From positions 186,001-250,000 of the forward strand of contig CALUIM010000012.1 in assembly GCA_944320725.1 (NCBI GenBank): 64,000 bases of DNA. Direction: 5' to 3'. Origin of the DNA: an uncultured Coriobacteriaceae bacterium (GTDB taxonomy: Bacteria; Actinomycetota; Coriobacteriia; Coriobacteriales; Coriobacteriaceae). How positions within the stretch are numbered: the stretch's first letter is position 1; each line of letters begins with the position of its first letter. Made by a program: the position numbers and the translations under genes. A model generated the notes under the pieces. That model searched no databases. It was not told the origin of the DNA and saw nothing but the letters and a program-made list of their open reading frames with translations. Below, in pieces: positions 1 through 64,000 of the stretch.

Positions 1-1
1 C

Positions 2-1075
2 ATTGGTACGAGCCCCATCACCGACAACCTCATCGAGGTACTCAACGCAAGCAGCGAGGCGCGCTTCGTGGGCACGCTGTCACGCGACGCGGAACGCGCC
101 GCGGTGTTCACCCGCGACCACGGTGGCGACACGCCCTTCACGCGCCTCGAAGACCTTGCGGCATCGAGCGATGTGGACGCGGTGTATATCGGCAGCCCCA
201 ACGGCCTGCACGCAACGCAGGCGCTCGAGCTCATCGAGCACGGTAAGCACGTGCTGGTGGAAAAGCCGTTTGCCGCCAACGAGGCCGCGGCGCAGCAGGT
301 CTTCGACGCCGCCCAGCGCGCGGGCGTCGTTGCCATGGAAGCCATGCGTCCGCTGCACGATCCGGCATTTTGCCAGGTGCGCGACGCACTTGCCAGCCTG
401 GGCCGTATTCGCCGCGCAAGCATTCGGTTTGGTAAGTATTCCTCGCGCTACGACGAGGTGCTCGCCGGCAAGCGCACCAACATCTTCGATTGCGCCATGG
501 CATCTGGTGCCCTCATGGACATTGGCATCTACGCCGTCGAGCCCATGGTGGCGCTGTTCGGCACGCCCGTCGACGTCGTGAGCGGCGTTGTCCTGCTCAA
601 CGAGGACACCCGCGCCATCACCGGGGGCGCGATCGACGGCGCCGGCACGGCCATCGCGCGCTACCCCGACAAGATGGTCGAACTCGCCTGGTCCAAGATC
701 ACCAACGACGACCTGCCGGTGCAGATTGAAAGCGAGCAGGCAACCCTCGAGCTCGACTCGATCTCCATCCCGACACATATGACCATCAAGCGCCGCGGCA
801 AGGCGGTACGCGGAGATGCCAAGGCAACCCGCACCGATCAAGGCGGCAGCGTCGAGGATATCAACCTGCCCCGATCGAACAACACCATGGAATACGAGCT
901 CGCCGACTTCGTGTACGCCGTCGAGGCGGTGCGCGGCGGCACACCCTGCGACCAAGCACCCGCCGGCCCCTTTGGCACCATCGGCGACCTGCAAGCAACC
1001 ACGCTTGCCGCGCTCGCCCTCACCGACGAGATTCGCCGGCAGGCAGGCATCGTCTTCCCCTTCGACGCCGCGTAA
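2..1075 (+). CDS. Gfo/Idh/MocA-family NAD(P)-dependent oxidoreductase, 5' end outside window
   Basis: The reading frame is open from base 2, so the gene starts before the window. The visible 357 codons begin in what looks like the glycine-rich Rossmann loop (IGTSP), so probably fewer than ten residues are missing. Family marks are the DAVYIGSPN segment and the conserved EKPFAAN lysine-proline motif of the nucleotide-binding half. The C-terminal half looks like the beta-sheet substrate domain. Such enzymes oxidise or reduce sugars, inositols or dihydrodiols with NAD(P)H; the substrate cannot be told from sequence. A GTG at base 68 is an internal valine, not the start. The acylphosphatase gene follows 11 bases later on the same strand. 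Confidence 0.85.
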   Translation: MGTSPITDNLIEVLNASSEARFVGTLSRDAERAAVFTRDHGGDTPFTRLEDLAASSDVDAVYIGSPNGLHATQALELIEHGKHVLVEKPFAANEAAAQQVFDAAQRAGVVAMEAMRPLHDPAFCQVRDALASLGRIRRASIRFGKYSSRYDEVLAGKRTNIFDCAMASGALMDIGIYAVEPMVALFGTPVDVVSGVVLLNEDTRAITGGAIDGAGTAIARYPDKMVELAWSKITNDDLPVQIESEQATLELDSISIPTHMTIKRRGKAVRGDAKATRTDQGGSVEDINLPRSNNTMEYELADFVYAVEAVRGGTPCDQAPAGPFGTIGDLQATTLAALALTDEIRRQAGIVFPFDAA

Positions 1076-1086
1076 AGGAGTGCTCC

Positions 1087-1506
1087 ATGGGCTTCATCGA
1101 TCGAATGTGTTCGCGGTATGCCGAGAAGGCCTCGACACCGGAGGCAAAAGAGCGCCTACGCAGCCCGCTTGAACATGAGCTCATCGCGTGCCTGCAGGCG
1201 CTCCTTGGCACCGAGGCCGAACGCGAGCCCATGCGGCTCTCGCTGCGCTTCAGCGGGCTCGTGCAGGGCGTGGGCTTTCGCTGGACCAATCAGAGCATCG
1301 CACGCGAGCTGCATGCCACCGGCTGGGTGAAAAATCTTGCCGACGGTACGGTCGCCATGGAGCTGCAGGGACGCCCGGCGCAGATCATTCGCCATCTCGA
1401 TGCCCTTCATGCGAGCTATGGACGTGTGGGGTGCCGTGTTTGGCTGGAGGAATGCGTAGACTGTTCCGTGGTTTTCGATGAAAAGGATTTCGAGGTGCGC
1501 TTCTAG
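1087..1506 (+). CDS. Acylphosphatase with N-terminal extension
   Basis: This 139-residue protein carries an acylphosphatase domain in about residues 49-139. Acylphosphatase hydrolyses carboxyl-phosphate bonds in small acyl phosphates. The phosphate-binding loop VQGVGFR supplies the catalytic arginine (Arg65) and KNLADG supplies the catalytic asparagine (Asn83). Family members are normally about 90 residues, so the first 48 residues are an unusual charged extension with no recognised domain. AAAGGAG lies just before the ATG. The short gap from the upstream oxidoreductase suggests co-transcription, with no known functional link. Confidence 0.85.
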   Translation: MGFIDRMCSRYAEKASTPEAKERLRSPLEHELIACLQALLGTEAEREPMRLSLRFSGLVQGVGFRWTNQSIARELHATGWVKNLADGTVAMELQGRPAQIIRHLDALHASYGRVGCRVWLEECVDCSVVFDEKDFEVRF

Positions 1507-1536
1507 GTTGCATGCAGGGCATCCCCAAAGCTACAC

Positions 1537-1557
1537 TATCAGTAATTCGTACTGATA
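1537..1557. promoter_or_regulatory. Palindromic operator in front of perR
   Basis: Perfect 8-bp arms TATCAGTA and TACTGATA flank a 5-base centre, 18 bases before the perR start codon. Fur-family proteins bind inverted repeats of this size, and autoregulation is common, so this is the likely PerR box. The sequence differs from the Bacillus PerR box, so the assignment rests on position and symmetry. Confidence 0.6.
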
Positions 1558-1575
1558 TTGTTTCAAGGAGGTGCC

Positions 1576-1962
1576 ATGGCTGTGCAGCGCCGCAACACCC
1601 GCCAACGCCAGCTCGTACTCGATACGGTGCGCGCCACCAGCGAGCACCCTACGGCCGACGAGATCTATTCCGCCATTCGCAAGGTCGACGAACACGTGAG
1701 CCGTGGCACGGTGTACCGCAATCTCAATCTGCTCGCCGAGGAAGGGGTCATCCAGACCATCAAAACACCCGGCGGCAGCAGGTTCGATTGGAATTGCAGC
1801 GAGCACGCGCATATTATCTGCACGACATGTGGAAAGGTCGCCGACCTTTCGCTCCCCTACGACAAGGGGCTCGATACGAAGGCGACCCAAGATTCAGGAT
1901 TCAGCGCGTGCTCGCATTACACGCTGTTCGAGGGCATCTGCCCTGAGTGCGCAGGGCGTTAG
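1576..1962 (+). CDS. perR: Fur-family peroxide-responsive repressor, PerR-like
   Basis: This 128-residue protein has a winged-helix N-terminal half (residues 1-75) and a metal-binding C-terminal half. Two CxxC pairs (Cys82/Cys85 and Cys122/Cys125) would hold the structural zinc. The RFD (Asp71) and HAH (His77, His79) positions and His24 in EHPTADEIY match the regulatory metal ligands of Bacillus PerR, which favours PerR over Fur or Zur. The start is ATG 1576 behind AAGGAGG rather than the upstream in-frame TTG at 1558. It probably senses peroxide by metal-catalysed oxidation and represses stress genes. Its last four bases overlap the convergent FKBP gene. Confidence 0.85.
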   Translation: MAVQRRNTRQRQLVLDTVRATSEHPTADEIYSAIRKVDEHVSRGTVYRNLNLLAEEGVIQTIKTPGGSRFDWNCSEHAHIICTTCGKVADLSLPYDKGLDTKATQDSGFSACSHYTLFEGICPECAGR

Positions 1963-2390
1963 TCGTCGAGCACCTCGACGAGCTCGATATCGAAGTTGAG
2001 GTCCTTGCCCGCGAGCTCGTGGTTCGCGTCGAGCAGCACGCCCTCTTCGTCGACATTGAGCACGGTAACCGGCACCGGCTGGCCGCCGGGGCCGGAGAGG
2101 AAGAGCTTATCGCCCTTGTTGATCTGCTCGATATGGGGCACCTGAGCCGCCGGGAAGTGCAGCACCAAATCATCACGGCGCTCGCCATAGGCATCGGCAG
2201 CGGGAATATGCACGGTCTTCTTCTCGCCCACCGCCATATCGACGACGGCGGCATCGAATCCCGCGATCATCTGGTGGGCGCCGCAGGTGAACTCGATGGG
2301 CTCGCCGCGATCATACGAGCTATCGAACTGCGTGCCGTCATCGAGCGTGCCGCGATAGTGGGCGCGGACCTTCTTACCGGTGTTGGACAT
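1959..2390 (-). CDS. FKBP-type peptidyl-prolyl isomerase, SlyD-like
   Basis: A 143-residue cytoplasmic prolyl isomerase/chaperone. The FKBP fold is split by an insert-in-flap region. The N-terminal strand with GTLDDGTQFDSS, the motif GEPIEFTCGAHQMIAGFD, and the insert IPAADAYGERRDDLV are typical of SlyD-class proteins. The C terminus (NFDIELVEVLDD) lacks the histidine-rich metal tail of E. coli SlyD, so a role in nickel handling is not supported. There is no signal peptide. The gene converges on perR with a 4-bp overlap of stop codons. Confidence 0.9.
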   Translation of the reverse strand: MSNTGKKVRAHYRGTLDDGTQFDSSYDRGEPIEFTCGAHQMIAGFDAAVVDMAVGEKKTVHIPAADAYGERRDDLVLHFPAAQVPHIEQINKGDKLFLSGPGGQPVPVTVLNVDEEGVLLDANHELAGKDLNFDIELVEVLDD

Positions 2391-2526
2391 GATGGTTCTC
2401 CTTGATACTGACGGGGCACAGGCGCCCGCGAACTGCAGCGCCTACTATACCTGAGTTAACGCATTGTCAGGATTGAAACAGCAATCCCTTACAATTGGGT
2501 ACGGCCGACTGCAACCGAGGACGCAT

Positions 2527-3228
2527 ATGCCAAGAACACGAGATACCAGCGCAACGTGCACGCTCATGGTCGAGGTCTCAGGCGCCTCGATTCCCGTTGT
2601 CGTCACGCGCAAACGGGTGAAAAACCTCAATTTGCGCGTGCGGTCGGATGAAACGGTGTCGTTGAGCATCCCGATGGGCGCCAGCATGGCCACCGCCCAA
2701 AACTTTCTCAACCGTAGGCGCACGTGGATCGCCGCGCATCTTGAGCGCATCCGCACTCGAACACAGCAGCGCCAAGAAGATGCCGATGCTGCCGCAGGCA
2801 CCATACCGCTGTGGGGCGAGCTTGTAGACGCCAGCACGCTCGACAGCACGGACGACCTCTATCGGCGCGAGCTTGCGCGCAGACTGCCGCTCGTTGTCGA
2901 GCGCGTCGAGGAGCACATGGGCGTGCACGCCCTCTCGTGGCAGCTGCGCCGCATGACCTCGCGTTGGGGCTCCTGCACGCCGGCGCGCCGCTCCATTCGC
3001 ATGAACACCATGCTCGCCGCCTATCCACCGGCATGCCTGGAGTTCGTCGTAACGCACGAGCTTTGCCATCTCATCGAGCCGAGCCACAACGCGCGGTTCC
3101 ATGAGCTGCTCGACCGCTTCTGTCCGCGCAACCGCGACATCGCCGCCATGCTCAAACGAAGCGCCCGCGAGGTGGCGGTGGCACGTTCGTCTACGACACG
3201 CGATGAAGGGCGGCACGTCACCCGCTAA
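2527..3228 (+). CDS. YgjP/SprT-like zinc metallopeptidase (DUF45)
   Basis: A 233-residue protein of the YgjP/DUF45 family. The zinc site is THELCHLIEPSHNARFHELL: the HExxH-like HELCH plus a third histidine ten residues on. Upstream, RRMTSRWGSCT is the family signature of basic and tryptophan residues. Some relatives are annotated as UTP pyrophosphatase or M48-like hydrolase; the true substrate is unknown. ATG 2527 with GAGGA before it is preferred over an in-frame TTG at 2464. Its stop overlaps the convergent folB by 4 bp. Confidence 0.85.
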   Translation: MPRTRDTSATCTLMVEVSGASIPVVVTRKRVKNLNLRVRSDETVSLSIPMGASMATAQNFLNRRRTWIAAHLERIRTRTQQRQEDADAAAGTIPLWGELVDASTLDSTDDLYRRELARRLPLVVERVEEHMGVHALSWQLRRMTSRWGSCTPARRSIRMNTMLAAYPPACLEFVVTHELCHLIEPSHNARFHELLDRFCPRNRDIAAMLKRSAREVAVARSSTTRDEGRHVTR

Positions 3229-3713
3229 CGGGTGCGAAGCATCTCCACGCCCACATTGCTCAGCGGCAGTCCGATGGGCGCCCAGGGCTTCTCCACCTTG
3301 ATACGTACCGCCAACAGCGACGGATAATCGGCAAGGAGGCGCTGCGCCGTTGCCTCGGCAACCCGCTCGATCAGCTTGAACGTGTGCCCGCGCAAGAACG
3401 CGTCGATATCATGGCAGACTTTGCCGTAGTTTATCGAGGCATCCAAGTCGTCCGTCTCACCTGCGCGACGCAGATCGGCATAGAGCGTCGCCGAAATCAT
3501 GAACTTCTGCCCAAGCTCATTCTCTGCAGGATACACCCCGTGATTTGCGAACACCTCGAGCCGATCGATGAAGATCTTGTCCGCATGCTCGAGCGAGGCG
3601 GCATCGATAACGGCGAGCTCGCGACGCGGCACCGGCAACCCCGCCTTATCGCGATGTGCCAATGTTGTCTTCTCGCCGCGCGTCGTATCTTCTGGCAACT
3701 GCTTTTTATCCAT
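3225..3713 (-). CDS. folB: Dihydroneopterin aldolase
   Basis: FolB splits 7,8-dihydroneopterin to 6-hydroxymethyl-dihydropterin and glycolaldehyde in folate synthesis. The domain starts near residue 45 (DKIFIDRLEVFANHGVYPAE, containing the conserved NHGVxxxE) and includes SINYGKV and the KVEKPWAPI end motif. The 45-residue N-terminal stretch is longer than usual for the family and has no recognisable domain; a downstream start could be the real one, but no better start is clear. No other folate genes lie nearby, so this folB stands alone. Confidence 0.85.
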   Translation of the reverse strand: MDKKQLPEDTTRGEKTTLAHRDKAGLPVPRRELAVIDAASLEHADKIFIDRLEVFANHGVYPAENELGQKFMISATLYADLRRAGETDDLDASINYGKVCHDIDAFLRGHTFKLIERVAEATAQRLLADYPSLLAVRIKVEKPWAPIGLPLSNVGVEMLRTR

Positions 3714-4046
3714 GGCTAACCCTCATTTCTGCACATATGCATTTCGTTCGCACTTTTGTTCTATACCCAAACGACTGCATACGATAGCCGGATGCCTCGC
3801 GTCGCAATCCAACTACACCGCAGCGCCTCATGGAGCCCCGCCGCACGGACTCGCTGCGTAAAAATGCAGCTCTGCAATGGTTCAGTCTCAACCCTCCGAG
3901 TAGCGTCATGGAACCCCATCATGGCACGACGCTCCACCTGCAGTTTTATCCACGCGTGAAACTGTCTACTCGAGAACATCCCATCAAACCATTGCCTGCC
4001 TGAAAAAACGAATCGTGACTACGCCCGCAGCGCCCTCGCAACGGTG
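3714..4046. other. Gene-free stretch between folB and an HD-domain gene
   Basis: These 333 bases lie upstream of folB and downstream of the HD gene. Open frames here are short, overlap each other and lack ribosome sites, so none is called. The stretch includes AT-rich blocks near 3720-3775 and 3990-4015 that could hold the folB promoter and the HD-gene terminator. No clear -35/-10 pair, palindrome or RNA structure was recognised. Confidence 0.5.
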
Positions 4047-4592
4047 TCACATGTATATCGACAGGTTCTTTTTCGCATCGGACCAGCTGCAGCGGGCGCG
4101 CACGTCCTCAGGACACGCAAAGCAAGCGCGCGAAGCTTTATCCGCCTGAAACAGCAGTCGCTCCAAAGGTTCAGCCCCCTCGCGCAACCGACGATGCCCG
4201 CGAATCGCCGTCAGCATCATCTCCCGCTCCTCAGGCGCAAATGCGCACCCAGCAGGCAGATCGTCAAGGATCTTCGCAGCGATTGTTGCGCCCACGACCT
4301 CGTGCTCGCCGGCTCCCTCGTACTGCGCAGCCTTGCCGATATCGTGCAGCAGCGCCGCCGCATAGATAACCTCGCGATCGATGCCGAGCTCCAGCTCGAG
4401 ATTACGCGCCCACATGATGCGCGCTGTATCCATAAGATGGCGGATATCATGGCGACAAAACACGCGTTCATGCTCAAGCTCCACCAGATGCGTGTATTCG
4501 CGCTGAAAAACCGGGTGGCACCACACCGCCTCGACACGCGGCATGGCATGCAATCCCTGCTTGTGGGGAACGTTCGCGTCCTGCGCCATCAT
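4047..4592 (-). CDS. HD-domain phosphohydrolase
   Basis: A 181-residue cytosolic HD-superfamily protein. Metal ligands are visible as CRHDIRHLMDTAR (first His) and ALLHDIGKAAQY (the HD pair), with a later AIRGHRR histidine. HD proteins cleave phosphoester bonds of nucleotides or cyclic nucleotides; the substrate is not predictable here. The cysteine-containing tail (ACFACPEDVRARC) may bind a further metal or be structural. It lies 60 bases downstream of nrdG on the same strand and could share its transcript. Confidence 0.8.
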   Translation of the reverse strand: MMAQDANVPHKQGLHAMPRVEAVWCHPVFQREYTHLVELEHERVFCRHDIRHLMDTARIMWARNLELELGIDREVIYAAALLHDIGKAAQYEGAGEHEVVGATIAAKILDDLPAGCAFAPEEREMMLTAIRGHRRLREGAEPLERLLFQADKASRACFACPEDVRARCSWSDAKKNLSIYM

Positions 4593-4652
4593 GCCCCCTT
4601 TCTTGTGCCCGCATCAAACCGCACGCGGTACGATACGCCGTCCGGGCAACCC

Positions 4653-5252
4653 CTACATGCTGTGCGTGCTATAGACCTGCTCATCCTGCCAGAGGCAGAC
4701 CGCTTCATCGAGCGCGCATCCGCGCTCGGCGGCAGCAGCGCGCGTGGCGTTGAGATCGATGATGCGCTGGTTCGAAGAGCCACGGAAGCGAAGCGTTATG
4801 TCATAGAGCTCCTGCTTCCAGGGGCCGTCGACCAAAATGTCGATGCAGTCGAGCAGGCGGTCGGTCACCTCGGTATGGTGGCGTCCGCCCGTCATGAGCT
4901 CATCGAGCGTATCGCCCGTGAAGCACCAGATGGTCTTAGCAGATGAACCTGCGCCGGCGCCGCCGCGCGGGAAGCGCTCGCGCACGCGCTCGAGAAAGCC
5001 CACGAGCCCGAGCTGATTCTCGGGCTCCATGGGCTCGCCCCCCAAGATGGTGAGACCGTCACAAAACGGATGGTCCAAGCTCGCGATGATCTTGTCCTCG
5101 ACCTCGGGCGTGAAGGGCTCACCCGCCGCGAAGCTCCACGCGCCCGAGTTGAAGCATCCCGGACAGCCGCGGCGACAACCCGAGACAAAGAGCGACGTAC
5201 GCACGCCCTCGCCGTTGGCGATATCTGAGTATTTGATCTCGGCGTAGTTCAT
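4653..5252 (-). CDS. nrdG: Anaerobic ribonucleotide reductase activating enzyme (radical SAM)
   Basis: NrdG uses a 4Fe-4S cluster and S-adenosylmethionine to make the glycyl radical on NrdD. The radical-SAM cysteines are Cys26, Cys30 and Cys33 in SGCRRGCPGCFN, followed by the GGEPM SAM-binding motif. The frame is open upstream into nrdD, but ATG 5252 gives the expected N terminus (MNYAEIKYSDIANGEG) and lies one base beyond the nrdD stop, implying translational coupling. About 199 residues; the family is usually 155-230. Confidence 0.93.
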   Translation of the reverse strand: MNYAEIKYSDIANGEGVRTSLFVSGCRRGCPGCFNSGAWSFAAGEPFTPEVEDKIIASLDHPFCDGLTILGGEPMEPENQLGLVGFLERVRERFPRGGAGAGSSAKTIWCFTGDTLDELMTGGRHHTEVTDRLLDCIDILVDGPWKQELYDITLRFRGSSNQRIIDLNATRAAAAERGCALDEAVCLWQDEQVYSTHSM

Positions 5253-5253
5253 G

Positions 5254-7476
5254 TTACAGGTGTAGCACGCGGTCGCGAATCTCCTCGGTACGGCCCTGGT
5301 TCCAGAACTGGGTGCCAATGTAGCCGCAGGTACGACGCGCCACGTTCATCTTCTCCTGGTCGCGGTTGCCGCAGTTGGGGCACTCCCACACGAGCTTGCC
5401 GTCGTCCTCCACGATTTGGATCTCGCCGTCGTAGCCGCACACCTGGCAGTAGTCGCTCTTGGTGTTGAGCTCCGCGTACATGATGTTCTCGTAGATGTAC
5501 TGCATGACGCGGATGACGGCTTTGAGGTTGTCCTGCATGTTGGGCACCTCGACATAGGAGATGGCACCGCCCGGGGAAAGCGCCTGGAACTCGCTCTCGA
5601 ACTTGAGCTTGTCGAAGGCGTCGATCTTCTCCGACACGTGGACATGGTAGCTGTTGGTGATGTAGCCCTTGTCCGTCACGCCGGGGATGATGCCAAAGCG
5701 GCGCTGCAGGCACTTCGCGAACTTGTAGGTCGTGGACTCGAGCGGCGTGCCGTAGATGGAGTAGTCGATATCCTCGGCGGCCTTCCACTCGGCGCACTTG
5801 TCGTTCATATGCTGCATGACGGCCAGCGCGAACGGCGTGCCCTTCTCATCGGTATGGCTGGCGCCGGTCATGTACTTCACGCACTCATAGAGGCCGGCAT
5901 AGCCAAGGCTGATGGTGGAGTAGCCGCCGTAGAGCAGCTTGTCGATGGTCTCGCCCTTGTCGAGACGGGCCAGCGCGCCGTACTGCCAGAGAATCGGCGC
6001 AGCATCGGAGAGCGTGCCCTTGAGGCGCTCATGACGGCAACGGAGTGCCTTGTGGCAAAGCTCGAGACGCTCGTCGAAGATCTCCCAGAACTTAGCCTCG
6101 TCACGACCGGACGACAACGCCACATCGGGCAGGTTGATGGTCACAACGCCCTGGTTGAAGCGACCATAGTACTTCGGCTTACCGGGCTCGTAGTTCTTGG
6201 CGCGGGCCACGTTGTCGTAGCCGTTGCCCGAGCGATCGGGCGTGAGGAAGCTGCGGCAGCCCATGCAGGTGTAGACGTCGCCCTCGCCGGGCTTCTCGCC
6301 ACGGGAAAGCTTGAGCTCGCGCATCTTCTTGGCCGAGATGTAGTCGGGCACCATGCGCTTGGCGGTGCACTTGGCCGCAAGCTGCGTGAGGTAGAAGTAC
6401 GGGCTGCCCTCGTAAACGTTGTCCTCGTCGAGCACGTAGATGAGCTTGGGGAACGCGGGCGTGATCCACACGCCGTCCTCGTTCTTCACGCCCTCGTAGC
6501 GCTGGCGGAGCGTCTCCTCGATGATCATGGCCAGATCGCGCTTCTCGGCCTCGGAGCGAGCCTCGCCGAGATACATGAACACGGTCACGAACGGGGCCTG
6601 GCCGTTCGTGGTCATGAGGGTGACCACCTGGTACTGGATGGTTTGCACACCGCGGCGAATCTCGTCGCGCAAACGCTCCTCGACCACATGCGACACCTTC
6701 TCGGCGCTCGCCTCGAAGCCCAGCTCCTTGAGCTCCGCCTCCACCTGGCGACGAATCTTCTGGCGGCTCACCTCCACGAAGGGGGCCAGATGCGTGAGCG
6801 AGATGGATTGGCCGCCGTACTGGCAGGAAGCCACCTGGGCGATGATCTGCGTGGCGATGTTGCAGGCGGTGGAGAAGCTGTGCGGGCGTTCGATGAGCGT
6901 GCCCGAGATCACCGTGCCGTTCTGCAGCATATCCTCGAGGTTCACGAGGTCGCAGTTGTGCATGTGCTGCGCGAAGTAGTCGGAGTCGTGGAAGTGGATG
7001 ATGCCCTCGTTATGGGCCTCGACCACCTCTGCCGGCAGCAGCACGCGCTGCGTGAGATCCTTGGAAACCTCACCGGCCATGTAATCGCGCTGCACGGAGT
7101 TAACGGTGGGGTTCTTGTTGGAGTTCTCCTGCTTGACCTCTTCGTTGTTGCACTCGATGAGCGAGAGGATCTTGTCGTCGGTGGTGTTCTTCTGACGTTT
7201 CAGGCCCTGCACGTAGCGATAGATAATGTAGCGGCGCGCCACCTCGAACTTATCGAGCTTCATGAGCTCGTCCTCCACGAGGTCCTGAATCTCCTCAACC
7301 GAGACGGTATGGCCGGCGTTCTCGCACGCATCGGCCACGTTTTGCGAAGCATAGACCACCTGGCGCTCTGTGAGACGATCCGCCTCCTGGACCTCTTGGT
7401 TGGCTGCACGGATGGCGTTCTCGATCTTGGCGATATCGAACGCTACCTCGACGCCGCTGCGCTTGATGATCTTCAT
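5254..7476 (-). CDS. nrdD: Anaerobic ribonucleoside-triphosphate reductase
   Basis: Class III ribonucleotide reductase, 740 residues, converts NTPs to dNTPs without oxygen. Residues 1-95 form an ATP-cone allosteric domain (MKIIKRSGVEVAFD...). The catalytic barrel follows, then a C-terminal zinc site (CQVCGYDG and CPNCGNRD) and the glycyl-radical loop RRTCGYIGT near the end, which carries the radical glycine. It is followed one base later by nrdG. Two NrdR boxes lie 84-130 bases upstream. Size and all key motifs are intact. Confidence 0.96.
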   Translation of the reverse strand: MKIIKRSGVEVAFDIAKIENAIRAANQEVQEADRLTERQVVYASQNVADACENAGHTVSVEEIQDLVEDELMKLDKFEVARRYIIYRYVQGLKRQKNTTDDKILSLIECNNEEVKQENSNKNPTVNSVQRDYMAGEVSKDLTQRVLLPAEVVEAHNEGIIHFHDSDYFAQHMHNCDLVNLEDMLQNGTVISGTLIERPHSFSTACNIATQIIAQVASCQYGGQSISLTHLAPFVEVSRQKIRRQVEAELKELGFEASAEKVSHVVEERLRDEIRRGVQTIQYQVVTLMTTNGQAPFVTVFMYLGEARSEAEKRDLAMIIEETLRQRYEGVKNEDGVWITPAFPKLIYVLDEDNVYEGSPYFYLTQLAAKCTAKRMVPDYISAKKMRELKLSRGEKPGEGDVYTCMGCRSFLTPDRSGNGYDNVARAKNYEPGKPKYYGRFNQGVVTINLPDVALSSGRDEAKFWEIFDERLELCHKALRCRHERLKGTLSDAAPILWQYGALARLDKGETIDKLLYGGYSTISLGYAGLYECVKYMTGASHTDEKGTPFALAVMQHMNDKCAEWKAAEDIDYSIYGTPLESTTYKFAKCLQRRFGIIPGVTDKGYITNSYHVHVSEKIDAFDKLKFESEFQALSPGGAISYVEVPNMQDNLKAVIRVMQYIYENIMYAELNTKSDYCQVCGYDGEIQIVEDDGKLVWECPNCGNRDQEKMNVARRTCGYIGTQFWNQGRTEEIRDRVLHL

Positions 7477-7559
7477 GCTGTTCCTCTCGGCTCACAATTG
7501 ATGGCGGGCGAGTCTCTCTCGCCCGGTTAGCATCGGATATCTATCTTACGCTAGGCTCG

Positions 7560-7606
7560 GCACCACATACTGTGAAGTTTTTTGCCGCCAACACTATATA
7601 TTGTGT
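7560..7606. promoter_or_regulatory. Pair of NrdR boxes controlling nrdD-nrdG
   Basis: The second box (7591-7606) reads ACACTATATATTGTGT and fits the NrdR consensus acaCwAtATaTwGtgt at every position. The first (7560-7575) matches 11 of 16 positions. They start 31 bp apart, the three-helical-turn spacing that NrdR needs. NrdR represses ribonucleotide reductase genes when dATP is high. The nrdR gene itself is not in this window. Confidence 0.85.
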
Positions 7607-7848
7607 TTCTGCAGGTCAGCATAATTGAACATTTTAGCCACGCATTTCACGGTGCCAGCACGGTCCGAACGCCATGTGCGCCCGCACCTCGCCTACCTGC
7701 GGCATGGCGCGCATACCCCCTCAAGCGCTATGTAGGAACCTCCACAACTACAGGTGGAAAACATGTAAGAAACGGTTGAAAAGAAGTACTTGACCAAGAT
7801 GTTGTGCTCGCGCAGAGCCGCTCGGCGCAAACTCCACACGGTGTTCGA
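7607..7848. other. Gene-free stretch between nrdD control region and small LexA-box gene
   Basis: With flanking sites, the nrdD-to-7916 interval is about 440 bases. Besides the NrdR boxes and the promoter/LexA-like site described separately, no RNA gene, riboswitch or credible ORF was recognised in this middle part. Confidence 0.45.
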
Positions 7849-7877
7849 TTGACCGGAGTCCGCACGAGGTGCATTAT
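7849..7877 (+). promoter_or_regulatory. Candidate sigma-70 promoter for the 7916 gene
   Basis: TTGACC (7849-7854) and CATTAT (7872-7877) are separated by 17 bases, with a second possible -10, TATAGA, three bases later. The LexA-like palindrome lies directly after the -10, where a repressor would block transcription. Confidence 0.45.
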
Positions 7878-7884
7878 AGAATAG

Positions 7885-7896
7885 GAACATGTGTTC
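7885..7896. promoter_or_regulatory. LexA-like SOS box
   Basis: GAACATGTGTTC fits the Gram-positive/actinobacterial LexA core GAACANNTGTTC exactly. It lies immediately downstream of the candidate -10 element and 19 bases before the proposed GTG start of the small gene. Confidence 0.5.
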
Positions 7897-7915
7897 TATG
7901 GGATGGGAGGTGCGC

Positions 7916-8182
7916 GTGCAGCGGAGAAAGCGCTATGTGGGCGTGACGCTCAAGGTCGATACCGCCGGCGTGGCCCTGCCCATCACGGTGGATTGGAGCG
8001 AGAAAATCTCCTATCCCGTCGATGAGATCATCGACGTGCGGCACACCAAAGGCAGCATCTCGGGCGAAGAGGGGCTGCGCTACACCCTGCGGTTTGGCAA
8101 CGTCACCACGTATCTCTGGAAGACGGGCAAGTTCTGGTATGTTGAGGAAAAGATCGTCGACCCCGACCGCATGCTGCCCTAA
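7916..8182 (+). CDS. Small hypothetical protein under a LexA-like box
   Basis: An 88-residue soluble protein rich in beta-type sequence ([41 protein letters not shown]). I do not recognise a family. GTG 7916 is chosen because GGGAGG lies six bases before it; ATG 7889 in the same frame falls inside the LexA-like palindrome and lacks a ribosome site. No signal peptide or membrane segment. If the SOS box is functional, it would be made after DNA damage. Confidence 0.65.
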
Positions 8183-8206
8183 GCACGCCGCCTCAAGCGG
8201 CGTGCG

Positions 8207-9142
8207 TCACCCGATGACCCACGACATGAACGGGATGGAGAGCACAGACCCCACCACCGAGAGAAATGTGATCTGCATCATGGGCTTTGCGTCTACGCCG
8301 CTCTGCAGGCAGAACAGGGCACCCACCGTGGCAACCGGCATCGCGCAGTCGAGCACGACGATGCGCGCCACATAGGGGTCGAGCGGAAACAGGCGCACCA
8401 CGACAAGACTTGCGAGCGGCACGATGATGAGGCGGCCCGCCGCGGCCACATAGGAGCGCCAGTTGTCGAGCATTGAACGCGGATCGTAGCGAGCGATGGA
8501 GGACCCCGTGACGAGCAGCGCGAGCGGCGTGGTCATCTGCCCCACGATGCCGAGCGACTCCCCCACCACGCCGAGGTTCGTCACGCCAGCGAGGGCAAGC
8601 GCGAGCACGATGACACTCGCCGCGAGCGTGGGGCTTTTGAGGCTGGCGGCAACCGATCGCCAACGGCTGCCCTGCGCGCCATCGCGCGCGGGAAACATAA
8701 GCGCGCCGCCGCTAAACAGCATGATATTAGCGGGAATGAGCGCGATGGCGGCATAGAGCAGCGCTTCTTCCCCGCAGATAGCCGAAATCACCGGCAGACC
8801 AATAAAGCCGCAGTTGCCGAATGCAATGGCAAAGCGATACGATCCGGCAACGTCGCCGGGAACGCGCAAGGCGGCTGTAAGCGCCGCAGCGCCGGCAATC
8901 GCGACGAAATACGCCGCAAACGACGAGGCGATGATGAGCAGCAGAACCTCGGTTGCAGGTTGCTCGGCAACCGAGCCGAGCGATGCCAGAATCGAGCATG
9001 GCAGGGCCACGTTCATCACCAAACGCGAAAGCCCGGTATCGAGCGCGTCGTCGAGCACGCCGAGTTCATGCAGGCCCCAGCCAAGCAAGATGGGCAGCGA
9101 GACCGCGATCATCTGCAGCACAACGGACATCATGTCGGACAT
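8207..9142 (-). CDS. AEC-family (auxin efflux carrier-like) membrane permease
   Basis: 311 residues with about ten hydrophobic segments, in the AEC family of secondary transporters that move dicarboxylates, malonate or similar anions. Typical landmarks are the repeated half-structure, the FGNCGFIGLPV motif in the fourth segment, and ALFCLQSGVD near the end. ATG 9142, with GGGGGAGGGG before it, is preferred over an upstream in-frame start at 9178. The substrate is unknown and there is no operon partner. Confidence 0.85.
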   Translation of the reverse strand: MSDMMSVVLQMIAVSLPILLGWGLHELGVLDDALDTGLSRLVMNVALPCSILASLGSVAEQPATEVLLLIIASSFAAYFVAIAGAAALTAALRVPGDVAGSYRFAIAFGNCGFIGLPVISAICGEEALLYAAIALIPANIMLFSGGALMFPARDGAQGSRWRSVAASLKSPTLAASVIVLALALAGVTNLGVVGESLGIVGQMTTPLALLVTGSSIARYDPRSMLDNWRSYVAAAGRLIIVPLASLVVVRLFPLDPYVARIVVLDCAMPVATVGALFCLQSGVDAKPMMQITFLSVVGSVLSIPFMSWVIG

Positions 9143-9281
9143 ACGGCCCCTCCCCCAGCACCATATCCAACCAGACACGTTGCATCACGCTACCACAACA
9201 ACGTGCTAGAGTGGACGGCACCACATCGCACGCACGGCGCACGCCGCATGCCGGCCGCACCATCATGATAGGAAGCTCCCC

Positions 9282-10460
9282 ATGACCGAATGGCTTGTAC
9301 AGCACTTCATAGCAAACCCCGAGCACACGGGCGACCCCGCCGTGCGCAGCGCCTACGGGCAGTTCGCCGGCATCGTGGGCATCGTATGCAACATCGCGCT
9401 CTGCGTTGCCAAAGCGCTCATCGGCCTCGCCGCGGGATCGGTCTCCATCATCGCCGACGCCGTAAACAACCTTTCCGATGCCTCCTCGAACATCATCAGC
9501 CTGCTGGGCTTCAAGCTTGCCAGCAAGCCGGCCGACCTTGGACATCCCTACGGTCACGGCCGCTTTGAGTACCTCTCGGGCCTCGTGGTCGCGGTTGTGG
9601 TGGTTGCCATCGGCATCGAACTGGTGAAATCATCGATCGAAAAGATCCTTGCACCTACGCCGGTCGAATTCAGCCCGGTCCTCGTGGCGATTCTTGTCCT
9701 GTCCATTCTCGTGAAGCTGTGGATGGCGGCATTCAACCGCACGATCGGCGCGCGAATCAACTCCGAAACCCTCGCCGCAACCGCCGTCGACTCGCGCAAC
9801 GACGTCATCTCCACCGCGGCGGTCCTCGCCTCCGCTGTGCTGTCGCATACGGCGGATCTCGATCTTGACGGCTGGGTGGGCGCTGCCGTTGGCGTCTTCA
9901 TCCTTTGGAGCGGTGCGGGGCTTGTGCGCGACACGGTGAACCCGCTGCTGGGGCAAGCCCCCTCGCCGGAGCTCGTCGAGCATATTCGGAGCAAGATCAT
10001 GAGCTACCCCGGCGTGCTCGGCACGCACGACCTCATGGTGCACGACTACGGCCCGGGCCGCCAGTTCGCGAGCGCCCATGTCGAGATGGCCGCCGAGGCC
10101 GACCCCATGGAAAGCCATGATCTTATCGACAACATCGAGCAGGACTTCAAAACCGAAGACCACATGATCGTCACGCTGCATTACGACCCCATCGTCACCG
10201 ACGATCCCGAGGTGAACGACATGCGCAACTGGATCGACCAAGCCGTAAAGATCATCGATCCGCGGCTCTCGATTCACGACCTGCGCACCGTGCCCGGCCC
10301 CACGCACACCAACGTGATCTTCGACTGCGTGCGCCCGCACGACCTCGAGATCCCCGACAGCCAGCTCAAGCGCAAAATCGAGCAGATCGTGCGCGACCAT
10401 TATCCGCGCACCATCGCAAAGATCACCATCGACGAGAGCTACGTGAGCTCAGCCCAGTAG
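9282..10460 (+). CDS. Cation diffusion facilitator family metal exporter
   Basis: 392 residues. The N-terminal membrane half has six segments and the metal-site motifs IIADAVNNLSDASSN (segment 2) and AAVDSRNDVIST (segment 5). The HPYGHGRFEYLSG signature follows segment 2. The C-terminal cytoplasmic ferredoxin-like domain is extended, with a second related stretch after residue 300. CDF proteins export Zn, Fe, Mn or Cd using the proton gradient; the DxxxD-type sites fit several metals. Single gene. Confidence 0.92.
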   Translation: MTEWLVQHFIANPEHTGDPAVRSAYGQFAGIVGIVCNIALCVAKALIGLAAGSVSIIADAVNNLSDASSNIISLLGFKLASKPADLGHPYGHGRFEYLSGLVVAVVVVAIGIELVKSSIEKILAPTPVEFSPVLVAILVLSILVKLWMAAFNRTIGARINSETLAATAVDSRNDVISTAAVLASAVLSHTADLDLDGWVGAAVGVFILWSGAGLVRDTVNPLLGQAPSPELVEHIRSKIMSYPGVLGTHDLMVHDYGPGRQFASAHVEMAAEADPMESHDLIDNIEQDFKTEDHMIVTLHYDPIVTDDPEVNDMRNWIDQAVKIIDPRLSIHDLRTVPGPTHTNVIFDCVRPHDLEIPDSQLKRKIEQIVRDHYPRTIAKITIDESYVSSAQ

Positions 10461-10525
10461 TCATACAGATGCGGCCGGCCCGCTATCGCAGCGAACCGGC
10501 CGCACCAACCCTGGTGTGCACGCAC

Positions 10526-10888
10526 CTAATGGTGGCAGGCGTGCTCCTCGCCCATAACGGGCAAGGTGCCCGCAGCGGCCATCTGGGCCACATCGCCCAC
10601 GCCGGGCGTCTCGTTTTCGAAGTACACCGTGATACCGGCCTGCGCAAAGCCCATCATGGGGCGCATGCCCATGCCCGCCGCCACGATCGCATCGATGCCG
10701 TGCTCGGCAAGCAGCGCCACCGGGCGCATGCAGCCGCCCTCCTCGTGAGGCGGGTTGTCGATGATCTCGGTTGCGGTGATGGCGCCGTCCTCAACCGTTA
10801 CCACGGTGAAGCAGTCGCAGTGGCCAAAGTGGCCCGACCGTTCGCAGTCCATACCGCCCGCACCCATCGTGGGAATTGCGATCTTCAT
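10526..10888 (-). CDS. NifX/dinitrogenase iron-molybdenum cofactor-like protein
   Basis: A 120-residue protein of the NifX/NafY/NifB-C family. The fold is shown by the N-terminal MKIAIPTMG strand, the cysteine/histidine-rich loop SGHFGHCDCF, and the motif VAAGMGMRPMMGF. Such orphan proteins occur in non-nitrogen-fixing anaerobes and may carry metal clusters; there are no nif genes here. The upstream extension of the frame to 11005 lacks a ribosome site, so ATG 10888 is used. It lies just downstream of yeiH on the same strand. Confidence 0.85.
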   Translation of the reverse strand: MKIAIPTMGAGGMDCERSGHFGHCDCFTVVTVEDGAITATEIIDNPPHEEGGCMRPVALLAEHGIDAIVAAGMGMRPMMGFAQAGITVYFENETPGVGDVAQMAAAGTLPVMGEEHACHH

Positions 10889-10941
10889 GCTCTGCCCTTT
10901 CACGCGCCCGTTGTTACCGTCCACCATTCTAGCGCGCGACG

Positions 10942-11994
10942 CTACCAGATGCCCAGCACATGCTGCATAGCCAGGCTTACGCCCGCAATGGCCACCCAGC
11001 AGCACAGCCCCATGAGAATGGGTTTGCCACCCGTGCGCACGAGCTTGATGATGTTGGTGTTGAAGCCAATCGCCGCCATCGCCATGATGATGAAGAACTT
11101 CGAGAGCTCCTTGATAGGCGCGGTGATCTCGACCGGCAACGCGAACACCGTCGTCACAACGCTCGCCAGCACAAAGAAGATGATGAAGAACGGGAAGATG
11201 CGCTTGAGATCGAAGGAGCCTGCCGCCTCGCCCGAGCCTTCACCCGCCGCTGCAGCCTTTTTGGCAAGGCGCACCTGCCAAAACGCAAGCGCCAGCGTGA
11301 TGGGAATGATTGCCAGCGTGCGCGTGAGCTTAACGATGGTCGCTGCATCGAGCGTGTTCGCACCGGCATGCATCCCGTCCCACGCCGCAGCCGCCGCCGT
11401 GACCGACGAGGTGTCGTTCACCGCGGTGCCGGCAAACAGGCCAAATCCCTCATTGGTAAGCCCGAGCGCGCCGCCGAGCGTGGGAAACACGAGCGCAGCG
11501 ATCACATTGAACAGGAAGATCACGCTGATGGCCTGAGCGATCTCCTCGTCGTCGGCATCGATCACCGGCGCGGTCGCCGCGATGGCCGAACCGCCGCAGA
11601 TGGACGACCCCACGCCGATGAGCGTCGAGATCTTACCGGGAATGTTGAGCGCCCGGCACAGCACGAACGACACGACGAGCGACGTGGTGATCGTCGAGAT
11701 GATGATGGGCAACGACATGGTGCCTACATGCGCAATCTGGGCGAGATTAAGGCCGAAGCCCAACAGGATGACCGCCCACTGAAGCACCTTTTTCGAGGTA
11801 AATTTCACGCCCGCTTGAAGCGGCGCACTCTTGCCGGCCGGCACCACCAGCGCCAGCACCATACCGATGAGGATGGCGAAGACCGGGCCTCCCACCACCT
11901 CGAACTGTTTGCCCAATAGCCACGCCGGTACCGCGATAACCAGGGCGAACAGGACACCGCGCCACATCGTTCCAAACTCTTTGATAAGCTCCAC
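10942..11994 (-). CDS. yeiH: YeiH/UPF0324 putative sulfate exporter
   Basis: 350 residues with about ten membrane segments, UPF0324 (YeiH) family. Diagnostic stretches are [32 protein letters not shown] and a C-terminal [14 protein letters not shown] 11994, behind GGAAGG, is preferred to GTG 12009. The LysR gene is divergent 113 bases away, the same layout as yeiE-yeiH in E. coli. The family is annotated as a putative sulfate exporter; the activity is not certain. Confidence 0.88.
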
Positions 11995-12027
11995 CGTGCA
12001 TCCTTCCACATCGCATTGGCACTGCGT

Positions 12028-12050
12028 ATAAGCCTATCGGCATGGCTTAT
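12028..12050. promoter_or_regulatory. Inverted repeat in the yeiH/LysR divergent promoter
   Basis: ATAAGCC (12028-12034) and GGCTTAT (12044-12050) are perfect 7-bp arms around nine bases. A further GCTTAT lies at 12069-12074. Position and symmetry suit a LysR-type regulator binding between the two divergent genes. Confidence 0.6.
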
Positions 12051-12107
12051 AATTGTTTCTGGCATGATGCTTATCGAACCATAAGAATTTCTAATATTGG
12101 AGATGCC

Positions 12108-13004
12108 GTGCTCGACTACCGTGTTCACACGTTCCTCGCCGTCTGCCGCGCGGGCACCTTCACGCGTGCTGCCGAGGAGCTCCATATCAGCCAGCCGGCG
12201 GTGTCGCAGCACATCCGGCAGCTCGAAGGCCACTACGGCTGTGCGCTCTTTATCAAAGCGGGACACGGCATGGAGCTCACGCCCGCAGGCCAGACGCTCT
12301 ACCAGGCATGTGCCTGCGCTGAGAACGACGAGACGCGCCTGCAGGCAGAGATCGAAGCACTCGCCGCCGCGCGCAGCGAGCGTCCGCCCCTGCGCCTGGG
12401 CTGCACGCGCACGATCGCCGATTATGCAGCACCGCGCCTGCTTGCCGCACATCTCACACGCCACCCCGATGAGCGCATCCTCATGCGCACCGGCAACACG
12501 GCAGAGCTCGTCTCACTCATCGACCGCGGCGAGATCGATTTCGCGCTTGTTGAGGGGTCGTTCGACCGGGCCGTCTTCGACAGCGCCCTGCTCTCGCGCG
12601 AGCCGTTCGTCGCGGTGGCGCAGGCAGCAGTGCCCCATCGCTCCATTTCCGAGTTGCTGCACCACCGGCTCATCCTGCGCGAGCCCGGCTCGGGCACACG
12701 CGAGATCTTCGAGCAGCATCTTGCCGCCCGTAATCGTTCCGTACATGACTTCGCCGGCGTCATCGAACTCGCCAGCATCCCCGCCATCAAAGCCTGTGTG
12801 GCCGCCGGGGCCGGCGTGAGCTTTCTTTACCGTGTTGCCGTAGAGGACGAGCTCGCTCGCGGCGAACTCGTCGATGTCACACCCGAAGATTTCACCATCG
12901 AACACGATTTCTCACTCATCTGGCAGCGCGGCAGCCGCTATGCGAAGCGCTACCGAGCCCTGCTTCGCGAATGGTTGTCGCCCTCCCCTGCGCCCGCGGC
13001 ATGA
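12108..13004 (+). CDS. LysR-family transcriptional regulator (YeiE-like)
   Basis: 298 residues: an N-terminal winged helix (LDYRVHTFLAVCRAGTFTRAAEELHISQPAVSQHIRQLE contains the HTH) and a two-lobe periplasmic-binding-like effector domain. GTG 12108 with TTGGAG before it gives the canonical LysR start; the frame extends to 12042 without a ribosome site. The divergent yeiH is its likely target, with the inverted repeat at 12028-12050 as operator. The effector is unknown. Confidence 0.9.
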   Translation: MLDYRVHTFLAVCRAGTFTRAAEELHISQPAVSQHIRQLEGHYGCALFIKAGHGMELTPAGQTLYQACACAENDETRLQAEIEALAAARSERPPLRLGCTRTIADYAAPRLLAAHLTRHPDERILMRTGNTAELVSLIDRGEIDFALVEGSFDRAVFDSALLSREPFVAVAQAAVPHRSISELLHHRLILREPGSGTREIFEQHLAARNRSVHDFAGVIELASIPAIKACVAAGAGVSFLYRVAVEDELARGELVDVTPEDFTIEHDFSLIWQRGSRYAKRYRALLREWLSPSPAPAA

Positions 13005-13020
13005 TGCCAACAGTGCCGCC

Positions 13021-13446
13021 TCATACCATCCGCTGCAAGAACTCCTTCGCCGTCATGCTCGGCACCGAAGAGGATTCATAGGCGCCGCGGTCGCGCGTAA
13101 TAATCGCAGCGGCACCGCGAAGCTCCGCTGTTGCACGCACGATACCGTCCTCAAGGTCCGGCTCGTTTGAGATAAACGCCCGCTCGATTACGTCGCAGGT
13201 AAGCTCTGCAACACTCACCACCTGCCGGAACGCATCGAGTCGCTCGCGCACAAGCTCCTCACGCTTGCCACCAAAATGACGGCACAGGATGTAGTACGCA
13301 TCCTTGATACCCGCAGCCAGAATAACCGGTTCGTACACATCCGATTCCAACAGCTGCTCCAGCACATTCACCGCCTCGACGTGCTGTTCTCGTGTCGCAC
13401 TCAGATAATCGATGATGATGTTGGTGTCGAGGATGACATCAGCCAA
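13021..13446 (-). CDS. PIN-domain toxin (VapC-like)
   Basis: 141 residues with the PIN-nuclease acidic positions: Asp7 in DVILDTNIIIDYL, a mid-protein aspartate/glutamate region (SNEPDLEDGIVRA) and a late Asp in IITRDRGAY. PIN toxins cut RNA using Mg/Mn. The start overlaps the end of the antitoxin gene by 8 bp, so the pair is translationally coupled. Together they form a type II toxin-antitoxin module. Confidence 0.85.
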   Translation of the reverse strand: MADVILDTNIIIDYLSATREQHVEAVNVLEQLLESDVYEPVILAAGIKDAYYILCRHFGGKREELVRERLDAFRQVVSVAELTCDVIERAFISNEPDLEDGIVRATAELRGAAAIITRDRGAYESSSVPSMTAKEFLQRMV

Positions 13447-13729
13447 AACGCCTCATCCTCTCATCACCCAGCAGCTCCGCATCGGGCACGTCCGAATCCC
13501 ACGCGGGCTCATCAGTTGCGTCCTGTTCGACGTGCGCGGTAAGGGACCGAAATGCGCGCAATCGTTCACGGCGCGCAACCGCCTCATCGCTCACAGGCTG
13601 AATGAGCACCCATGGCTTCCCGTGTTTAAGCACGGGCAACGCGCTGCCGGTACGGTTCACCTCAGCCGCAAGCTCGCTGAACCGATTTTTGGCTTCCTTA
13701 GCCCCCACTGGATCAAGAAGGGCATCCAT
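13439..13729 (-). CDS. Phd/YefM-like antitoxin
   Basis: 96 residues, with the prevent-host-death signature GAKEAKNRFSELAAEV followed by SALPVLKHGKPWVLIQP. The N-terminal part would bind DNA; the charged C-terminal tail would wrap the PIN toxin. AGGAGGGAGG precedes the ATG. The palindromes at 13748-13779, just upstream, are the expected autoregulatory operator. Confidence 0.85.
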   Translation of the reverse strand: MDALLDPVGAKEAKNRFSELAAEVNRTGSALPVLKHGKPWVLIQPVSDEAVARRERLRAFRSLTAHVEQDATDEPAWDSDVPDAELLGDERMRRFG

Positions 13730-13747
13730 GCATCCTCCCTCCTATCG

Positions 13748-13779
13748 TATAGCTACATTATAGCTAAAGAAGCTTCTTT
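13748..13779. promoter_or_regulatory. Operator repeats upstream of the toxin-antitoxin pair
   Basis: TATAGCTA occurs at 13748-13755 and 13759-13766, and is followed directly by the 14-bp perfect palindrome AAAGAAGCTTCTTT (13766-13779). The cluster lies 19-50 bases upstream of the antitoxin start, where antitoxin complexes usually bind. Confidence 0.6.
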
Positions 13780-13847
13780 CTATCTTCGCTATGCAGAAAC
13801 GGTCCAGTAAACTGGTGTGGAGGTACACGATCGGAGGGGGCAACCAC

Positions 13848-14984
13848 ATGGCTCCATCGCTTATCGAAACACTTCAGAGCGCCGCCGTTGCATGGGGCGT
13901 CCCTGTGGCCTATGCCATCTGCTGCATTGTCGCGCATCGCCTGACCGCCCCAAAAGAGGTTAGGGTGCCGGACCATCTTGAGCCAACGCATGAAGCGCCG
14001 CCCCTTCATCCCTTGCTTCTTGGCGCGCTGTGGTTTCGAAGGGAAAGCGAGCTGCACAGCGTGGAAAACGCCTGCGAGGTCACCCTAGCGGTTATCGTTC
14101 GAATGATAGGACGCGGACTCGCCACCTTTGTGGAATCTAATCGCAGCGAGCCTGAAGCTCCTAAGGAAGCCGACGCCTCCCGTCGCGAGAGCCTTTTTTC
14201 ACGCCTCACTCAAAAGATGCCTCGCTACAACACGCAGTTCCAGCTCATCATCACCACCGAGCACCTCGACCGCTACGAACGCGATGCATGCGAGCTTGTG
14301 CTGCCCCCACGCGCCCGCAGTGCAAGCATGGAGGAGCTCTGCACGTACGCTCGAGACGTTGGGCAACACTACAACGGACTCGGCGTCATCCTCTCCGAGC
14401 GAACAAGCGACCTCTATGCTGCCGAACTCGTGAGGAGCCCGGGCATCTTCTATAGTTTCTTGTTTAGCCCCGTCATCAGCTTTTTGGTTGGCGTATGGGC
14501 TCTCATAGGATTCATGTTCATAGACATCGAGGCGAGCATGCCGGTGGTTGCCGCCCAGTTCGCATTTGCCGCGTCCATCTTCCTCATCCGATTTGCCATG
14601 GTCGACGTTGGCGCCAGAATCATGCCAACAGGTGCACAGATACTTGCTCAGGCGCAGGCAACCATTCGATGGGCGCAAGCGGTGGCTAAGGGAGATAGTG
14701 CTACGCCGTGCGACCTCGCATCCACCGATATCGCCGACCTTCTAGCAACGCTTCTCGCCACCGGCAATCACGATCTTGCCGCCGATACGGCGGGCGCACT
14801 GCTCCGTAGCGGCTATGGGTCGCGCGCTGATATGCCGGAAGCCCAGCAGGCTCTCGCCTTCTGCGCGCGACGCACCCTTGCCGACAGCGTCCCGCAGCTC
14901 AAGCATGAGAAATCCCCTGTTGAACTCATCCTCGACAACCTCCATGAGACGGTCCTCATGATGAACCGCTCGGGCGAATTATAG
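13848..14984 (+). CDS. Membrane protein, paralogue of the 59279 gene
   Basis: 378 residues of unknown function. An N-terminal membrane segment (AAVAWGVPVAYAICCIVA) is followed by a proline-rich linker and LHPLLLGALWF, a soluble middle domain, two central membrane segments (FSPVISFLVGVWALIGFMF and a following one), then a soluble tail with AQAQATIRWA. The overall plan resembles the C-terminal part of DUF2207 membrane proteins, but this is weak. GGAGGGGG precedes ATG 13848; the frame is open further upstream. A clear homologue sits at 59279-60424. Confidence 0.7.
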   Translation: MAPSLIETLQSAAVAWGVPVAYAICCIVAHRLTAPKEVRVPDHLEPTHEAPPLHPLLLGALWFRRESELHSVENACEVTLAVIVRMIGRGLATFVESNRSEPEAPKEADASRRESLFSRLTQKMPRYNTQFQLIITTEHLDRYERDACELVLPPRARSASMEELCTYARDVGQHYNGLGVILSERTSDLYAAELVRSPGIFYSFLFSPVISFLVGVWALIGFMFIDIEASMPVVAAQFAFAASIFLIRFAMVDVGARIMPTGAQILAQAQATIRWAQAVAKGDSATPCDLASTDIADLLATLLATGNHDLAADTAGALLRSGYGSRADMPEAQQALAFCARRTLADSVPQLKHEKSPVELILDNLHETVLMMNRSGEL

Positions 14985-15056
14985 ACGAACAAGTGAGAAA
15001 CGAGCCGGAACGCCCCCGGTCATCATGGGAACGCCTTCAAGACTGCCGCGACAACC

Positions 15057-15683
15057 TCACACACCGAGCCAGCGCTCCTCGACGGGTCTATCGTGGTCGT
15101 AGGTGTACTCGTCCCGCTCATCAATCTTTCGCATCACGCGGCACGGGTTGCCTACGGCAACCACACCGGCAGGTACGTCATGCGTGACCACGCTTCCTGC
15201 ACCCACCACCGAGCCCGGCCCCACCGTCACGCCCGGCAACACCACGCACCCGGCACCCAGCCACGCACCCGCGCAGATACGGACAGGCTTGTTGTACTGC
15301 AGAGCCTTGGCGAGCAGCCGGGGAGAGACGGGATGCGACGCCGTGCAGATGGTGACGTTGGGACCGATCATGACATCGTCTTCGATGAAGATATCCACAT
15401 CGTCCACCAGCGTGAGGCCCATGTTGGCGTAGACATTGTTACCCAGGTGCAGGTTGGCGCCGCCCCAGTTGGCGTAGAACGGCGGCTCGATCATGCAGCC
15501 CTCGCCCACCTCGGCGACGAGTTGGGAAAGAAGCTCGTCACGCTCCTCAGAGCTGCTGAACGGCAGCGCGTTGTAGGCATCCAGCACATCACGTCGGCGC
15601 GCTTGCTCAGCAAAGAGCTCCGGGCTGTTGCAAGCATAGAGCCGACCGTCGGCCATGCGCTGCCGCACTTCCGCAAGATCCAT
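15057..15683 (-). CDS. Sugar O-acetyltransferase, maltose/galactoside type (LacA/Maa/NodL)
   Basis: 208 residues. An N-terminal maltose-acetyltransferase cap (MDLAEVRQRMADGRLYACNSPEL) precedes a left-handed beta-helix of hexapeptide repeats (GPNVTICTASHPVSP, GAGCVVLPGVTVGPGSVVGAGSVV). The TASHPV histidine is the catalytic base of the family. It transfers acetyl from acetyl-CoA to a sugar hydroxyl. Monocistronic. Confidence 0.92.
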   Translation of the reverse strand: MDLAEVRQRMADGRLYACNSPELFAEQARRRDVLDAYNALPFSSSEERDELLSQLVAEVGEGCMIEPPFYANWGGANLHLGNNVYANMGLTLVDDVDIFIEDDVMIGPNVTICTASHPVSPRLLAKALQYNKPVRICAGAWLGAGCVVLPGVTVGPGSVVGAGSVVTHDVPAGVVAVGNPCRVMRKIDERDEYTYDHDRPVEERWLGV

Positions 15684-15809
15684 CTTGCCTCCGTTCTTCC
15701 TGCCAGGCAGACGAGCGCCCCGTCACTCGAAAACGACGGGACATCTAGATTATGAGACTTGAAGGAGTCATTGTATGCCCCTCAATCAATCAACGCAGGC
15801 TCTCTCGAC

Positions 15810-17111
15810 CTATCCCCACAGCCCCATGTTCGGCATCGCGTACAGCGGGACGTTCCTCATCCAGTCCTGCTCGCGGTAACCCGACAGGCTGAAGCGGACG
15901 GACCTGATCTCCGGATGGGCGGCCTTGAACGCTCTCAGGCTCTTTGCCCGCAGGTTCTCCTCCGCCTTCACCTCGATGGCGTAGACACCATTTGTGCGCT
16001 GCACGAGAAAGTCGATCTCACCCGACGAGTTCTCGGCAGACCAATAGTACGGCGCGAGCCCGCAGTCGGAGATGAGCTGCTGGCAGACGTACTGCTCGGT
16101 GAGAGAGCCCTTGAACTCTGTGAACGCCGCGTTGCCGTCGAGCACGGCAGTGGGGTCAAGACCCGCCATGGCACCGAGGAGGCCAACGTCGAGAAGAAGC
16201 ACCTTGAAGGACTTGTTGTCGTTGTATGCCGAAAGCGGAATTCCTGGCTTGGTTATGCGCGGAACCTTGTGGATGAGCCCCGCCTGAGCCAACCATGTGA
16301 GGGATTCCGCGTAATCCTTGGCACGGGCCCCCTCTCTGACCTGGCCGAACATAAACTTCTTGTTCTCCTTCGCAAGGTGCACGGGAATTGAGTTCCAAGC
16401 TTCGACCATCTTCGGATTGATTCGCAGGGGTGCGTGCTTGGCAAAATCTCGAAGATAGTCCTCGAGGATCTGGCTCTGCATGTCCCGAACCGAGCTGAAC
16501 GCTTCGCCCTCGATAAAGCCCGCGACAACCGCCGGCATCCCTCCCACTACGAAGTACCGGCGCAAAAGCGGAATGAGCTTCGAGGAAAATGCATTGATGC
16601 TCACCGTGTCCACCGAGTCCACGAGCTCTCGCAGCATGACGTTGCCCGTGGCATCGAGAAACTCGCGGAAACTCAACGGATAGAGATCGAGCGTGTTCAC
16701 TTTCCCAACGGGATACCCCGTGCCCTCGGTCGCAGACATCCCCAGAAGCGACCCCGCAGCAGCAACGGCGTATTCTGGCGCGTTCTCACAGAAGTATTTG
16801 AGGGAGGTTATAGCCTGTGGCGCCGCCTGTATCTCGTCAAGGATTATAAGCGTGGATGAGGGGCGGATTGCGACGCCAGTCAGGATGGACAGGTCGCGTA
16901 TGATGCGTGCTGGGTCGAGATCCTGCTCGAACAAGTCACGTGCAACCGAGCTTCCATCTAAGCTGACATACGCAACGGTGTCAAAATGCTCTCGTCCGAA
17001 CTCTTTGAGAAGCCACGTCTTGCCGACCTGTCGCGCCCCGTTGAGAATGAGCGGCTTGCGGCGGGGGGACTCCTTCCACCGGACAAGTTCGGACATCAGA
17101 TGCCTATCCAC
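15810..17111 (-). CDS. AAA_14/DUF4143 family ATPase
   Basis: 433 residues. Walker A is LNGARQVGKTWLLKEF (about residues 23-38) and Walker B LIILDEIQAAP. The C-terminal DUF4143 region ends with GEIDFLVQ...AIEVKAEE, a PD-(D/E)xK-like nuclease pattern. Such proteins are common accessory genes with unknown function. It ends the chromosomal side next to the island; its start is 90 bases outside the left attachment repeat. Confidence 0.85.
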   Translation of the reverse strand: MDRHLMSELVRWKESPRRKPLILNGARQVGKTWLLKEFGREHFDTVAYVSLDGSSVARDLFEQDLDPARIIRDLSILTGVAIRPSSTLIILDEIQAAPQAITSLKYFCENAPEYAVAAAGSLLGMSATEGTGYPVGKVNTLDLYPLSFREFLDATGNVMLRELVDSVDTVSINAFSSKLIPLLRRYFVVGGMPAVVAGFIEGEAFSSVRDMQSQILEDYLRDFAKHAPLRINPKMVEAWNSIPVHLAKENKKFMFGQVREGARAKDYAESLTWLAQAGLIHKVPRITKPGIPLSAYNDNKSFKVLLLDVGLLGAMAGLDPTAVLDGNAAFTEFKGSLTEQYVCQQLISDCGLAPYYWSAENSSGEIDFLVQRTNGVYAIEVKAEENLRAKSLRAFKAAHPEIRSVRFSLSGYREQDWMRNVPLYAMPNMGLWG

Positions 17112-17133
17112 GTGCGCTCCTCACAAAAATACA

Positions 17134-17167
17134 GCCTTATTCTTGTTCAGAATAACAGAAATAAGGC
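17134..17167. promoter_or_regulatory. Nested inverted repeats upstream of the AAA_14 gene
   Basis: TTATTCT (17137-17143) and AGAATAA (17149-17155) form a perfect palindrome with a 5-base centre. Outer arms GCCTTATT (17134-17141) and AATAAGGC (17160-17167) overlap it. They lie 23-56 bases upstream of the ATPase start and are a possible operator. Confidence 0.4.
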
Positions 17168-17200
17168 CGTAATAATGAGGTTATGAACGGAAATCAGGTG

Positions 17201-17223
17201 GAACTTTACTCCCACTCGGTAGT
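17201..17223. other. Left attachment site of the island
   Basis: This 23-bp stretch matches 39346-39368 at 19 of 23 positions, including the uninterrupted block TCCCACTCG. On the minus strand both copies read GAGTGGGA(A/G)TAA, the last codons of GuaA. It lies 155 bases beyond the integrase stop, as expected for an attachment site beside its integrase. Confidence 0.65.
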
Positions 17224-17258
17224 TACATTTGGGTAGGGAATTTTTTCGCACTCGCATT

Positions 17259-17332
17259 ACCGCAGGTCAGATGGGGTAAGAAAACGGCTCCTTTCTCGTC
17301 GGTGCCTCGGCTGCTACAAAACTGCTACAAAT
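17259..17332. promoter_or_regulatory. Putative integrase arm-type sites, left end
   Basis: ACCGCAGGTCAG (17259-17270) recurs as its exact reverse complement at 39291-39302. Two GCTACAAA units (17313-17320 and 17324-17331) are mirrored by GCCACAAA and GCTACAAA at the right end. Paired motifs just inside both element ends are typical of tyrosine-recombinase arm sites. Confidence 0.5.
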
Positions 17333-17378
17333 CGTCCCCGAACTTGTAGCGGGCGCCGAACCCCGCCACAAGCACCGG

Positions 17379-18569
17379 CTAGAAGACTGCCGACACGATA
17401 TCGACGGCCTGCCTCTTCGAGTCCATGTTCACGTGCGTGTAGATGTCCATGGAGATCTGGGAGCTGTAGTGCCCGGCGAGCTCCTGCATCACCTTGGGGT
17501 GCACGCCCTGGATGGCGAGCAGGGTGAGATAGGTGTGGCGGAACTCGTGCAGGCACCATCCGTCGAGGCCGTACTTTGCGCGGTCCTCGGTCCACCAGCG
17601 GCTGAGGCTGGTGGGCAGGATGCGGGTGCCGCAGTTGTCCGTGATGACGGGGCTGTCGTCGGTCTGCTCGATGTAGCCCTCCTCCGGCTTGCGCCATTGG
17701 TTGGTGCGGGCGTAGCACTTGAACTGGGCCTCCTTGTGATCCTTGAGGATCTGGACCGTCTTGTCCGAGAGCGGCAGCACGCGGGTGCCGGCCTTGGTCT
17801 TGGTTGCCTTGAGGTTGCCCCTGGCGTCGTAGGAATGCCGAATGCCGGCGACCTTGCGGTCGAAGTCTATGTCGCCCCAGGAGAGGCCGCAGATCTCGCC
17901 ACGGCGCAGGCCCATGGTGATGGCGAGCAGGTACGCGCACTCGCGGTCGGTCTCGGGGTTGAGCGCGTCGATGAACTTGTGCGCCTGGGCCGGCGTGAGG
18001 GCGCGCTTGGCCTTGGTGTCCATCTTGGGCGGGTTTGCCTTGTCGCACGGGTTGAACACGAGAATCCCCTCCTTCTTGGCCTGCTCGAAGACGAGCGTCA
18101 GGTTGTCGTGAATCTGGTTGACGTAGGAGCCGCCCGACGGCCCGCCGGAGAGCGTGTCGCCCTTGAGCATGGCTATGTACATGTCGTCGAGCATGGTAGG
18201 CGTGATCGATTCGAGCTTCGCCTTGCCGAGGTGCTTGGCCACGGCCTTGAACTGCTGGCGCTGCCTGTCGATGGTTGTAACCGCGACCTCCTTGTTGAGC
18301 TCGCGCCGGTCGACGTAGCGCTTGCAGTACTCCTCGAGCGTGTACGTGGTGCGGCCCTGGACGCGGTCGCCCTCCACCTCTTCCATGAACTCGCGCAGGG
18401 CCACCTTCGCCTGGGTGAACGTGCCAGCGAAGCGGCGAGACCTGGTCTTGTACTTGCCGGTCTTGGGATCCAAGCCGATCGAGACGCGCAGCTCCCACTT
18501 TCGGCACTTGTTCTTGGGCTTGTCCTTCTCCTTCTGGATGATGAAGCCTCCGCCTTTGGTGTCTGCCAT
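17379..18569 (-). CDS. int: Phage-type tyrosine integrase
   Basis: 396 residues: an N-terminal arm-binding region (KWELRVSIGLDPKTGKYKTR), a SAM-like core-binding domain (about 75-180) and a catalytic domain. Catalytic residues are Arg in MGLRRGEICGLSW, HEFRHTYL (His-x-x-Arg), GHYSS (His) and the tyrosine of MDIYTHVN. ATG 18569 with AGGTGAT is used rather than GTG 18578. It faces the left attachment repeat and would insert the island at the guaA 3' end. An HTH gene lies five bases upstream. Confidence 0.93.
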   Translation of the reverse strand: MADTKGGGFIIQKEKDKPKNKCRKWELRVSIGLDPKTGKYKTRSRRFAGTFTQAKVALREFMEEVEGDRVQGRTTYTLEEYCKRYVDRRELNKEVAVTTIDRQRQQFKAVAKHLGKAKLESITPTMLDDMYIAMLKGDTLSGGPSGGSYVNQIHDNLTLVFEQAKKEGILVFNPCDKANPPKMDTKAKRALTPAQAHKFIDALNPETDRECAYLLAITMGLRRGEICGLSWGDIDFDRKVAGIRHSYDARGNLKATKTKAGTRVLPLSDKTVQILKDHKEAQFKCYARTNQWRKPEEGYIEQTDDSPVITDNCGTRILPTSLSRWWTEDRAKYGLDGWCLHEFRHTYLTLLAIQGVHPKVMQELAGHYSSQISMDIYTHVNMDSKRQAVDIVSAVF

Positions 18570-18574
18570 ACAGA

Positions 18575-18958
18575 TCACCTGGCCTGCGTGGCCATGAGGC
18601 GGTCGCTGAAGTCGAGGAACAGCAGGAAGTCGTCGAGGCGCTTCTTGCCGTCTTCTGAGAGCGAGCGGTACAGGGCGTTGAGGTCCCGGCCGTTGGCGTC
18701 GTCTGCCGCGTCACGGCCGACGACCGCGTCTATGGTGCAGTTGAGCTTGTCAGCGATGGCCCAGGCGGCGCGCAGCGGCACGCCGGAGTCGGGGTCTGCA
18801 AGGGTGCGCTCGTAGCGCGAGTAGGTGGTGGCGGGGATGCCGAGCACCGCCGCGAAGTCCTTGCTGCTGCGGTATCCTGCGGCCCTGCGCAGGTCCGCAA
18901 GGGTGGTTTCGGGGCGCACATGGGCCTGTGCGCTGTCCATGCGGGTGCTTGATGCCAT
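18575..18958 (-). CDS. HTH regulator, paralogue of the 19047 repressor
   Basis: 127 residues with an XRE-like helix-turn-helix at about 20-75 (LADLRRAAGYRSSKDFAAVL, then TTYSRYE). It is clearly homologous to the N-terminal domain of the next gene: both contain SRY(E/D)K-type recognition helices and AWA(I/M)AD.L(N/D)C(T/S)ID..VGRD. The C-terminal half is unrelated and probably mediates oligomerisation. It lies five bases before the integrase, suggesting it controls or is co-expressed with it. The 17-bp element at 18969-18985 lies just upstream. Confidence 0.75.
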   Translation of the reverse strand: MASSTRMDSAQAHVRPETTLADLRRAAGYRSSKDFAAVLGIPATTYSRYERTLADPDSGVPLRAAWAIADKLNCTIDAVVGRDAADDANGRDLNALYRSLSEDGKKRLDDFLLFLDFSDRLMATQAR

Positions 18959-18968
18959 ATAATGACAC

Positions 18969-18985
18969 CGTCCTTTCTAGCCTCA
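18969..18985 (-). repeat. 17-bp regulatory element, copy 1 (inverted to copy 2)
   Basis: Read on the minus strand this is TGAGGCTAGAAAGGACG, identical to 20084-20100 on the plus strand. It lies 11 bases before the start codon of the 18575-18958 regulator. Confidence 0.6.
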
Positions 18986-19046
18986 ATCTAGTTCGGACGC
19001 CGGCCCGTGGGTGTTGTCTCACCTGCGGGCCAACCTGACTTTGCGC

Positions 19047-19829
19047 CTACTCGTCGAGCCGCACCGTCGCGTACTTGATGACCGTATCGGGAGTTGCCTC
19101 TCCCGAATGAACGGCCCAGTTCCTGAGCTCCTTGCGGTGCAGCCTGTCGTAGGCTTCCATGACCTTGCGTATCACCTCCTCGTCCTTCTTTCCGAATTCC
19201 TCGTCCATCTGTGCCCGTTCTTCGTCGAGCCAGTTCTGGATTTCCTCTTCCGTCCAGTAATGCACGTTGCCCTCGGAATCGCCGTAGCCGCCGCGCAGCT
19301 CTTCCTCAAGGCCGGCACAGTGGTCGTCGATGCCTGGCTTGCGTTTGGCGGCCGCTTGGTCGCGCAGGAACTTCTCGAATGCCGTCCGTTCCTCCATGGG
19401 CGAACCGAAGGCCACCAGGTCGCCGAAGTCTGACCCCTCATAGAGCGAGTTGTAGAAAACGCGCTCGTAGTATTGGCAGAGTCTGTCGTTCTTGGAGTCC
19501 TCCTCGGCCTTGGCCTGCCTACGTGCGGCCTTGTCCTTGACGCCGGCGAACTCGATGAACTCGTCGACCAGGGCGCGGGTCTCGGGCAGCAGGGCGTCGT
19601 AGAAGTCCTGCAGCTCGCTGACGCCGGCGGTGACGTGATCGCGGCCCACGATCTCGTCGATGGAGCAGTCGAGCGCGTCCGCCATGGCCCAGGCGACCTT
19701 GACGGGGATGGTCTCGGGGTCCTTGTCGTAGCGGGACATGCTCGAAGGCGAGATGCCCAACGCGTCGGCGAACTCGCGCGCGCTGCGGAAGCCCTTCTCC
19801 CTCCTGAGTTCCTGAATGGTCTTGGCCAT
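19047..19829 (-). CDS. XRE-family repressor-like protein of the island
   Basis: 260 residues. The HTH occupies about residues 1-65 (MAKTIQELRREKGFRSAREF..., LGISPSSMSRYDKD). The long, acidic, helical C-terminal part has no recognised peptidase or dimerisation motif, so it does not look like a CI repressor with self-cleavage. It is divergent from the early genes, with a good promoter and a split 9-bp inverted repeat in between, as for a lysogeny repressor. The HTH is paralogous to the adjacent 18575 gene. Confidence 0.75.
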   Translation of the reverse strand: MAKTIQELRREKGFRSAREFADALGISPSSMSRYDKDPETIPVKVAWAMADALDCSIDEIVGRDHVTAGVSELQDFYDALLPETRALVDEFIEFAGVKDKAARRQAKAEEDSKNDRLCQYYERVFYNSLYEGSDFGDLVAFGSPMEERTAFEKFLRDQAAAKRKPGIDDHCAGLEEELRGGYGDSEGNVHYWTEEEIQNWLDEERAQMDEEFGKKDEEVIRKVMEAYDRLHRKELRNWAVHSGEATPDTVIKYATVRLDE

Positions 19830-19903
19830 GGCCCTAAAGCCTCCTTCGTGTGTACGTTCTGTGGCGGAGCGGTGCGAATCTCTGGGTTGAGCGGTTCAAC
19901 AAT

Positions 19904-19985
19904 GTGCAACACATCATACCACTCCACAACAGAACTAACAATGTTACTAGGCAAATTATATCACGAATGAAAATTGGTGTTGCAC
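19904..19985. promoter_or_regulatory. Divergent control region with repressor promoter and operators
   Basis: On the minus strand TTGTTA (19936-19941) and TATGAT (19913-19918) are separated by 17 bases: a strong promoter for the repressor. GTGCAACAC (19904-19912) directly follows the -10, and its reverse complement GTGTTGCAC is at 19977-19985, on the early-gene side. The AT-rich stretch at 19954-19962 may hold the rightward -10. This looks like a genetic switch with two operators. Confidence 0.65.
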
Positions 19986-20083
19986 GTAGAGGGATTTTCT
20001 GTGCTACCCTATGGCACGCGCCCACAACAGAGGCAAACGGTGTTCCACAGAGCGCACCGGAACTGGCGCGGGCGTGACGGACA

Positions 20084-20100
20084 TGAGGCTAGAAAGGACG
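20084..20100 (+). repeat. 17-bp regulatory element, copy 2
   Basis: TGAGGCTAGAAAGGACG, identical to copy 1 at 18969-18985 in the opposite orientation, 18 bases before the start codon of the excisionase-like gene. Its function is unknown; it may be bound by one of the two paralogous HTH regulators. Confidence 0.6.
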
Positions 20101-20117
20101 ATCTTAGGAGGTTCCAC

Positions 20118-20327
20118 ATGGGAAACAAGTTCGAGGAACTGCCACTGTTCCTGACGCCGCAGCAGCTTGCGGACGTCACCGGCGAGCACTTCAACTCGAT
20201 CCGGCGCGGCATCACCGAGGGGCGGATCCCCGCAGACAAGGCGAACGGGCGCTGGCGCATCTGCCGCGACGTCATCTTCGCGAACACGAAGGAGGGCCTT
20301 CTCTTCGGCAAGAAGGTCGGGGAATGA
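20118..20327 (+). CDS. Excisionase/AlpA-like DNA-binding protein
   Basis: 69 residues forming a winged-helix of the HTH_17 excisionase type: LPLFLTPQQLADVTGEHFNSIRRGITEGRIPADKANGRWRI has the recognition helix and the wing. AGGAGG lies seven bases before ATG 20118. It is the first rightward gene after the switch region and may bend DNA for excision or activate early genes. The next gene overlaps by 4 bp. Confidence 0.75.
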   Translation: MGNKFEELPLFLTPQQLADVTGEHFNSIRRGITEGRIPADKANGRWRICRDVIFANTKEGLLFGKKVGE

Positions 20328-20548
20328 GCGAGCGCACGCTGCGCATCGGGCGGATCTGCGAGAAGCGGGGCACCCAGGCGATGATCGCGAAGGCCACCGG
20401 CATATCTAGGCCGGCGGTGTCGCGGATCGTGCGCGGGCTCGAGCCTCCCTACCCGAAGCGCGGCAAGGCGATCGCGGCGGCCGTCGGCTGGGCCGGCGAC
20501 TGGCGCGAGCTCTTCGAGGAATGCGACGAGGAGGGAGGCCAGATGTGA
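20324..20548 (+). CDS. Small HTH protein (Cro-like)
   Basis: 74 residues. RICEKRGTQAMIAKATGISRPAVSRIVRGLEPPYPKRGKAIA reads as a short helix-turn-helix. The start overlaps the previous stop (ATGA), so the two are coupled. The role, early control or copy control, is inferred from position only. Confidence 0.65.
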   Translation: MSERTLRIGRICEKRGTQAMIAKATGISRPAVSRIVRGLEPPYPKRGKAIAAAVGWAGDWRELFEECDEEGGQM

Positions 20549-20559
20549 GGGCCTATGAC

Positions 20560-20694
20560 ATGGGGCGACCCACAGCCGAAATCTTGGCGGATGGCGGGCT
20601 GCGGGTCACCGGTGCTCAGAGCTTTGCGCTCTGTCCGAGCGATTCTACACCTTGCGGCAACTTCCACAAGCGGAGGGAGGTGCCGGCATGGTGA
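20560..20694 (+). CDS. Possible small phage protein, 44 residues
   Basis: An open frame from ATG 20560 fills the gap between the Cro-like gene and the primase and overlaps the primase start (TGGTGA contains both ends). GAGGG lies nine bases upstream of the start. The product (MGRPTAEILADGGLRVTGAQ...) shows no recognised family. Called on position, coupling and compactness only. Confidence 0.35.
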   Translation: MGRPTAEILADGGLRVTGAQSFALCPSDSTPCGNFHKRREVPAW

Positions 20695-21776
20695 CCGAGA
20701 CAGACCGCGACGCGCTGCGCGAGCTCATGCCCGAGCTCTTGAACGTTCGTTGCGGGATCACCGACCTGCGCCGGTCCTTCCGGTGCCCATCGCCCAACCA
20801 CGACGACCGCGACCCCTCCGCGCACTACTACGCCAACGACAACACCGTGCACTGCTTCGGGTGCGGCAAGACCTGGGACGTGTTCTCGCTGATCGCCGAG
20901 CTCGACGGCATCGACGGCTTCGCCGAGCAGGCCAGGGCCGTGGCGGATGCCGCGGGATACAGGCTCAGCGACGATGACGAGCCGAGGAGGCCGAGGCAGC
21001 GGCCAAAGCGCAAGCCCAGGCCGCTGTTCGACCCTCCCCGCGAGGCCGGCGGCGCCGACTGCGCCGAGGCGTGCGGAAACGCCTTCGGGCAGCTCTACTG
21101 CGCCGAGAACGACATCGGCCGGCGCTACCTGCGCCGGCGCGGGCTCGACGACGGCGACGCGGCCACCTTCGGGCTCGGCTTCACCAAGGATCCGCGCGAG
21201 ATCATGCCGGAGTTCCGCGTGTACGAGCCCAAGGCTTTCGGCTTCATCACGATCCCGTTCTGGAACAGGGACTTCTCGACGGCGAACTACTGCATGGTGC
21301 ACACCGTCTGCAAGCCCGGCGGCGCGCGCAACAAGGAGTGGCGGCCACGCGGTCTGGCGACGCCCCTGTGGTGCGAATGGCTACTCTCGGCCGCTGCCGA
21401 CCAGGTCTACGTGACCGAGGGGCTGATCGACGCGATGGCCCTGGCGAAGATCACCGGCGGCGACACGATGGCCCTGGGCGGCGTGTCGAACGCCAAGCGC
21501 CTGGCGCAGGTGCCCTACGCGACGCCTCCCGAGCTTAGGCCCAAGAAGATTACCGCGGCCATGGACGAGGATGACGAGGGGCGCAGGACCCGCGACAGGA
21601 TCTGCCACGACCTCGACGTGCTCAGGGTGCCGCATGCCGTGATGCCGCCCTATCCGGGCGGGGCCAAGGACGCGGACGAGTACCTCATGGCCATGCACGG
21701 CAAGGAGTGGGACTACGAGCGGCGCGAGCCGAGCATCCAGACCGGTTACAAGCTGTGGTACACGAGGTGGCGCTGA
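20688..21776 (+). CDS. CHC2 zinc-finger DNA primase
   Basis: 362 residues. The zinc ribbon appears as FRCPSPNHDDRDPSAHYY...HCFGCGKTWDVF (about residues 31-70). A TOPRIM-like region (VYVTEGLIDAMALAKI, then AMDEDDEG and DADEYL) follows in the C-terminal half. It would synthesise RNA primers for island replication. There is no helicase domain; the next gene, starting in the TGATG overlap, supplies a RecA-fold ATPase. Confidence 0.85.
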   Translation: MVTETDRDALRELMPELLNVRCGITDLRRSFRCPSPNHDDRDPSAHYYANDNTVHCFGCGKTWDVFSLIAELDGIDGFAEQARAVADAAGYRLSDDDEPRRPRQRPKRKPRPLFDPPREAGGADCAEACGNAFGQLYCAENDIGRRYLRRRGLDDGDAATFGLGFTKDPREIMPEFRVYEPKAFGFITIPFWNRDFSTANYCMVHTVCKPGGARNKEWRPRGLATPLWCEWLLSAAADQVYVTEGLIDAMALAKITGGDTMALGGVSNAKRLAQVPYATPPELRPKKITAAMDEDDEGRRTRDRICHDLDVLRVPHAVMPPYPGGAKDADEYLMAMHGKEWDYERREPSIQTGYKLWYTRWR

Positions 21777-23023
21777 TGGGCGTGAGCAAGGAAGCATACA
21801 TGCACGACGTGGAGGCCGCGAACGACGCGGCCTCCGTCGTCTCCGAGGATATTGCGGCAACAAAGGGCTTTGCATCGGCCCTGCCGCCCTTCCAGCAGGC
21901 GATTGTGCTCCGCGACGAGCTGCCCGAGATGCCGGCGGAGGTGATCGAGGGCGTGCTGTTGGAGACGCACAAGATGCTGCTGACCGGACCCTCCAAGGCG
22001 GGCAAGACGTGGTGCCTGATCAACCTGGCCGTGAGCGTGGCGACCGGCGGCTGGTGGATCGACTTCAAGTGCGCACAGCGCAAGGTGCTCTACGTGGACC
22101 TTGAGACCGACCCGAGGACGCTGCAGAAGCGCGTGTCCCGCGTGGCCGAGGCCAAGAGCGCCGACGCCCAGGCGGTGCGCGGGAACCTGGTACTCTGGCC
22201 CCTGCGCGGCAAGTCCTGCTCGCTTGAGGAGATCGCCGCCGAGCTCTTCGTGCGCTGCAAGGCGGGCGACTTCGGCATGGTCATCATCGACCCGGCCTAC
22301 ATGGTGCAGGACGGCGACGAGAACAACGCCAAGGACATCCGCGAGTTCTTCGCCAAGCTCGACGAGATCTGCGTGAACCTTGAGTGCACCGTCGTGATCT
22401 CGCACCATCACAGCAAGGGCGCACAGGGCCTGAAGAGCGCGATCGACCGTGGCAGCGGCTCCGGCGTGTTCGGCCGTGCCCCCGACGCGGTGCTCGACAT
22501 GACCGAGCTGATCCTGGAGCCCGGCACGCTGGAGATGGCGCGGCAGTCGCACAAGCTGGCCGACGTGAAGCGGCTCACCGGCTGGCGGATGTCGTTCACC
22601 CTGCGCGAGTTCGCCCAGAAGGACCCGCTCGACCTGTGGCTGGTCTTCCCGCTGCACGAGGTTGACCACACCGACCTTTTGGCCGACTGCAAGCCAAACT
22701 ACGGCGGCGTGTCCGAGGCCAGGAAGCTGCGCACCGAGGCCGAGAACCTTGGCAAGGTGGCCTCCCTTGAGGGCGTGTGCGACCGGCTCATCGGGCGCGG
22801 CGAGAGCTGCGAGCGCGACGAGCTGCGCAGGTCCCTGGGATGGAGCCTGCCCACCGTGCGCCGATGGCTCGACGAGTCCACCCGATTCGAGCAGACGCTC
22901 GACCCGAAGACCGGCAAGGCGCTGATCGTTCGCGCGGCTGTGAATGATGCGGCAACTTCTGGCTCTTCCGGCGAGGCCCCGGACAGCGGAGAGGAGGCGC
23001 AAGGTGTCCTTCCCATTGCCTGA
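21776..23023 (+). CDS. RepA/AAA_25-type RecA-fold ATPase (replicative helicase-like)
   Basis: 415 residues. Walker A is LTGPSKAGKTWCLINLA; VLYVDLETDP and MVIIDPAYMVQDGD form the Walker B region; VVISHHHSKGAQG is the sensor/hexamer loop of the RSF1010 RepA/DnaB-like group. The C-terminal 100 residues look like a winged helix. It overlaps the primase stop by one base. It probably unwinds DNA at the island origin. Confidence 0.8.
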   Translation: MGVSKEAYMHDVEAANDAASVVSEDIAATKGFASALPPFQQAIVLRDELPEMPAEVIEGVLLETHKMLLTGPSKAGKTWCLINLAVSVATGGWWIDFKCAQRKVLYVDLETDPRTLQKRVSRVAEAKSADAQAVRGNLVLWPLRGKSCSLEEIAAELFVRCKAGDFGMVIIDPAYMVQDGDENNAKDIREFFAKLDEICVNLECTVVISHHHSKGAQGLKSAIDRGSGSGVFGRAPDAVLDMTELILEPGTLEMARQSHKLADVKRLTGWRMSFTLREFAQKDPLDLWLVFPLHEVDHTDLLADCKPNYGGVSEARKLRTEAENLGKVASLEGVCDRLIGRGESCERDELRRSLGWSLPTVRRWLDESTRFEQTLDPKTGKALIVRAAVNDAATSGSSGEAPDSGEEAQGVLPIA

Positions 23024-23204
23024 AAGGGTGCAAATTTGCATGTTTAAGGGGGGGTAAAGAAACCCTTATATATAGAAATATTTGTGGGGAGGGGGATGTG
23101 TGTCGGGGACAGGACGCCCCGACCACACACCCCCGCACCCTTCCCGTGAGGCCTGAGGGGGTCAAAGGCTTTCACCCGACCCTTCATCCCGGGCGGTGGC
23201 CGGC
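23024..23204. other. AT-rich intergenic stretch with palindrome
   Basis: TGCAAATTTGCA (23029-23040) is a 12-bp perfect palindrome, followed by an AT-rich run (23050-23085) in otherwise GC-rich DNA, directly after the replication genes. It could be an origin or a promoter. No repeated iterons were seen. Confidence 0.35.
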
Positions 23205-23639
23205 ATGAGCGCGAAGGAATGGCGAGCCTGGACCACGCGCGAAGTCGACGTGATGCGGGCCAACGGGCACCTGGGCGTGGAGGCCGTGCACGATGCCTTG
23301 CTGCGCGAGTGCGGAACCGACCGCTCCGCGCGCTCCATCGAGAGCCAGGCGAGCCGGTGCCACGTGAGCCTGCGGGTGCAGCAGGTGTGCCCGGAGTGCG
23401 GCGTGGTTGGCGTACGCCTGAACAGGCAGAGCGGGCTTTGCCCCATGTGCACCGAGATGATGCACCTCAACGAGGAGATCGCGTTCAACGAGACCCTGCA
23501 GCGCGAGCGCGAGGAGAAGGCGGACGAGGCCGAGGTCGCCCAGATCCGCCGGGAGCGGGACCGGATGCGGCAGCGCAACAGCCGGCTGTGCAGGAAGTTC
23601 GGGCTAAAGAGTAGACGCGACCGCAGGGACGGCAAGTGA
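23205..23639 (+). CDS. Zn-ribbon protein with SANT/Myb-like N terminus
   Basis: 144 residues. The N-terminal helical repeat (SAKEWRAWTTREVDVMRANGHLGV, then RSARSIESQASR) resembles a Myb/SANT-type DNA-binding unit. CPECG and CPMC form a zinc ribbon at about residues 66-90. A charged coiled coil and basic tail follow. Common in phage regulatory regions; a role as late-gene regulator is possible. ATG 23205 is preferred over GTG 23196. Confidence 0.6.
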   Translation: MSAKEWRAWTTREVDVMRANGHLGVEAVHDALLRECGTDRSARSIESQASRCHVSLRVQQVCPECGVVGVRLNRQSGLCPMCTEMMHLNEEIAFNETLQREREEKADEAEVAQIRRERDRMRQRNSRLCRKFGLKSRRDRRDGK

Positions 23640-23650
23640 CATGGAGGGTG

Positions 23651-23693
23651 CAAGGGGTGAAAGATTCGGCCCTTTGCACCCTTTCACCCCTTG
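23651..23693. terminator. Strong hairpin between convergent genes
   Basis: CAAGGGGTGAAAG (23651-23663) and CTTTCACCCCTTG (23681-23693) form a 13-bp perfect stem with a 17-base loop. It lies between the stop codons of convergent genes and would end transcription both ways. Confidence 0.7.
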
Positions 23694-23945
23694 TTAGCCA
23701 AGATAATCGCGAATTGCATCAATGATTTCGGGATGCCAAGCGTCTGCGTCAAAGACCCTGTCTCTGTAAATCGTGTACTTCACGCCCTCGTGGGTCACAA
23801 GCCAATGATTTCCCGAGTGCTCTTGGATACCCATCTCTTCGAGTATTAGGTTTAAGGCATGAACGCTCTTAACATCGTAGCCAAGTTCCTGCAAGCGGCT
23901 GACTATCTCGGACTTGTATAAGTCGCCTAAGTAGTTGTACGGCAT
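23694..23945 (-). CDS. Small hypothetical cargo protein, reverse strand
   Basis: 82 residues, unrecognised (MPYNYLGDLYKSEIVSRLQE; HWLVTHEGVKYTIYRDRVFD). ATG 23945 has GGGAGG eight bases before it. Base composition is more AT-rich than the neighbours, and the opposite orientation inside a rightward phage operon marks it as accessory (moron-like) cargo. Confidence 0.6.
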   Translation of the reverse strand: MPYNYLGDLYKSEIVSRLQELGYDVKSVHALNLILEEMGIQEHSGNHWLVTHEGVKYTIYRDRVFDADAWHPEIIDAIRDYLG

Positions 23946-24018
23946 TGCGACACCTCCCATTAGCGTATTCAATGCTTGCCAGCATAGTAAAACACATCAA
24001 TCAGGCCGACCCTGTGAG

Positions 24019-24058
24019 TTTGTGACGCGCTGGGAGCATGCCACCTTGAGGAGGTGGC
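24019..24058 (+). promoter_or_regulatory. Late-module motif copy 1 with hairpin over the terS ribosome site
   Basis: TTTGTGACGCGCTG (24019-24032) is identical to 36691-36704. ATGCC follows after five bases. GCCACCT (24040-24046) and AGGTGGC (24052-24058) form a 7-bp stem that contains the terS Shine-Dalgarno sequence. Confidence 0.55.
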
Positions 24059-24063
24059 TGACC

Positions 24064-24498
24064 ATGCCCGCGAAGTTGAAGCTGACATACGCGCTCGTCG
24101 AGCAGATCGTGGAGCTCAAGCGCGACGGACTGTGCGATGCAGACATCATCGCCGCGATCGGCGTGCACCAGGCGACGTTCTACCGCTGGCTGAAAGAAGG
24201 CGAGAACGCCAAGACCGGAGTGAAGCGCGCGTTATACGAAGAACTAAAAAAGGCCGAGGCGCAGTACAAGAGATGCCTGCTCACGACCATCAAGTCGGCG
24301 GCGGAGTCTCGCGCCCAGTACTGGACGGCGGCCGCCTGGCTGCTTGAGCGCAAGTACCCCATGGAGTACGGCAAGATGGAGCGCAAGGCCGAGGAGGCAG
24401 ACAACGCTCCGGTGCAGCTGACACTCGGGCTCGTCATCGAGCCCATGGCCGACGACTCCGACGGCGAGGCCGGGGGCGGTGTTGCCGATGGCGACTAA
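24064..24498 (+). CDS. terS: Terminase small subunit-like protein
   Basis: 144 residues. The N-terminal HTH (LVEQIVELKRDGLCDADIIA, then QATFYRWLKEGENAKTG) is the DNA-recognition region of phage small terminases. A helical oligomerisation stretch follows, ending in an acidic tail. It would recognise the packaging site. GAGGAGG precedes ATG 24064. Its last 11 bases overlap terL. Confidence 0.82.
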   Translation: MPAKLKLTYALVEQIVELKRDGLCDADIIAAIGVHQATFYRWLKEGENAKTGVKRALYEELKKAEAQYKRCLLTTIKSAAESRAQYWTAAAWLLERKYPMEYGKMERKAEEADNAPVQLTLGLVIEPMADDSDGEAGGGVADGD

Positions 24499-25768
24499 CG
24501 TCTCCGACTTCGTCATCCCGCGCTTCCACCCGGTGCTCGGCGACGTGATGGCCCACGGCCACACGCACTACTGGCTGCCGAGCGGGCGCAGCTCGACCAA
24601 GTCCTCCTTCATCAGCATCGCGATCGTTCTTCTCATCATCGCGAACCCGAAGGCCAATGCCGTGGTGGTAAGGCGCTTCTCCAACACCCTGCGCGATTCC
24701 GTCTACCAGCAGATCCAGTGGGCAATCGAGATGCTCGGCCTGGAGGGCGTCTTCCGCTGCCGCGTCTCTCCCATGGAGATCACCTACACCCCTACCGGGC
24801 AGCGCATCGTGTTCCGTGGTGCGGACGATCCTCTCAAGTTGAAGGGCGTGAAGTTCACCAAGGGCTATTGCAGCGTGGTCTGTTTCGAGGAGCTGGACCA
24901 GTTTGAGGGTGTGGAAGCCGTTCGCTCCATCCTCAACTCTCTGCGCCGTGGCGGTGACCGCTTCTGGATCTTCTATTCCTACAACCCGCCTAAGACGATG
25001 TGGTCGTGGGTGAACGTGGAGCGCCTGGAGCGCATTCGGTGCGACGACACCCTTGTGCGCGGGAGCTCTTATCTCGACGTGATCGATTCCCACCCTGACT
25101 GGCTGGGCGCGCCGTTCGTGGAGGAGGCCGAGTACCTGCACGACACGAACGAGAAGGCCTGGCGTTGGGAGTACCTGGGCGAGATAACCGGCACCGGCGG
25201 CGCGATCTTCGACAACGTGCACGAGGCGAAGCTTTCCGACTCTCGCATCCGCACCTTCCAGCGCATCCGAAACGGCGTTGACTGGGGCTGGTTCCCGGAC
25301 CCGTGGCGCTTCGTGCGCTGTGCCTGGGAGCCTGATGCGCGGCGCCTTCTCATCTTCGAGGAGCATTCGGCCAACAAGATGATGCCGGCGGAGACCGGGC
25401 GCATAGTGGTCGATTCTCTCACCTTCCCAGACGAGGTGGGCGGCGAGCCCTACTTCCACGACCAGATCATCTACTGCGACGACACGCCCGACTCCAAGGT
25501 GCAGATGAACGTGTGGAGGCGCGAGCTCGGCCTTCGCGTTCACGCGGCCAGGAAGGCCAGGATGCGCCGGCTTTCCTACGAATGGCTGGATGGGCTGCGC
25601 GAGATCGTGATTGACAGCGAGCGATGTCCCTTGACCTTCTCCGAATTCACCTTGAAGGAGTTCGAGAGGGACAAGGAGGGCAACTGGATAGACGAGATCC
25701 CGGATGGCAATGACCACAGCATCGACGCGGTGAGATACGCGATGCTCGACGACGTATTGCGAGGTTAG
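24488..25768 (+). CDS. terL: Terminase large subunit
   Basis: 426 residues. The packaging ATPase has a Walker A-like SGRSSTKSSF (about residues 33-42) and Walker B CFEELDQFEG. The C-terminal RNase H-like nuclease has GVDWGWFPDP (first Asp), IIYCDDTPDSK and a final DHSIDAVRYAM Asp. Length is typical. It cuts and pumps DNA into the prohead. Intact. Confidence 0.93.
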   Translation: MATNVSDFVIPRFHPVLGDVMAHGHTHYWLPSGRSSTKSSFISIAIVLLIIANPKANAVVVRRFSNTLRDSVYQQIQWAIEMLGLEGVFRCRVSPMEITYTPTGQRIVFRGADDPLKLKGVKFTKGYCSVVCFEELDQFEGVEAVRSILNSLRRGGDRFWIFYSYNPPKTMWSWVNVERLERIRCDDTLVRGSSYLDVIDSHPDWLGAPFVEEAEYLHDTNEKAWRWEYLGEITGTGGAIFDNVHEAKLSDSRIRTFQRIRNGVDWGWFPDPWRFVRCAWEPDARRLLIFEEHSANKMMPAETGRIVVDSLTFPDEVGGEPYFHDQIIYCDDTPDSKVQMNVWRRELGLRVHAARKARMRRLSYEWLDGLREIVIDSERCPLTFSEFTLKEFERDKEGNWIDEIPDGNDHSIDAVRYAMLDDVLRG

Positions 25769-25771
25769 GCA

Positions 25772-25897
25772 ATGGCTCTTATCGGCGCTCTTCTCATCCT
25801 GTTCGTCATCGTCGGCGTCTTCACATTGATTGAGTTCTTACGGCTGCTGGCATGCGCCTTGGTGACGCTGGCTCTTCTCGCCCTTCTCGGCGTTTAA
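25772..25897 (+). CDS. 41-residue membrane protein after terL
   Basis: ATG 25772 to TAA 25897 encodes a nearly wholly hydrophobic protein (MALIGALLILFVIVGVFTL, then a second segment). It starts three bases after the terL stop, so it is probably co-translated. Its stop overlaps that of the convergent cargo gene. Two segments with a short charged link (EFLR) could suggest a holin-like protein, but this is not diagnostic. Confidence 0.5.
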   Translation: MALIGALLILFVIVGVFTLIEFLRLLACALVTLALLALLGV

Positions 25898-26631
25898 GCC
25901 TTCACGGGATAGAGCTGGCGGAAGTGATCGCCCCAGGCAGTTGCGAGCATGCCCTTCACGGCCTTCTCGACCGTCTCTTTGTGCCTCGGCTGGATGAGGA
26001 ACATGTAGTAGCGCTGGGAGACCTTCTCGAACTTCAACACCATCCCAGACACGCTGGAAAGGTCTTCTCTTCTTAAAAGCTCTTCTAGCTGCCCGATGTA
26101 GTGCTCGTCCTTATACCGGGCCTTGTGCTGGTAATAGACGACTGTGGAGCCCTGGGCATAGTAACTGGCGAGCTCTTCGGGCAGTACGTACTTGTTCTCC
26201 TTCGGCTTCCCCTTAGCGGATGAAACGACCAGGCCGTTATCGGGATCAACGCACACGATCTCATTCCCGGCCATGACGTCAAGTGACTTTGCGAACCACT
26301 CAGAGCGAAGCTCGATCCTTTTCGCCTTCTTCTTCCTCCTGAAATCGAGGCAGTCCGAGAAGAACGTGGCCTGGATGATATCGTCGTTTTGCATGTAGCG
26401 CACTTCTCGGTTGTCTCCATCGACAATCGTCTTGAGGCCAAGCCATAGTCCCGGATCGCATGTACGGTACTTCTCCTGCTTGAGATAGTCCACATGGCGG
26501 CCGTCGCTGTTGTGCGTCTCGTCAGGTGTGAGGTACCAGTTGAGCCCAATCGAGAAGCCAGCCAAGTGCAGGGCCCTCAGAAGTCCGAGTTTGCTGTAGT
26601 CGCCTATATCTCCCGCGTACCTGTTCTGCAT
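25894..26631 (-). CDS. Conserved hypothetical cargo protein (MQNRYAGDIGDY family)
   Basis: 245 residues. It begins MQNRYAGDIGDYSKLGLLRA and continues LNWYLTPDETHNSDGRH; DPDNGL lies mid-protein. I recall this as a widespread uncharacterised family often found on mobile DNA; no function is known to me. ATG 26631, eight bases after GAGGA, is the best start; the frame is open to 26748. It is divergent from the DUF262 nuclease gene and may belong to the same defence cassette. Confidence 0.65.
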   Translation of the reverse strand: MQNRYAGDIGDYSKLGLLRALHLAGFSIGLNWYLTPDETHNSDGRHVDYLKQEKYRTCDPGLWLGLKTIVDGDNREVRYMQNDDIIQATFFSDCLDFRRKKKAKRIELRSEWFAKSLDVMAGNEIVCVDPDNGLVVSSAKGKPKENKYVLPEELASYYAQGSTVVYYQHKARYKDEHYIGQLEELLRREDLSSVSGMVLKFEKVSQRYYMFLIQPRHKETVEKAVKGMLATAWGDHFRQLYPVKA

Positions 26632-26803
26632 AGTCATTTCCTCGGCTTCCCTTTTCATAACACGATGCCTGAATTCTAAGGCATGGGTGCATACGCCAGT
26701 AATGAGCTCAGAGCTTTCGACAGAGGCCAAGTCTTCGACGTATTCCAAAACCCAAACGTCGGACGCAGAACAAGGCGCCCTGAATACACCTGCGCCTAGC
26801 AGC

Positions 26804-26809
26804 TATAAT
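26804..26809 (+). promoter_or_regulatory. -10 element for the DUF262 gene
   Basis: TATAAT 39 bases before the start of the 26848 gene, in a short divergent intergenic region; the -35 is weak (TGAATA, 17 bases upstream). Confidence 0.4.
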
Positions 26810-26847
26810 TAGCCTTCGTTGAACGATTAAGCGATTGCGGAGGATAC

Positions 26848-28662
26848 ATGCAGGCCAAGGAATACCCCTTCAGCAGGATTAAGCGGCAGGTCATCTACAA
26901 GATTCCCTTCTTCCAGAGAACCTACGTTTGGCAGCTCGGAAACTGGGAGGATCTTTGGAAGGAGCTTTCCTCGCCCAAGAGGAGCTGCTTCCTTGGATCT
27001 ATCATCCTGAAGGACGTCGAGGACCCGCTCAGGGAGCGCATGTATCAGCAAGTCGTAGACGGGCAGCAGCGCTTGACCACGCTTACAATTCTTCTGCGGG
27101 CGCTTATCGACCATTTCGGGGACAAGGCCACCGAGGAAGAGTACGAGGAGTATCTCTACTTTGTCCGAACAAAGCTCACGTCTGGCGGCCGCGTAAAGGA
27201 GCGTAGCTACAAGATCGAGCATTCGAAGGTCGATGCCCCGTTCTACAAGGACATCATCGACGGCAAATATGCCGGCATCGAATTGGGAGACGAGGTTGTC
27301 CCAGAAAACAGGCTCGTCTACTGCTACAAGTTCTTCCGCGAGATGTTCGCGATGGCAACTGATGAAGAGCTTCAAAGCGTAACCGAGAAGCTGACATACG
27401 ACGACCGTGAGGTGCTCGTGTTCATCGAGCTCCGCGAGGACGAAAACGAGCAGGTCATCTTCGATGCCATCAACAGCACGGGCGTGAAGCTGACCACTTC
27501 TGACATTATCAAGAACGAACTCTTCCAGCGAGTGATCGACACCAACAAGGGAGGCTCCGGCGAGGCTCGGGCAAAGGACCACGCTGGCGCGCTGTACGAT
27601 GAAACTTGGTTCGAGACATTCGAGCGCGATTCCGACACGCTCAACACCTGGCTTGACACCGTGGGTGTCGGCCATAACGTCCGAAGCAATATTGACCTCT
27701 TCTTTAGCGCATTCGCGCAGATAAAGCAGATATTCAACCCTGCCAAGGATAAGGTTGCAGAACTGGCTCCTTGCTACTCGAGGCATGTCTCCGGGATGGA
27801 TGCCGCCGAGATCGAGGCCTTCATTCGCGAGATCTGCGATTACGCCGAGACCTACCGCGAGACGTTCATCGGATTTGACGAGATTACGGCCTTCAGCTTC
27901 GAGGACAGCACAACGCGCCTGTTGAAGATGCTGAAGGTCATGCGACTCGCAACATTCGACGCCTTCATCCTGAAGACAATGAAGACGCTGCCGGAGGATG
28001 AGCAGGCGGCTGTTTTTAACCTGCTCGAACGCTACCTGATGCGCAATTACGTCATCGGCAACTCAACGCGCAACTACAACACCCAGGCCTACGAGATGAT
28101 CGAGGGCAAGTTCGACTTCGAGGAAGCCCTTTCCAAGCCCGAGGTAGCAGACGACCGCCTTCTTGCCTCGCTTCGAAACATCTACAGCACGCGTGCTGGG
28201 CTCGTACTTTTCTGGATCGAACTGCACAGGCACATGGACCCCGAATCTGACCTGCATGGAGCAGAGTTGAAGTACTCATTTGAGCTGGAGCACATCATGC
28301 CGCAGAAGTGGCGCCAGCATTGGGGCTTAGACGTGCTTCCCTGCATTGACGAGCACGGCGTCGAGCTTTCCGGGAACGACGCTGAGAACGCGCGCACTGC
28401 CGCCGTCTACGAAATCGGCAACATGACTCTTCTACCTTCGCGCCTGAACAAAGACCTGAAGAACTATGCTTTCGCCGATAAGGTGAACGGATGCCAGCTG
28501 CGCAAGCGGTGGCAAAAGGGCATGAAAGACCAGACCGCATTCATGATCACCAAAGAAGTGACGGACCGCGACCCGCTTGTTTGGCGCGAAGCTGACATCA
28601 GGGCTCGGACGCAAGCGCTCTTCAAAGAGTTCTGCGAGATCTGGCCCTCTAGCTCGAAATAG
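26848..28662 (+). CDS. DUF262/DUF1524 protein, GmrSD-like modification-dependent nuclease
   Basis: 604 residues. The N-terminal ParB-like DUF262 domain is shown by PFFQRTYVWQLGNWEDLW, FLGSIILK, VVDGQQRLTTLTILL and IFDAINSTGVKLTTSDIIKNEL. The C-terminal DUF1524 HNH domain is shown by ELEHIMPQKW and IGNMTLLPSRLNKDL. This is the single-chain layout of GmrSD type IV enzymes, which use NTPs to cut modified phage DNA. GGAGG precedes the ATG. It sits between terL and portal with its own promoter, so it can act as lysogenic defence cargo. Confidence 0.85.
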   Translation: MQAKEYPFSRIKRQVIYKIPFFQRTYVWQLGNWEDLWKELSSPKRSCFLGSIILKDVEDPLRERMYQQVVDGQQRLTTLTILLRALIDHFGDKATEEEYEEYLYFVRTKLTSGGRVKERSYKIEHSKVDAPFYKDIIDGKYAGIELGDEVVPENRLVYCYKFFREMFAMATDEELQSVTEKLTYDDREVLVFIELREDENEQVIFDAINSTGVKLTTSDIIKNELFQRVIDTNKGGSGEARAKDHAGALYDETWFETFERDSDTLNTWLDTVGVGHNVRSNIDLFFSAFAQIKQIFNPAKDKVAELAPCYSRHVSGMDAAEIEAFIREICDYAETYRETFIGFDEITAFSFEDSTTRLLKMLKVMRLATFDAFILKTMKTLPEDEQAAVFNLLERYLMRNYVIGNSTRNYNTQAYEMIEGKFDFEEALSKPEVADDRLLASLRNIYSTRAGLVLFWIELHRHMDPESDLHGAELKYSFELEHIMPQKWRQHWGLDVLPCIDEHGVELSGNDAENARTAAVYEIGNMTLLPSRLNKDLKNYAFADKVNGCQLRKRWQKGMKDQTAFMITKEVTDRDPLVWREADIRARTQALFKEFCEIWPSSSK

Positions 28663-28691
28663 TCTCTTAGCCAAACTGCATCAATAGCCCA

Positions 28692-28707
28692 CTTGTGACA
28701 TGCGTTG
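28692..28707 (+). promoter_or_regulatory. Late-module motif copy 2
   Basis: CTTGTGACATGCGTTG resembles the two identical copies at 24019 and 36691 with a 2-base insertion, and is likewise followed by ATGCC (28718-28722). CTTCACCA (28711-28718) can pair with TGGTTGAAG (28731-28739) with one bulge, giving a hairpin before the portal start. Confidence 0.4.
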
Positions 28708-28750
28708 AAACTTCACCATGCCTTTCGGTGTGGTTGAAGGAGGTTTCAGC

Positions 28751-30388
28751 ATGGGCGCTAATGGCTTGGACGAATACTGGGTGCCGGAGCATGTTAAGGA
28801 CTACCTGAGGAAGCTCGGATTCGTTCTTCCCATGGATGACATGGAACCCTGGATACGGTCGTGGGATGACTGGATGAGCGCACGCGGGGAGTTCTACGAC
28901 TACCGGGATAAGGACGGCATAGGCAGAGTTTATGCTGTTCATCGTCGGTCTATTCATCCTGCTATGCGTGTATGCAAGGAGTGGGGCTCTCTTCTTCTCA
29001 ATGAAGAGGTCAAGGTCGTGTGCGAGGATCAGAGGGCGACCGACTGGATCAACTCGTTCTTCTCTTCCACCAACTTCATGAATGCGGCGCAGGCGACCGT
29101 CGTGCGTGCCTTCGGCCTGGGCACGGGCGCTTGGGCACTCTGGATTGACCTGGGCAAGAGGAAGGTTCGCATCCGGCATTACGACGCGCGCATGGTCATC
29201 CCACTCTCATGGGACGAGGACGGGATCTCGGAGTGCGCTTTCGCCACGCGGGCGTTCTATAGGGGCAAGGCCGTGGACCAGCTGCAGATGCACCTGCGCG
29301 GTAGTATGGGCTTCTCGGCGGACCTTTCCCCATCTTCACCTTCCCACGAGAACGAGGGTGCTCTTCTCTCCCATGAAACAGAGGAGACGTACAGGATCGT
29401 CACCGTGTGCTTCGACCACGAGGGAAACGAGCTCGCGCCTGCGGGCATCCTCCCGATCTACGACACGGGCTGTCCTTTCCCCACCTTCGGCATTGTCAAA
29501 CCTGCAATCACCAATACCAGGGTGGATATGAGTCCCTACGGACAGTCGGTATTCGCTGATGCGGTGGACGCCGTCCAGGCCGTGGACCTCACCTTCGATG
29601 CCCTTATCAACGAGATCGACCTCTCGAAGATGAGGGTGTTCTTGTCGGACGTCCTTTTTGACAGAGAGCAGGACGGCAACAAGAACGTCACCATTCCCTT
29701 CGGCAAGCAGGACTGCACTGTCTTCCGCAAGGTCATGAGCACGGAGGACACGATCCAGGAGTTCGCGCCGGCGCTGCGCACCAATGGGCAAATCGAGGCG
29801 TTCCGCGTGGCCCTGCAGATGCTTGGAGATCTCACAGGCTTCGGCATCAGCTACTTCGACATGAACGAGTCCCGGGGGTATGTGAAGACGGCCACCGAGG
29901 TCTCTTCCGACAACTCGGCGCTCATGCGCAACATCCGCCGGAACGAGAATAGCCTGGAGGGCTCGATCGTCTCGATAGCGAAAGCAGTCATGCACGCGTC
30001 GCGATCCTTCGGCGAGGGCATCCCTGACGAGGGCGAGGTCCGCGTGCAGTTCGACGACTCCATCATCCAGGACACGGCAGCGGAGAAGGAGCAGGACATG
30101 CGCGAGGTGGGCGTCACCATGGGCGCCTGGGAGTACAGGATGCGCTGGTATGGGGAGGAAGAGTCCATCGCACGCGCCAGGGCGGCAGAGATCGGCACGG
30201 GCAAGGGTATGAATTTACCTCGATTCCGTTTACACCCCTACGCCGCATTCAGGGCGGCGCCCTCCCGACCGCCGGCGGCCTCTCGGAGAGGTCGGGTTCC
30301 CTCAGGCACTTCCTCACCGTGGGCTCGGAGACCCCGGTGTCCCGGGCTATCGAGGCGACCGTCGCCCCGTTCCTGCCCAGCTTTCTGA
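28751..30388 (+). CDS. Phage portal protein (SPP1 gp6-like), C terminus altered by IS21 remnant
   Basis: Portal-like sequence runs from ATG 28751 (GAAGGAGG before it) to about 30208, some 486 residues, close to a full SPP1-type portal: an N-terminal wing, a long core (VDAVQAVDLTFDALINEID) and a stem/clip region with TATEVSSDNSALMRNIRRNE. Codons after about 30208 come from IS21-like DNA and add about 60 proline/arginine-rich residues before the stop. Only a few native residues may be lost, so activity is uncertain. The portal would form the DNA entry ring. Confidence 0.8.
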   Translation: MGANGLDEYWVPEHVKDYLRKLGFVLPMDDMEPWIRSWDDWMSARGEFYDYRDKDGIGRVYAVHRRSIHPAMRVCKEWGSLLLNEEVKVVCEDQRATDWINSFFSSTNFMNAAQATVVRAFGLGTGAWALWIDLGKRKVRIRHYDARMVIPLSWDEDGISECAFATRAFYRGKAVDQLQMHLRGSMGFSADLSPSSPSHENEGALLSHETEETYRIVTVCFDHEGNELAPAGILPIYDTGCPFPTFGIVKPAITNTRVDMSPYGQSVFADAVDAVQAVDLTFDALINEIDLSKMRVFLSDVLFDREQDGNKNVTIPFGKQDCTVFRKVMSTEDTIQEFAPALRTNGQIEAFRVALQMLGDLTGFGISYFDMNESRGYVKTATEVSSDNSALMRNIRRNENSLEGSIVSIAKAVMHASRSFGEGIPDEGEVRVQFDDSIIQDTAAEKEQDMREVGVTMGAWEYRMRWYGEEESIARARAAEIGTGKGMNLPRFRLHPYAAFRAAPSRPPAASRRGRVPSGTSSPWARRPRCPGLSRRPSPRSCPAF

Positions 30389-30458
30389 TATCGTCGATCT
30401 TGTCCACGCCGATCATTTCCTCTCTGGCCCCCAATCGTCGTAACCGAAGCAACGACAA
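30249..30458 (-). pseudogene. IstA transposase, N-terminal fragment
   Basis: 69 codons. MIGVDKIDDIRKLGRNGATV, then SIARDTGVSEPTVRKCLREP, is the N-terminal HTH of IS21 IstA transposases, normally over 400 residues. The fragment probably begins at the internal methionine (codon 15). It lacks the DDE domain and is not functional. Confidence 0.75.
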
Positions 30459-30487
30459 CGGTAGGCCGAACGGGATGGTCGGCGTGC

Positions 30488-30549
30488 CCGCGCTCAGACC
30501 CGAAACTTTTCCGCGCTCATTCCCGAAAACCCACCGCGCTCAAACCCGC
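30488..30549. repeat. Three IS21 terminal repeats, 23-bp period
   Basis: CCGCGCTCAGACCCGA (30488), CCGCGCTCATTCCCGA (30511) and CCGCGCTCAAACCCGC (30534) are spaced exactly 23 bp. IS21 elements carry such multiple transposase-binding repeats at their ends. Confidence 0.75.
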
Positions 30550-30550
30550 A

Positions 30551-30991
30551 ATACGGAGGCTATCAAACACACACGCCGTCCGCTGCCCGGGTGGCCTTCC
30601 CGACCCGCGCCGCACGGCCTGCCGGTCCCATGGCGCGGACAACCCTCGATGACTCTGCGCTTGCGTGGCCTGTGCGCATGGCCCGGCGGCAGACAAAACA
30701 CAAACAGCGTCTGCTGTCTGAATTGAGAAGCAGGCTCAGATCTCTTCAATATGGAATAGAACAGCCATATGCGCCTGCAGTTGCTTGGATGAGTCGGCAC
30801 TGTGAGCAGCGCTTTAGATTGGTTGTTATCGCTTTCAACATGTCAGAGTCGCACAGTCTGAGAAAAACTCACCTGACGGTATAATTGCATACCATGAGAA
30901 GGGATAACGACTGCTTGATGCCGTGTAATGGCACGACAGGCGAAATATCTCTTCTCTGAAATGCTGACGACATGCGAGGAGGCTGAGAATT
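30551..30991. other. Degenerate stretch before the ScaI-like gene
   Basis: About 440 bases outside the IS21 repeats. The first 200 bases are GC-rich without a credible gene; the rest turns AT-rich. TATAAT at 30880-30885 is a likely -10 for the endonuclease gene 107 bases on, though no good -35 is seen. No controller (C-protein) gene was found. Confidence 0.4.
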
Positions 30992-31582
30992 ATGGGTTCG
31001 CCATACGACGGTCATTCTGTGCGCGAATGGGACCGCATAACCCAACAGTTGATTGATGAGCACCCATTGGAAGAGGAAGAGATTGTTGAAGTCGTGCTGG
31101 AAGCTTGGGAAAGCATTATGCAGACCAAAATCGGCGGCAAGCTTCAAATCGGGGTTGATGTGCTTCCTAGTCCACAAATCCTGGGCAACTATCTTCACAT
31201 GCTAACCGCTGCGATTTTTGCAGAAAGATACCCTGGCATTTGGAGAGGTGAAATCGACAAAAGCGATAAGGACGTGGTCTATATTAATGACGATTACTAC
31301 TCGTTTGAAATCAAGACCTCATCGCAGAACAGCATCTACGGGAACAGGAGCTATGGTCAGCCAAATAGCGACAACAGTTCTGGTAAAGCAAAGTTTGGCT
31401 ATTACCTAGCTATTAATTTCGAGAAATTCACGCAAACGCATCGCCATCCTGTAATAAAGCGCATTAAGTTCGGATGGATAGATCACTCTGACTGGCATGC
31501 GCAAGCAGCAGCGACTGGCCAAAACTCAACTCTTGATAGGGATGCATGGAATCATAAGTTGAAGCTTCTTTACGGAAGCTGA
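30992..31582 (+). CDS. ScaI-like type II restriction endonuclease
   Basis: 196 residues. YSFEIKTSSQNSIYGNRSYGQ is the pattern I recall for the ScaI endonuclease family, with EIK as the metal-binding acidic/lysine part of a PD-(D/E)xK site and Asp of KDVVYIND as partner. ScaI cuts AGTACT; whether specificity is shared is unknown. GAGGAGG precedes the ATG. It converges on a DNA methyltransferase gene across a terminator, a normal R-M arrangement. Confidence 0.75.
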   Translation: MGSPYDGHSVREWDRITQQLIDEHPLEEEEIVEVVLEAWESIMQTKIGGKLQIGVDVLPSPQILGNYLHMLTAAIFAERYPGIWRGEIDKSDKDVVYINDDYYSFEIKTSSQNSIYGNRSYGQPNSDNSSGKAKFGYYLAINFEKFTQTHRHPVIKRIKFGWIDHSDWHAQAAATGQNSTLDRDAWNHKLKLLYGS

Positions 31583-31592
31583 TAGCCTAACT

Positions 31593-31629
31593 CGGTCGCT
31601 ACCTCGCAAAGCTATAAAGGTAGCGACCG
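31593..31629. terminator. Bidirectional terminator between restriction and methyltransferase genes
   Basis: CGGTCGCTACCT (31593-31604) and AGGTAGCGACCG (31618-31629) form a 12-bp perfect stem with a 13-base loop, between convergent stop codons. Confidence 0.75.
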
Positions 31630-31643
31630 GAGTGATTAGCCGA

Positions 31644-33833
31644 TCAGATCTCCCATTTTTCCCTATACATCTCTGACCACCAGCCGTTTCGCTTCTCGGT
31701 AATTTCATAGTCTGAGGCTATTTCCTCTACGCTTGAAAGAAGCGTAGATAGGACAGTTACGCTTTCATCTCGCAGATTGCCATCAAGTAGATAGCGAGTC
31801 GGAAGGCAGGAATAAAACTCGGCAATAGCGATGTTCTGCATATCAGGTACGGTTACTTCCGCCTCTACCCTTTGAAGCCGATCGAGCGTTTCAAGTAATG
31901 TGCTCTTCGCTTTGTCCAAGGCACTATTCAACAAGTCAGACATACTTTCGAATGCCTCAACCTTGCTATCGGTCTTTTGGGACACGAGCATTATGTCGAT
32001 ACCAATGGAATTCTTATTCGAGGTATGCGCCCCTGTTCTTGTTTCCGCCTGCACCGGGTAGCACTTAATCAATTTAAAGCCAGATTTGGCAATGCTCTCT
32101 AATACCGCAAGCCAGCTATCGAGACTTTTGTCGTGGAATGAGAATACAAGGAAGCCTTCATCCTTAACTTTTGCATGGCATTCTGTCAGAACATCAGTCA
32201 GACCAGCCTGGTAATACGAGAAGTCTTTTCCTGCGACCGAGTTAACGACGATTTCATCCGTTTTTGGCGACAATGGCTCCGTGAAGCCTAGCTCGTCAGC
32301 AATGCTGCTCAGATAATTCCAAACATGGAAGAAATCTATGAGCTCCGAGTACATAACGTTGGCTCCATATGGAGGGTCGGTCAATACGATATCGACCGAA
32401 CAATCCGGTACGAACGACAGATTCCTCGAGTCACCACACCTTAAAAGTGGATGGGTGGCATCCATGTCTGAGAACTCTGTAACAGGGGTCGCTTGCACGA
32501 TGTCCGTACTTGGCATTTTTACTGAGTCATATCTCCCCTTACTGTTCGCTGCAACCGAGAGATCATATATTCCCTTGTTGAAACGCTTCCCTCGTAAGAT
32601 TTTCTGGACCGTCTTTACGAAAGTACCGGTACCGAGATGGGCGCCCCAAACGCAATTCTCCACGGGCATCGATATCGGGACATAGGCATGATTAAAGAAG
32701 ATATTGCATATCTTATAGGCATTTTGCTGATACCTGCAGAACATGTTGTTCATCTCCAACATGCCCGAGAAGGCAAGCTGCAGCCAAAGCTGGATGTTTC
32801 TGTCTTCGACTTTGTTTATCGCGTCAAGAAGAAGGCCGAGACAAAGCAACTGACGCTCATTGAACAGATCACGAAAACGCCTGTACCCGTGATTGAGTAT
32901 CTGGTTCGTGTTGTATCCGACAGGTATCACCTGGTCAGGTATGGGAAGACTATTCTCTAGTTCAGCAAAATCGTTAATTGCCTTCTGCCGTAGTTCGATG
33001 TCCCTAGAATCAGGCTGTTTATAACCATGGTAGCCACAATGCGGGCAACAATACTCTATGGCAATTACGTCAGTCTCAAAGGGATACCCCGTCTCCGGCC
33101 CATAATCGGTCAAAATACGCGACTCACCACAGTCAGGGCAAGTGAATCTACCGCTTTTCACGTATGAGCTACGAGGGTTTTCGAGTGACCAACCACATTC
33201 GCACTCGAAAGGACCTTCCTTGAATTTGGTTTCGGACAACTTGCCGCATTTCGGACATGCGACAGTAAAAGTATCCTTTTTATAAGCGATGATGAAGCTT
33301 GAGAAGAAGCGGTGCTCGTGGTCACAATTGCATGATTTTGCCTTCTTAACATGGAATGAGTACATCCCATCGGCGTCCTTGCCGCAGTGTGGGCAAGTAG
33401 TCTTGTAGTATGACTTGATTCGGGCGCCTACCGTTTCTTCAAGCCTCTTGACCTCGCGATTAACAGCTCTCTCGTCTACTGGTTCTACCAGTGCTTTAGT
33501 CACAAATAGCGACAATGGCTGCAAGTCATTACCGATGACTTTGCATCCGAAGCGTAGCGCCTCAAATATCGTAGTGCCGCCGCCCATAAAAGGATCCAGT
33601 ACCGTTATGTCCTCGCGTTGAATTGAGGGTCCGTAAAATTGGTCCAGAATGTCGCCCTCGCCATCCGACATGTAGCCAAGTAGCGCGAGCCTGAAATTCG
33701 CCGTGATTCTTCTAGCGAAATACTTGTGAATGAAGAACACCGGTTTCTTTCGACTGGCCTCTTTTCGTGATGCCTGGTAGAGACGGTCGTATGGCATATC
33801 TGCGCAAAACCTATTATCATTCGCAGCGCTCAC
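31644..33833 (-). CDS. Zn-ribbon DNA methyltransferase, partner of the ScaI-like enzyme
   Basis: 729 residues. The SAM-binding motif VLDPFMGGGTTIFEAL is near residue 80 and the catalytic VLTDPPYGANVMYSEL is near residue 500, an order typical of COG1743-like enzymes. Between them are several zinc ribbons (CPHCGKD, CPKCGKL, CPDCGES, CPHCGYH). DPPY fits N6-adenine or N4-cytosine methylation. GTG 33833 with AAGGGG is preferred to TTG 33854. It would protect the host genome from the convergent endonuclease. Lower GC than phage genes. Confidence 0.85.
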   Translation of the reverse strand: MSAANDNRFCADMPYDRLYQASRKEASRKKPVFFIHKYFARRITANFRLALLGYMSDGEGDILDQFYGPSIQREDITVLDPFMGGGTTIFEALRFGCKVIGNDLQPLSLFVTKALVEPVDERAVNREVKRLEETVGARIKSYYKTTCPHCGKDADGMYSFHVKKAKSCNCDHEHRFFSSFIIAYKKDTFTVACPKCGKLSETKFKEGPFECECGWSLENPRSSYVKSGRFTCPDCGESRILTDYGPETGYPFETDVIAIEYCCPHCGYHGYKQPDSRDIELRQKAINDFAELENSLPIPDQVIPVGYNTNQILNHGYRRFRDLFNERQLLCLGLLLDAINKVEDRNIQLWLQLAFSGMLEMNNMFCRYQQNAYKICNIFFNHAYVPISMPVENCVWGAHLGTGTFVKTVQKILRGKRFNKGIYDLSVAANSKGRYDSVKMPSTDIVQATPVTEFSDMDATHPLLRCGDSRNLSFVPDCSVDIVLTDPPYGANVMYSELIDFFHVWNYLSSIADELGFTEPLSPKTDEIVVNSVAGKDFSYYQAGLTDVLTECHAKVKDEGFLVFSFHDKSLDSWLAVLESIAKSGFKLIKCYPVQAETRTGAHTSNKNSIGIDIMLVSQKTDSKVEAFESMSDLLNSALDKAKSTLLETLDRLQRVEAEVTVPDMQNIAIAEFYSCLPTRYLLDGNLRDESVTVLSTLLSSVEEIASDYEITEKRNGWWSEMYREKWEI

Positions 33834-33980
33834 TGCGGTACCCCTTCTAATCAAATGAACGATCTACGTGTTGGCTACACTCATCAAGAACGTGTGCAGC
33901 CGGACACGGAAGATTCATTCTTCCAGCCACCATAACGCTTCGGAGAATCGCACCGATGATTTGCGGTCCTTATCGATAAA

Positions 33981-36653
33981 TCATGCATGGTGATGCGCCT
34001 TCCGACGGCGATCCTCTATGGTCTTTCGCCATTCGTCTAAAGCGTTTACATCGTTCTCGAACTCTTGGATAGTTGGCAATGAATCGGGCGTTGCGAGAGG
34101 ATCATCGTGTGCGTTGGTGAGCAATGAGCACTTGGTCATGTTCTCTTCAACAATCCTGATATCCTCGTCAGTTATGTCGGAAAGCCACTTCATCTGCTGT
34201 GTATGAATTGGTCGCTCCGCTCTCTTGACCACACCCGCCAGAAGCACCTGCTCAACAGCTCTCTCCCATGTTGATCTCAGGTCGCTATAGCAATCACGCA
34301 GTTCTTTGCCAAGCTCTGCGTCAGTCTTGATTACACTGGTTTTGTATAGGCGCCGAAGATTGTTGGCCCTGTTCCTAAGAGCTCCAATGCGCTTCTTGAC
34401 ATTGCTTGCATCCCAATCAAGCTCATTAATGATAATACCTGTGAGCGCGCCTCTTTTTTGCACGGTGCGATAGGCCACCGGGACAACCTGTTTGGCCGAA
34501 AGCTCGGATATTGCATAACAAAACATGGGTTCATGAGTGAAGACAACAACCGGGCGGGACTTCGCTTCTTCGACTATTCGCTCTGCGACGGCCGCACGCC
34601 AAAGATGATCGAGCGACGTTATTGGATCGTCAAGAATCACCGTCGAGTTGCCCGGCATCACATCTAATAGCGCAAAGAATCCCGCAAGCGCAACAATCTT
34701 CTGCTCTCCTTCGCTTAGCACGCTTCGTGTAGATGCGCTTGCACCTTCCAGCATGATGCGCTGATACTCCTGACCAGCACGAGCACGTGTTGATATGGCG
34801 ACTTGTTGGTTGGACGCCTTGAGTCTCTTGAGCTCGGCTACGAACGCCGATTGCATCCTTTCGACAACTTCGACCTTCGAGACTGCCGAGATGAGTGTCG
34901 TCGCGGATCTGGTATTGCATTTCTTTCTTGCGGCTTCAAGTCCTTTCCTGGTCTCACGATTCTTGGCATCGCCCGCAAGCAGCTCCTTGTTGGCATCAAT
35001 CCAAGCGCGTGCATTTAAAGCAAGCAGCTCAGACTTTAGCTTCTCCGCATTGCCTGGCTCCATGCCCTCGCGAAGCGACGTCATGCGCTGCTCAAGCGCG
35101 TCAATCTCGTCTCTTACGTATTTCCCGGCCTGCTGAGTATGCGCAGAGAGCGACTCGAGCATAGCTACATCGGGCACTGCTACAACAGGCTCGAGCTTCT
35201 GCATCAGCGCGTCCATCTCGCTTCTTGCTTGCTCCGTTGCCAATATTCCTATGCCAGAAGCGTCGCTCTTAACGGCCCTGACGGCGTTGACAAAACGAGT
35301 CTCCAGCTCGCTCAGGGTCCTGCTCTTCTCCGTCAGGTTCTTCTCGGCAACGCCGTTGACATAGGACTCGAAAGCATCCATGCGAGCCATGGTTTCGACT
35401 CCCAATGGTTGCTGACAAAGCGGGCAGAGGGAATCCTTCGGGAGCTTAGGATATCTGCTTCCCACATAGGCGAAGCTGTCCGAATACTTGCGCGCGGCTT
35501 CCCAGAGCGCTTTCCACGCATCGCTACCAAACCCATCCAAAGGTGAGTTATTGCTTGCGAGGGCACTCGCCGCTTTTGCCGCCTCCATCGCCTGATCTAC
35601 TGCAGCACGCGCCTTCTCGAAGGCTTGGCCGAACGACGGTTGACAGCATTGATACAACTCCGCCAGCCTTCCACGCATTGCCTTAAGTTGGAAGTGGCGT
35701 CTTTCGAGTTTCGGGAGCTCAACACATGGCTCTGATTCTATGAGCTTGGGCAGCATCGCGCGTCTTGCTACCTCTTCGGGGCTGAGTGTCGCTTCTCCTA
35801 TTAGCCTCGTCGCTTCGGCTTCGGATGAGCAGGACAGCAATGCCGTCACTTCCGGCAATGATCGCAGCTCAGACGGGATGGCCCTTGCATCGAGAGAATC
35901 TGTCAGCCGATTCTCTTGCTGCTGAATACGGTTGGCAACAGCCGTGATCAGCTCTGGAAGTAGAGCAAGCGATGAGATTACACCTGGCGCGTATAGGATT
36001 GCATTGTCCTTGTCGCCAATCTCCATGGCGGCACAGGCGGAGTCAAAGTAAGCGATTTCGGGAAACGTCGGATATGACGTCTCGCCATCCTTCCAAGTGA
36101 AAGAAGTCGGTATGCCATTGAGCTTGACACTGAACGAAGCCGAAGGCGTGACCTTGCTTTCGAATACATTTGAGAGAATGCTTTCCGAGCCCGTGCGAGA
36201 GGTGCATGCGTTGCGTATCATGCGGCTAAAACCTGATTTGCCTGACCCATTGTTGCCATAGATGACTGTAATGCCGGTGGTAGCAACGTCTAGCTTGGAG
36301 CCTGGCTCTATGGCATTGATGCCAGTTTCAGCAGTAATCGACTCAAGCAATACCTCGCGCTGCGATGACCCTATGCTGCCAAGATCAGATGCATCGAACC
36401 CAGTAGGTTCAACAACGTTATCGATGCCAAGTGCAACTCCTGTTTCCTTACAAGCGGCAATGGCAAGAGCGTCCACCTGCTCGGCAGTATATTCGCCCTG
36501 CAATGCGATATGTAGTGCTGCAGAGCACCAAGATGGCTGGTTTGCAACCCATTTGAGGATGGTTGATTCAAGGCTCTGATTTCGTTCTTCCAAGTGCATG
36601 ACCTCTGATTTCTCTACCGTCAAATCGTTAATCTCAGATTGTACCCGAGACAT
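33981..36653 (-). CDS. Zinc-hook ABC ATPase, RloC/AAA_13-like
   Basis: 890 residues. Walker A is VIYGNNGSGKSGFSR (about residues 130-145); the second half of the ATPase has VLSEGEQKIVALAGFFALLD (ABC signature) and TVILDDPITSLDHLW (Walker B), then VVVFTHEP. Between them a coiled coil carries CPLCQQPL, half of a zinc hook. RloC anticodon nucleases share this plan. I cannot confirm an anticodon-nuclease domain; the C-terminal NAHDDP segment may be an effector. Likely anti-phage cargo next to the R-M pair. ATG 36653 chosen; the frame extends to 36737. Confidence 0.75.
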   Translation of the reverse strand: MSRVQSEINDLTVEKSEVMHLEERNQSLESTILKWVANQPSWCSAALHIALQGEYTAEQVDALAIAACKETGVALGIDNVVEPTGFDASDLGSIGSSQREVLLESITAETGINAIEPGSKLDVATTGITVIYGNNGSGKSGFSRMIRNACTSRTGSESILSNVFESKVTPSASFSVKLNGIPTSFTWKDGETSYPTFPEIAYFDSACAAMEIGDKDNAILYAPGVISSLALLPELITAVANRIQQQENRLTDSLDARAIPSELRSLPEVTALLSCSSEAEATRLIGEATLSPEEVARRAMLPKLIESEPCVELPKLERRHFQLKAMRGRLAELYQCCQPSFGQAFEKARAAVDQAMEAAKAASALASNNSPLDGFGSDAWKALWEAARKYSDSFAYVGSRYPKLPKDSLCPLCQQPLGVETMARMDAFESYVNGVAEKNLTEKSRTLSELETRFVNAVRAVKSDASGIGILATEQARSEMDALMQKLEPVVAVPDVAMLESLSAHTQQAGKYVRDEIDALEQRMTSLREGMEPGNAEKLKSELLALNARAWIDANKELLAGDAKNRETRKGLEAARKKCNTRSATTLISAVSKVEVVERMQSAFVAELKRLKASNQQVAISTRARAGQEYQRIMLEGASASTRSVLSEGEQKIVALAGFFALLDVMPGNSTVILDDPITSLDHLWRAAVAERIVEEAKSRPVVVFTHEPMFCYAISELSAKQVVPVAYRTVQKRGALTGIIINELDWDASNVKKRIGALRNRANNLRRLYKTSVIKTDAELGKELRDCYSDLRSTWERAVEQVLLAGVVKRAERPIHTQQMKWLSDITDEDIRIVEENMTKCSLLTNAHDDPLATPDSLPTIQEFENDVNALDEWRKTIEDRRRKAHHHA

Positions 36654-36690
36654 TGCCGCAACTTCCAAAGCAGCCGACAACAAATGCGAC

Positions 36691-36735
36691 TTTGTGACGC
36701 GCTGCGACGATGCCCGTACCGGTAAAGGTGCGGGC
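36691..36735 (+). promoter_or_regulatory. Late-module motif copy 3 with hairpin before scaffold-capsid gene
   Basis: TTTGTGACGCGCTG (36691-36704) is identical to copy 1; ATGCC follows after five bases. GCCCGTACC (36712-36720) pairs with GGTGCGGGC (36727-36735), with one G-U pair. Confidence 0.55.
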
Positions 36736-36781
36736 ATTGTTCGTCTCTGCCCGCCTTACGAGACGAAAGGCAGGACAGAAC

Positions 36782-38209
36782 ATGGACGGTGAGACCAATG
36801 GCAGCCAGGAAGCCACGCAGGGCGCGCAGGACACGTCGCAACAGCAGGGCCAAGATCAGCAGGAAACGCAGCAGCAGGGCCAGTCGCAGGTAGGCGGCGA
36901 GACCCCCGACTACGAGAAGCAGATCGCAGAGCGCGACGAGAAGATCGCCTCCCTGGAGGCCCAGGTGGCCGAGGCGGCGAAGAACGCCGAGACAGCCGAG
37001 CAGCTGCGCGGCGAGATCGCCGATCTCAAAGCCCAGGGCGAGAGCGACCGGATCGACTTCAAGCTGCAACTCGCGGGCGTGCGCAACGTGAAGGCCGCAC
37101 GCGCCCTGCTCTCTGACCACGACAACGACGTGATCAAGCTCAAGGAGGCCGAGCCCTGGCTCTTCGAGGCCGCGGGCAAGCACGCCAAGGGCGGCAGCTC
37201 TGCTGGCTCCGGCACGACCGGGCTCCCCAACGCGGGCGCGGCCAGCGACGAGGGCAAGACGCTCAAGCACTGGCGCGAGATCGCGGGCCTCACCGACGAA
37301 GACGACGAGAAGAAGGAGGGCTATGCCATGCCTAGCAACAGCATCGCATTCGCACGCAACTACACCTCGGTGATCGACGAGGTGTACCAGAGGGCGTCCG
37401 TATCGGGAGTGCTCAAATCCGGCCGCCGCATGGTGCGCGCGGGCCACAACGCCAAGGAGATTCTGATCCCGAAGATCTCCGTGACAGGCCTCGGGAACTA
37501 CACCCGCAACGTGGGCTACGAGACCGGCGCCATCACCTACGAGTTCGAGACCAAGACCTTCAACTACGACCGAGGCATCCGCCTGTTCGCGGATGTGATG
37601 GACGTGGAGGAGGCAGGGGTCAACGACTGCTTCGTGGAGGCCGGCGCCGAGCTGCAGCGCACGCAGGTTGCGCCCGAGGCCGACGCCTTCACCTTCGCGC
37701 AGATTGCGGGGCACACGGGCGTGACCGTGACGCCGGAGGACCTGTCGGAGGCCACGGCCACCGACATCCTGCAGGCGCTCCGCGAGGTGACATCGGCCAT
37801 GGACGAGAAGCAGGTGACGCTCGGAAGCCGCTACCTCTTCATCACGCCGACGCTCAAGGGCGTGCTTGACGACTTCTCCTACGCCAACCCCACCATGAGC
37901 AACCGCGTCCTGGAGCGATTCGCCCGCGTGATCGAGGTGCCGCAGGTGCGCTTCTACACCAAGATCGACCTCAAGAGCGGCGACACCGAGTTCGGCTACG
38001 CCAAGGCGGCCGCCGGCAAGGCGATCAACTTCATGGTCGTGGAGAAGTCGGCCGTGATCAAGTTCGACAAGCACGTGGCGTCGCGCGTGTTCAGCCCGGA
38101 CGAGCTCGAGAGCCTGGACAGCTACATGATGAAGTATCGCAAGTACGGAATCGTGGAGCTCTTCGACAACAAGCTCGACGGCGTGTACGTCTCGGCGGCG
38201 ACGGAGTAG
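36782..38209 (+). CDS. Scaffold-major capsid fusion protein
   Basis: 475 residues. The Gln-rich N terminus leads into a coiled coil (DYEKQIAERDEKIASLEAQV) and RNVKAARALL, typical of GP20-type scaffolds. From about residue 183 it becomes a major capsid protein (PSNSIAFARNYTSVIDEVYQ, then LRE-VTSAMDEKQ and YRKYGIVELFDNK). Normally these are two genes. A strong internal ribosome site and ATG 37328 could also give capsid alone (293 residues). The frame opens at ATG 36710, but 36782 follows a plausible AGG-rich site. Confidence 0.8.
   Translation: MDGETNGSQEATQGAQDTSQQQGQDQQETQQQGQSQVGGETPDYEKQIAERDEKIASLEAQVAEAAKNAETAEQLRGEIADLKAQGESDRIDFKLQLAGVRNVKAARALLSDHDNDVIKLKEAEPWLFEAAGKHAKGGSSAGSGTTGLPNAGAASDEGKTLKHWREIAGLTDEDDEKKEGYAMPSNSIAFARNYTSVIDEVYQRASVSGVLKSGRRMVRAGHNAKEILIPKISVTGLGNYTRNVGYETGAITYEFETKTFNYDRGIRLFADVMDVEEAGVNDCFVEAGAELQRTQVAPEADAFTFAQIAGHTGVTVTPEDLSEATATDILQALREVTSAMDEKQVTLGSRYLFITPTLKGVLDDFSYANPTMSNRVLERFARVIEVPQVRFYTKIDLKSGDTEFGYAKAAAGKAINFMVVEKSAVIKFDKHVASRVFSPDELESLDSYMMKYRKYGIVELFDNKLDGVYVSAATE
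37313..37330 (+). promoter_or_regulatory. Internal ribosome site and in-frame capsid start
   Basis: AAGGAGGG (37313-37320) is seven bases before ATG 37328, in frame, exactly at the scaffold/capsid boundary. It would allow capsid to be made separately from the fusion. Confidence 0.6.
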
Positions 38210-38211
38210 CC

Positions 38212-38529
38212 GTGGCCTCTTCCGTGACATACGAGTTCTACCAGGACACCTACGGGAGCGGCCTTTCCGAGGCCGCCTTCGCGGCGTCTCTGCCCATGGC
38301 GGACAGCCACGTGAAGTGGCTCTGCGCGGTGAAGGGCACGGATACCGACTCCGAGACTTTCATGCGCGCCGTATGCGCGGCGCTGGAGGCGTTCGCCGAG
38401 TACGGCGTGGGCGAGGTCGGCGGCTACACGATCGGCGAGTTCAGCGTGAAGAACTACGCGAGTCAGCGGACGACCGGCGAGGAGCTGGCGACGGCAGCCG
38501 TGAATCTGAATCTGCCCCATTCCCGTTGA
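38212..38529 (+). CDS. Head-tail connector-like protein, C terminus clipped by IS3
   Basis: 105 residues, GTG start two bases after the capsid stop. The early EFYQDTYGS and the helical MRAVCAALEAFAEYG segment resemble small head-completion/connector proteins that follow capsid genes. The last four residues come from the IS3 end, so the native C terminus is probably missing. Expected downstream stopper and tail genes are absent. Confidence 0.6.
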   Translation: MASSVTYEFYQDTYGSGLSEAAFAASLPMADSHVKWLCAVKGTDTDSETFMRAVCAALEAFAEYGVGEVGGYTIGEFSVKNYASQRTTGEELATAAVNLNLPHSR

Positions 38530-38581
38530 CACACGGACTTCCGTTTCGGCATGATGCCGTAAACGGGGAAAGGAGGCGGGG

Positions 38582-38869
38582 ACGGGGAAACCGTCACCGA
38601 AGTACACCGCGGAACTCAAGCAGCGGGCGGTGAGGCTGTACGGGGAGAGGGGCGGCACCTGCGCGGAGACCGCCCGTGAGCTCGGGGTCGACCCGGGGAG
38701 CCCGCCGGGCTGGGTCAAGAGGGCGGATGCCGCGCAGGCGCCGCCCGAGGGCAACCCGTTCCGGATGGCGGAGGACCTCAGGCGCCTCAGGCGCGAGAAC
38801 GAGCGGCTCAAGAGGGGGAACGGGATGCTTTTGAAAGCGGGCGCCTTCTTCGCCGGCAGGCAGCTGTAG
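38582..38869 (+). pseudogene. IS3 OrfA with ACG at the start position
   Basis: 95 codons: KPSPKYTAELKQRAVRLYGE, then the HTH and a leucine-zipper region (RLRRENERLKRGN). AAGGAGG is placed for a start at 38582, but the codon is ACG rather than ATG; the first available GTG is 38630, inside the HTH. Initiation is probably lost. Confidence 0.65.
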
Positions 38870-39002
38870 GCGCCCGGGCGGAGGGGGCCGAGTCCGCTTT
38901 CATCCTTCTCGACGAGGGCTCCTGGAGCGTGTCCGAGATGTGCGCCGCGCTGAAGGTTACCCGCCGGGGCCACTACGCGTGGAGGAAGAGGCCGCCCAGC
39001 GC
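38870..39002 (+). pseudogene. IS3 OrfB, N-terminal fragment
   Basis: Reads AEGAESAFILLDEGSWSVSE and MCAALKVTRRGHYAWRKRPP, the HTH_21 start of IS3 transposases, then ends at about RPPSA where unrelated DNA begins. The DDE core is absent. Confidence 0.65.
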
Positions 39003-39155
39003 GTCCTGGATCGCCTTGCTCGTTTTGAACATGTCGTTGCAAATCTCCTTCTTCTCCTCGAGGCTGTAGCTCTCAGGCGAGTACAGGCAGAGGTCCGCCC
39101 GGAAGAACGCCATGTCTTCGGCTTGGGTGAGTTCGGTCAGCTTGGTTTCGTTCAT
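38973..39155 (-). CDS. Small hypothetical protein, C terminus fused to IS3 DNA
   Basis: 60 residues, acidic N-terminal half (MNETKLTELTQAEDMAFFRA). AAAGGAG lies nine bases before ATG 39155. The last eight or so codons (GGLFLHA) read through the broken IS3 end, so the native C terminus is lost. It is the last gene before the right attachment site. Function unknown. Confidence 0.5.
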   Translation of the reverse strand: MNETKLTELTQAEDMAFFRADLCLYSPESYSLEEKKEICNDMFKTSKAIQDALGGLFLHA

Positions 39156-39204
39156 CTTTTTATCTCCTTTCATGTTCCCAGGACCGCTGTGGGTGCTCCT
39201 GGGG

Positions 39205-39302
39205 TGCCACAAATTCCGCTACAAATAATCCGGAAAGGAGCGTTTTCTAGTGTAGAAAAGTGGTGCGCCGATTTCTCGAACGCACCACTTCTGACCTGCG
39301 GT
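39205..39302. promoter_or_regulatory. Putative integrase arm-type sites, right end
   Basis: GCCACAAAT (39205) and GCTACAAAT (39217) repeat the left-end pair in the same orientation, and CTGACCTGCGGT (39291-39302) is the exact reverse complement of the left 12-mer at 17259-17270. Confidence 0.5.
39258..39290. terminator. Hairpin downstream of guaA, inside the island end
   Basis: AAGTGGTGCG (39258-39267) and CGCACCACTT (39281-39290) form a 10-bp stem with a 13-base loop. It could terminate guaA transcription, so the island may supply guaA with its terminator. Confidence 0.5.
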
Positions 39303-39345
39303 TTTGTTGTGTTTCGGGGTGGAGTGTGAAATACCGTTTTGTCCC

Positions 39346-39368
39346 GAATTTTATTCCCACTCGATTGT
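39346..39368. other. Right attachment site, spanning the guaA stop codon
   Basis: It matches the left copy at 19 of 23 positions and covers the last codons and stop of guaA. The right copy keeps the gene intact, as usual for elements that insert at the 3' end of a housekeeping gene. Confidence 0.65.
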
Positions 39369-40337
39369 GCCGATGGGCTTGGGTGTCAGATCCATCGCTA
39401 CGCGACAGATACCCGGCACCTCGGCAAGAATCCGCTCGGTGATACGCTTCATGAGCGTCCAGTCGAGCTCGGGCACCGTGGCAGTCATGGCATCGACCGT
39501 GTTCACGGCGCGGATAATCGCCGGCCACTCGTAGGCGCGCTTGCCGTCGCGCACGCCGGTCGCGCGCATGTCGGGCACAACGACGAAGTACTGCCACACC
39601 TTGCCGGCCAGGCCCGCCTCCGCGAACTCCTCGCGCAGGATGGCGTCGGCCTCGCGCAGCGCCTCCAGACGATCGCGGGTGATGGCGCCGAGGCAGCGCA
39701 CGCCCAGACCCGGGCCCGGGAACGGCTGGCGCTCAACCATGCTCTCGGGAAGCCCCAGCGCGCGGCCCACCACACGGACTTCATCCTTGAAGAGCAGGCG
39801 CACGGGTTCCACGAGTTCGAACTGCAGATCGTCGGGCAAGCCGCCCACGTTGTGATGAGCCTTCACGCCGTCAGACTCGATAATGTCGGGATAGATGGTG
39901 CCCTGAGCCAGAAACGCAACATCGTCAGCAACCTTGCGGGCCTCCTCCTCGAAGACGCGAATGAACTCGGCGCCGATGATCTTGCGCTTGCGCTCAGGCT
40001 CCGCCACACCGGCAAGCAGGTCAAGGAAGCGGTCGGTAGCGTCCACGTAGACGAGATTGGCGTCCATCTGATTCTGAAAGACATCGATAACCTGCTCGGA
40101 TTCGCCTTTGCGCATGAGGCCGTGGTTCACGTGCACGCAGATGAGCTGCTTGCCCACCGCTTTGATCAGCAGCGCTGCAACCACCGAGGAATCGACGCCG
40201 CCGGAGAGGGCCAACAGCACCTTCTTGTCGCCGATCTGCTCACGGCACGCGGCAACCTGCTCGTCGATGAACGCCTGCGCGAGCTCGGGCGTGGTGATAC
40301 GGACCATGTCGTCGGGGCGCTTGTTGGGAAGATCCAT
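39351..40337 (-). CDS. guaA: GMP synthetase, ATP-pyrophosphatase subunit only
   Basis: 328 residues. The PP-loop LLALSGGVDSSVVAALL begins near residue 41, followed by the dimerisation domain (ERQPFPGPGLGVRCLG) and the conserved end TPKPIGTIEWE. It adenylylates XMP and adds ammonia to make GMP. Bacterial GuaA is usually about 510-525 residues with an N-terminal glutamine amidotransferase, which is absent here; upstream DNA encodes another gene on the other strand. A separate glutaminase subunit (the archaeal layout) is expected elsewhere. AAGGAG precedes ATG 40337. Its 3' end is the island integration site. Confidence 0.9.
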   Translation of the reverse strand: MDLPNKRPDDMVRITTPELAQAFIDEQVAACREQIGDKKVLLALSGGVDSSVVAALLIKAVGKQLICVHVNHGLMRKGESEQVIDVFQNQMDANLVYVDATDRFLDLLAGVAEPERKRKIIGAEFIRVFEEEARKVADDVAFLAQGTIYPDIIESDGVKAHHNVGGLPDDLQFELVEPVRLLFKDEVRVVGRALGLPESMVERQPFPGPGLGVRCLGAITRDRLEALREADAILREEFAEAGLAGKVWQYFVVVPDMRATGVRDGKRAYEWPAIIRAVNTVDAMTATVPELDWTLMKRITERILAEVPGICRVAMDLTPKPIGTIEWE

Positions 40338-40506
40338 GATGTACTCCTTCTCTCCAGGGTGTACCTACCTGCATTCTAGCCGAGATATCTGCAGCGGAAC
40401 CGCAGGATACGGCGCATCAACCATGAATCGAGCGCGGGCGCTGGCATGCGCATGGGCTATGATGGGCTCGTGAAACAAAGCCGCATCAGCCACACAGGGA
40501 GTCGAG

Positions 40507-41055
40507 ATGCCCGATCGAGCGACATATCGCACGCTCCTTTTAGCATCGCTCGGTCGCCAGCACCTGCTGCAGGATGCGGCGGGCGCGGGCACCACCATCT
40601 ACCAGCAGCCCGCATGGCACAGCGTGGAGGCGGGACACGAACCGCAGCGGCTCATGGACGCCAACCGCCGACAGCGCGACCTCGTGGTCTGCGCGCATGC
40701 CACACCAGCCACGGGAGAGAACCTCTGCGCCGCATGGGTTGAGCGAGCGTTCGACCGCCTGGGAATCTGCTCGATTTCAGGCAATGCGCCCGAGCTTTAT
40801 CATTCCTGGTGTCACGAAACCGATACGCGCCGCATGCTGGTAGGCATGATCGTCGCCACACCCTCGCACCCATACGGCTCAGGTGGCCGCGCATGGGGCC
40901 ACGTCGGGCTCTATGTTGGCGATGAGCAGATCATGGACTGCGTCGCCGGCAAGGTACGTACCTTACCCTGCGAGCTCTGGCTCTCGGCATACGGTGTGAT
41001 GGCCGAAGTGCGCTGGGGCTGGCTCGGCGGCATCGCGCTCGACGAGCTCGGTTGA
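40507..41055 (+). CDS. NlpC/P60-like cysteine peptidase-fold protein
   Basis: 182 residues. The order Cys (GENLCAAWVERAF), His (AWGHVGLYVGD) and a following polar residue fits the NlpC/P60/CHAP catalytic plan. No signal peptide or wall-binding repeat is visible, so a cell-wall role is not shown; related cytosolic amidases exist. GGGAG precedes ATG 40507. Confidence 0.6.
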   Translation: MPDRATYRTLLLASLGRQHLLQDAAGAGTTIYQQPAWHSVEAGHEPQRLMDANRRQRDLVVCAHATPATGENLCAAWVERAFDRLGICSISGNAPELYHSWCHETDTRRMLVGMIVATPSHPYGSGGRAWGHVGLYVGDEQIMDCVAGKVRTLPCELWLSAYGVMAEVRWGWLGGIALDELG

Positions 41056-41118
41056 GCTACGCCTGCCGCGGCTTTTCCGCGCAGGTTGCCCAAAACGTAG
41101 GAATGCCCAGCTCGGGCG

Positions 41119-42729
41119 CTAGAACGTCACGTTGCCGAACTCCGAGAGCTTGAGCTCGGGGTTGTGCTCGGTCGCCCAGTCCACGTTCCATGGGCTCGTG
41201 AAGAGCAGCAGCTTGCCGCCGCGCATATCCTCGACGCGCAGGGTGTCGCGCGTGAGGTTGAGCGCCTCGACGTCCACCTCGCCCGGCTCGTTGGCAATCC
41301 AGCGAATGTCGCTGTAGCCCAGGGGCTGCCGGCGCACCTCGACCTTGTACTCGCTCTTGAGGCGCTGTTCGAGCACGTCGAACTGCAGCGTGCCCACCAC
41401 GCCCACGATGACGCTCTCCATGCCGGCCCCCAGCTCGCGGAAGATCTGGATGGCGCCCTCTTGGGCAAGCTCCTCCATGCCCTTCACGAACTGCTTGCGC
41501 TTCATGGTGTCAACCTGGCTCACGCGTGCAAAATGCTCGGGCGCGAACGTGGGGATGCCGGCGTACTGCACACGGCGCTTCGCGGTGCACACCGTGTCGC
41601 CGATGGAGAAGATGCCCGGATCGAAGAGGCCCACGATATCGCCTGCATATGCCTCGTCCACAATTGCGCGGTCATCTGCCATCATGGCCGTACCCGTGGC
41701 GAGCTTGATCTTGCGACCACCCTGCATATGCCAGGCATCCATACCGCGCTCGAACTTGCCCGAGCAGATGCGGACGAAGGCGATGCGGTCACGATGGTTC
41801 TTGTCCATGTTGGCCTGAATCTTGAACACGAAGCCCGAGAACTCATCGGTAGGCTCCACGTCCTCGCCGGTGAGCGCATCGGTATGCGGGCCCGGCGCGG
41901 GCGCCAAACGCAAGAAATCCTTCAGGAACGGCTCCACGCCGAAGTTGGTGAGCGCCGAGCCAAAGAACACCGGCGAGAGCTTGCCGGCGCGCACGGCATC
42001 GAAATCGAACTCGTCGGCCGCGCCATCCAGAAGCTCGATATCATCCATGAGGGCGCGGTGATTCTCGGCACCGATGAGCTCGTCGAGCGCAGCGTCGCCC
42101 AGCTCGGCCTCGATCTCGGCAACCTTCTTGGCGGCGTTGGCGCGCCCATCGCCCTCGAACGCGATCACGCGGCGACTCGCGCGGTCGAAGACACCGCGGA
42201 AGTTCTTGCCGCTGCCGATGGGCCAGTTCATGGGGCAGGTACCGATGCCCAGCACGTTCTCGATCTCCTCCATGAGCTCGAAGGGGTCGCGAATCTCGCG
42301 GTCGAGCTTGTTCACGAAGGTGAAGATGGGGATGCCGCGCAGAGCGCACACGCGAAAGAGCTTCACCGTTTGCGCCTCGACGCCCTTGGCACCGTCGATC
42401 ACCATGACGGCGGCGTCGGCAGCCATGAGCGTGCGGTAAGTATCCTCGGAGAAGTCCTGGTGGCCGGGGGTATCGAGGATGTTTACGCAGCAGCCGCCAT
42501 AGGTGAACTGCAAAACCGACGAGGTCACGGAGATGCCGCGCTGCTTCTCGATATCCATCCAGTCAGAAACCGCGTGCTTGGCGCTCGCCTTGCCCTTCAC
42601 CGAACCGGCGCTTTGAATGGTGCCGGTATAGAGCAGCAGCTTCTCGGTAAGCGTGGTCTTGCCCGCATCCGGATGCGAGATGATGGCGAACGTGCGGCGC
42701 GACGCGATGTTCTCTGCGAGACTTGCCAT
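41119..42729 (-). CDS. prfC: Peptide chain release factor 3
   Basis: 536 residues. GTPase motifs: G1 SHPDAGKTTL, G3 DTPGHQDF, G4 NKLD. Domain II and the C-terminal RF3 domain (MESVIVGVVGTLQFDVLEQRL) follow. RF3 removes RF1/RF2 from the ribosome after termination, at the cost of GTP. Length is normal and no defects are seen. It is convergent with the NlpC/P60-like gene and divergent from the PuuD-like gene. Confidence 0.96.
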   Translation of the reverse strand: MASLAENIASRRTFAIISHPDAGKTTLTEKLLLYTGTIQSAGSVKGKASAKHAVSDWMDIEKQRGISVTSSVLQFTYGGCCVNILDTPGHQDFSEDTYRTLMAADAAVMVIDGAKGVEAQTVKLFRVCALRGIPIFTFVNKLDREIRDPFELMEEIENVLGIGTCPMNWPIGSGKNFRGVFDRASRRVIAFEGDGRANAAKKVAEIEAELGDAALDELIGAENHRALMDDIELLDGAADEFDFDAVRAGKLSPVFFGSALTNFGVEPFLKDFLRLAPAPGPHTDALTGEDVEPTDEFSGFVFKIQANMDKNHRDRIAFVRICSGKFERGMDAWHMQGGRKIKLATGTAMMADDRAIVDEAYAGDIVGLFDPGIFSIGDTVCTAKRRVQYAGIPTFAPEHFARVSQVDTMKRKQFVKGMEELAQEGAIQIFRELGAGMESVIVGVVGTLQFDVLEQRLKSEYKVEVRRQPLGYSDIRWIANEPGEVDVEALNLTRDTLRVEDMRGGKLLLFTSPWNVDWATEHNPELKLSEFGNVTF

Positions 42730-42819
42730 GGATTCCCCTTGTGATTGTCATGCGATTCAGCCCACGGTATTGTAGCGAGAATCAACCCGTAATGCGATAC
42801 GCACAGAAGCGGAGGCACC

Positions 42820-43587
42820 GTGTCCAGAGAGTGCGCAAATTCCCATCGTTCCGTTGCTGGCAACCGCCCCATCATCGGCATCGTGCCCAAGAAGGTTCCC
42901 GGCGGGGAGGACGCCTGCATCGTCGCGCAGAACTATCTCGACAGCGTTATCGCCGCCGGCGGCGTTCCGCTCGCCATACCCATCACATCCGATGCGCAAA
43001 CCATCGAGCAGCTACTCGCGCTCGTTGACGCCATCCTGCTCATTGGCGGGTCGGATATCGATCCGGCGTGCTACGGCGAGGCGCCCATCGTCGAGCTTGA
43101 AACCACGCCGCAGCGCGACGAGGTCGAGCGGCGCGTGCTGGACGTTGCGCAAGCCCGCGAGCTCACGGTCTTCGGCATCTGCCGCGGCCTGCAGATGATC
43201 AACGCCTACTTTGGCGGCACGCTCTACCAAGATCTTCCCACGCAGTTCACGCCTGCCAGCGGACATGCGCTCGAAGAGCACCTCGCACATGATGAGCACG
43301 GCGACTACGACGGCGATCGTCTGGTACATCGCGTCTCACTGACCGAAGGCTCCCAGCTTGCTCAGATCTTTCGCGCCACCGAGCTTAAGGTGAACTCGCT
43401 CCACCACCAAGCGGTGCGCACGCTCGCGGCGGGCTTTGTCGCCACCGCCATCTCGCCCGATGGCGTTATCGAAGGCATTGAAAGCGAAGACGGCCGATTT
43501 GTCGCCGTGCAGTGGCACCCCGAGTATTTCGGCTGCACCAAACCCATGAGCCGGTTCTTCCAAGCGCTCGTTGAGCGCGCCCGCTAG
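42820..43587 (+). CDS. PuuD-like gamma-glutamyl-gamma-aminobutyrate hydrolase (class I amidotransferase fold)
   Basis: 255 residues, peptidase C26 family. The nucleophile is Cys in VFGICRGLQMIN; the His/Glu pair is in AVQWHPEYF. GGSDIDPACYGE is typical of PuuD. It cleaves gamma-glutamyl amides such as gamma-glutamyl-GABA. GTG 42820 with GCGGAGG. Because the local GuaA lacks its glutaminase, I considered this as the partner, but the PuuD signature argues against it. Its end overlaps the next gene by 4 bp. Confidence 0.85.
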   Translation: MSRECANSHRSVAGNRPIIGIVPKKVPGGEDACIVAQNYLDSVIAAGGVPLAIPITSDAQTIEQLLALVDAILLIGGSDIDPACYGEAPIVELETTPQRDEVERRVLDVAQARELTVFGICRGLQMINAYFGGTLYQDLPTQFTPASGHALEEHLAHDEHGDYDGDRLVHRVSLTEGSQLAQIFRATELKVNSLHHQAVRTLAAGFVATAISPDGVIEGIESEDGRFVAVQWHPEYFGCTKPMSRFFQALVERAR

Positions 43588-44444
43588 CGCCGACGCCGAA
43601 ACCGCACGGCACCGCTCCCCCGCCTGCCTGCCAGGCGCATACTTGCCGTAGACGCCAACCAGACCCCAAGCGCAATCATGCTCACGCACACGATGCCGCC
43701 CACCGCACCCTCGACCGTCTCGCGCGGAAGGACGACGGGCAAGCGATCCCACGCGATGCGAGAAAGCAGCACCGTTTGCAGCGCGAAGATCGAGATGAGC
43801 GCCGAGGCGAGATTGAAGGCGCGCACGCCTTTCACCGCAACAAGTTCCTCGCGGCGGGCTTTCACGAGATTGGTGATGGAGAGCAGAATCTGAATGAGGG
43901 CGTACGCCGCGTAGATGTACACGAAGGCACCCGGGTAGCTGCGCCCGTAACCAGCCACCACGAGTCGCGCCACCGTACTCGACATGAGGATGACAAGCAA
44001 GGCCAGCGCCACGCCCGCATTGCGCGCACGTCTGAGCGACTCGAGCGCCTCCGGCCTGCCATCGAGCACGCCGCCCATGAGCGCGCCCGACGCGAGGTAG
44101 GATTTGCCCACATTGAGCGCTGCGATCACAACGCCTACCGAAAGCGTCCACAGCGACCGCGCCAGCAGCGCCATGACGATACTCGCGATCGCAAAGGCAA
44201 CGTGAATCACGCCCGCAAACAGACCGATCGTCATCGAGCGCACCTGGCGGTTCTCAATCAAGGGGTCGGGAACCACGCGGCGCATCATCTGTCGCACGCG
44301 CGAGGTGTGCTTAAACGTGATGTCACCGTCTGCGAGCTCGGCCGGCATGCCGGCAAGCGAGCGTAGCGTGCGCACCACCGCACGGCGCATCCGAGCCCGG
44401 CCACGCGCGCGGACGCGGCCCTGCGTCTCGATAATCGTCCGCAT
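43584..44444 (-). CDS. Multi-spanning membrane protein, unknown
   Basis: 286 residues with a basic N terminus (about 75 residues, arginine-rich) followed by about six hydrophobic segments (SMTIGLFAGVIHVAFAIASI onward) and an arginine-rich end. No family recognised. It converges on the PuuD-like gene with overlapping stops. Confidence 0.6.
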   Translation of the reverse strand: MRTIIETQGRVRARGRARMRRAVVRTLRSLAGMPAELADGDITFKHTSRVRQMMRRVVPDPLIENRQVRSMTIGLFAGVIHVAFAIASIVMALLARSLWTLSVGVVIAALNVGKSYLASGALMGGVLDGRPEALESLRRARNAGVALALLVILMSSTVARLVVAGYGRSYPGAFVYIYAAYALIQILLSITNLVKARREELVAVKGVRAFNLASALISIFALQTVLLSRIAWDRLPVVLPRETVEGAVGGIVCVSMIALGVWLASTASMRLAGRRGSGAVRFRRRR

Positions 44445-44589
44445 GCCGCCTCCTTTCCGCGCGTTGCCACATGTCCCCCTATACAGACCTTAGCGCAAAA
44501 CGTGGGGAAACGAGACGTCAGCCGCGCGTCGGCGAGCACGGCGCGTGGGTACATATTGGGCAAAGCGGCAAAACGAGAAGGGAGCAGCT

Positions 44590-44988
44590 ATGGACGAGAT
44601 CCTCGCTTACCTCAAGAACAACCCCACCTATTTCCTCGCAACGGTCGACGAACAGGGAAACCCGCAGGTGCGGCCCTTTGGCACCATCGCCAAGTTCGAG
44701 GGGAGGCTCTACATCCAAACGGGCAAGGTGAAGACCGTTTCTCATCAGATGCTTGCGCATCCGCGCATCGCCATCAGCGCCGTCGATAACGAGGGCGGAT
44801 GGCTGCGCATCGAGGCGGATGCCGTACTCGACGATCGCCTCGAGGCGCGCCAAGCGGTACTCGACGAGTATCCGAACCTCCAGAGCATGTACGCCGCAGA
44901 TGACGGCAACTGCGAGGTTTTTGCGCTCAAAAACGGAACCGCGACCTTCTGCTCGTTCACAGCAGAACCGCACACTGTGACGTTCTAG
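44590..44988 (+). CDS. Pyridoxamine 5'-phosphate oxidase-related flavin-binding protein
   Basis: 132 residues, split-barrel FMN-binding fold: FLATVDEQGNPQVRPFGTI and LYIQTGKVKTVSHQM are the usual first strands and phosphate-binding loop. Such proteins reduce small molecules using FMN; the substrate is unknown. GGGAG precedes ATG 44590. A 15-bp hairpin follows. Confidence 0.85.
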   Translation: MDEILAYLKNNPTYFLATVDEQGNPQVRPFGTIAKFEGRLYIQTGKVKTVSHQMLAHPRIAISAVDNEGGWLRIEADAVLDDRLEARQAVLDEYPNLQSMYAADDGNCEVFALKNGTATFCSFTAEPHTVTF

Positions 44989-45071
44989 CATCACGTATTC
45001 GAATAGAGGCAAACGGCGTTATCCGCCAACGGGGCTTTGAGATGAAATCACAAGCCCAGGAGACTGAAGCA

Positions 45072-45109
45072 CGGGCGCCCGGACAACGCATGGATTGTCC
45101 GGGCGCCCG
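45072..45109. terminator. Bidirectional terminator hairpin
   Basis: A 15-bp perfect stem, CGGGCGCCCGGACAA (45072-45086) with TTGTCCGGGCGCCCG (45095-45109), and an 8-base loop, between convergent genes. No long T-run follows. Confidence 0.75.
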
Positions 45110-45131
45110 CTCTATATCGAATGCCCCTACG

Positions 45132-45830
45132 TTAGTTCGAAGACGTAGGAAGATACGGATGCATCGCTTGAGCGAGATTCGCGAGGTTGCGCGTCTGGAT
45201 ATAAACGCGCCCCGCACCGGCGAATGTGTTGACCAGGCCCTCACCGGTCGTGAAGCCAAACATGCCGCTTGCGACCTCGATGTGATACTCGAGCGCGGCA
45301 TCCCAGGCAACCACATGCTCGTTGTCCACTGTGAGCGGCTCGCCCGGCGTCACATCGAGCGCCAGGATATCGCCGAAGGCCGAGGCGAGCAGCGAACCCG
45401 CGCCCCCGACCTCCATAACGAAGAGCCCGCCGGTGTTGCCAAACAGTGCCTTCGAGAGCCCTTGGCTCACCATCGTGTACTCCACGCTCTCGTCGCAGGC
45501 AAGAAACGCACCGGTGTTCAAGCGGTAGCGATGCGCAGGGTCGATCTTGAGCTCCACGATCTTACCCGGTACCGCAGGCGCAACGGCAATCTCGCCAGAT
45601 GAAGCCACGCCCGTCGCGGTTGTAATGAACATCGACTCGCCGCTTGTAATGGAGCGCCCGATAGCGCTGAAGACGCCGCCGATGCCTTTCTTCTTAGAAT
45701 TGAGCCCGCCCGAAATCTCAACGCCGCGCGAGTACACCATGCTTCCACTCTCGGTACGCACAGACTCACCTTCAGAAAGCGCGATGCGCGCAATGGGGCA
45801 ATCCGAATCGCCGGTGAGCGTAAACCTCAT
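45132..45830 (-). CDS. AIM24/TIGR00266 family protein
   Basis: 232 residues of beta-rich sequence. ESGSMVYSRGVEISGG near residue 27 and VDNEHVVAWDAALEYHIEV, GLVNTFAGAGRVYIQTR near the end are the family marks. Function unknown; relatives often sit with stress or membrane proteins. ATG 45830 with AGAGG is preferred over an upstream start at 45887. Confidence 0.85.
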   Translation of the reverse strand: MRFTLTGDSDCPIARIALSEGESVRTESGSMVYSRGVEISGGLNSKKKGIGGVFSAIGRSITSGESMFITTATGVASSGEIAVAPAVPGKIVELKIDPAHRYRLNTGAFLACDESVEYTMVSQGLSKALFGNTGGLFVMEVGGAGSLLASAFGDILALDVTPGEPLTVDNEHVVAWDAALEYHIEVASGMFGFTTGEGLVNTFAGAGRVYIQTRNLANLAQAMHPYLPTSSN

Positions 45831-46160
45831 ATCAACCTCTTTCCCAGCGGTAGCAGTACACACCGTCGTTGTACCCACAATACGCACGCCTGTATCGAAC
45901 AGCCGCTATGCGGCTTCGCGGCGGTATCCGCGCTTTACCTCCCCGACAGACGTATCTATACTGAACATGCTGGCCGGGTGGGCATGAGGCTCACAGTGCG
46001 TGTGGCGGCGCCATCGGCTGGGCGGAAAGGCAGGAGCAGATGCGCATTCGCTAGACATGTTCTCAAACGATACGACGCGGAACACCGTTTCTTCGGTGTC
46101 GGCAATTGGGGCACGACGCCGCACACAGGCATCGTCGCGCCCGAACAAGGAGCATGATCT
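45831..46160. other. Long leader region upstream of the ABC-F gene
   Basis: 330 bases. It contains a tiny open frame MRIR-stop (46039-46053) behind GGCAGGAG, and a short hairpin ACACCG/CGGTGT near 46083-46100. A 57-codon frame (45984-46157) ends four bases before the ABC-F start. ABC-F resistance genes are often controlled by leader-peptide attenuation, so these are noted, but none is convincing alone. Confidence 0.35.
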
Positions 46161-47642
46161 ATGCAGTTGCAACTGTCCCACGTGAGCTACACGTATCCCT
46201 CTGCCACCGAACCCATACTGAACAACATCTCCCTTGCGTTCCCCGCGGGCTGGACCGGTCTTCTGGGCGATAACGGGTGCGGCAAGTCGACGCTTATCCG
46301 CATAGCAACCGGAGCACTTGAACCCGACGCCGGTACTGTTACGCACGGCCTCGTGTGTGCGCTTTGCCCGCAAGACGCCCACGAACCACCTGAGAACCTC
46401 GCCGACTTCGCGCTCGATTATGGACGCGAAGCACGCACCCTGCGAGAAACCTTTCGTATTGACGACGACATGCCCTGGCGCTTTGACGAGCTCTCGTTTG
46501 GCGAACGCAAGAAGCTGCAGATTGCCTGCGCATTGTGGTTCCGCCCCGATGTGCTGGCACTCGACGAACCCACCAACCATCTTGACGCCGATGCCCGTGC
46601 AGAGCTTGCCGAAGCGCTCACGCGCTACCGCGGCATCGGCATCCTGGTGAGCCACGACCGCGTGCTCCTCGATGCCCTGGTGCAGCGTTGCGTCTCATTC
46701 GAAGCAGGCGGGATCGTAGCGCGCCCTGGCGGTTACACCGCTGCGCACGCGCAGGCCGAGCTTGAGCGCGAGAGCCTCGCCCGCGAGCGCACAGAAGCCA
46801 AAAGCGAGCTCACGCGCCTTGCCGCCGAGCAAGACCGCCGCGCCCACGAGGCGGCCCGTGCCCAGGCGCGGCGCAGCAAACGACATCTCGACCCGCACGA
46901 CAAAGCCGCCAAGGCGAAGATCGACCTCGCCATCTACACGGGAAAAGACGGACAGGCGGGCAGACTCTCATCCCAGATGGGGGCCCGCATGGACGCTGCG
47001 CGCGCACGCGTGAATGCGGCATTTGTTGCCAAGCGCTACGATGGTGACCTGTGGCTCGACGCTACGCCCTGCCCGCGCAAGACGCTTGTGCATATCGCCC
47101 CGGCAGCCATCGCCTGCGGCACAGGCTCGCTCAGCATCCCGGAGCTCTATGTGGCCAACACCGACCATATTGGCATCATGGGCCCCAACGGTGCCGGCAA
47201 ATCGACACTCCTTAACCATGTGCGCACGCTCATCGCGCACGACCTTGCTGTTCTCGACATTCCCCAAGAGATCGATCACGAGACACAAGCTACGCTCCTC
47301 AGCCGCATACAAGCACTTGCCTCGGCAGATCGTGGGCGCGTGCTCTCCACGGTGGCCCAGCTCAACTCGGACCCCGACCGCATCCTCGAAGGAAACCGCA
47401 CGAGTCCCGGCGAGCTGCGCAAGCTCATGCTCGCCCACGGTATCCTTGCCAGCCCCGTCCTCATCATCATGGATGAGCCCACGAACCATCTTGACCTGCA
47501 TTCGGTCGAGGCGCTCGAGCGGGCGCTTGCCACCTATCCGGGCGCGCTTCTGCTGGTGAGCCACGACGCCGCATTCCTCGCCGCCTGCACAACCCGCACA
47601 TGGGAAGTTCGCGACGGGTGCGTACGAGAACAATACCTGTAG
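46161..47642 (+). CDS. ABC-F family ATPase
   Basis: 493 residues with two ATPase domains and no membrane segments. The first has LLGDNGCGKSTL, SFGERKKLQIA and LALDEPTNHLD; the second has IMGPNGAGKSTLL, TSPGELRKLML and IIMDEPTNHLD. The linker between them is charged and helical. ABC-F proteins act on the ribosome and often confer resistance to antibiotics of the 50S subunit. Which subgroup this is cannot be told. AAGGAG precedes ATG 46161. Confidence 0.9.
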   Translation: MQLQLSHVSYTYPSATEPILNNISLAFPAGWTGLLGDNGCGKSTLIRIATGALEPDAGTVTHGLVCALCPQDAHEPPENLADFALDYGREARTLRETFRIDDDMPWRFDELSFGERKKLQIACALWFRPDVLALDEPTNHLDADARAELAEALTRYRGIGILVSHDRVLLDALVQRCVSFEAGGIVARPGGYTAAHAQAELERESLARERTEAKSELTRLAAEQDRRAHEAARAQARRSKRHLDPHDKAAKAKIDLAIYTGKDGQAGRLSSQMGARMDAARARVNAAFVAKRYDGDLWLDATPCPRKTLVHIAPAAIACGTGSLSIPELYVANTDHIGIMGPNGAGKSTLLNHVRTLIAHDLAVLDIPQEIDHETQATLLSRIQALASADRGRVLSTVAQLNSDPDRILEGNRTSPGELRKLMLAHGILASPVLIIMDEPTNHLDLHSVEALERALATYPGALLLVSHDAAFLAACTTRTWEVRDGCVREQYL

Positions 47643-47674
47643 CACTGCGCGTTACTCTACGCTAGAACCGTGGA

Positions 47675-48577
47675 CTATATCCGACGCATCGTAAGCGTGA
47701 TGACGAGATTGTTGCCTGAAAGCGCCGCGGCAAGCTCCATCCCCATGGCATGTGCCAGGTTCGCGGCAACAGCGAGCCCGAGACCGCTGCCCGCGCCCCC
47801 GCGCGTTGCGTCCGCTCGATAGAACCGCTCGAACAACCGCGATACATCGAGTGCGGAAGGATCGTCCACAGGATTGGAGATAGCGAGCTCGATACCATCC
47901 TCCCCCATGCGCTCCATCACCGTCGGCGCCCCTGCGCCATAGCGGAGCGCGTTCACCACAAGGTTCTGCAAGATGCGTTCGAGCGCGTCGCGATCGGCCT
48001 CGACCGTCGCGTCCTCGTTGGCAAACATGACCACAGGCTCCCAGCCACGCTCTTCAAACGCAGGATACTGCCCTAGCAAAACCGCTTCTACCAGCGGCTT
48101 GAGCGCAATCGGTTCGCATTCGAGCGTCAGGTCGGGATCGGCAGACTTCGTATAGGAGAAGAGCTGGTCGAGCAGCTCGGTCGTAGCGTCGATGCGCTGT
48201 GATGCCATATCGAGATGGCGAGCGCGCGCTGCCGCATCATCCTCCTCGCACGCAAGTTGGAGATATCCTTTTGCTCCAGTGAGCGGCGTGCGTATATCGT
48301 GACTGAGCGCCGAGAGGTCGCGCTGGAACTCCTGCTGATGCCGCATGTCGCGCACATGCGCCTCCGCGCTGCGATCGAGCTCGGCGTTCACCGCATCGGC
48401 GAGGTCTGTCACACCGGGCATGGTGCCCGACGACACACGAGCGTTGCTCTGAGGATCGCGCTCGTGCACGAATCGCGCGATGCGGCGAAGCTCAACCTGA
48501 TAGCCGGCAGAAACGATGAGTGTTCCCATGCAGATGCCGAGCAGCAGCAGAATGCAAGAGACGAGCGAGAGGTCCAT
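47675..48577 (-). CDS. Sensor histidine kinase
   Basis: 300 residues with one or two N-terminal membrane segments (LVSCILLLLGICMGTLIVSA), an H-box LSALSHDIRTPLTGAKGY, N-box LQNLVVNALRYG and G-box GAGSGLGLAVA. No clear extracellular sensor domain, as in intramembrane-sensing kinases that watch over antimicrobial-peptide transporters. It is the last gene of the cluster with the response regulator and ABC transporter. Confidence 0.9.
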   Translation of the reverse strand: MDLSLVSCILLLLGICMGTLIVSAGYQVELRRIARFVHERDPQSNARVSSGTMPGVTDLADAVNAELDRSAEAHVRDMRHQQEFQRDLSALSHDIRTPLTGAKGYLQLACEEDDAAARARHLDMASQRIDATTELLDQLFSYTKSADPDLTLECEPIALKPLVEAVLLGQYPAFEERGWEPVVMFANEDATVEADRDALERILQNLVVNALRYGAGAPTVMERMGEDGIELAISNPVDDPSALDVSRLFERFYRADATRGGAGSGLGLAVAANLAHAMGMELAAALSGNNLVITLTMRRI

Positions 48578-48658
48578 AGGCGGCTCCAAACACGTGCGGC
48601 GCTCCCTCCATGATGCCGGAAGGAGCACCTCGTGACTAGCTTGCGATCATCGCGTGCA

Positions 48659-49543
48659 TCAGATGTCGCGCTTGCGGCAGATGGTCAGTACAAGAAGCGT
48701 TGCCAGCACAATCCAGATGACGCCCGTAAGGATTGTCTGCGGGCCGGGCGCGATCATGAAGGCGTGCTCAACCGCTCCCCACACCCCAAGGTCGCTATGT
48801 AAAAAGAGTTGACCGCCCTGACCCAAGTTGGAAAGTGCTGTGGAGGGCATCCAAGCCGCGAGCGTCTCGAGCACGGGACGGATAGGCTGTAGCACGCGCA
48901 GCGCCCCGCCCGTCGAAAACGCAAGACCCATGAGTGTTTGGGGGACGAGCGAAGCATTGAAGCAAAACGCGGCGATATAGCTCACGGGGCTTACGCGCGT
49001 GGCATAGACCATAATCAGCGATAGAGCTGCCAGCGCCCACGTGTTAAGCCAGAACCCTGCAAACCAACCGATGATCTCCACAGGACCATCCACGGCGGCG
49101 AACGAGATGTCCCCAGCCATGAGAATCGGCATGCACAGCGCCACGACCACGGTGGCGAACGCGATCACCAGCGCGGAGAGCACACCGACGAACACAACGT
49201 GGCTCGCGAAGTAGGAAAGGCGACCCGCGCGTGCCGAGAGCACCGATTTCACGTATCCGTTCTTGAACTCTGCTAATGCGTGCTCAACAGCCATGAAGCT
49301 CACGCACAGCGGCACCAGGCCGCTCATCATGTCGGAGAAATACACGGTGAGCGATGCCTTCGAGGCGACGTCTCCAATCGTACCTCCCGCCATGTCGTAG
49401 TACATCGGACTGTTCGCAAACGCCACCAAGCCCGCCACGATACCGTACGCCGCGATGATCGCGATGCCGTACTGCCAGAAGCTGCCGCGAAGCCCCCGCG
49501 GCCGGGTGATGCGATACAAATCTGCACGAATAAGATTCAGCAT
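48659..49543 (-). CDS. ABC-2 type transporter permease
   Basis: 294 residues with about six membrane segments. MLNLIRADLYRITRPRG is a typical start for lantibiotic-immunity-type permeases. It pairs with the ATPase at 49624-50658. Start ATG 49543 chosen; upstream frame to 49585 overlaps the small peptide gene. About 80 bases separate it from the kinase. Confidence 0.85.
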   Translation of the reverse strand: MLNLIRADLYRITRPRGLRGSFWQYGIAIIAAYGIVAGLVAFANSPMYYDMAGGTIGDVASKASLTVYFSDMMSGLVPLCVSFMAVEHALAEFKNGYVKSVLSARAGRLSYFASHVVFVGVLSALVIAFATVVVALCMPILMAGDISFAAVDGPVEIIGWFAGFWLNTWALAALSLIMVYATRVSPVSYIAAFCFNASLVPQTLMGLAFSTGGALRVLQPIRPVLETLAAWMPSTALSNLGQGGQLFLHSDLGVWGAVEHAFMIAPGPQTILTGVIWIVLATLLVLTICRKRDI

Positions 49544-49547
49544 GGAA

Positions 49548-49622
49548 CTACCTGCCTTTCTTGCGGGAGGAGAACAGAAGCTCAATGACAGCCGTTGCGG
49601 CGTCCATAACGAGATCGAACAT
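49548..49622 (-). CDS. 24-residue peptide between the ABC genes
   Basis: MFDLVMDAATAVIELLFSSR plus KKGR. A hydrophobic helix with a basic end. AGGAGG is 11 bases before ATG 49622, inside the ATPase gene's last codons. It is one base from the ATPase stop and four from the permease start, so all three are packed as an operon. It may be a small transporter subunit or signal; not recognised. Confidence 0.5.
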   Translation of the reverse strand: MFDLVMDAATAVIELLFSSRKKGR

Positions 49623-49623
49623 G

Positions 49624-50658
49624 CTAGTGTCCACCTCCTGCCGGACGGGCATCCGTGTCCATGAGCTCGACAAAGTAGTCCTCGATGTCACGCTCGAGTG
49701 TGGTGAGCTCGAGTACGATCTGGGCGGCATCGTGCAGCACGTGCGAGACCTCCTCGACCGACGGCGCGCCCGATGCAGCGGCATCCGATGCTGAACCGCC
49801 AAACGAAGCGGCCGCGTGCCGCGGGCTGCCGCCGATAACGATTGCCTGATCGGGCTCGACGCGGAACGTCGCCCACGGCAGGCGCTCTTCCAGCAGGGCC
49901 AGCGCACGAGCGGGGTCGGCGGTCTTCACGCGCACCGAGCTGCCGCATGTGGCATGGAGCTCCTCATCCGAGAACTCGCGCACCATCCTTCCTGCCGCGA
50001 TAACGCCAAAGCGCGTGCACACGCGCATGAGCTGGTCGAGCACATGACTCGAGATGACAATGGTTACGCCGCGCTCTTGGTTGAGCGCAACGAGCGCGCG
50101 GCGCAGGTCGCGCGTAGTCTCGGGGTCCATGCCGTTGAACGGCTCATCGAGCAGCAGCAAATCGGGCGACCCCACCAGGGCAAGCGCCAACCCCAGGCGC
50201 TGCTTCATGCCCTGTGAGAACTTCTTGACCTTGCGCGCGCCGGCGTGCTCAAGCCCCACCAGATGCAGAAGCTCTGCCACCTGCTCTTTGGGACGAATGA
50301 CACCCATCGCAAGCGCTTTCATCATGAGATTCTCGGTTGCCGAGAAGTTCATAAGCACGCCTGGCTCCTCGATAAGGGCACCGATACGCGAGGGCGCACT
50401 CGAAAAGCTCCCCGCACGTCCCGCCGCCTCGAGCTGCGCCGCATGTGCCGCCCCATATGAACCCGTACCGAACAGCTCGAGCGTGCCCGAGGTTGGGGCG
50501 ACGAGCCCCGCAACCATCTTCATGGTGGTTGATTTTCCGGCTCCGTTCTTGCCAACGAACCCGTAGATGTCGCCTGCGCCCACCCGCATATCGAGCGCAT
50601 CGACCGCGTTGACGCCGCCGTAGCGCTTGGTAAGCGTACGGCATTCGATCACGTTCAT
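49624..50658 (-). CDS. ABC transporter ATPase (bacitracin/lantibiotic-immunity type)
   Basis: 344 residues. Walker A FVGKNGAGKSTT, signature KFSQGMKQRLGLA, Walker B LLLLDEPFNGMD. The C-terminal 100 residues are an accessory region rich in alanine and glycine. ATG 50658 with AGGAG is preferred to the start at 50673. The gene is preceded by three 11-bp repeats that probably bind the adjacent response regulator. Confidence 0.9.
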   Translation of the reverse strand: MNVIECRTLTKRYGGVNAVDALDMRVGAGDIYGFVGKNGAGKSTTMKMVAGLVAPTSGTLELFGTGSYGAAHAAQLEAAGRAGSFSSAPSRIGALIEEPGVLMNFSATENLMMKALAMGVIRPKEQVAELLHLVGLEHAGARKVKKFSQGMKQRLGLALALVGSPDLLLLDEPFNGMDPETTRDLRRALVALNQERGVTIVISSHVLDQLMRVCTRFGVIAAGRMVREFSDEELHATCGSSVRVKTADPARALALLEERLPWATFRVEPDQAIVIGGSPRHAAASFGGSASDAAASGAPSVEEVSHVLHDAAQIVLELTTLERDIEDYFVELMDTDARPAGGGH

Positions 50659-50734
50659 AGTGGCTCCTATCATCGTGTAGCGACGCGTCTATCGCCCCGC
50701 CTGACGATATCGAGTATGCAAGGCAGACGTTCAG

Positions 50735-50767
50735 AAAGGCTGAACCAAGGCTAAAGAAAGTCTAAAG
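50735..50767 (-). promoter_or_regulatory. Three tandem 11-bp repeats, response-regulator site
   Basis: On the plus strand: AAAGGCTGAAC, CAAGGCTAAAG and AAAGTCTAAAG, contiguous at 50735-50767. OmpR-class regulators bind direct repeats at one helical turn. The array is 77-109 bases upstream of the ABC ATPase and just after the response-regulator gene. Confidence 0.6.
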
Positions 50768-50780
50768 GCACGCTGCGACA

Positions 50781-51536
50781 TCACGCCTCGACGAGCTTGA
50801 AGCCCATACCCCACACGGTCTTGAGGTAGCCATCGGTGCCAGAGGCCTTAAGCTTCCCCCGGATATTCGAGATGTGCACGTTCAGCGTGTTGTCGTCTGC
50901 GGCATACGGCTCACCCCACGCTGCTTCAAAAAGCTCCGCCTTGGTGAACACGTGTCGGGGATGTCCCATCATGATCTCAAGGATATTGAACTCGATGCGC
51001 GTGAGCTCCACCGGTTCGCCAGCAACACGCAAGGTGCGAGCATCGCGGTTGAGCAGCCAATCACGGAAGCGCAGCTCACAAGCAGCAGAAGCGGCACCTT
51101 CACCGCCATTTCGACGCACAACACGCTCATCGTCTTTTCGCTCAGCACGAAGCCGGTGCCGCAGCTGCACCTCGATGCGTGCAACAAGCTCATCCAAGTC
51201 AAAGGGCTTCGTGAGGTAGTCGTCCGCGCCGAGTTTGAGCAAGTCGATGCGATCGGCGGCAGCCGTGCGCGCGGAGATGATGATGACCGGCACCGCCGCG
51301 TCGCGGGCGCGAATGAGACCCACCAGCTCCTCACCGGCAAGACCCGGCAACATGAGGTCGGAGATCACGACGTCGAACGGAAAGTCTCCCGCATCGCCTT
51401 CGGAGCCAACGAGCAACCGCGCCTCGCTGCCAGAAAACGCCTGCGTGCAGCTGTACCCACGCCGGGCGAGATGGGTGGCGACAATCTGGTTGATATCGGC
51501 ATCGTCCTCGACGATGAGCACACGCTCGCCTGCCAT
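50781..51536 (-). CDS. OmpR-family response regulator
   Basis: 251 residues. Receiver domain: VLIVEDDADINQ, phospho-acceptor Asp in VISDLMLPGLAG, ISARTAAADR, and LTKPFD. C-terminal winged helix: LTRIEFNILEIMMGHPRHVF and DNTLNVHISNIRGKL. AAAGGGGAG precedes ATG 51536; the longer frame upstream has no ribosome site. It is the first gene of the ABC/kinase cluster and likely activates the transporter. Confidence 0.93.
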   Translation of the reverse strand: MAGERVLIVEDDADINQIVATHLARRGYSCTQAFSGSEARLLVGSEGDAGDFPFDVVISDLMLPGLAGEELVGLIRARDAAVPVIIISARTAAADRIDLLKLGADDYLTKPFDLDELVARIEVQLRHRLRAERKDDERVVRRNGGEGAASAACELRFRDWLLNRDARTLRVAGEPVELTRIEFNILEIMMGHPRHVFTKAELFEAAWGEPYAADDNTLNVHISNIRGKLKASGTDGYLKTVWGMGFKLVEA

Positions 51537-51666
51537 GGCTCCCCTTTCACGCAGACCCACATTGCGCCCGAGTATACCGCAGGCAAAGGCAATCTTAGCC
51601 ACGCACACAGGTCGTCCCATACTCGTCCGTAGGAACGCAGGTCGCACCAACAACCGACGACCAGCC

Positions 51667-52428
51667 TCAATCCAAAAGATCACGCAGCAATCGCTCGCGA
51701 CCGTTGATGAAGAGCTCGGTGACCTGGTAGCTCTCCGTCTCCTCGTACGGAATCTCATGCAGGAGCTCACCGTCGAACGATACGATCTGTGCTCCAGGAA
51801 GCCCCAGCAGTATCGGGGAATGCGTCGCCACGATGAGTTGGCTGCCGTGCTCGGCAAGCTGGTTCATCTCGTACAACAAGGTGAGCTGGCGCGACGGCGA
51901 GAGCGCCGCCTCCGGCTCGTCGAGAAAGTAGAGGCCGTTTTCCTTCGAGCTGTCTTGGATGAAGCCCAAGAAGGCCTCGCCATGCGACATCTCGTGAAGG
52001 AGCTGCCTGTGGCCGGTCGCGGGATTATGGTATGACACGCCGGGTCCACCGGGATACATCGTGCACCGATCCGCCTCGGTCGCCACGTTGTAAAAGCTCT
52101 CCGCGCGAAGAAAAAACGTGCTCCATGGGCGCAGTACATCGCGCCGCATCTCAATGCCCTCGTGCAAGGCAGAATGGGAGTCGAACGTCTTGAACGTATA
52201 GCTGCTCGTTCCACCCTCTGGATTGAGGCCGTAGGCAACCGCCATACCCTCCAGCAAGGTCGACTTCCCCGATCCGTTCTCCCCTACGAAAAACGTCACG
52301 TTCGATGTGAGCTGCAACGGCTCCATGCCCAACCCCACCAACGCGGGGATGCCGCGCAGATAGGCGTCACCACGAACGAGTTCCCACCGTATCGCGACCG
52401 ACTTGATGAAATGTCCTTCGCCCGGCAT
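51667..52428 (-). CDS. AAA family ATPase (COG3910-like)
   Basis: 253 residues. Walker A FFVGENGSGKSTLLEG; MSHGEAFLGF as signature; GLYFLDEPEAALSPSRQL as Walker B; LIVATHSPILLG as switch. A small stand-alone SMC-like ATPase of unknown role. ATG 52428 with GGGGGCGG is preferred to GTG 52446. Confidence 0.8.
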   Translation of the reverse strand: MPGEGHFIKSVAIRWELVRGDAYLRGIPALVGLGMEPLQLTSNVTFFVGENGSGKSTLLEGMAVAYGLNPEGGTSSYTFKTFDSHSALHEGIEMRRDVLRPWSTFFLRAESFYNVATEADRCTMYPGGPGVSYHNPATGHRQLLHEMSHGEAFLGFIQDSSKENGLYFLDEPEAALSPSRQLTLLYEMNQLAEHGSQLIVATHSPILLGLPGAQIVSFDGELLHEIPYEETESYQVTELFINGRERLLRDLLD

Positions 52429-52482
52429 ATGCCGCCCCCATAGCACCGCAGGTCTCTAACGAGATGATAGGCCTTCGAGAAT

Positions 52483-53778
52483 CTACTCGGCGCGTTCACT
52501 CTCGATGCACCGAATGCTCGGAATCGCCCACGTGATGACAGCGAGCATCATCATAGCTGCGCCCGCGCCGACAAACCATGCCGGCGCGCCAACGGCATCT
52601 GCGAAAAGCGACGAGAACGCCAGCCCCAGCGGCATCGCCCAGGACACAATGGCGCCGTAGAGGCCGAAGACGCGGCCCAGGAACTCCGGCGGGATCATCT
52701 CCTGCATAAGCGCCGTCTGCGGACCGGAGTAAAATGGCGAGCTGAACCCCATGAGAAAGCTCGTCACGAAGAAGAGTTGCATGCCGCCCGCGCTCGGGCC
52801 CGCACAACCTGCGACCAGCGTCGCAAAACCGTAGAGCGCTGTGGCAAAGCAGACGGTATACGCGCGGTTCTTGAACCCGCCCCAGCCGGCGAGAAGCGTC
52901 GAACCCGCGATCATGCCTACAGAGAACACGATCTCCGCCGTTGCCGCATCGCCTGTGGTGCCGCCGAAGTGATCGAGCGTCATAAGCGGGAAGAGCGCCG
53001 AGATAGGTGAGAAGACGAGTGTGAAGACAAAACCGCACCACAAGAGCGCGAAGAGGCCGCGATAACCGCGTAGGACGCGATAGCCGTCCGCGGTCTCGGC
53101 CGCGAGGGCGCGAACCTGGGCGACAAAGCCAAGGCCCCTCTCACCCGCCGATGCATCCTGGGCCGAGCCGCCCACGTCGAGCCTTGCCGCTAGCACCGCA
53201 GCTGTGGCGAAAAGCGCTCCCGCGACGTCGAGCGCGATCATGACCGTGAGCCCCCAGAGCGGGTAGATCACCGCCGCGATCGCCGTGCCGAGAATGTAGC
53301 CGCCGGACTGGACGGCCTGTGTCACGCCCGCAAGGCGCGTGAGATGCTCGGGCGGTGCCACAAGCGGTGTGAGCGCCTGAAAGGCAGGCGTATGAAAAGC
53401 ACTTCCAATTGCACGTACGAAGAGCGCCGCCATGACCACCCCCACCGGGAGCGCGCCTGCAAGTGAGACCATCGCAACAACAGCACTCACCGCGGCAATA
53501 AAGAGATCGGCGCCGATGAGCGTACGCTTGAGCGGCAAGCGGTCGACAATGGTCCCCGCGAAGGTGCCGATGAGCGCGAGCGGCAGGAAACCCGCGAGCG
53601 ACGCCAGCGAAAGCATGCTCGCCGAGTTGGTGGTAAGCGTAATGTGCCACACGAAGCCCATCTGAAGGATGGAGCTCGTGAGCACCGACACGAGCTCACC
53701 GCCCCATACGAAGGCGAGCTTGGTGACCCAAGACGTCGAGCCTTCGGTCGGACGGTTCCGGTCATATGATTCAGCCAT
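52483..53778 (-). CDS. MFS transporter, DHA3/macrolide-efflux type
   Basis: 431 residues, about 12 membrane segments. The first helices read SSILQMGFVWHITLTTNSAS and LALIGTFAGTIVDRLPLKRT, the DHA3 pattern of Mef-like drug exporters. AAAGGA precedes ATG 53778. It lies next to the COG3910 ATPase on the same strand; there is no clear regulator beside it. Confidence 0.88.
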   Translation of the reverse strand: MAESYDRNRPTEGSTSWVTKLAFVWGGELVSVLTSSILQMGFVWHITLTTNSASMLSLASLAGFLPLALIGTFAGTIVDRLPLKRTLIGADLFIAAVSAVVAMVSLAGALPVGVVMAALFVRAIGSAFHTPAFQALTPLVAPPEHLTRLAGVTQAVQSGGYILGTAIAAVIYPLWGLTVMIALDVAGALFATAAVLAARLDVGGSAQDASAGERGLGFVAQVRALAAETADGYRVLRGYRGLFALLWCGFVFTLVFSPISALFPLMTLDHFGGTTGDAATAEIVFSVGMIAGSTLLAGWGGFKNRAYTVCFATALYGFATLVAGCAGPSAGGMQLFFVTSFLMGFSSPFYSGPQTALMQEMIPPEFLGRVFGLYGAIVSWAMPLGLAFSSLFADAVGAPAWFVGAGAAMMMLAVITWAIPSIRCIESERAE

Positions 53779-53841
53779 GCCTTATCCTTTGCGTCGCTTC
53801 GATCCGGTTGCAAGGCGCAGACTGAATTATACCCTCCTCCA

Positions 53842-54174
53842 TCAGGCCGACTCGATGCCCTCCACGAGCGCGATTCGCAGGGCCTTGAGCTGGATCCCGC
53901 CCTTCTTATCAGGACACTCCATAAGCACCCACTCGTCGTCTACGTCCCGTACCGTGCCGGCAAGGCGCATGCCGCCCGCCGTGACGCCCGCCTCGGCAAG
54001 GACGAGCTCGCATGCAGAACCGATCCGCTCCCGCAGCATCCGTCCAAGCTCGGCCTCGCGCGGGCGTGCGTCATCCGCGAGCTTCCGCAGGTCCCTCTTC
54101 GTCGGCATGGTCGCCATGATGTAGACAACCATGGCAAACGTCGCGCCCACCATCGCAAGGATCGTGTACTCCAT
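53842..54174 (-). CDS. Membrane-anchored hypothetical protein
   Basis: 110 residues: an N-terminal membrane helix (YTILAMVGATFAMVVYIMAT), then a charged soluble part ending in an OB/SH3-like beta stretch (AGTVRDVDDEWVLMECPDKK). Its ATG is fused to the stop of the upstream HTH gene (TGATG), so they are coupled. The C-terminal part resembles the second half of that HTH protein (both predict surface-exchange of VRDVD/IRLECD type), hinting at a shared partner. Confidence 0.6.
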   Translation of the reverse strand: MEYTILAMVGATFAMVVYIMATMPTKRDLRKLADDARPREAELGRMLRERIGSACELVLAEAGVTAGGMRLAGTVRDVDDEWVLMECPDKKGGIQLKALRIALVEGIESA

Positions 54175-54650
54175 CAGCGAGCGCCCCCTTCGATCGTGAA
54201 GCCAGCGACATCAGCCATGTCGACGAGCTTGAGGACACGGTGTGGCGGCTCCTTCTCGCCAAACACCGGCGTGGGAAAGACGGCCTTGGGCGCGTCGCAC
54301 TCTAGGCGAATCCAACCGGCGCCCACACCGCGAATGAGCGCGTGCGTAAGGGCGCCCTCGCCATCGGAGAGCTCAATTGTTGCAACCTTACCCACGAGCC
54401 CTTCGATAACATGTAGGTCACGGACACGATCATGTTTGCCTGAGCTCACCAGATCGACCTCGTCGCTCGCGAGATCGTCGAGCGTGACCCCGTAAAGCCG
54501 TGCAAGTTCAGCGGCTTTGTCGAGCGCGGGCGAGCCCTGACCAAGCTCCCAGTTACTAATCGTCTGCCTGGTTACATCTATGGCGGCTGCAACTTCCTGC
54601 TGGCTCATGCCCGAACGTTTGCGCAGCGCGAGCAACTTGTCGGATATCAT
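54174..54650 (-). CDS. XRE-family regulator with C-terminal beta domain
   Basis: 158 residues. N-terminal HTH: ISDKLLALRKRSGMSQQEVA, then TRQTISNWELGQGSP. The C-terminal half has no recognised family. ATG 54650 behind GAGGAGG. It overlaps the membrane-anchored 53842 gene and probably regulates that pair. Confidence 0.8.
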   Translation of the reverse strand: MISDKLLALRKRSGMSQQEVAAAIDVTRQTISNWELGQGSPALDKAAELARLYGVTLDDLASDEVDLVSSGKHDRVRDLHVIEGLVGKVATIELSDGEGALTHALIRGVGAGWIRLECDAPKAVFPTPVFGEKEPPHRVLKLVDMADVAGFTIEGGAR

Positions 54651-54781
54651 CGTCAGCCCCTCCTCGAATAGGGGGCAAGACCCTCCTGCCAAGGGCCCCG
54701 CCACCTCTATTCTCTCTAGGAACGCTCCGACAAGCTAGCAAAATCGGCAGACATCTTGTCCAATGCGCTTACGTGCCACCA

Positions 54782-55762
54782 TCAGATAAGGAAGTTCATG
54801 ACGAGCGAGACCATCGACTCTTTCTCCTCGGGTCGTGACTCGGCAACCATAAGCGCCATTGCCACGAGCATACTGTCCGAAACCCGCTTCTCGATACCGC
54901 GGAACAATGCCCCATTTCGATCGAGGAAGTATAGGAAGAGGCTGCACGCGATGCGCTTGTTTCCGTCGACAAAGGAATGATTCTTGATAACGAAGTACAG
55001 CAGGTTGGCAGCTTTCTCCTCTAGCGAGGGATACAGCTCCTCGCCGCCGAACGATTGGTAGATGGCGGCGATGCTGCTGCGGAAGGAGTCGTCCTTCTCG
55101 CGCCCGAAGATGTCGCTCGCAAAGCGTGGGCGCATCTGAGCGATAAGCGCCATGCATTCGTCGTAGTCGAGTACGTAGGTCGAGCGCTCTCCCTTTGGGC
55201 GTGGCACAGCCTCGCGGTCGTAGGCATCGAGGAGCTCGTATGCCTCCGTGTAGCTCTCTACGATATCCAGTATTTCGCGAGAAGCGAGCTCACCGGGAAT
55301 CCGCTCGATAATGCGAACAACCTCGCTCAGCTGACGAAGGCGCCCTTCGTTCTCGGCATGACCCTTCAAGATATAGCGCCTGAGTACATCGGTCGCCCAC
55401 CGACGGAACTCCACGCCACGCTGGGACTTCACGCGGTAGCCCACCGAGATAATGACATCAAGGCTATAAAACGCGACCGGCCTAGCGGACGAAGCAATTT
55501 GCATAAAATGCAAATTACCCTCTTTGACCAGCTCATTTTCAGCAAACACGTTATTGATGTGACGAGAAATAACCGCAATGCTACGCTCAAACAACTCTGC
55601 CATCTGGGCCTGTGTGAGCCAAACGGTCTCCTCCTCCACGTTGACAGAGAGTTCGACCTGCCCGTCTTTCGATTCAAACAACACGATTCGCTGATCATCC
55701 GAAGAGCGGTCGCTGACGATATCGTTCATATGATATTGATTGTTGACAGCTTTCATAGCCAT
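54782..55762 (-). CDS. RhuM-Fic fusion protein
   Basis: 326 residues. The N-terminal RhuM domain has ETVWLTQAQMAELFERSIAV, HINNVF and ARPVAFYSLDVIISVGYRV. The C-terminal Fic/Doc domain has HSFVDGNKRIACSLFLYFL with the catalytic His and phosphate-binding loop. Fic enzymes AMPylate or phosphorylate proteins; RhuM alone is of unknown function. Such fusions are often found on islands. A LexA-like box lies about 220 bases upstream. Confidence 0.85.
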   Translation of the reverse strand: MAMKAVNNQYHMNDIVSDRSSDDQRIVLFESKDGQVELSVNVEEETVWLTQAQMAELFERSIAVISRHINNVFAENELVKEGNLHFMQIASSARPVAFYSLDVIISVGYRVKSQRGVEFRRWATDVLRRYILKGHAENEGRLRQLSEVVRIIERIPGELASREILDIVESYTEAYELLDAYDREAVPRPKGERSTYVLDYDECMALIAQMRPRFASDIFGREKDDSFRSSIAAIYQSFGGEELYPSLEEKAANLLYFVIKNHSFVDGNKRIACSLFLYFLDRNGALFRGIEKRVSDSMLVAMALMVAESRPEEKESMVSLVMNFLI

Positions 55763-56156
55763 AACGCATCCCCCGCTTCACAGATCGGCCTTCTAATAAA
55801 ACGACTTGTGAACCCCAGCATTAACGGGCGCCGGGAAGCGGGAGCGCTACTCCGCCCGAGGTCGAACCAGTGCAGCCAGCCTCTTGGTGCCTTATCTGGC
55901 ATATCCGCCGACACGTACCATTGGGGGCCTCCGTGCCGGCTCTTGCTCGTCCCCGTACCTTGAGAGAATAATAACATAGATAAGAACACTTGTTCGTTTC
56001 TATTTGACCTAATTTGATTAAGCACGCACAGTTGCCACGAAGTGTATCGAGCTCTGTCAAAGCGGTCCGAACCGATACGTTAATTTCAAGTCCAAAGAAT
56101 CATGCGGAACTATTTCAGTAGTAGCATTTACGGAGTCCGCATCGGAAGGAGCGCAT
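55763..56156. other. Gene-free stretch between RhuM-Fic and lipoprotein genes
   Basis: 394 bases between divergent genes. The left half is GC-rich without credible ORFs; the right half is AT-rich (55950-56020) and contains a LexA-like box. No RNA gene recognised. Confidence 0.45.
55984..55995. promoter_or_regulatory. Second LexA-like box
   Basis: GAACACTTGTTC fits GAACANNTGTTC. It is 222 bases upstream of RhuM-Fic and 162 upstream of the lipoprotein, near AT-rich DNA that may contain promoters for either. Confidence 0.35.
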
Positions 56157-56657
56157 ATGAGAGCTGGAACCGTCCTCGCCGCCCTGCTCGCCGCGACCAT
56201 CGCACTGCCCCTGACGGGTTGCTTCGAACTGCCTGGCCTCGACGACATCGCCGACCAGGCGGAGGATGTCGCCTCACAGGCGCAGGAGCTCGCCGACACG
56301 CTCTCGGACGTCGATTGGGGCAAGGTCTGTCGCCTCGTCGTGAGGGATGCCCAGACCGGCGAGGTCGTTCGCGAGGTGACCGACCAGACGGAAATCCAGA
56401 ACGCCTTCGAGCCGTTCTCAGAGGAGAACGGCATCGCCACGGAACCGGATGCTGACGCCGAGTACATCTTCGAGCTGTGGGAGCCGGAGACGCAAAAGCT
56501 TGGACAGAGTGCCGATGACCTCAAGGAGTACAAGGGCCTCGAGGTCACCACCTACGAGGGGTCGCCCGTCGTGGGGATCGAAGTGAGCCCCATCGGCCTC
56601 AGGCTCTACCTCACGTCGCAGTCCGCCGCCGACGCGCTGCGCACGCTTGCGGTATAG
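56157..56657 (+). CDS. Lipoprotein of unknown function
   Basis: 166 residues. A signal peptide ends in the lipobox LPLTGC (Cys at residue 22), so the protein would be lipidated and face outward. The rest is acidic, with an early coiled stretch (DIADQAEDVASQAQELADTL) and a beta-rich C-terminal half. GGAAGGAG precedes ATG 56157. No family recognised. Confidence 0.75.
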   Translation: MRAGTVLAALLAATIALPLTGCFELPGLDDIADQAEDVASQAQELADTLSDVDWGKVCRLVVRDAQTGEVVREVTDQTEIQNAFEPFSEENGIATEPDADAEYIFELWEPETQKLGQSADDLKEYKGLEVTTYEGSPVVGIEVSPIGLRLYLTSQSAADALRTLAV

Positions 56658-56707
56658 CACAAGGCGAATAACGACGCGGGACGGAAGGCCTTACACCTGA
56701 AGCATAA

Positions 56708-57535
56708 TCACGCACACGCGTGGATCGCATCGCGCAGGAACTGCGCGGCGCCCGGCGCAACCTTCTCGTAGTAGGCGCGGAACCGCTCGTCCGAGACGTA
56801 GCCGTCGGCCAGGCCCTTGTGGGCCTCCGGCGTATAGAGCCCGTCCGGCCAGTACATGCGCAGCCAGTGGCCGTGCATCACCACGAGCCTGCGCGCCTCG
56901 GGACCTGCCGGGTCTCCCGTCTCCATCGCGCGGCGCAGCTGCTCGTTGATGGCAAGCGCCAGCTCCTCGGCCTGCAGGTGCGCCGCCTCGCCCATCGCCA
57001 CGTACTTCTCGTTGGCGGCGTCCACCACCTCGTCGCCGTAGGCGGCCCGGACCTCCTGTCCGTAGGCCTCCTCGTTCTCAGCGACCTCGCGCCAGCGCTT
57101 AAGGTGCGGCAGCAGCGTGGCCATGAGGGAGACCGCCTCGTCGAGGGAGACGCCGAGCGCCTTGGCCTCCATGGGGGCGGTGGCCTCGATGAACTCGTCC
57201 ATCGTCATGCCTTTGGCGGTGAAGTCGCCGTGGTCGTAGCAGTACTTGCAGAAGTCCGCGCTCTTGGAGCCATCCGCCTCGGTGCCGCGCGTCTCCTCGT
57301 CGGGGATGGGCATGCTGCAGCACTGGCAGTAGTAGCTCATGGGCATGTCGAAGAAGCGCTCGAGCGGCACGCCGAAGGTGACGCAGATGAGCTTCACCAT
57401 GTCGATCCCGGGCGTAGTTTCTCCGGTCTCCCACCTACTAACACATTGCCTTGTCACGTAAAGCCTGCGCGCCATCTCTTCCTGTGTGATGCCCGCCTCT
57501 TTACGTATAGCGGCAATGGTGTCCTTCATGGGCAT
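56708..57535 (-). CDS. XRE regulator with zinc ribbon and TipAS-like domain
   Basis: 275 residues in three parts: an XRE HTH (IRKEAGITQEEMARRLYVTR), a zinc ribbon (YYCQCCSMPI and ADFCKYCYDHGDF, about residues 75-115), and a C-terminal helical part ending YVSDERFRAYYEKVAPGAAQ, FLRDAI, typical of TipAS antibiotic-binding domains. TipAS is usually fused to a MerR, not an XRE, domain. AAGGAGG precedes ATG 57535. It probably senses a small molecule. Confidence 0.75.
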   Translation of the reverse strand: MPMKDTIAAIRKEAGITQEEMARRLYVTRQCVSRWETGETTPGIDMVKLICVTFGVPLERFFDMPMSYYCQCCSMPIPDEETRGTEADGSKSADFCKYCYDHGDFTAKGMTMDEFIEATAPMEAKALGVSLDEAVSLMATLLPHLKRWREVAENEEAYGQEVRAAYGDEVVDAANEKYVAMGEAAHLQAEELALAINEQLRRAMETGDPAGPEARRLVVMHGHWLRMYWPDGLYTPEAHKGLADGYVSDERFRAYYEKVAPGAAQFLRDAIHACA

Positions 57536-58101
57536 GGGGTTCCTCCTTGGTCGGAGCTCGCTTGCAAGGCTATTGTCACCGGATGACCGAACCCGCACAA
57601 GAAACAGGATGTTGCGCAATCGCGCGGTGATGATCTCACCACTCATATGAATATGCAGTACGCCAAGCCCCTCAGGGCGGCCTGTGCCACCGAATCAGTC
57701 AGTTTCTGTGCAATATTTGCGGTAGTGCACGACCAACTTCGAAGCGAAATGTTGCGAGGCTGGTTACGCCATCCGAATCCTGCGGTTTTGCATGGATAAA
57801 TCAGGTGTAAAAATGCATACGCGAAATCAGGCGTGCACTACCGCAAATTTTGCACAGAAACAGGCGCCGAAGTTGGCACTAAGCCATCAAAGGAACATCT
57901 CGGAGCATTCTCCGAACCAATTTCGGCACAGGCGGCTTACTGAGTTACGCAAGACCAACGCAGCAGCCATGAGACGCATGAGGACGCCCATCGTTCCCCA
58001 GCAGCACAGATAACTCGCTGCGCCCTGCTCCCCAAAGGCTGAAAAGCACAGCTCGAACAGGGTATTATCAATCTAGATACGTTCTCAGGAGGTGGACCGA
58101 G
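57536..58101. other. Gene-free stretch with a large inverted repeat
   Basis: About 565 bases without a convincing gene. The main feature is the 28-bp inverted repeat described separately; the rest holds no promoter, RNA or ORF I can support. Confidence 0.5.
57703..57860. repeat. 28-bp inverted repeat flanking 102 bases
   Basis: Arms 57703-57730 and 57833-57860 are reverse complements with one mismatch (core GCGGTAGTGCAC / GTGCACTACCGC). The 158-bp unit could be a MITE-like insertion, a regulatory RNA hairpin or a binding site pair. No target-site duplication is evident. Confidence 0.6.
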
Positions 58102-58515
58102 ATGAGGATGTGGATTGAGCGCGCCGGACGTGCGCTGTCGACTGCGATCATCGTCTATCTGCTTCTTTGGCTGGCATGCATCCTCTGGTTCTGGCTGAGC
58201 ATACCGCTTTCTGGCGGGGGCATTTTCTCTTACACGTTGCTCGTATATTACTTCGCGCTTCCCAGCGCCGCCGCTATTGTGTCTGCGCTAGCGGGCTGGC
58301 GCAGAGAACTCGGAAAAGCACACTTCCTCATACCGTTAGCCTGCGCGCTTCTTTACGTTGCGGCATTATTGCTCACGTTCAGCTTGTCTTCCGCCTTGGG
58401 CATCGCAAACATCGCGCCCGTCGATCTCGCGGCGTTCCTCATGGGTCTCGCGCCCGGCGCAATCGGCCTTATCTGCGGATGGGTACTGCGGCAATTCAGA
58501 GATAGCCGACGCTGA
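58102..58515 (+). CDS. Small integral membrane protein
   Basis: 137 residues with four predicted membrane segments (IIVYLLLWLACILWFWLSI; LLVYYFALPSAAAIVSALAG; LIPLACALLYVAALLLTF; AAFLMGLAPGAIGLICGWVL). AGGAGG lies 10 bases before ATG 58102. No family recognised. Confidence 0.7.
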   Translation: MRMWIERAGRALSTAIIVYLLLWLACILWFWLSIPLSGGGIFSYTLLVYYFALPSAAAIVSALAGWRRELGKAHFLIPLACALLYVAALLLTFSLSSALGIANIAPVDLAAFLMGLAPGAIGLICGWVLRQFRDSRR

Positions 58516-58747
58516 CGCAATCTTGAACTCCGTGCTGGAAGTTCGCGCGATTTCCATCGTGTGAGCATGCCGCCATGTATGGGAATTGGCCCTCAGGGCC
58601 GACAGCATTGCAACAAATGACAAGCTCACATACCGTAAACTGCAACTCTACCAACGGTCGAGTAAACTAAACTGGCCGTCGGTTGAGCGCGCGGCACGCA
58701 CCCAGCACGATAAGGGCATCGGATATGCCCGCATCGAAAGGATAACC

Positions 58748-59158
58748 ATGACCACGCAGACCTTCGGCACCACCATCTCCGCCCTCCGCAAGAAGAAGGG
58801 CATGACGCAGCTCGACCTCGCCCATCAGATGGGCGTCACGGACAAGGCGGTAAGCAAGTGGGAACGCGACCTGTCGTTTCCTGACGTAGCGTCGCTGCCA
58901 AAGCTCGCGGAGGTGCTCGACACCTCGGTGGACGAGCTGCTTGAGGTGAAGACCGCCGCCCAAGAGAAGCCGGCGGAATCCAAGGTCCCCGCGCTCGTGG
59001 AGCTCGTCCTCAAAGCGGTCGCACTCGCCATGGGCGTCGGCGTTGTCGCGCTCACCATCATGGACGAGGTGGAGTCGAGACATGCACTCGGGCTCCTTGG
59101 TATCGGTGTCGCCTGCCTAGCGCTCATCCAGCTGATGCACACCGGAGAGCAGGAATAA
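58748..59158 (+). CDS. XRE regulator with membrane tail
   Basis: 136 residues. HTH at 1-65 (ISALRKKKGMTQLDLAHQMG, KAVSKWERDLSFPD), then a linker and two hydrophobic segments (VLKAVALAMGVGVVALTIM; HALGLLGIGVACLALIQLM). A membrane-anchored repressor of the common Firmicutes/Actinobacteria type. ATG 58748 with AAAGGA; the longer frame lacks a ribosome site. Confidence 0.8.
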   Translation: MTTQTFGTTISALRKKKGMTQLDLAHQMGVTDKAVSKWERDLSFPDVASLPKLAEVLDTSVDELLEVKTAAQEKPAESKVPALVELVLKAVALAMGVGVVALTIMDEVESRHALGLLGIGVACLALIQLMHTGEQE

Positions 59159-59278
59159 ACCGAAGGAATCATGGCGGCGTCAGCGCTTCGTAAGCACTGC
59201 GCCATCGACTGCCCTAGCGCCTGCATGCAATCGTATACTGGGAGCATCTCACCTCGTTGAGTCGGAGGCTGATGCACA

Positions 59279-60424
59279 TTGTTTCGCTCGATAGCGGCGC
59301 TTCCTGAGACAGACCTTCTCCCGTGGGCCGTCGCTTGGGGCGTTCCCGTCGCCTATCTGTTGCTTTGCATCGTGAACCGCATAAACAAGCGACTTGAGCT
59401 GACGGTTCCCGACGACGTTCCCCCAACTCCGAGCGTTCCAGATTTGCATCCCGTGCTACTTGGTGCGCTATGCTGCCATGAGGAAAGCGAGGTCTTCAAC
59501 GAGCGAAACGCATACGGAGTCGCCCTCGCGGCGATTGTCCACATGCTCGGGCATTATGCCGCAACCTTCATCGTGTGCGGACACGGCACCAGCTTTGCAG
59601 CAGCAACCGACGAGAACGAGAGCCCCATCGTCACGCGAAAGCGCCGCAATAACCGTCCCACATTCCGCGAGAGACTCATCCACTCCTACGGCGCGCATCT
59701 GCAGCTCACCGTGAATGATCCGGGTGCGAGTCACTGCGATCTCGAGGCGCTTAAAATCGTGATGCCCTCCGATACATTAACTGCAAGCGTGGAGGAGCTC
59801 TGCAAGCAAGCGGATGACGCAGGTCAATATCAGCGACTCCGACACTTTCTCGGGAGCTTTACAGAGGACCTCTGCGTAGCCGGACTCGCTCATAAACCGA
59901 ACCCGCTCCTCCATCTCGTGTTCAACCCTTTTGTCAACCTCATCGTCTGTCTTTGGTGCCTGTTCGGACCCGCAGCGGCGCTCACCGAGCCTGGCCCCGA
60001 AATCGCAGCGGTATCGGTTGGGCTCATCATCGCCGTCATGGTCTTCCGCGCTGCCTTTGTTGACATGGGCCTCCGGCTTACACCGGATGGCTGCCGCATC
60101 CTCGCCCAAGCGAAGGCGACCGTACGCTGGGCAAAAATGGAGATTCTTGGCGACACGACTCCCGGGCAAAACCTTACCGACGAGCAAGCGGCAGATGTAC
60201 TTGCCGTCCTACTCGCAATGGGCCGCCCCGATCTTGCCACCAATCTGGCCGATCAGCTTATCCTTCACAAGACGAGGGAGAAACCGGATACAAATTGCGT
60301 TTCCATGGCGGCGAGCTTCTGCGCACGGCATTCTTACATCGACGTGAAAACGATGAAAAAGGATATCTCCCCTATCGGCTTATTGCTTGAATGCACCGAT
60401 AACCTTGTTGATCGTATGAGCTAG
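59279..60424 (+). CDS. Membrane protein, paralogue of the 13848 gene
   Basis: 381 residues, same plan as the 13848 product: AVAWGVPVAYLLLCIVN, then LHPVLLGALCCHEESEVFNE, a soluble middle, two central membrane segments and AQAKATVRWAKMEILGD. It probably starts at TTG 59279, 10 bases after GGAGG; no in-frame ATG fits. Function unknown; the two copies lie 45 kb apart on opposite sides of the island. Confidence 0.7.
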   Translation: MFRSIAALPETDLLPWAVAWGVPVAYLLLCIVNRINKRLELTVPDDVPPTPSVPDLHPVLLGALCCHEESEVFNERNAYGVALAAIVHMLGHYAATFIVCGHGTSFAAATDENESPIVTRKRRNNRPTFRERLIHSYGAHLQLTVNDPGASHCDLEALKIVMPSDTLTASVEELCKQADDAGQYQRLRHFLGSFTEDLCVAGLAHKPNPLLHLVFNPFVNLIVCLWCLFGPAAALTEPGPEIAAVSVGLIIAVMVFRAAFVDMGLRLTPDGCRILAQAKATVRWAKMEILGDTTPGQNLTDEQAADVLAVLLAMGRPDLATNLADQLILHKTREKPDTNCVSMAASFCARHSYIDVKTMKKDISPIGLLLECTDNLVDRMS

Positions 60425-60474
60425 AAGGGGTTGTCGATCGTGGTTAGCGCGATTGCCGTCAGATCGGTCGACGG

Positions 60475-60981
60475 CTATCGCAGCAACTCGCTGAGGTTGC
60501 GGCGGAAGCGCTCGCGGTCCTCGGGCGTGAAGGCCGCCGGCCCTCGCGTGCGACCGCCCGCTCGGCGTACCTTCTTCTCCTCGTGGCGGATGAAGAGGTC
60601 CATGTCGATTGTCGCCTTCGAGTAGACGCGCCCGCGCACGCCGATCGCCGCCGCGCCGCGGCCGAGCACCATGCTCGCAAGCCCGATATCCTGCGTGACC
60701 ACCACATCATCTGGCTGTAAGCGCTCCACAATTGCGAAGTCCGCGCTGTCAGCACCAACGGAGACGTCAAGCATCTCGACCCAGAAGCCCGCATGCGCCG
60801 CATCACGTCCACGGGCATGTTCGGCGTCACGCGGGTCATCAGGCCGGATGTTCCGTTCAAGATTCTGCGTGGTGTTGCCCGCGATGACGACGGGCACGTG
60901 GGCGTGCCGCGCGCAAGCGAGCGCTTCACGCGTGACCGGGCACGCATCGGCATCTATGTAGAGGGTTCGAGGGATGGTCAT
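60475..60981 (-). CDS. UPF0178 (YaiI/YqxD) family protein
   Basis: 168 residues, DUF188. LYIDADACPVTREAL at the N terminus, VVTQDIGLASMVLGRGAAAI in the middle and FIRHEEKKVRRAGGRTRGP near the end are all family signatures. The fold is PIN-like; the function is not known. Confidence 0.9.
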   Translation of the reverse strand: MTIPRTLYIDADACPVTREALACARHAHVPVVIAGNTTQNLERNIRPDDPRDAEHARGRDAAHAGFWVEMLDVSVGADSADFAIVERLQPDDVVVTQDIGLASMVLGRGAAAIGVRGRVYSKATIDMDLFIRHEEKKVRRAGGRTRGPAAFTPEDRERFRRNLSELLR

Positions 60982-61078
60982 GCGACAACCTCACCGTCAC
61001 GTAACTGAACAGATGCCCTCGTAGTATACGATGCTCTAAAATCGATTCGTTGGCACACCGAGCAATTCGGAGTTGGAG

Positions 61079-61783
61079 ATGAACGATACGACGCGTTACA
61101 TCAGAAATGAACTGGAGCAGCTCGCCGACTCGGCATACCGAGACTTCCAGGCGAAGCTCGTGCCCACCGTCGATGCGGACCGTATCCTCGGTGTGCGCAC
61201 GCCAGATCTGCGCAAACTCGCCAAGCGATTTGCAGCCGAGCGCCCAGTCGAGGCGCGCGCGTTCATCGCCGCGGGGCCCCATGCCACCTATGACGAGATG
61301 AACCTCGCAGGCGAGCTCATCGGCCGCGTTGCCAAAACGCCGGAGGAGGCGTTCGATCTCCTGGAGACGTTTCTCCCCCACGTCGACAACTGGGCCACCT
61401 GCGACCTCATCCGCGTGCCCGCCTTCAAACGGGACCTTCCCGCCGTCCTCGTGCGTATCCAAGATTGGATTGCCTCAGAACCGGAATACGAGGTGCGCTT
61501 CGGCATCGTGCAGCTCATGACGCTCTTTCTGGACGATGCCTTCGAGCCGGCGCACTTGGATCTTGTCATCCAGATCGACCGATCGGAGTACTACATCAAC
61601 ATGGCGCGCGCCTGGTACTTATCGTTCGCCCTCATCAAGCAGCCCGCGTCGACGCTTCCCCTCTTCGAACGCCAGCCCGCCACACTTGACCCGTGGACGC
61701 ACAACAAAGCGCTCCAGAAGGCGCGCGAGAGCCACCGCATGTCGCCCGAACAAAAGGCCTACCTGCAGACGCTCAAAATCTAA
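61079..61783 (+). CDS. DNA alkylation repair protein, AlkD-like
   Basis: 234 residues of HEAT-like repeats. VRTPDLRKLAKRFA, WATCDLIRVPAF and YYINMARAWYLSFAL are AlkD/COG4912 marks; Trp and Asp residues at the DNA-binding groove are visible. It removes N3/N7-alkylated purines. ATG 61079 follows GGAG; TTG 61073 is in frame just upstream. Confidence 0.88.
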   Translation: MNDTTRYIRNELEQLADSAYRDFQAKLVPTVDADRILGVRTPDLRKLAKRFAAERPVEARAFIAAGPHATYDEMNLAGELIGRVAKTPEEAFDLLETFLPHVDNWATCDLIRVPAFKRDLPAVLVRIQDWIASEPEYEVRFGIVQLMTLFLDDAFEPAHLDLVIQIDRSEYYINMARAWYLSFALIKQPASTLPLFERQPATLDPWTHNKALQKARESHRMSPEQKAYLQTLKI

Positions 61784-61821
61784 ATATGTCTCAAATCTCC
61801 TCTTGCACTGTGTATAGGTGA

Positions 61822-61849
61822 GTATATACTGTAACTATCGGGTATATAC
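61822..61849. promoter_or_regulatory. Twin GTATATAC boxes, probable operator of the GntR gene
   Basis: Palindromic GTATATAC occurs at 61822-61829 and 61842-61849, 20 bp centre to centre (two helical turns). YtrA-class GntR repressors bind palindromes upstream of their own ABC operons. The AT-rich boxes may also include promoter elements. Confidence 0.55.
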
Positions 61850-61893
61850 ACTATGCCCGGTGGGAAGGGCCGAAGACGTCCGGCACTCCCCGC

Positions 61894-61921
61894 GCCGCCA
61901 ACGGGGACGCCCCGCGGCGGC
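61894..61921 (+). other. GC-rich nested hairpin in the GntR leader
   Basis: GCCGCC (61894) pairs with GGCGGC (61916), and CGGGG/CCCCG stack inside. A second GC palindrome, CCCCGCGGGG, follows. They lie between the operator and the TTG start at 61969 and could attenuate the operon. Confidence 0.4.
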
Positions 61922-61968
61922 ACTCCCCCGCGGGGACGCCCAACGGGGCGCGCAGGAAGGATACCGAC

Positions 61969-62337
61969 TTGGACATCATCATCTCGACCTCGAGCGGCAA
62001 ACCCATCTACGAGCAGATCGTCGAGCAGATCAAGACCGCCATCGTGACCGGCGCCCTTACCGAGGGCGAGCAGCTCCCCTCGATCCGCGCGCTCGCCAAC
62101 AGCCTGCGCGTGAGCGCCATCACCACCAAGCGCGCCTACGCGGACCTAGAGGCGGCCGGCCTCATCGAGACGGTGCAGGGCAAGGGCAGCTTCGTCGCCG
62201 GCGGCAACGCCGAGCTCATCCGCGAGGAGCAGCTCCGCCAGGTGGAGGCGCACATGCTCCGCGCCATCGAGAGCGGCCGCACCATGGGTCTCACGAACGA
62301 CGAACTCACCGAGATGTTCGCACTCGAGCTGGAATGA
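61969..62337 (+). CDS. GntR-family regulator, YtrA subfamily
   Basis: 122 residues: DIIISTSSGKPIYEQIVEQI and LPSIRALANSLRVSAITTKR are the winged HTH, followed by a short helical dimerisation tail, as in YtrA. TTG 61969 follows AGGAAGG. It precedes an ABC ATPase and permease and probably represses them. Confidence 0.88.
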   Translation: MDIIISTSSGKPIYEQIVEQIKTAIVTGALTEGEQLPSIRALANSLRVSAITTKRAYADLEAAGLIETVQGKGSFVAGGNAELIREEQLRQVEAHMLRAIESGRTMGLTNDELTEMFALELE

Positions 62338-62363
62338 CCCCGCAACACGAAAGGACGTCGACC

Positions 62364-63284
62364 ATGCACGCCATGGCACCAGATATCGAAACTACCGACG
62401 ACCTCCTCATCGAGGCGCACGGACTTACCAAGCACTACGACGGCTTCTCGCTCCAAGGTGTCGACCTCGCGGTTGCCGAGGGCGAAGTCGTGGGCTTCAT
62501 CGGTCAGAACGGCGCCGGCAAGTCCACCACCATACGAGCGCTTCTGGGCCTCTTCCCCACTGACGGTGGCACCTCACAGGTACTCGGCTGTGAAAGCAGC
62601 GCACTCTCACGTACTGAAGGCGCGCGGGTCAAGGAGGAGATTGGCGTCGTCTTCGATGCGATCTCGTTCCCCGAGCATCTGAAAATCGCCGACATCGGAC
62701 GCATCTACGCCCGCGCGTACACAAATTGGGATGCACGCCGTTTCGCACGTATAGCCAAAGACCTCGGGCTCGACGCCAAAAAGACCGTGAAGAGCCTCTC
62801 GCGCGGCATGGGCATGAAGCTTTCCCTCGCCTGCGCGCTCAGCCATAACGCACGTCTCCTTATCCTAGACGAAGCGACGGCCGGCCTCGACCCCATGGCG
62901 CGTGACGAGATCTTGGACCAACTGCGCGACTTCGTAGCAGAACCCGGGCACGCCATCCTCATGTCGAGCCACATCACCTCGGACCTCGAACGCATCGCCG
63001 ACCGTATCGTCTGCATCGACAACGGACGCATCGTGTTCGATCTGCCGAAGGATGTCATCACCGACGAGATGGGTATCGCCCGCTGCCGCGTGGCGGACCT
63101 AGAGAAGATTGCCAACACGGGTATCATCCCCGACGCCGAGCTGCGCTACCTGCGCCATGACTACGGCATCGACGTACTCGTACCCGACCGCTTCGCGTTC
63201 GCCGAGAACTTCCCCGAAATCGCGGTCGATCGCATGACCATCGACGACTACATGACCCTCACCCTGAAGGGCGGTGCACGATAA
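62364..63284 (+). CDS. ABC transporter ATPase
   Basis: 306 residues. Walker A FIGQNGAGKSTT, signature SLSRGMGMKLSLA, Walker B LLILDEATAGLD, and an H-loop MSSHITSD. AAAGGA precedes ATG 62364; upstream frame belongs to the leader. Its stop overlaps the permease start (TAATG), so they are coupled. Confidence 0.92.
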   Translation: MHAMAPDIETTDDLLIEAHGLTKHYDGFSLQGVDLAVAEGEVVGFIGQNGAGKSTTIRALLGLFPTDGGTSQVLGCESSALSRTEGARVKEEIGVVFDAISFPEHLKIADIGRIYARAYTNWDARRFARIAKDLGLDAKKTVKSLSRGMGMKLSLACALSHNARLLILDEATAGLDPMARDEILDQLRDFVAEPGHAILMSSHITSDLERIADRIVCIDNGRIVFDLPKDVITDEMGIARCRVADLEKIANTGIIPDAELRYLRHDYGIDVLVPDRFAFAENFPEIAVDRMTIDDYMTLTLKGGAR

Positions 63285-64000
63285 TGAAGAGCGCATATCT
63301 GATTGAGATGACCATCTTTCGCGATTACGCCCGGCAGCTCATCGCATTGGGAATCCTGGTGAGCGCGTGCATTGGCCTCGGGATGCAAACACCGCTCGCC
63401 ATGCCCGCCACCCTCACCTGCATGTTCTTCATGATGAGCGCGATGGGGCTTGCCGCTTACGACCAGCTCAACCATTGGGAGCTCTTCCGACTCACGCTCC
63501 CCCTCTCCCGGAAAGACATCGTGCTCGGCCGCTACGCCGCCATCGTCACCTTCGGCCTGATTGGCATGGTGGTCGGCGTTGTAGTGGCGCTTGTCATCAT
63601 GACGGTTGTCGCGACCATAGGGCTTCCAGGCGAGGTTGGCGAGGCATTCGCTTGGGAAGCCGACATGCCCGGCGTCATGAGCGTCGTGACCTGCTTCACG
63701 CTGCTCATCGGTGCCGTGGTGTCAAGCGTGGTAACACCCATCTACTTCCGCCTGGGCCAGACGCGCGCCACGCAGATTCTCCCCACCATCATCGTGCTGC
63801 TGTTCGTAATCCCCGTGGTCATCCTCGGCAACAGCGGCATGCTCGACGGCGGCATCCCGGGCATGGAGCTGCTCTCGGGTGCACTCGAGGCGCTCGACAC
63901 ACCTATGGGCATGGTCGTAGGTTGCGTGATCTTGGTCGCGCTCTCCGCAGTGGCACTTTGCATCTCTGCCGCCATCTCGCTCAAACTGTACGAGAAGCGC
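63284..64000 (+). CDS. ABC-2 permease, 3' end outside window
   Basis: 239 codons with no stop before the edge; by family length only a few codons are missing. Six membrane segments are visible (LIALGILVSACIGLGMQ onward). It matches ABC2_membrane_5-type permeases found with YtrA regulators. The export substrate is unknown. Confidence 0.8.
   Translation, partial: MKSAYLIEMTIFRDYARQLIALGILVSACIGLGMQTPLAMPATLTCMFFMMSAMGLAAYDQLNHWELFRLTLPLSRKDIVLGRYAAIVTFGLIGMVVGVVVALVIMTVVATIGLPGEVGEAFAWEADMPGVMSVVTCFTLLIGAVVSSVVTPIYFRLGQTRATQILPTIIVLLFVIPVVILGNSGMLDGGIPGMELLSGALEALDTPMGMVVGCVILVALSAVALCISAAISLKLYEKR

Follow-up and report, generated by a model that had tools for sequence, protein, structure and literature searches.

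The 3′ end of guaA is a described address for mobile DNA. The E. coli phage vB_EcoP_ZX5 is reported as a temperate phage at guaA (PMC9782041), GIsul2 with CR2-sul2 occupies guaA in an arrangement of three att cores in which the island's integrase excises and integrates the sub-unit (PMC9376610), and the guaA 3′ end stands among the IME targets in the table of PMC5704250. The original prediction that guaA 3′ ends are known sites for genomic islands is thus borne out by phages, islands and IMEs as these sources describe them. CIMEs, in the account of PMC5704250, have lost their integration genes and kept their att ends, and a later element enters the att site beside the target gene. The ssrA islands of Dehalococcoides are presented as a tandem array at a gene 3′ end, 15 of them without an integration module (PMC3146451). 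Our search of the open-licence full-text literature found no paper that describes, for Coriobacteriia, prophages at guaA or cassettes of this kind.

We analysed a 64-kb stretch of coriobacterial DNA (the window) and conclude that positions 17206-39362 are very probably a defective temperate phage in a short guaA gene (guaA-short), stacked on the remnant of an older cassette and later reduced by an IS-associated deletion. The locus resembles vB_EcoP_ZX5 as a temperate phage at guaA; as that phage is described, its host is unrelated (PMC9782041), whereas here a coriobacterial standalone paralogue serves as target for an element that is both defective and stacked. Three att cores at guaA are shared with GIsul2, which is described as a genomic island, not a phage, mostly in proteobacteria; CR2-sul2 lies inside GIsul2, whereas the mini-elements reported below are separate and carry attP-like arms of the prophage family (PMC9376610). 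Integrase-less, att-bounded units and stacking also recall CIMEs and tandem accretion. CIMEs are described for ICEs and IMEs (PMC5704250), whereas at this site a prophage takes the part of the autonomous element and the mini-elements retain hardly anything beyond the arms. Tandem islands at the 3′ end of one gene, some without an integration module, are likewise found in Dehalococcoides, which differ in their serine recombinase, ssrA target and rdhA cargo as reported (PMC3146451). The system described here departs from known CIME and accretion biology in having a phage as partner, att ends that are close to minimal and cargo rich in toxin-antitoxin genes.

The att structure of the element comprises the following sites.
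17206-17217, + strand: attL core, a copy of the guaA 3′ end (core search)
39351-39362, + strand: attR core, formed by the stop codon and last codons of guaA-short (core search)
17259-17270, + strand: left inverted arm motif ACCGCAGGTCAG, 41 bp from the core (motif search, relatives)
39291-39302, − strand: right inverted arm motif, the reverse complement of ACCGCAGGTCAG, 48 bp from the core (motif search)
17311-17331, + strand: left arm pair, CTGCTACAAA twice at a spacing of 11 (window and relatives)
39207-39225, + strand: right arm pair GCCACAAA/GCTACAAA at a spacing of 11 (window and relatives)

The left 23-bp repeat had been predicted to resemble the guaA 3′ end, and it does: 17201-17223 and 39346-39368 are identical at 19/23 positions, the next-best ungapped match to the left copy on both strands of the 64-kb window reaching 15/23. 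The core within it, TTAYTCCCACTC, occurs in the 64 kb only at 17206 and 39351, even at one mismatch; two matches compare with a shuffle mean of 0.18, and two were reached in 0/100 shuffles. At attL the fourth core base reads C, which is also found in many cassette right ends, whereas attR has T; directly after the G the sequences diverge again. The mirrored ACCGCAGGTCAG motif lies just inside both ends as claimed. The repeat pairs proposed for both ends hold exactly on the left, where GCTACAAA occurs at 17313 and 17324 (spacing 11), and on the right only if one mismatch is allowed, a single exact copy at 39218 being preceded 11 bp earlier, at 39207, by the near-copy GCCACAAA. Counts of GCTACAAA and ACCGCAGGTCAG in the window were rejected as proof of arms because they are too weak, two copies of ACCGCAGGTCAG at one mismatch being reached in 8/100 window shuffles; the arm motifs owe their credibility to conservation in relatives and not to how rarely chance would produce them here. 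The window contains no tRNA or tmRNA gene, and the element can indeed be defined without a tRNA target, as its boundaries and arms hold up when empty sites, cousins and contigs with attP are compared.

Left ends of relatives retain the order and spacing of core, inverted motif and tandem pair, the letters of the pair varying (GCTACAAA, GCCACAAA, GGAAGAAT, GGTACGAA). The left-end pattern search matched 27/392 genomes at 29 loci, of which 17 passed the core test; the other loci were excluded, even L273 with its integrase and real-looking end. Together with three variant ends these make 20 left ends, six of them without an integrase match (G262, G347, G257, G341, G297:C157 and G327). G327 is cut by a contig end, and the integrases of G179, G275 and G300 are partial or decayed. 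The right-end search matched 56/396 genomes, and 20 regions were read. Left and right arm pairs agree in 8/10 elements with both ends (window, L193, L196, L199, G053, G341, G297 and G257). Matched arms are no strict rule, because the arms of G142 disagree (GGTACGAA left, GCYACAAA right) and the G262 mini-element is without a right arm pair. Permutation of the arm-pair agreement over 9/10 elements, leaving out G262 for its missing right pair, gave 0.0005, and 0.0024 without two near-identical mini-elements, values that are optimistic because the sequences are related.

Two IMG/VR records, L195 and L196, have right arm, core and left arm joined, which is the junction predicted for attP. The far end of L195 lies in the endolysin region and the record is not circularly closed; both records could be tandem lysogens rather than circles. 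L193 and L199 were rejected as attP, being integrated proviruses. Similar right-core-left junctions in G195, G168, G262 and G313 were read as tandem insertions. The left ends of a sister integrase group (51-55% identity; L123, L124, L125 and L127) carry the same GCAGGTCAG motif and GGTACGAATC pairs, and by eye they lie beside an XRE-type helix-turn-helix-looking coding sequence, not guaA.

The flanks of the site are defined by two genes.
39351-40337, − strand: guaA-short, standalone GMP-synthetase domain of 328 aa, the target gene (PF00958; guaA_Cterm equivalog domain)
15057-15683, − strand: maltose-acetyltransferase-like gene (maa) of the host flank (Pfam Mac/Hexapep)

Prediction of guaA as target holds for the 3′-end site, not for the gene, which is a standalone paralogue rather than full-length guaA. 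It contains the C-terminal part of GMP synthetase and lacks the glutaminase half; full-length guaA lies on another contig of the same genome (G000:C2). Six of the nine genomes of the genus have guaA-short at 94-100% identity and a seventh has a partial copy. At 73-94% identity it is found among at least 80 records listed, from many bacterial groups; the nearest named relatives among the matches listed are Olsenella sp. An290, a Collinsella MAG and Enorma phocaeensis, which suggests a coriobacterial host. Judged from these sequences, the spread suggests either wide horizontal transfer or mis-binned contigs. Records with relatives at 73-80% identity are labelled Clostridia, Bacteroidales, Prevotella, Spirochaetaceae and others (L019-L098).

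Empty sites confirm the insertion. In Olsenella An290 (L019) guaA-short is followed by the maa-like gene after 42 bp, and in G004 (L099/L005) after ~330 bp. As the two genes are directly joined in these empty relatives, ~23.6 kb stands between them in the window. Comparison with island-free genomes thus supports site-specific insertion as anticipated, except that guaA joins the gene at 15.06-15.68 kb and not the 17.2-kb sequence. Island-free relatives with neither flank joined had been named as the outcome that would speak against the element; half of that outcome is seen, because 15757-17205 is what a second element left behind at this site. A window-type left end adjoins maa directly in G008, with no ATPase between them and with an integrase 73% identical to that of the window. 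The right end was not found in G008, where guaA-short on contig C26 is not followed by phage arms. In G220 (L177+L178) and in G138 (L181), one region holds maa together with both forms of guaA, and a core-bounded segment separates guaA-short from the full-length gene.

The sequence left of attL is not host DNA but belongs to another guaA cassette, and the site is one of tandem accretion.
15757-17205, no strand: what remains of the right end of an older guaA cassette without an integrase (cassettes in G007, G042, G054 and others are homologous up to the core)
15810-17111, − strand: AAA_14/DUF4143 ATPase of the cassette (Pfam AAA_14 and DUF4143; PADLOC PDC-S01, E=2.9e-172; 94% aa identity to the G054 copy)
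17130-17171, no strand: palindrome GGCCTTATT...AATAAGGCC in the cassette right end (18-nt arms 83% complementary; strongly conserved in relatives)

Host sequence homologous to G008 ends at 15740, and 16 bp (15741-15756) precede the start of cassette homology. A query spanning the left junction finds different partners on either side of the core: its left side matches ~80 bp plus the ATPase abutting full-length guaA or other elements, and its right side, 17206-17299, matches phage-type left ends elsewhere. Positions 17128-17205 with the core correspond to cassette right ends, accompanied by the ATPase, that abut full-length guaA in seven genomes (G276, G274, G009, G229, G220, G063 and G138). 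Only the right 1.45 kb is present in the window; the left core and the left ~1.6 kb of a G042-type cassette are missing, and the remnant is absent from G008 and from the empty sites. Measured against a CIME, the unit has no integrase and retains its right end, and falls short in its missing left core. The palindrome before the DUF4143 ATPase is likely to be an operator.

Were the ATPase unit an ordinary, vertically inherited neighbour of guaA rather than a mobile cassette, its position in the same orientation right behind full-length guaA in the seven genomes would fit. Its right end is sporadic, however, occurring in 12/396 genomes besides the window's own, over three families; its far-side neighbours differ, the copies in G063 (4.5 kb) and G138 (3.1 kb) have guaA cores on both sides, and others lie beside other sequences (G042, G053:C1 and G054). 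We therefore consider vertical inheritance unlikely. No integrase-like ORF was found among the ORFs of the core-bounded units in G063 and G138; those of the G063 cassette, named by eye, include nitroreductase-like and EamA-like ones and others. Contig G004:C15 has, away from guaA-short, an ATPase fragment (90% aa) beside a 93%-identical terL, so that cassette and phage are neighbours elsewhere too. This repeated adjacency would suit a true left end at ~15.75 kb, with the ATPase part of the phage element and the 17206 core internal, but such an extension is very improbable given that no core lies near 15.75 kb, that phage left ends occur without the ATPase in G008 and in IMG/VR relatives, and that the ATPase unit has its own right end at guaA without the phage in several genomes.

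To the right of this cassette remnant, the 22-kb element 17206-39362 is a prophage. An integrase lies beside attL with a matching attR, and between the cores there are also two regulators, one of them repressor-like, a primase, a replication ATPase, both terminase subunits, a portal, a major head protein and a head-tail adaptor.
17379-18578, − strand: tyrosine integrase (Phage_integrase E=1.7e-20; phrog_1 E=8.5e-67; Arm-DNA-bind_4 weak, below the Pfam cut-off)
18575-18958, − strand: XRE-type regulator (Pfam HTH_3)
19047-19829, − strand: putative CI-like repressor (Pfam HTH_3)
19974-20327, + strand: small HTH_17-like protein, possibly an excisionase (HTH_17 E=1.1e-4, below cut-off)
20652-21776, + strand: DNA primase (Pfam and PHROG profiles)
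21707-23023, + strand: AAA_25 replication ATPase/helicase (Pfam and PHROG profiles)
23935-24498, + strand: terminase small subunit (phrog_4102)
24479-25768, + strand: terminase large subunit (Terminase_3; phrog_3717)
26848-28662, + strand: GmrSD-like restriction enzyme, cargo (Pfam, PADLOC)
28718-30388, + strand: portal protein (phrog_533)
30992-31582, + strand: ScaI-type restriction endonuclease, cargo (PF09569 E=1.4e-74)
31644-33854, − strand: DNA methyltransferase, cargo (domain profiles, PADLOC; 99.7% aa identical in G142)
33981-36737, − strand: AAA_13-type ATPase, cargo (PADLOC PDC-S06; 99.2% aa identical in G142)
36710-38209, + strand: scaffold-like part and major head protein in one ORF (phrog_422 over residues 210-498)
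38212-38529, + strand: head-tail adaptor, 3′ end lost (phrog_541; G142 homology ends at 38498)
38973-39212, − strand: small right-end ORF, truncated, conserved in the phage family (relatives; no Pfam match)

The longer ORF 17314-18714 was rejected as the integrase frame as it has no Pfam match, and the opposite-strand ORFs 20616-21302, 21746-23041 and 24434-25717, likewise without matches, were rejected as genes, the phage genes being on the other strand. No relaxase or conjugation gene, as would mark a guaA-targeting ICE or IME, was found among the subset of window ORFs given to Pfam. Defence-type cargo lies at two places, the GmrSD-like enzyme between terminase and portal, and the ScaI-type endonuclease, methyltransferase and AAA ATPase between portal and capsid. 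Methyltransferase and AAA ATPase (31644-36737; L244 4-5094) have 99% protein identity with G142, a genome of another family, which points to recent transfer. Cousins of the prophage comprise eight IMG/VR loci and elements of other genomes, lying either at full-length guaA, as in G142, or at guaA-short, as in G053 (32 kb). The scaffold-like and major head parts form one open frame in the window; 6/6 matching virus records show internal stops or split matches.

Comparison with G142 also reveals a deletion.
38499-39012, no strand: deletion scar in which ~0.5 kb replaces ~10.3 kb of G142-type tail/lysis genes (comparison with G142)
38630-38869, + strand: transposase fragment within the scar (HTH_Tnp_1 E=8.2e-6)

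Identity between the two is 97.2% over 6.4 kb and 84% in the adaptor region, followed by a 10.3-kb gap and then 94.6% to the end. The G142 segment missing from the window encodes adaptor, Dit, Tal, fibre and endolysin proteins. An IS-like remnant thus stands in place of ~10 kb of tail and lysis genes and the prophage is defective; because this loss left a visible scar, we class the element as a defective member of the prophages. Capsid-forming PICIs are defined by a natural absence of tail and lysis genes across the family. That the element is such a phage satellite (cf-PICI-like), with its own heads, borrowed tails and a normal lack of tail genes, would accord with its integrase, repressor, primase, terminase, portal and capsid and with the finding of no tail or lysis genes between its att sites, but is highly improbable, because the very position of the 0.5-kb scar is occupied by Dit, Tal, fibre and endolysin genes in the near relative G142, the scar holds a transposase fragment with truncated genes on both its sides, and G053, read by eye, has comparable ORFs there. 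We therefore rejected this class, tail and lysis genes being present in a relative and scarred away in the window. Neither a tape-measure nor a major tail protein was identified in the ten ORFs scanned in the G142 tail part (L244 7030-16891). L247 (G224:C1; 1860-2733 and 9335-10197) and L272 (G195) contain short remnants of deleted prophages in which the 3′ end of the integrase and the small right-end ORF survive; those of G224 are arranged as an inverted pair.

How the defective prophage came to lie on the cassette remnant can be proposed from these junctions. The phage's own tyrosine integrase (17379-18578) would have inserted it into the last codons of guaA-short, with strand exchange inside TCCCACTCG and the last guaA codons restored by the phage copy. 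Binding of arm pairs and core is the standard scheme for tyrosine recombinases, and here the N-terminal domain would bind the arm pairs and the catalytic domain the core. For the inverted CCGCAGGTCAG motifs, which lie ~45 bp from the core, the probable ligand is either an accessory factor or the integrase itself. We infer that the cassette entered first and was truncated, and that the phage then entered the core between cassette and guaA, as in tandem accretion; this order is favoured because the window keeps only the right 1.45 kb of the cassette and the G008 phage end adjoins maa without the ATPase. A later IS-associated deletion would have removed the tail and lysis genes.

Mini-elements of 1.7-2.7 kb in four other genomes have preserved the left ~132 bp of such prophages; three of them have preserved the right arm region as well.
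L241 3268-5520: mini-element of G341:C47, 2.25 kb (guaA cores and prophage att arms)
L242 3812-6472: mini-element of G297:C157, 2.66 kb (guaA cores and prophage att arms)
L290 2440-4277: mini-element of G262:C78, 1.84 kb (guaA cores and prophage att arms)
L291 6258-7998: mini-element of G257:C7, 1.74 kb (guaA cores and prophage att arms)

In the first two, the ends are those of the window element, over 134 bp at 78% on the left and over 166 bp on the right (97% in G341 and 87% in G297), and beyond both ends no further match to the window element was found. Left ends of G257 and G262 are of the G142/G337/G179/L195 type, with homology that stops after 128-131 bp; at the right end, homology begins with the arm pair in G257 (141 bp) and is confined to the last 80 bp in G262. 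All four resemble CIMEs in having att ends on both sides, G262 without the right arm pair, and no integrase inside. Toxin-antitoxin-type genes are present in 4/4, Pfam identifying YafQ and RelB in G297 and G257, YafQ in G341, and RelB, ParE and Phd in G262; other cargo includes TrmO (G257), a glycosyltransferase (G297 and G341) and a MazE-like protein (G297).

Outer flanks differ among the G341, G297 and G327 copies and between the G257 and G347 copies, which argues that mini-elements have moved; any present mobility we infer. No integrase at least 60% identical to the window's was found in G341, G297, G257, G262, G327 or G347; at E<=1e-30 none exceeds 31% identity in G297, G257, G262, G327 or G347, and the best in G341 reaches 56%, which speaks against a live system. 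The mini-elements may be dead copies or may await a helper. Given such tiny cassettes in related genomes, with little beyond attachment ends, mobile genes seem to share this site as a common point of entry. Our analysis leads us to a tentative, possible extension: the guaA 3′ end in Coriobacteriia might be an integron-like platform, with prophage integrases as the recombinase, at which integrase-less cassettes of little more than attP arms (~132 bp left, ~165 bp right) and toxin-antitoxin, defence or metabolic cargo would be inserted, stacked and spread by phages, in trans or by co-excision and co-packaging with a neighbouring prophage. The comparison suggests that prophages, not ICEs alone, can serve as helpers for att-bounded gene cassettes in gut Actinobacteria. 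It also makes a minimal recombination site readable from nature, since the mini-elements cease to match full prophages after the left arm pair and resume at the right arm pair. Finally, a further core-bounded segment of 3.0 kb (L241 5520-8537) lies beside the G341 mini-element, forming an array, and its content includes alpha/beta hydrolase-like genes and a TetR regulator.
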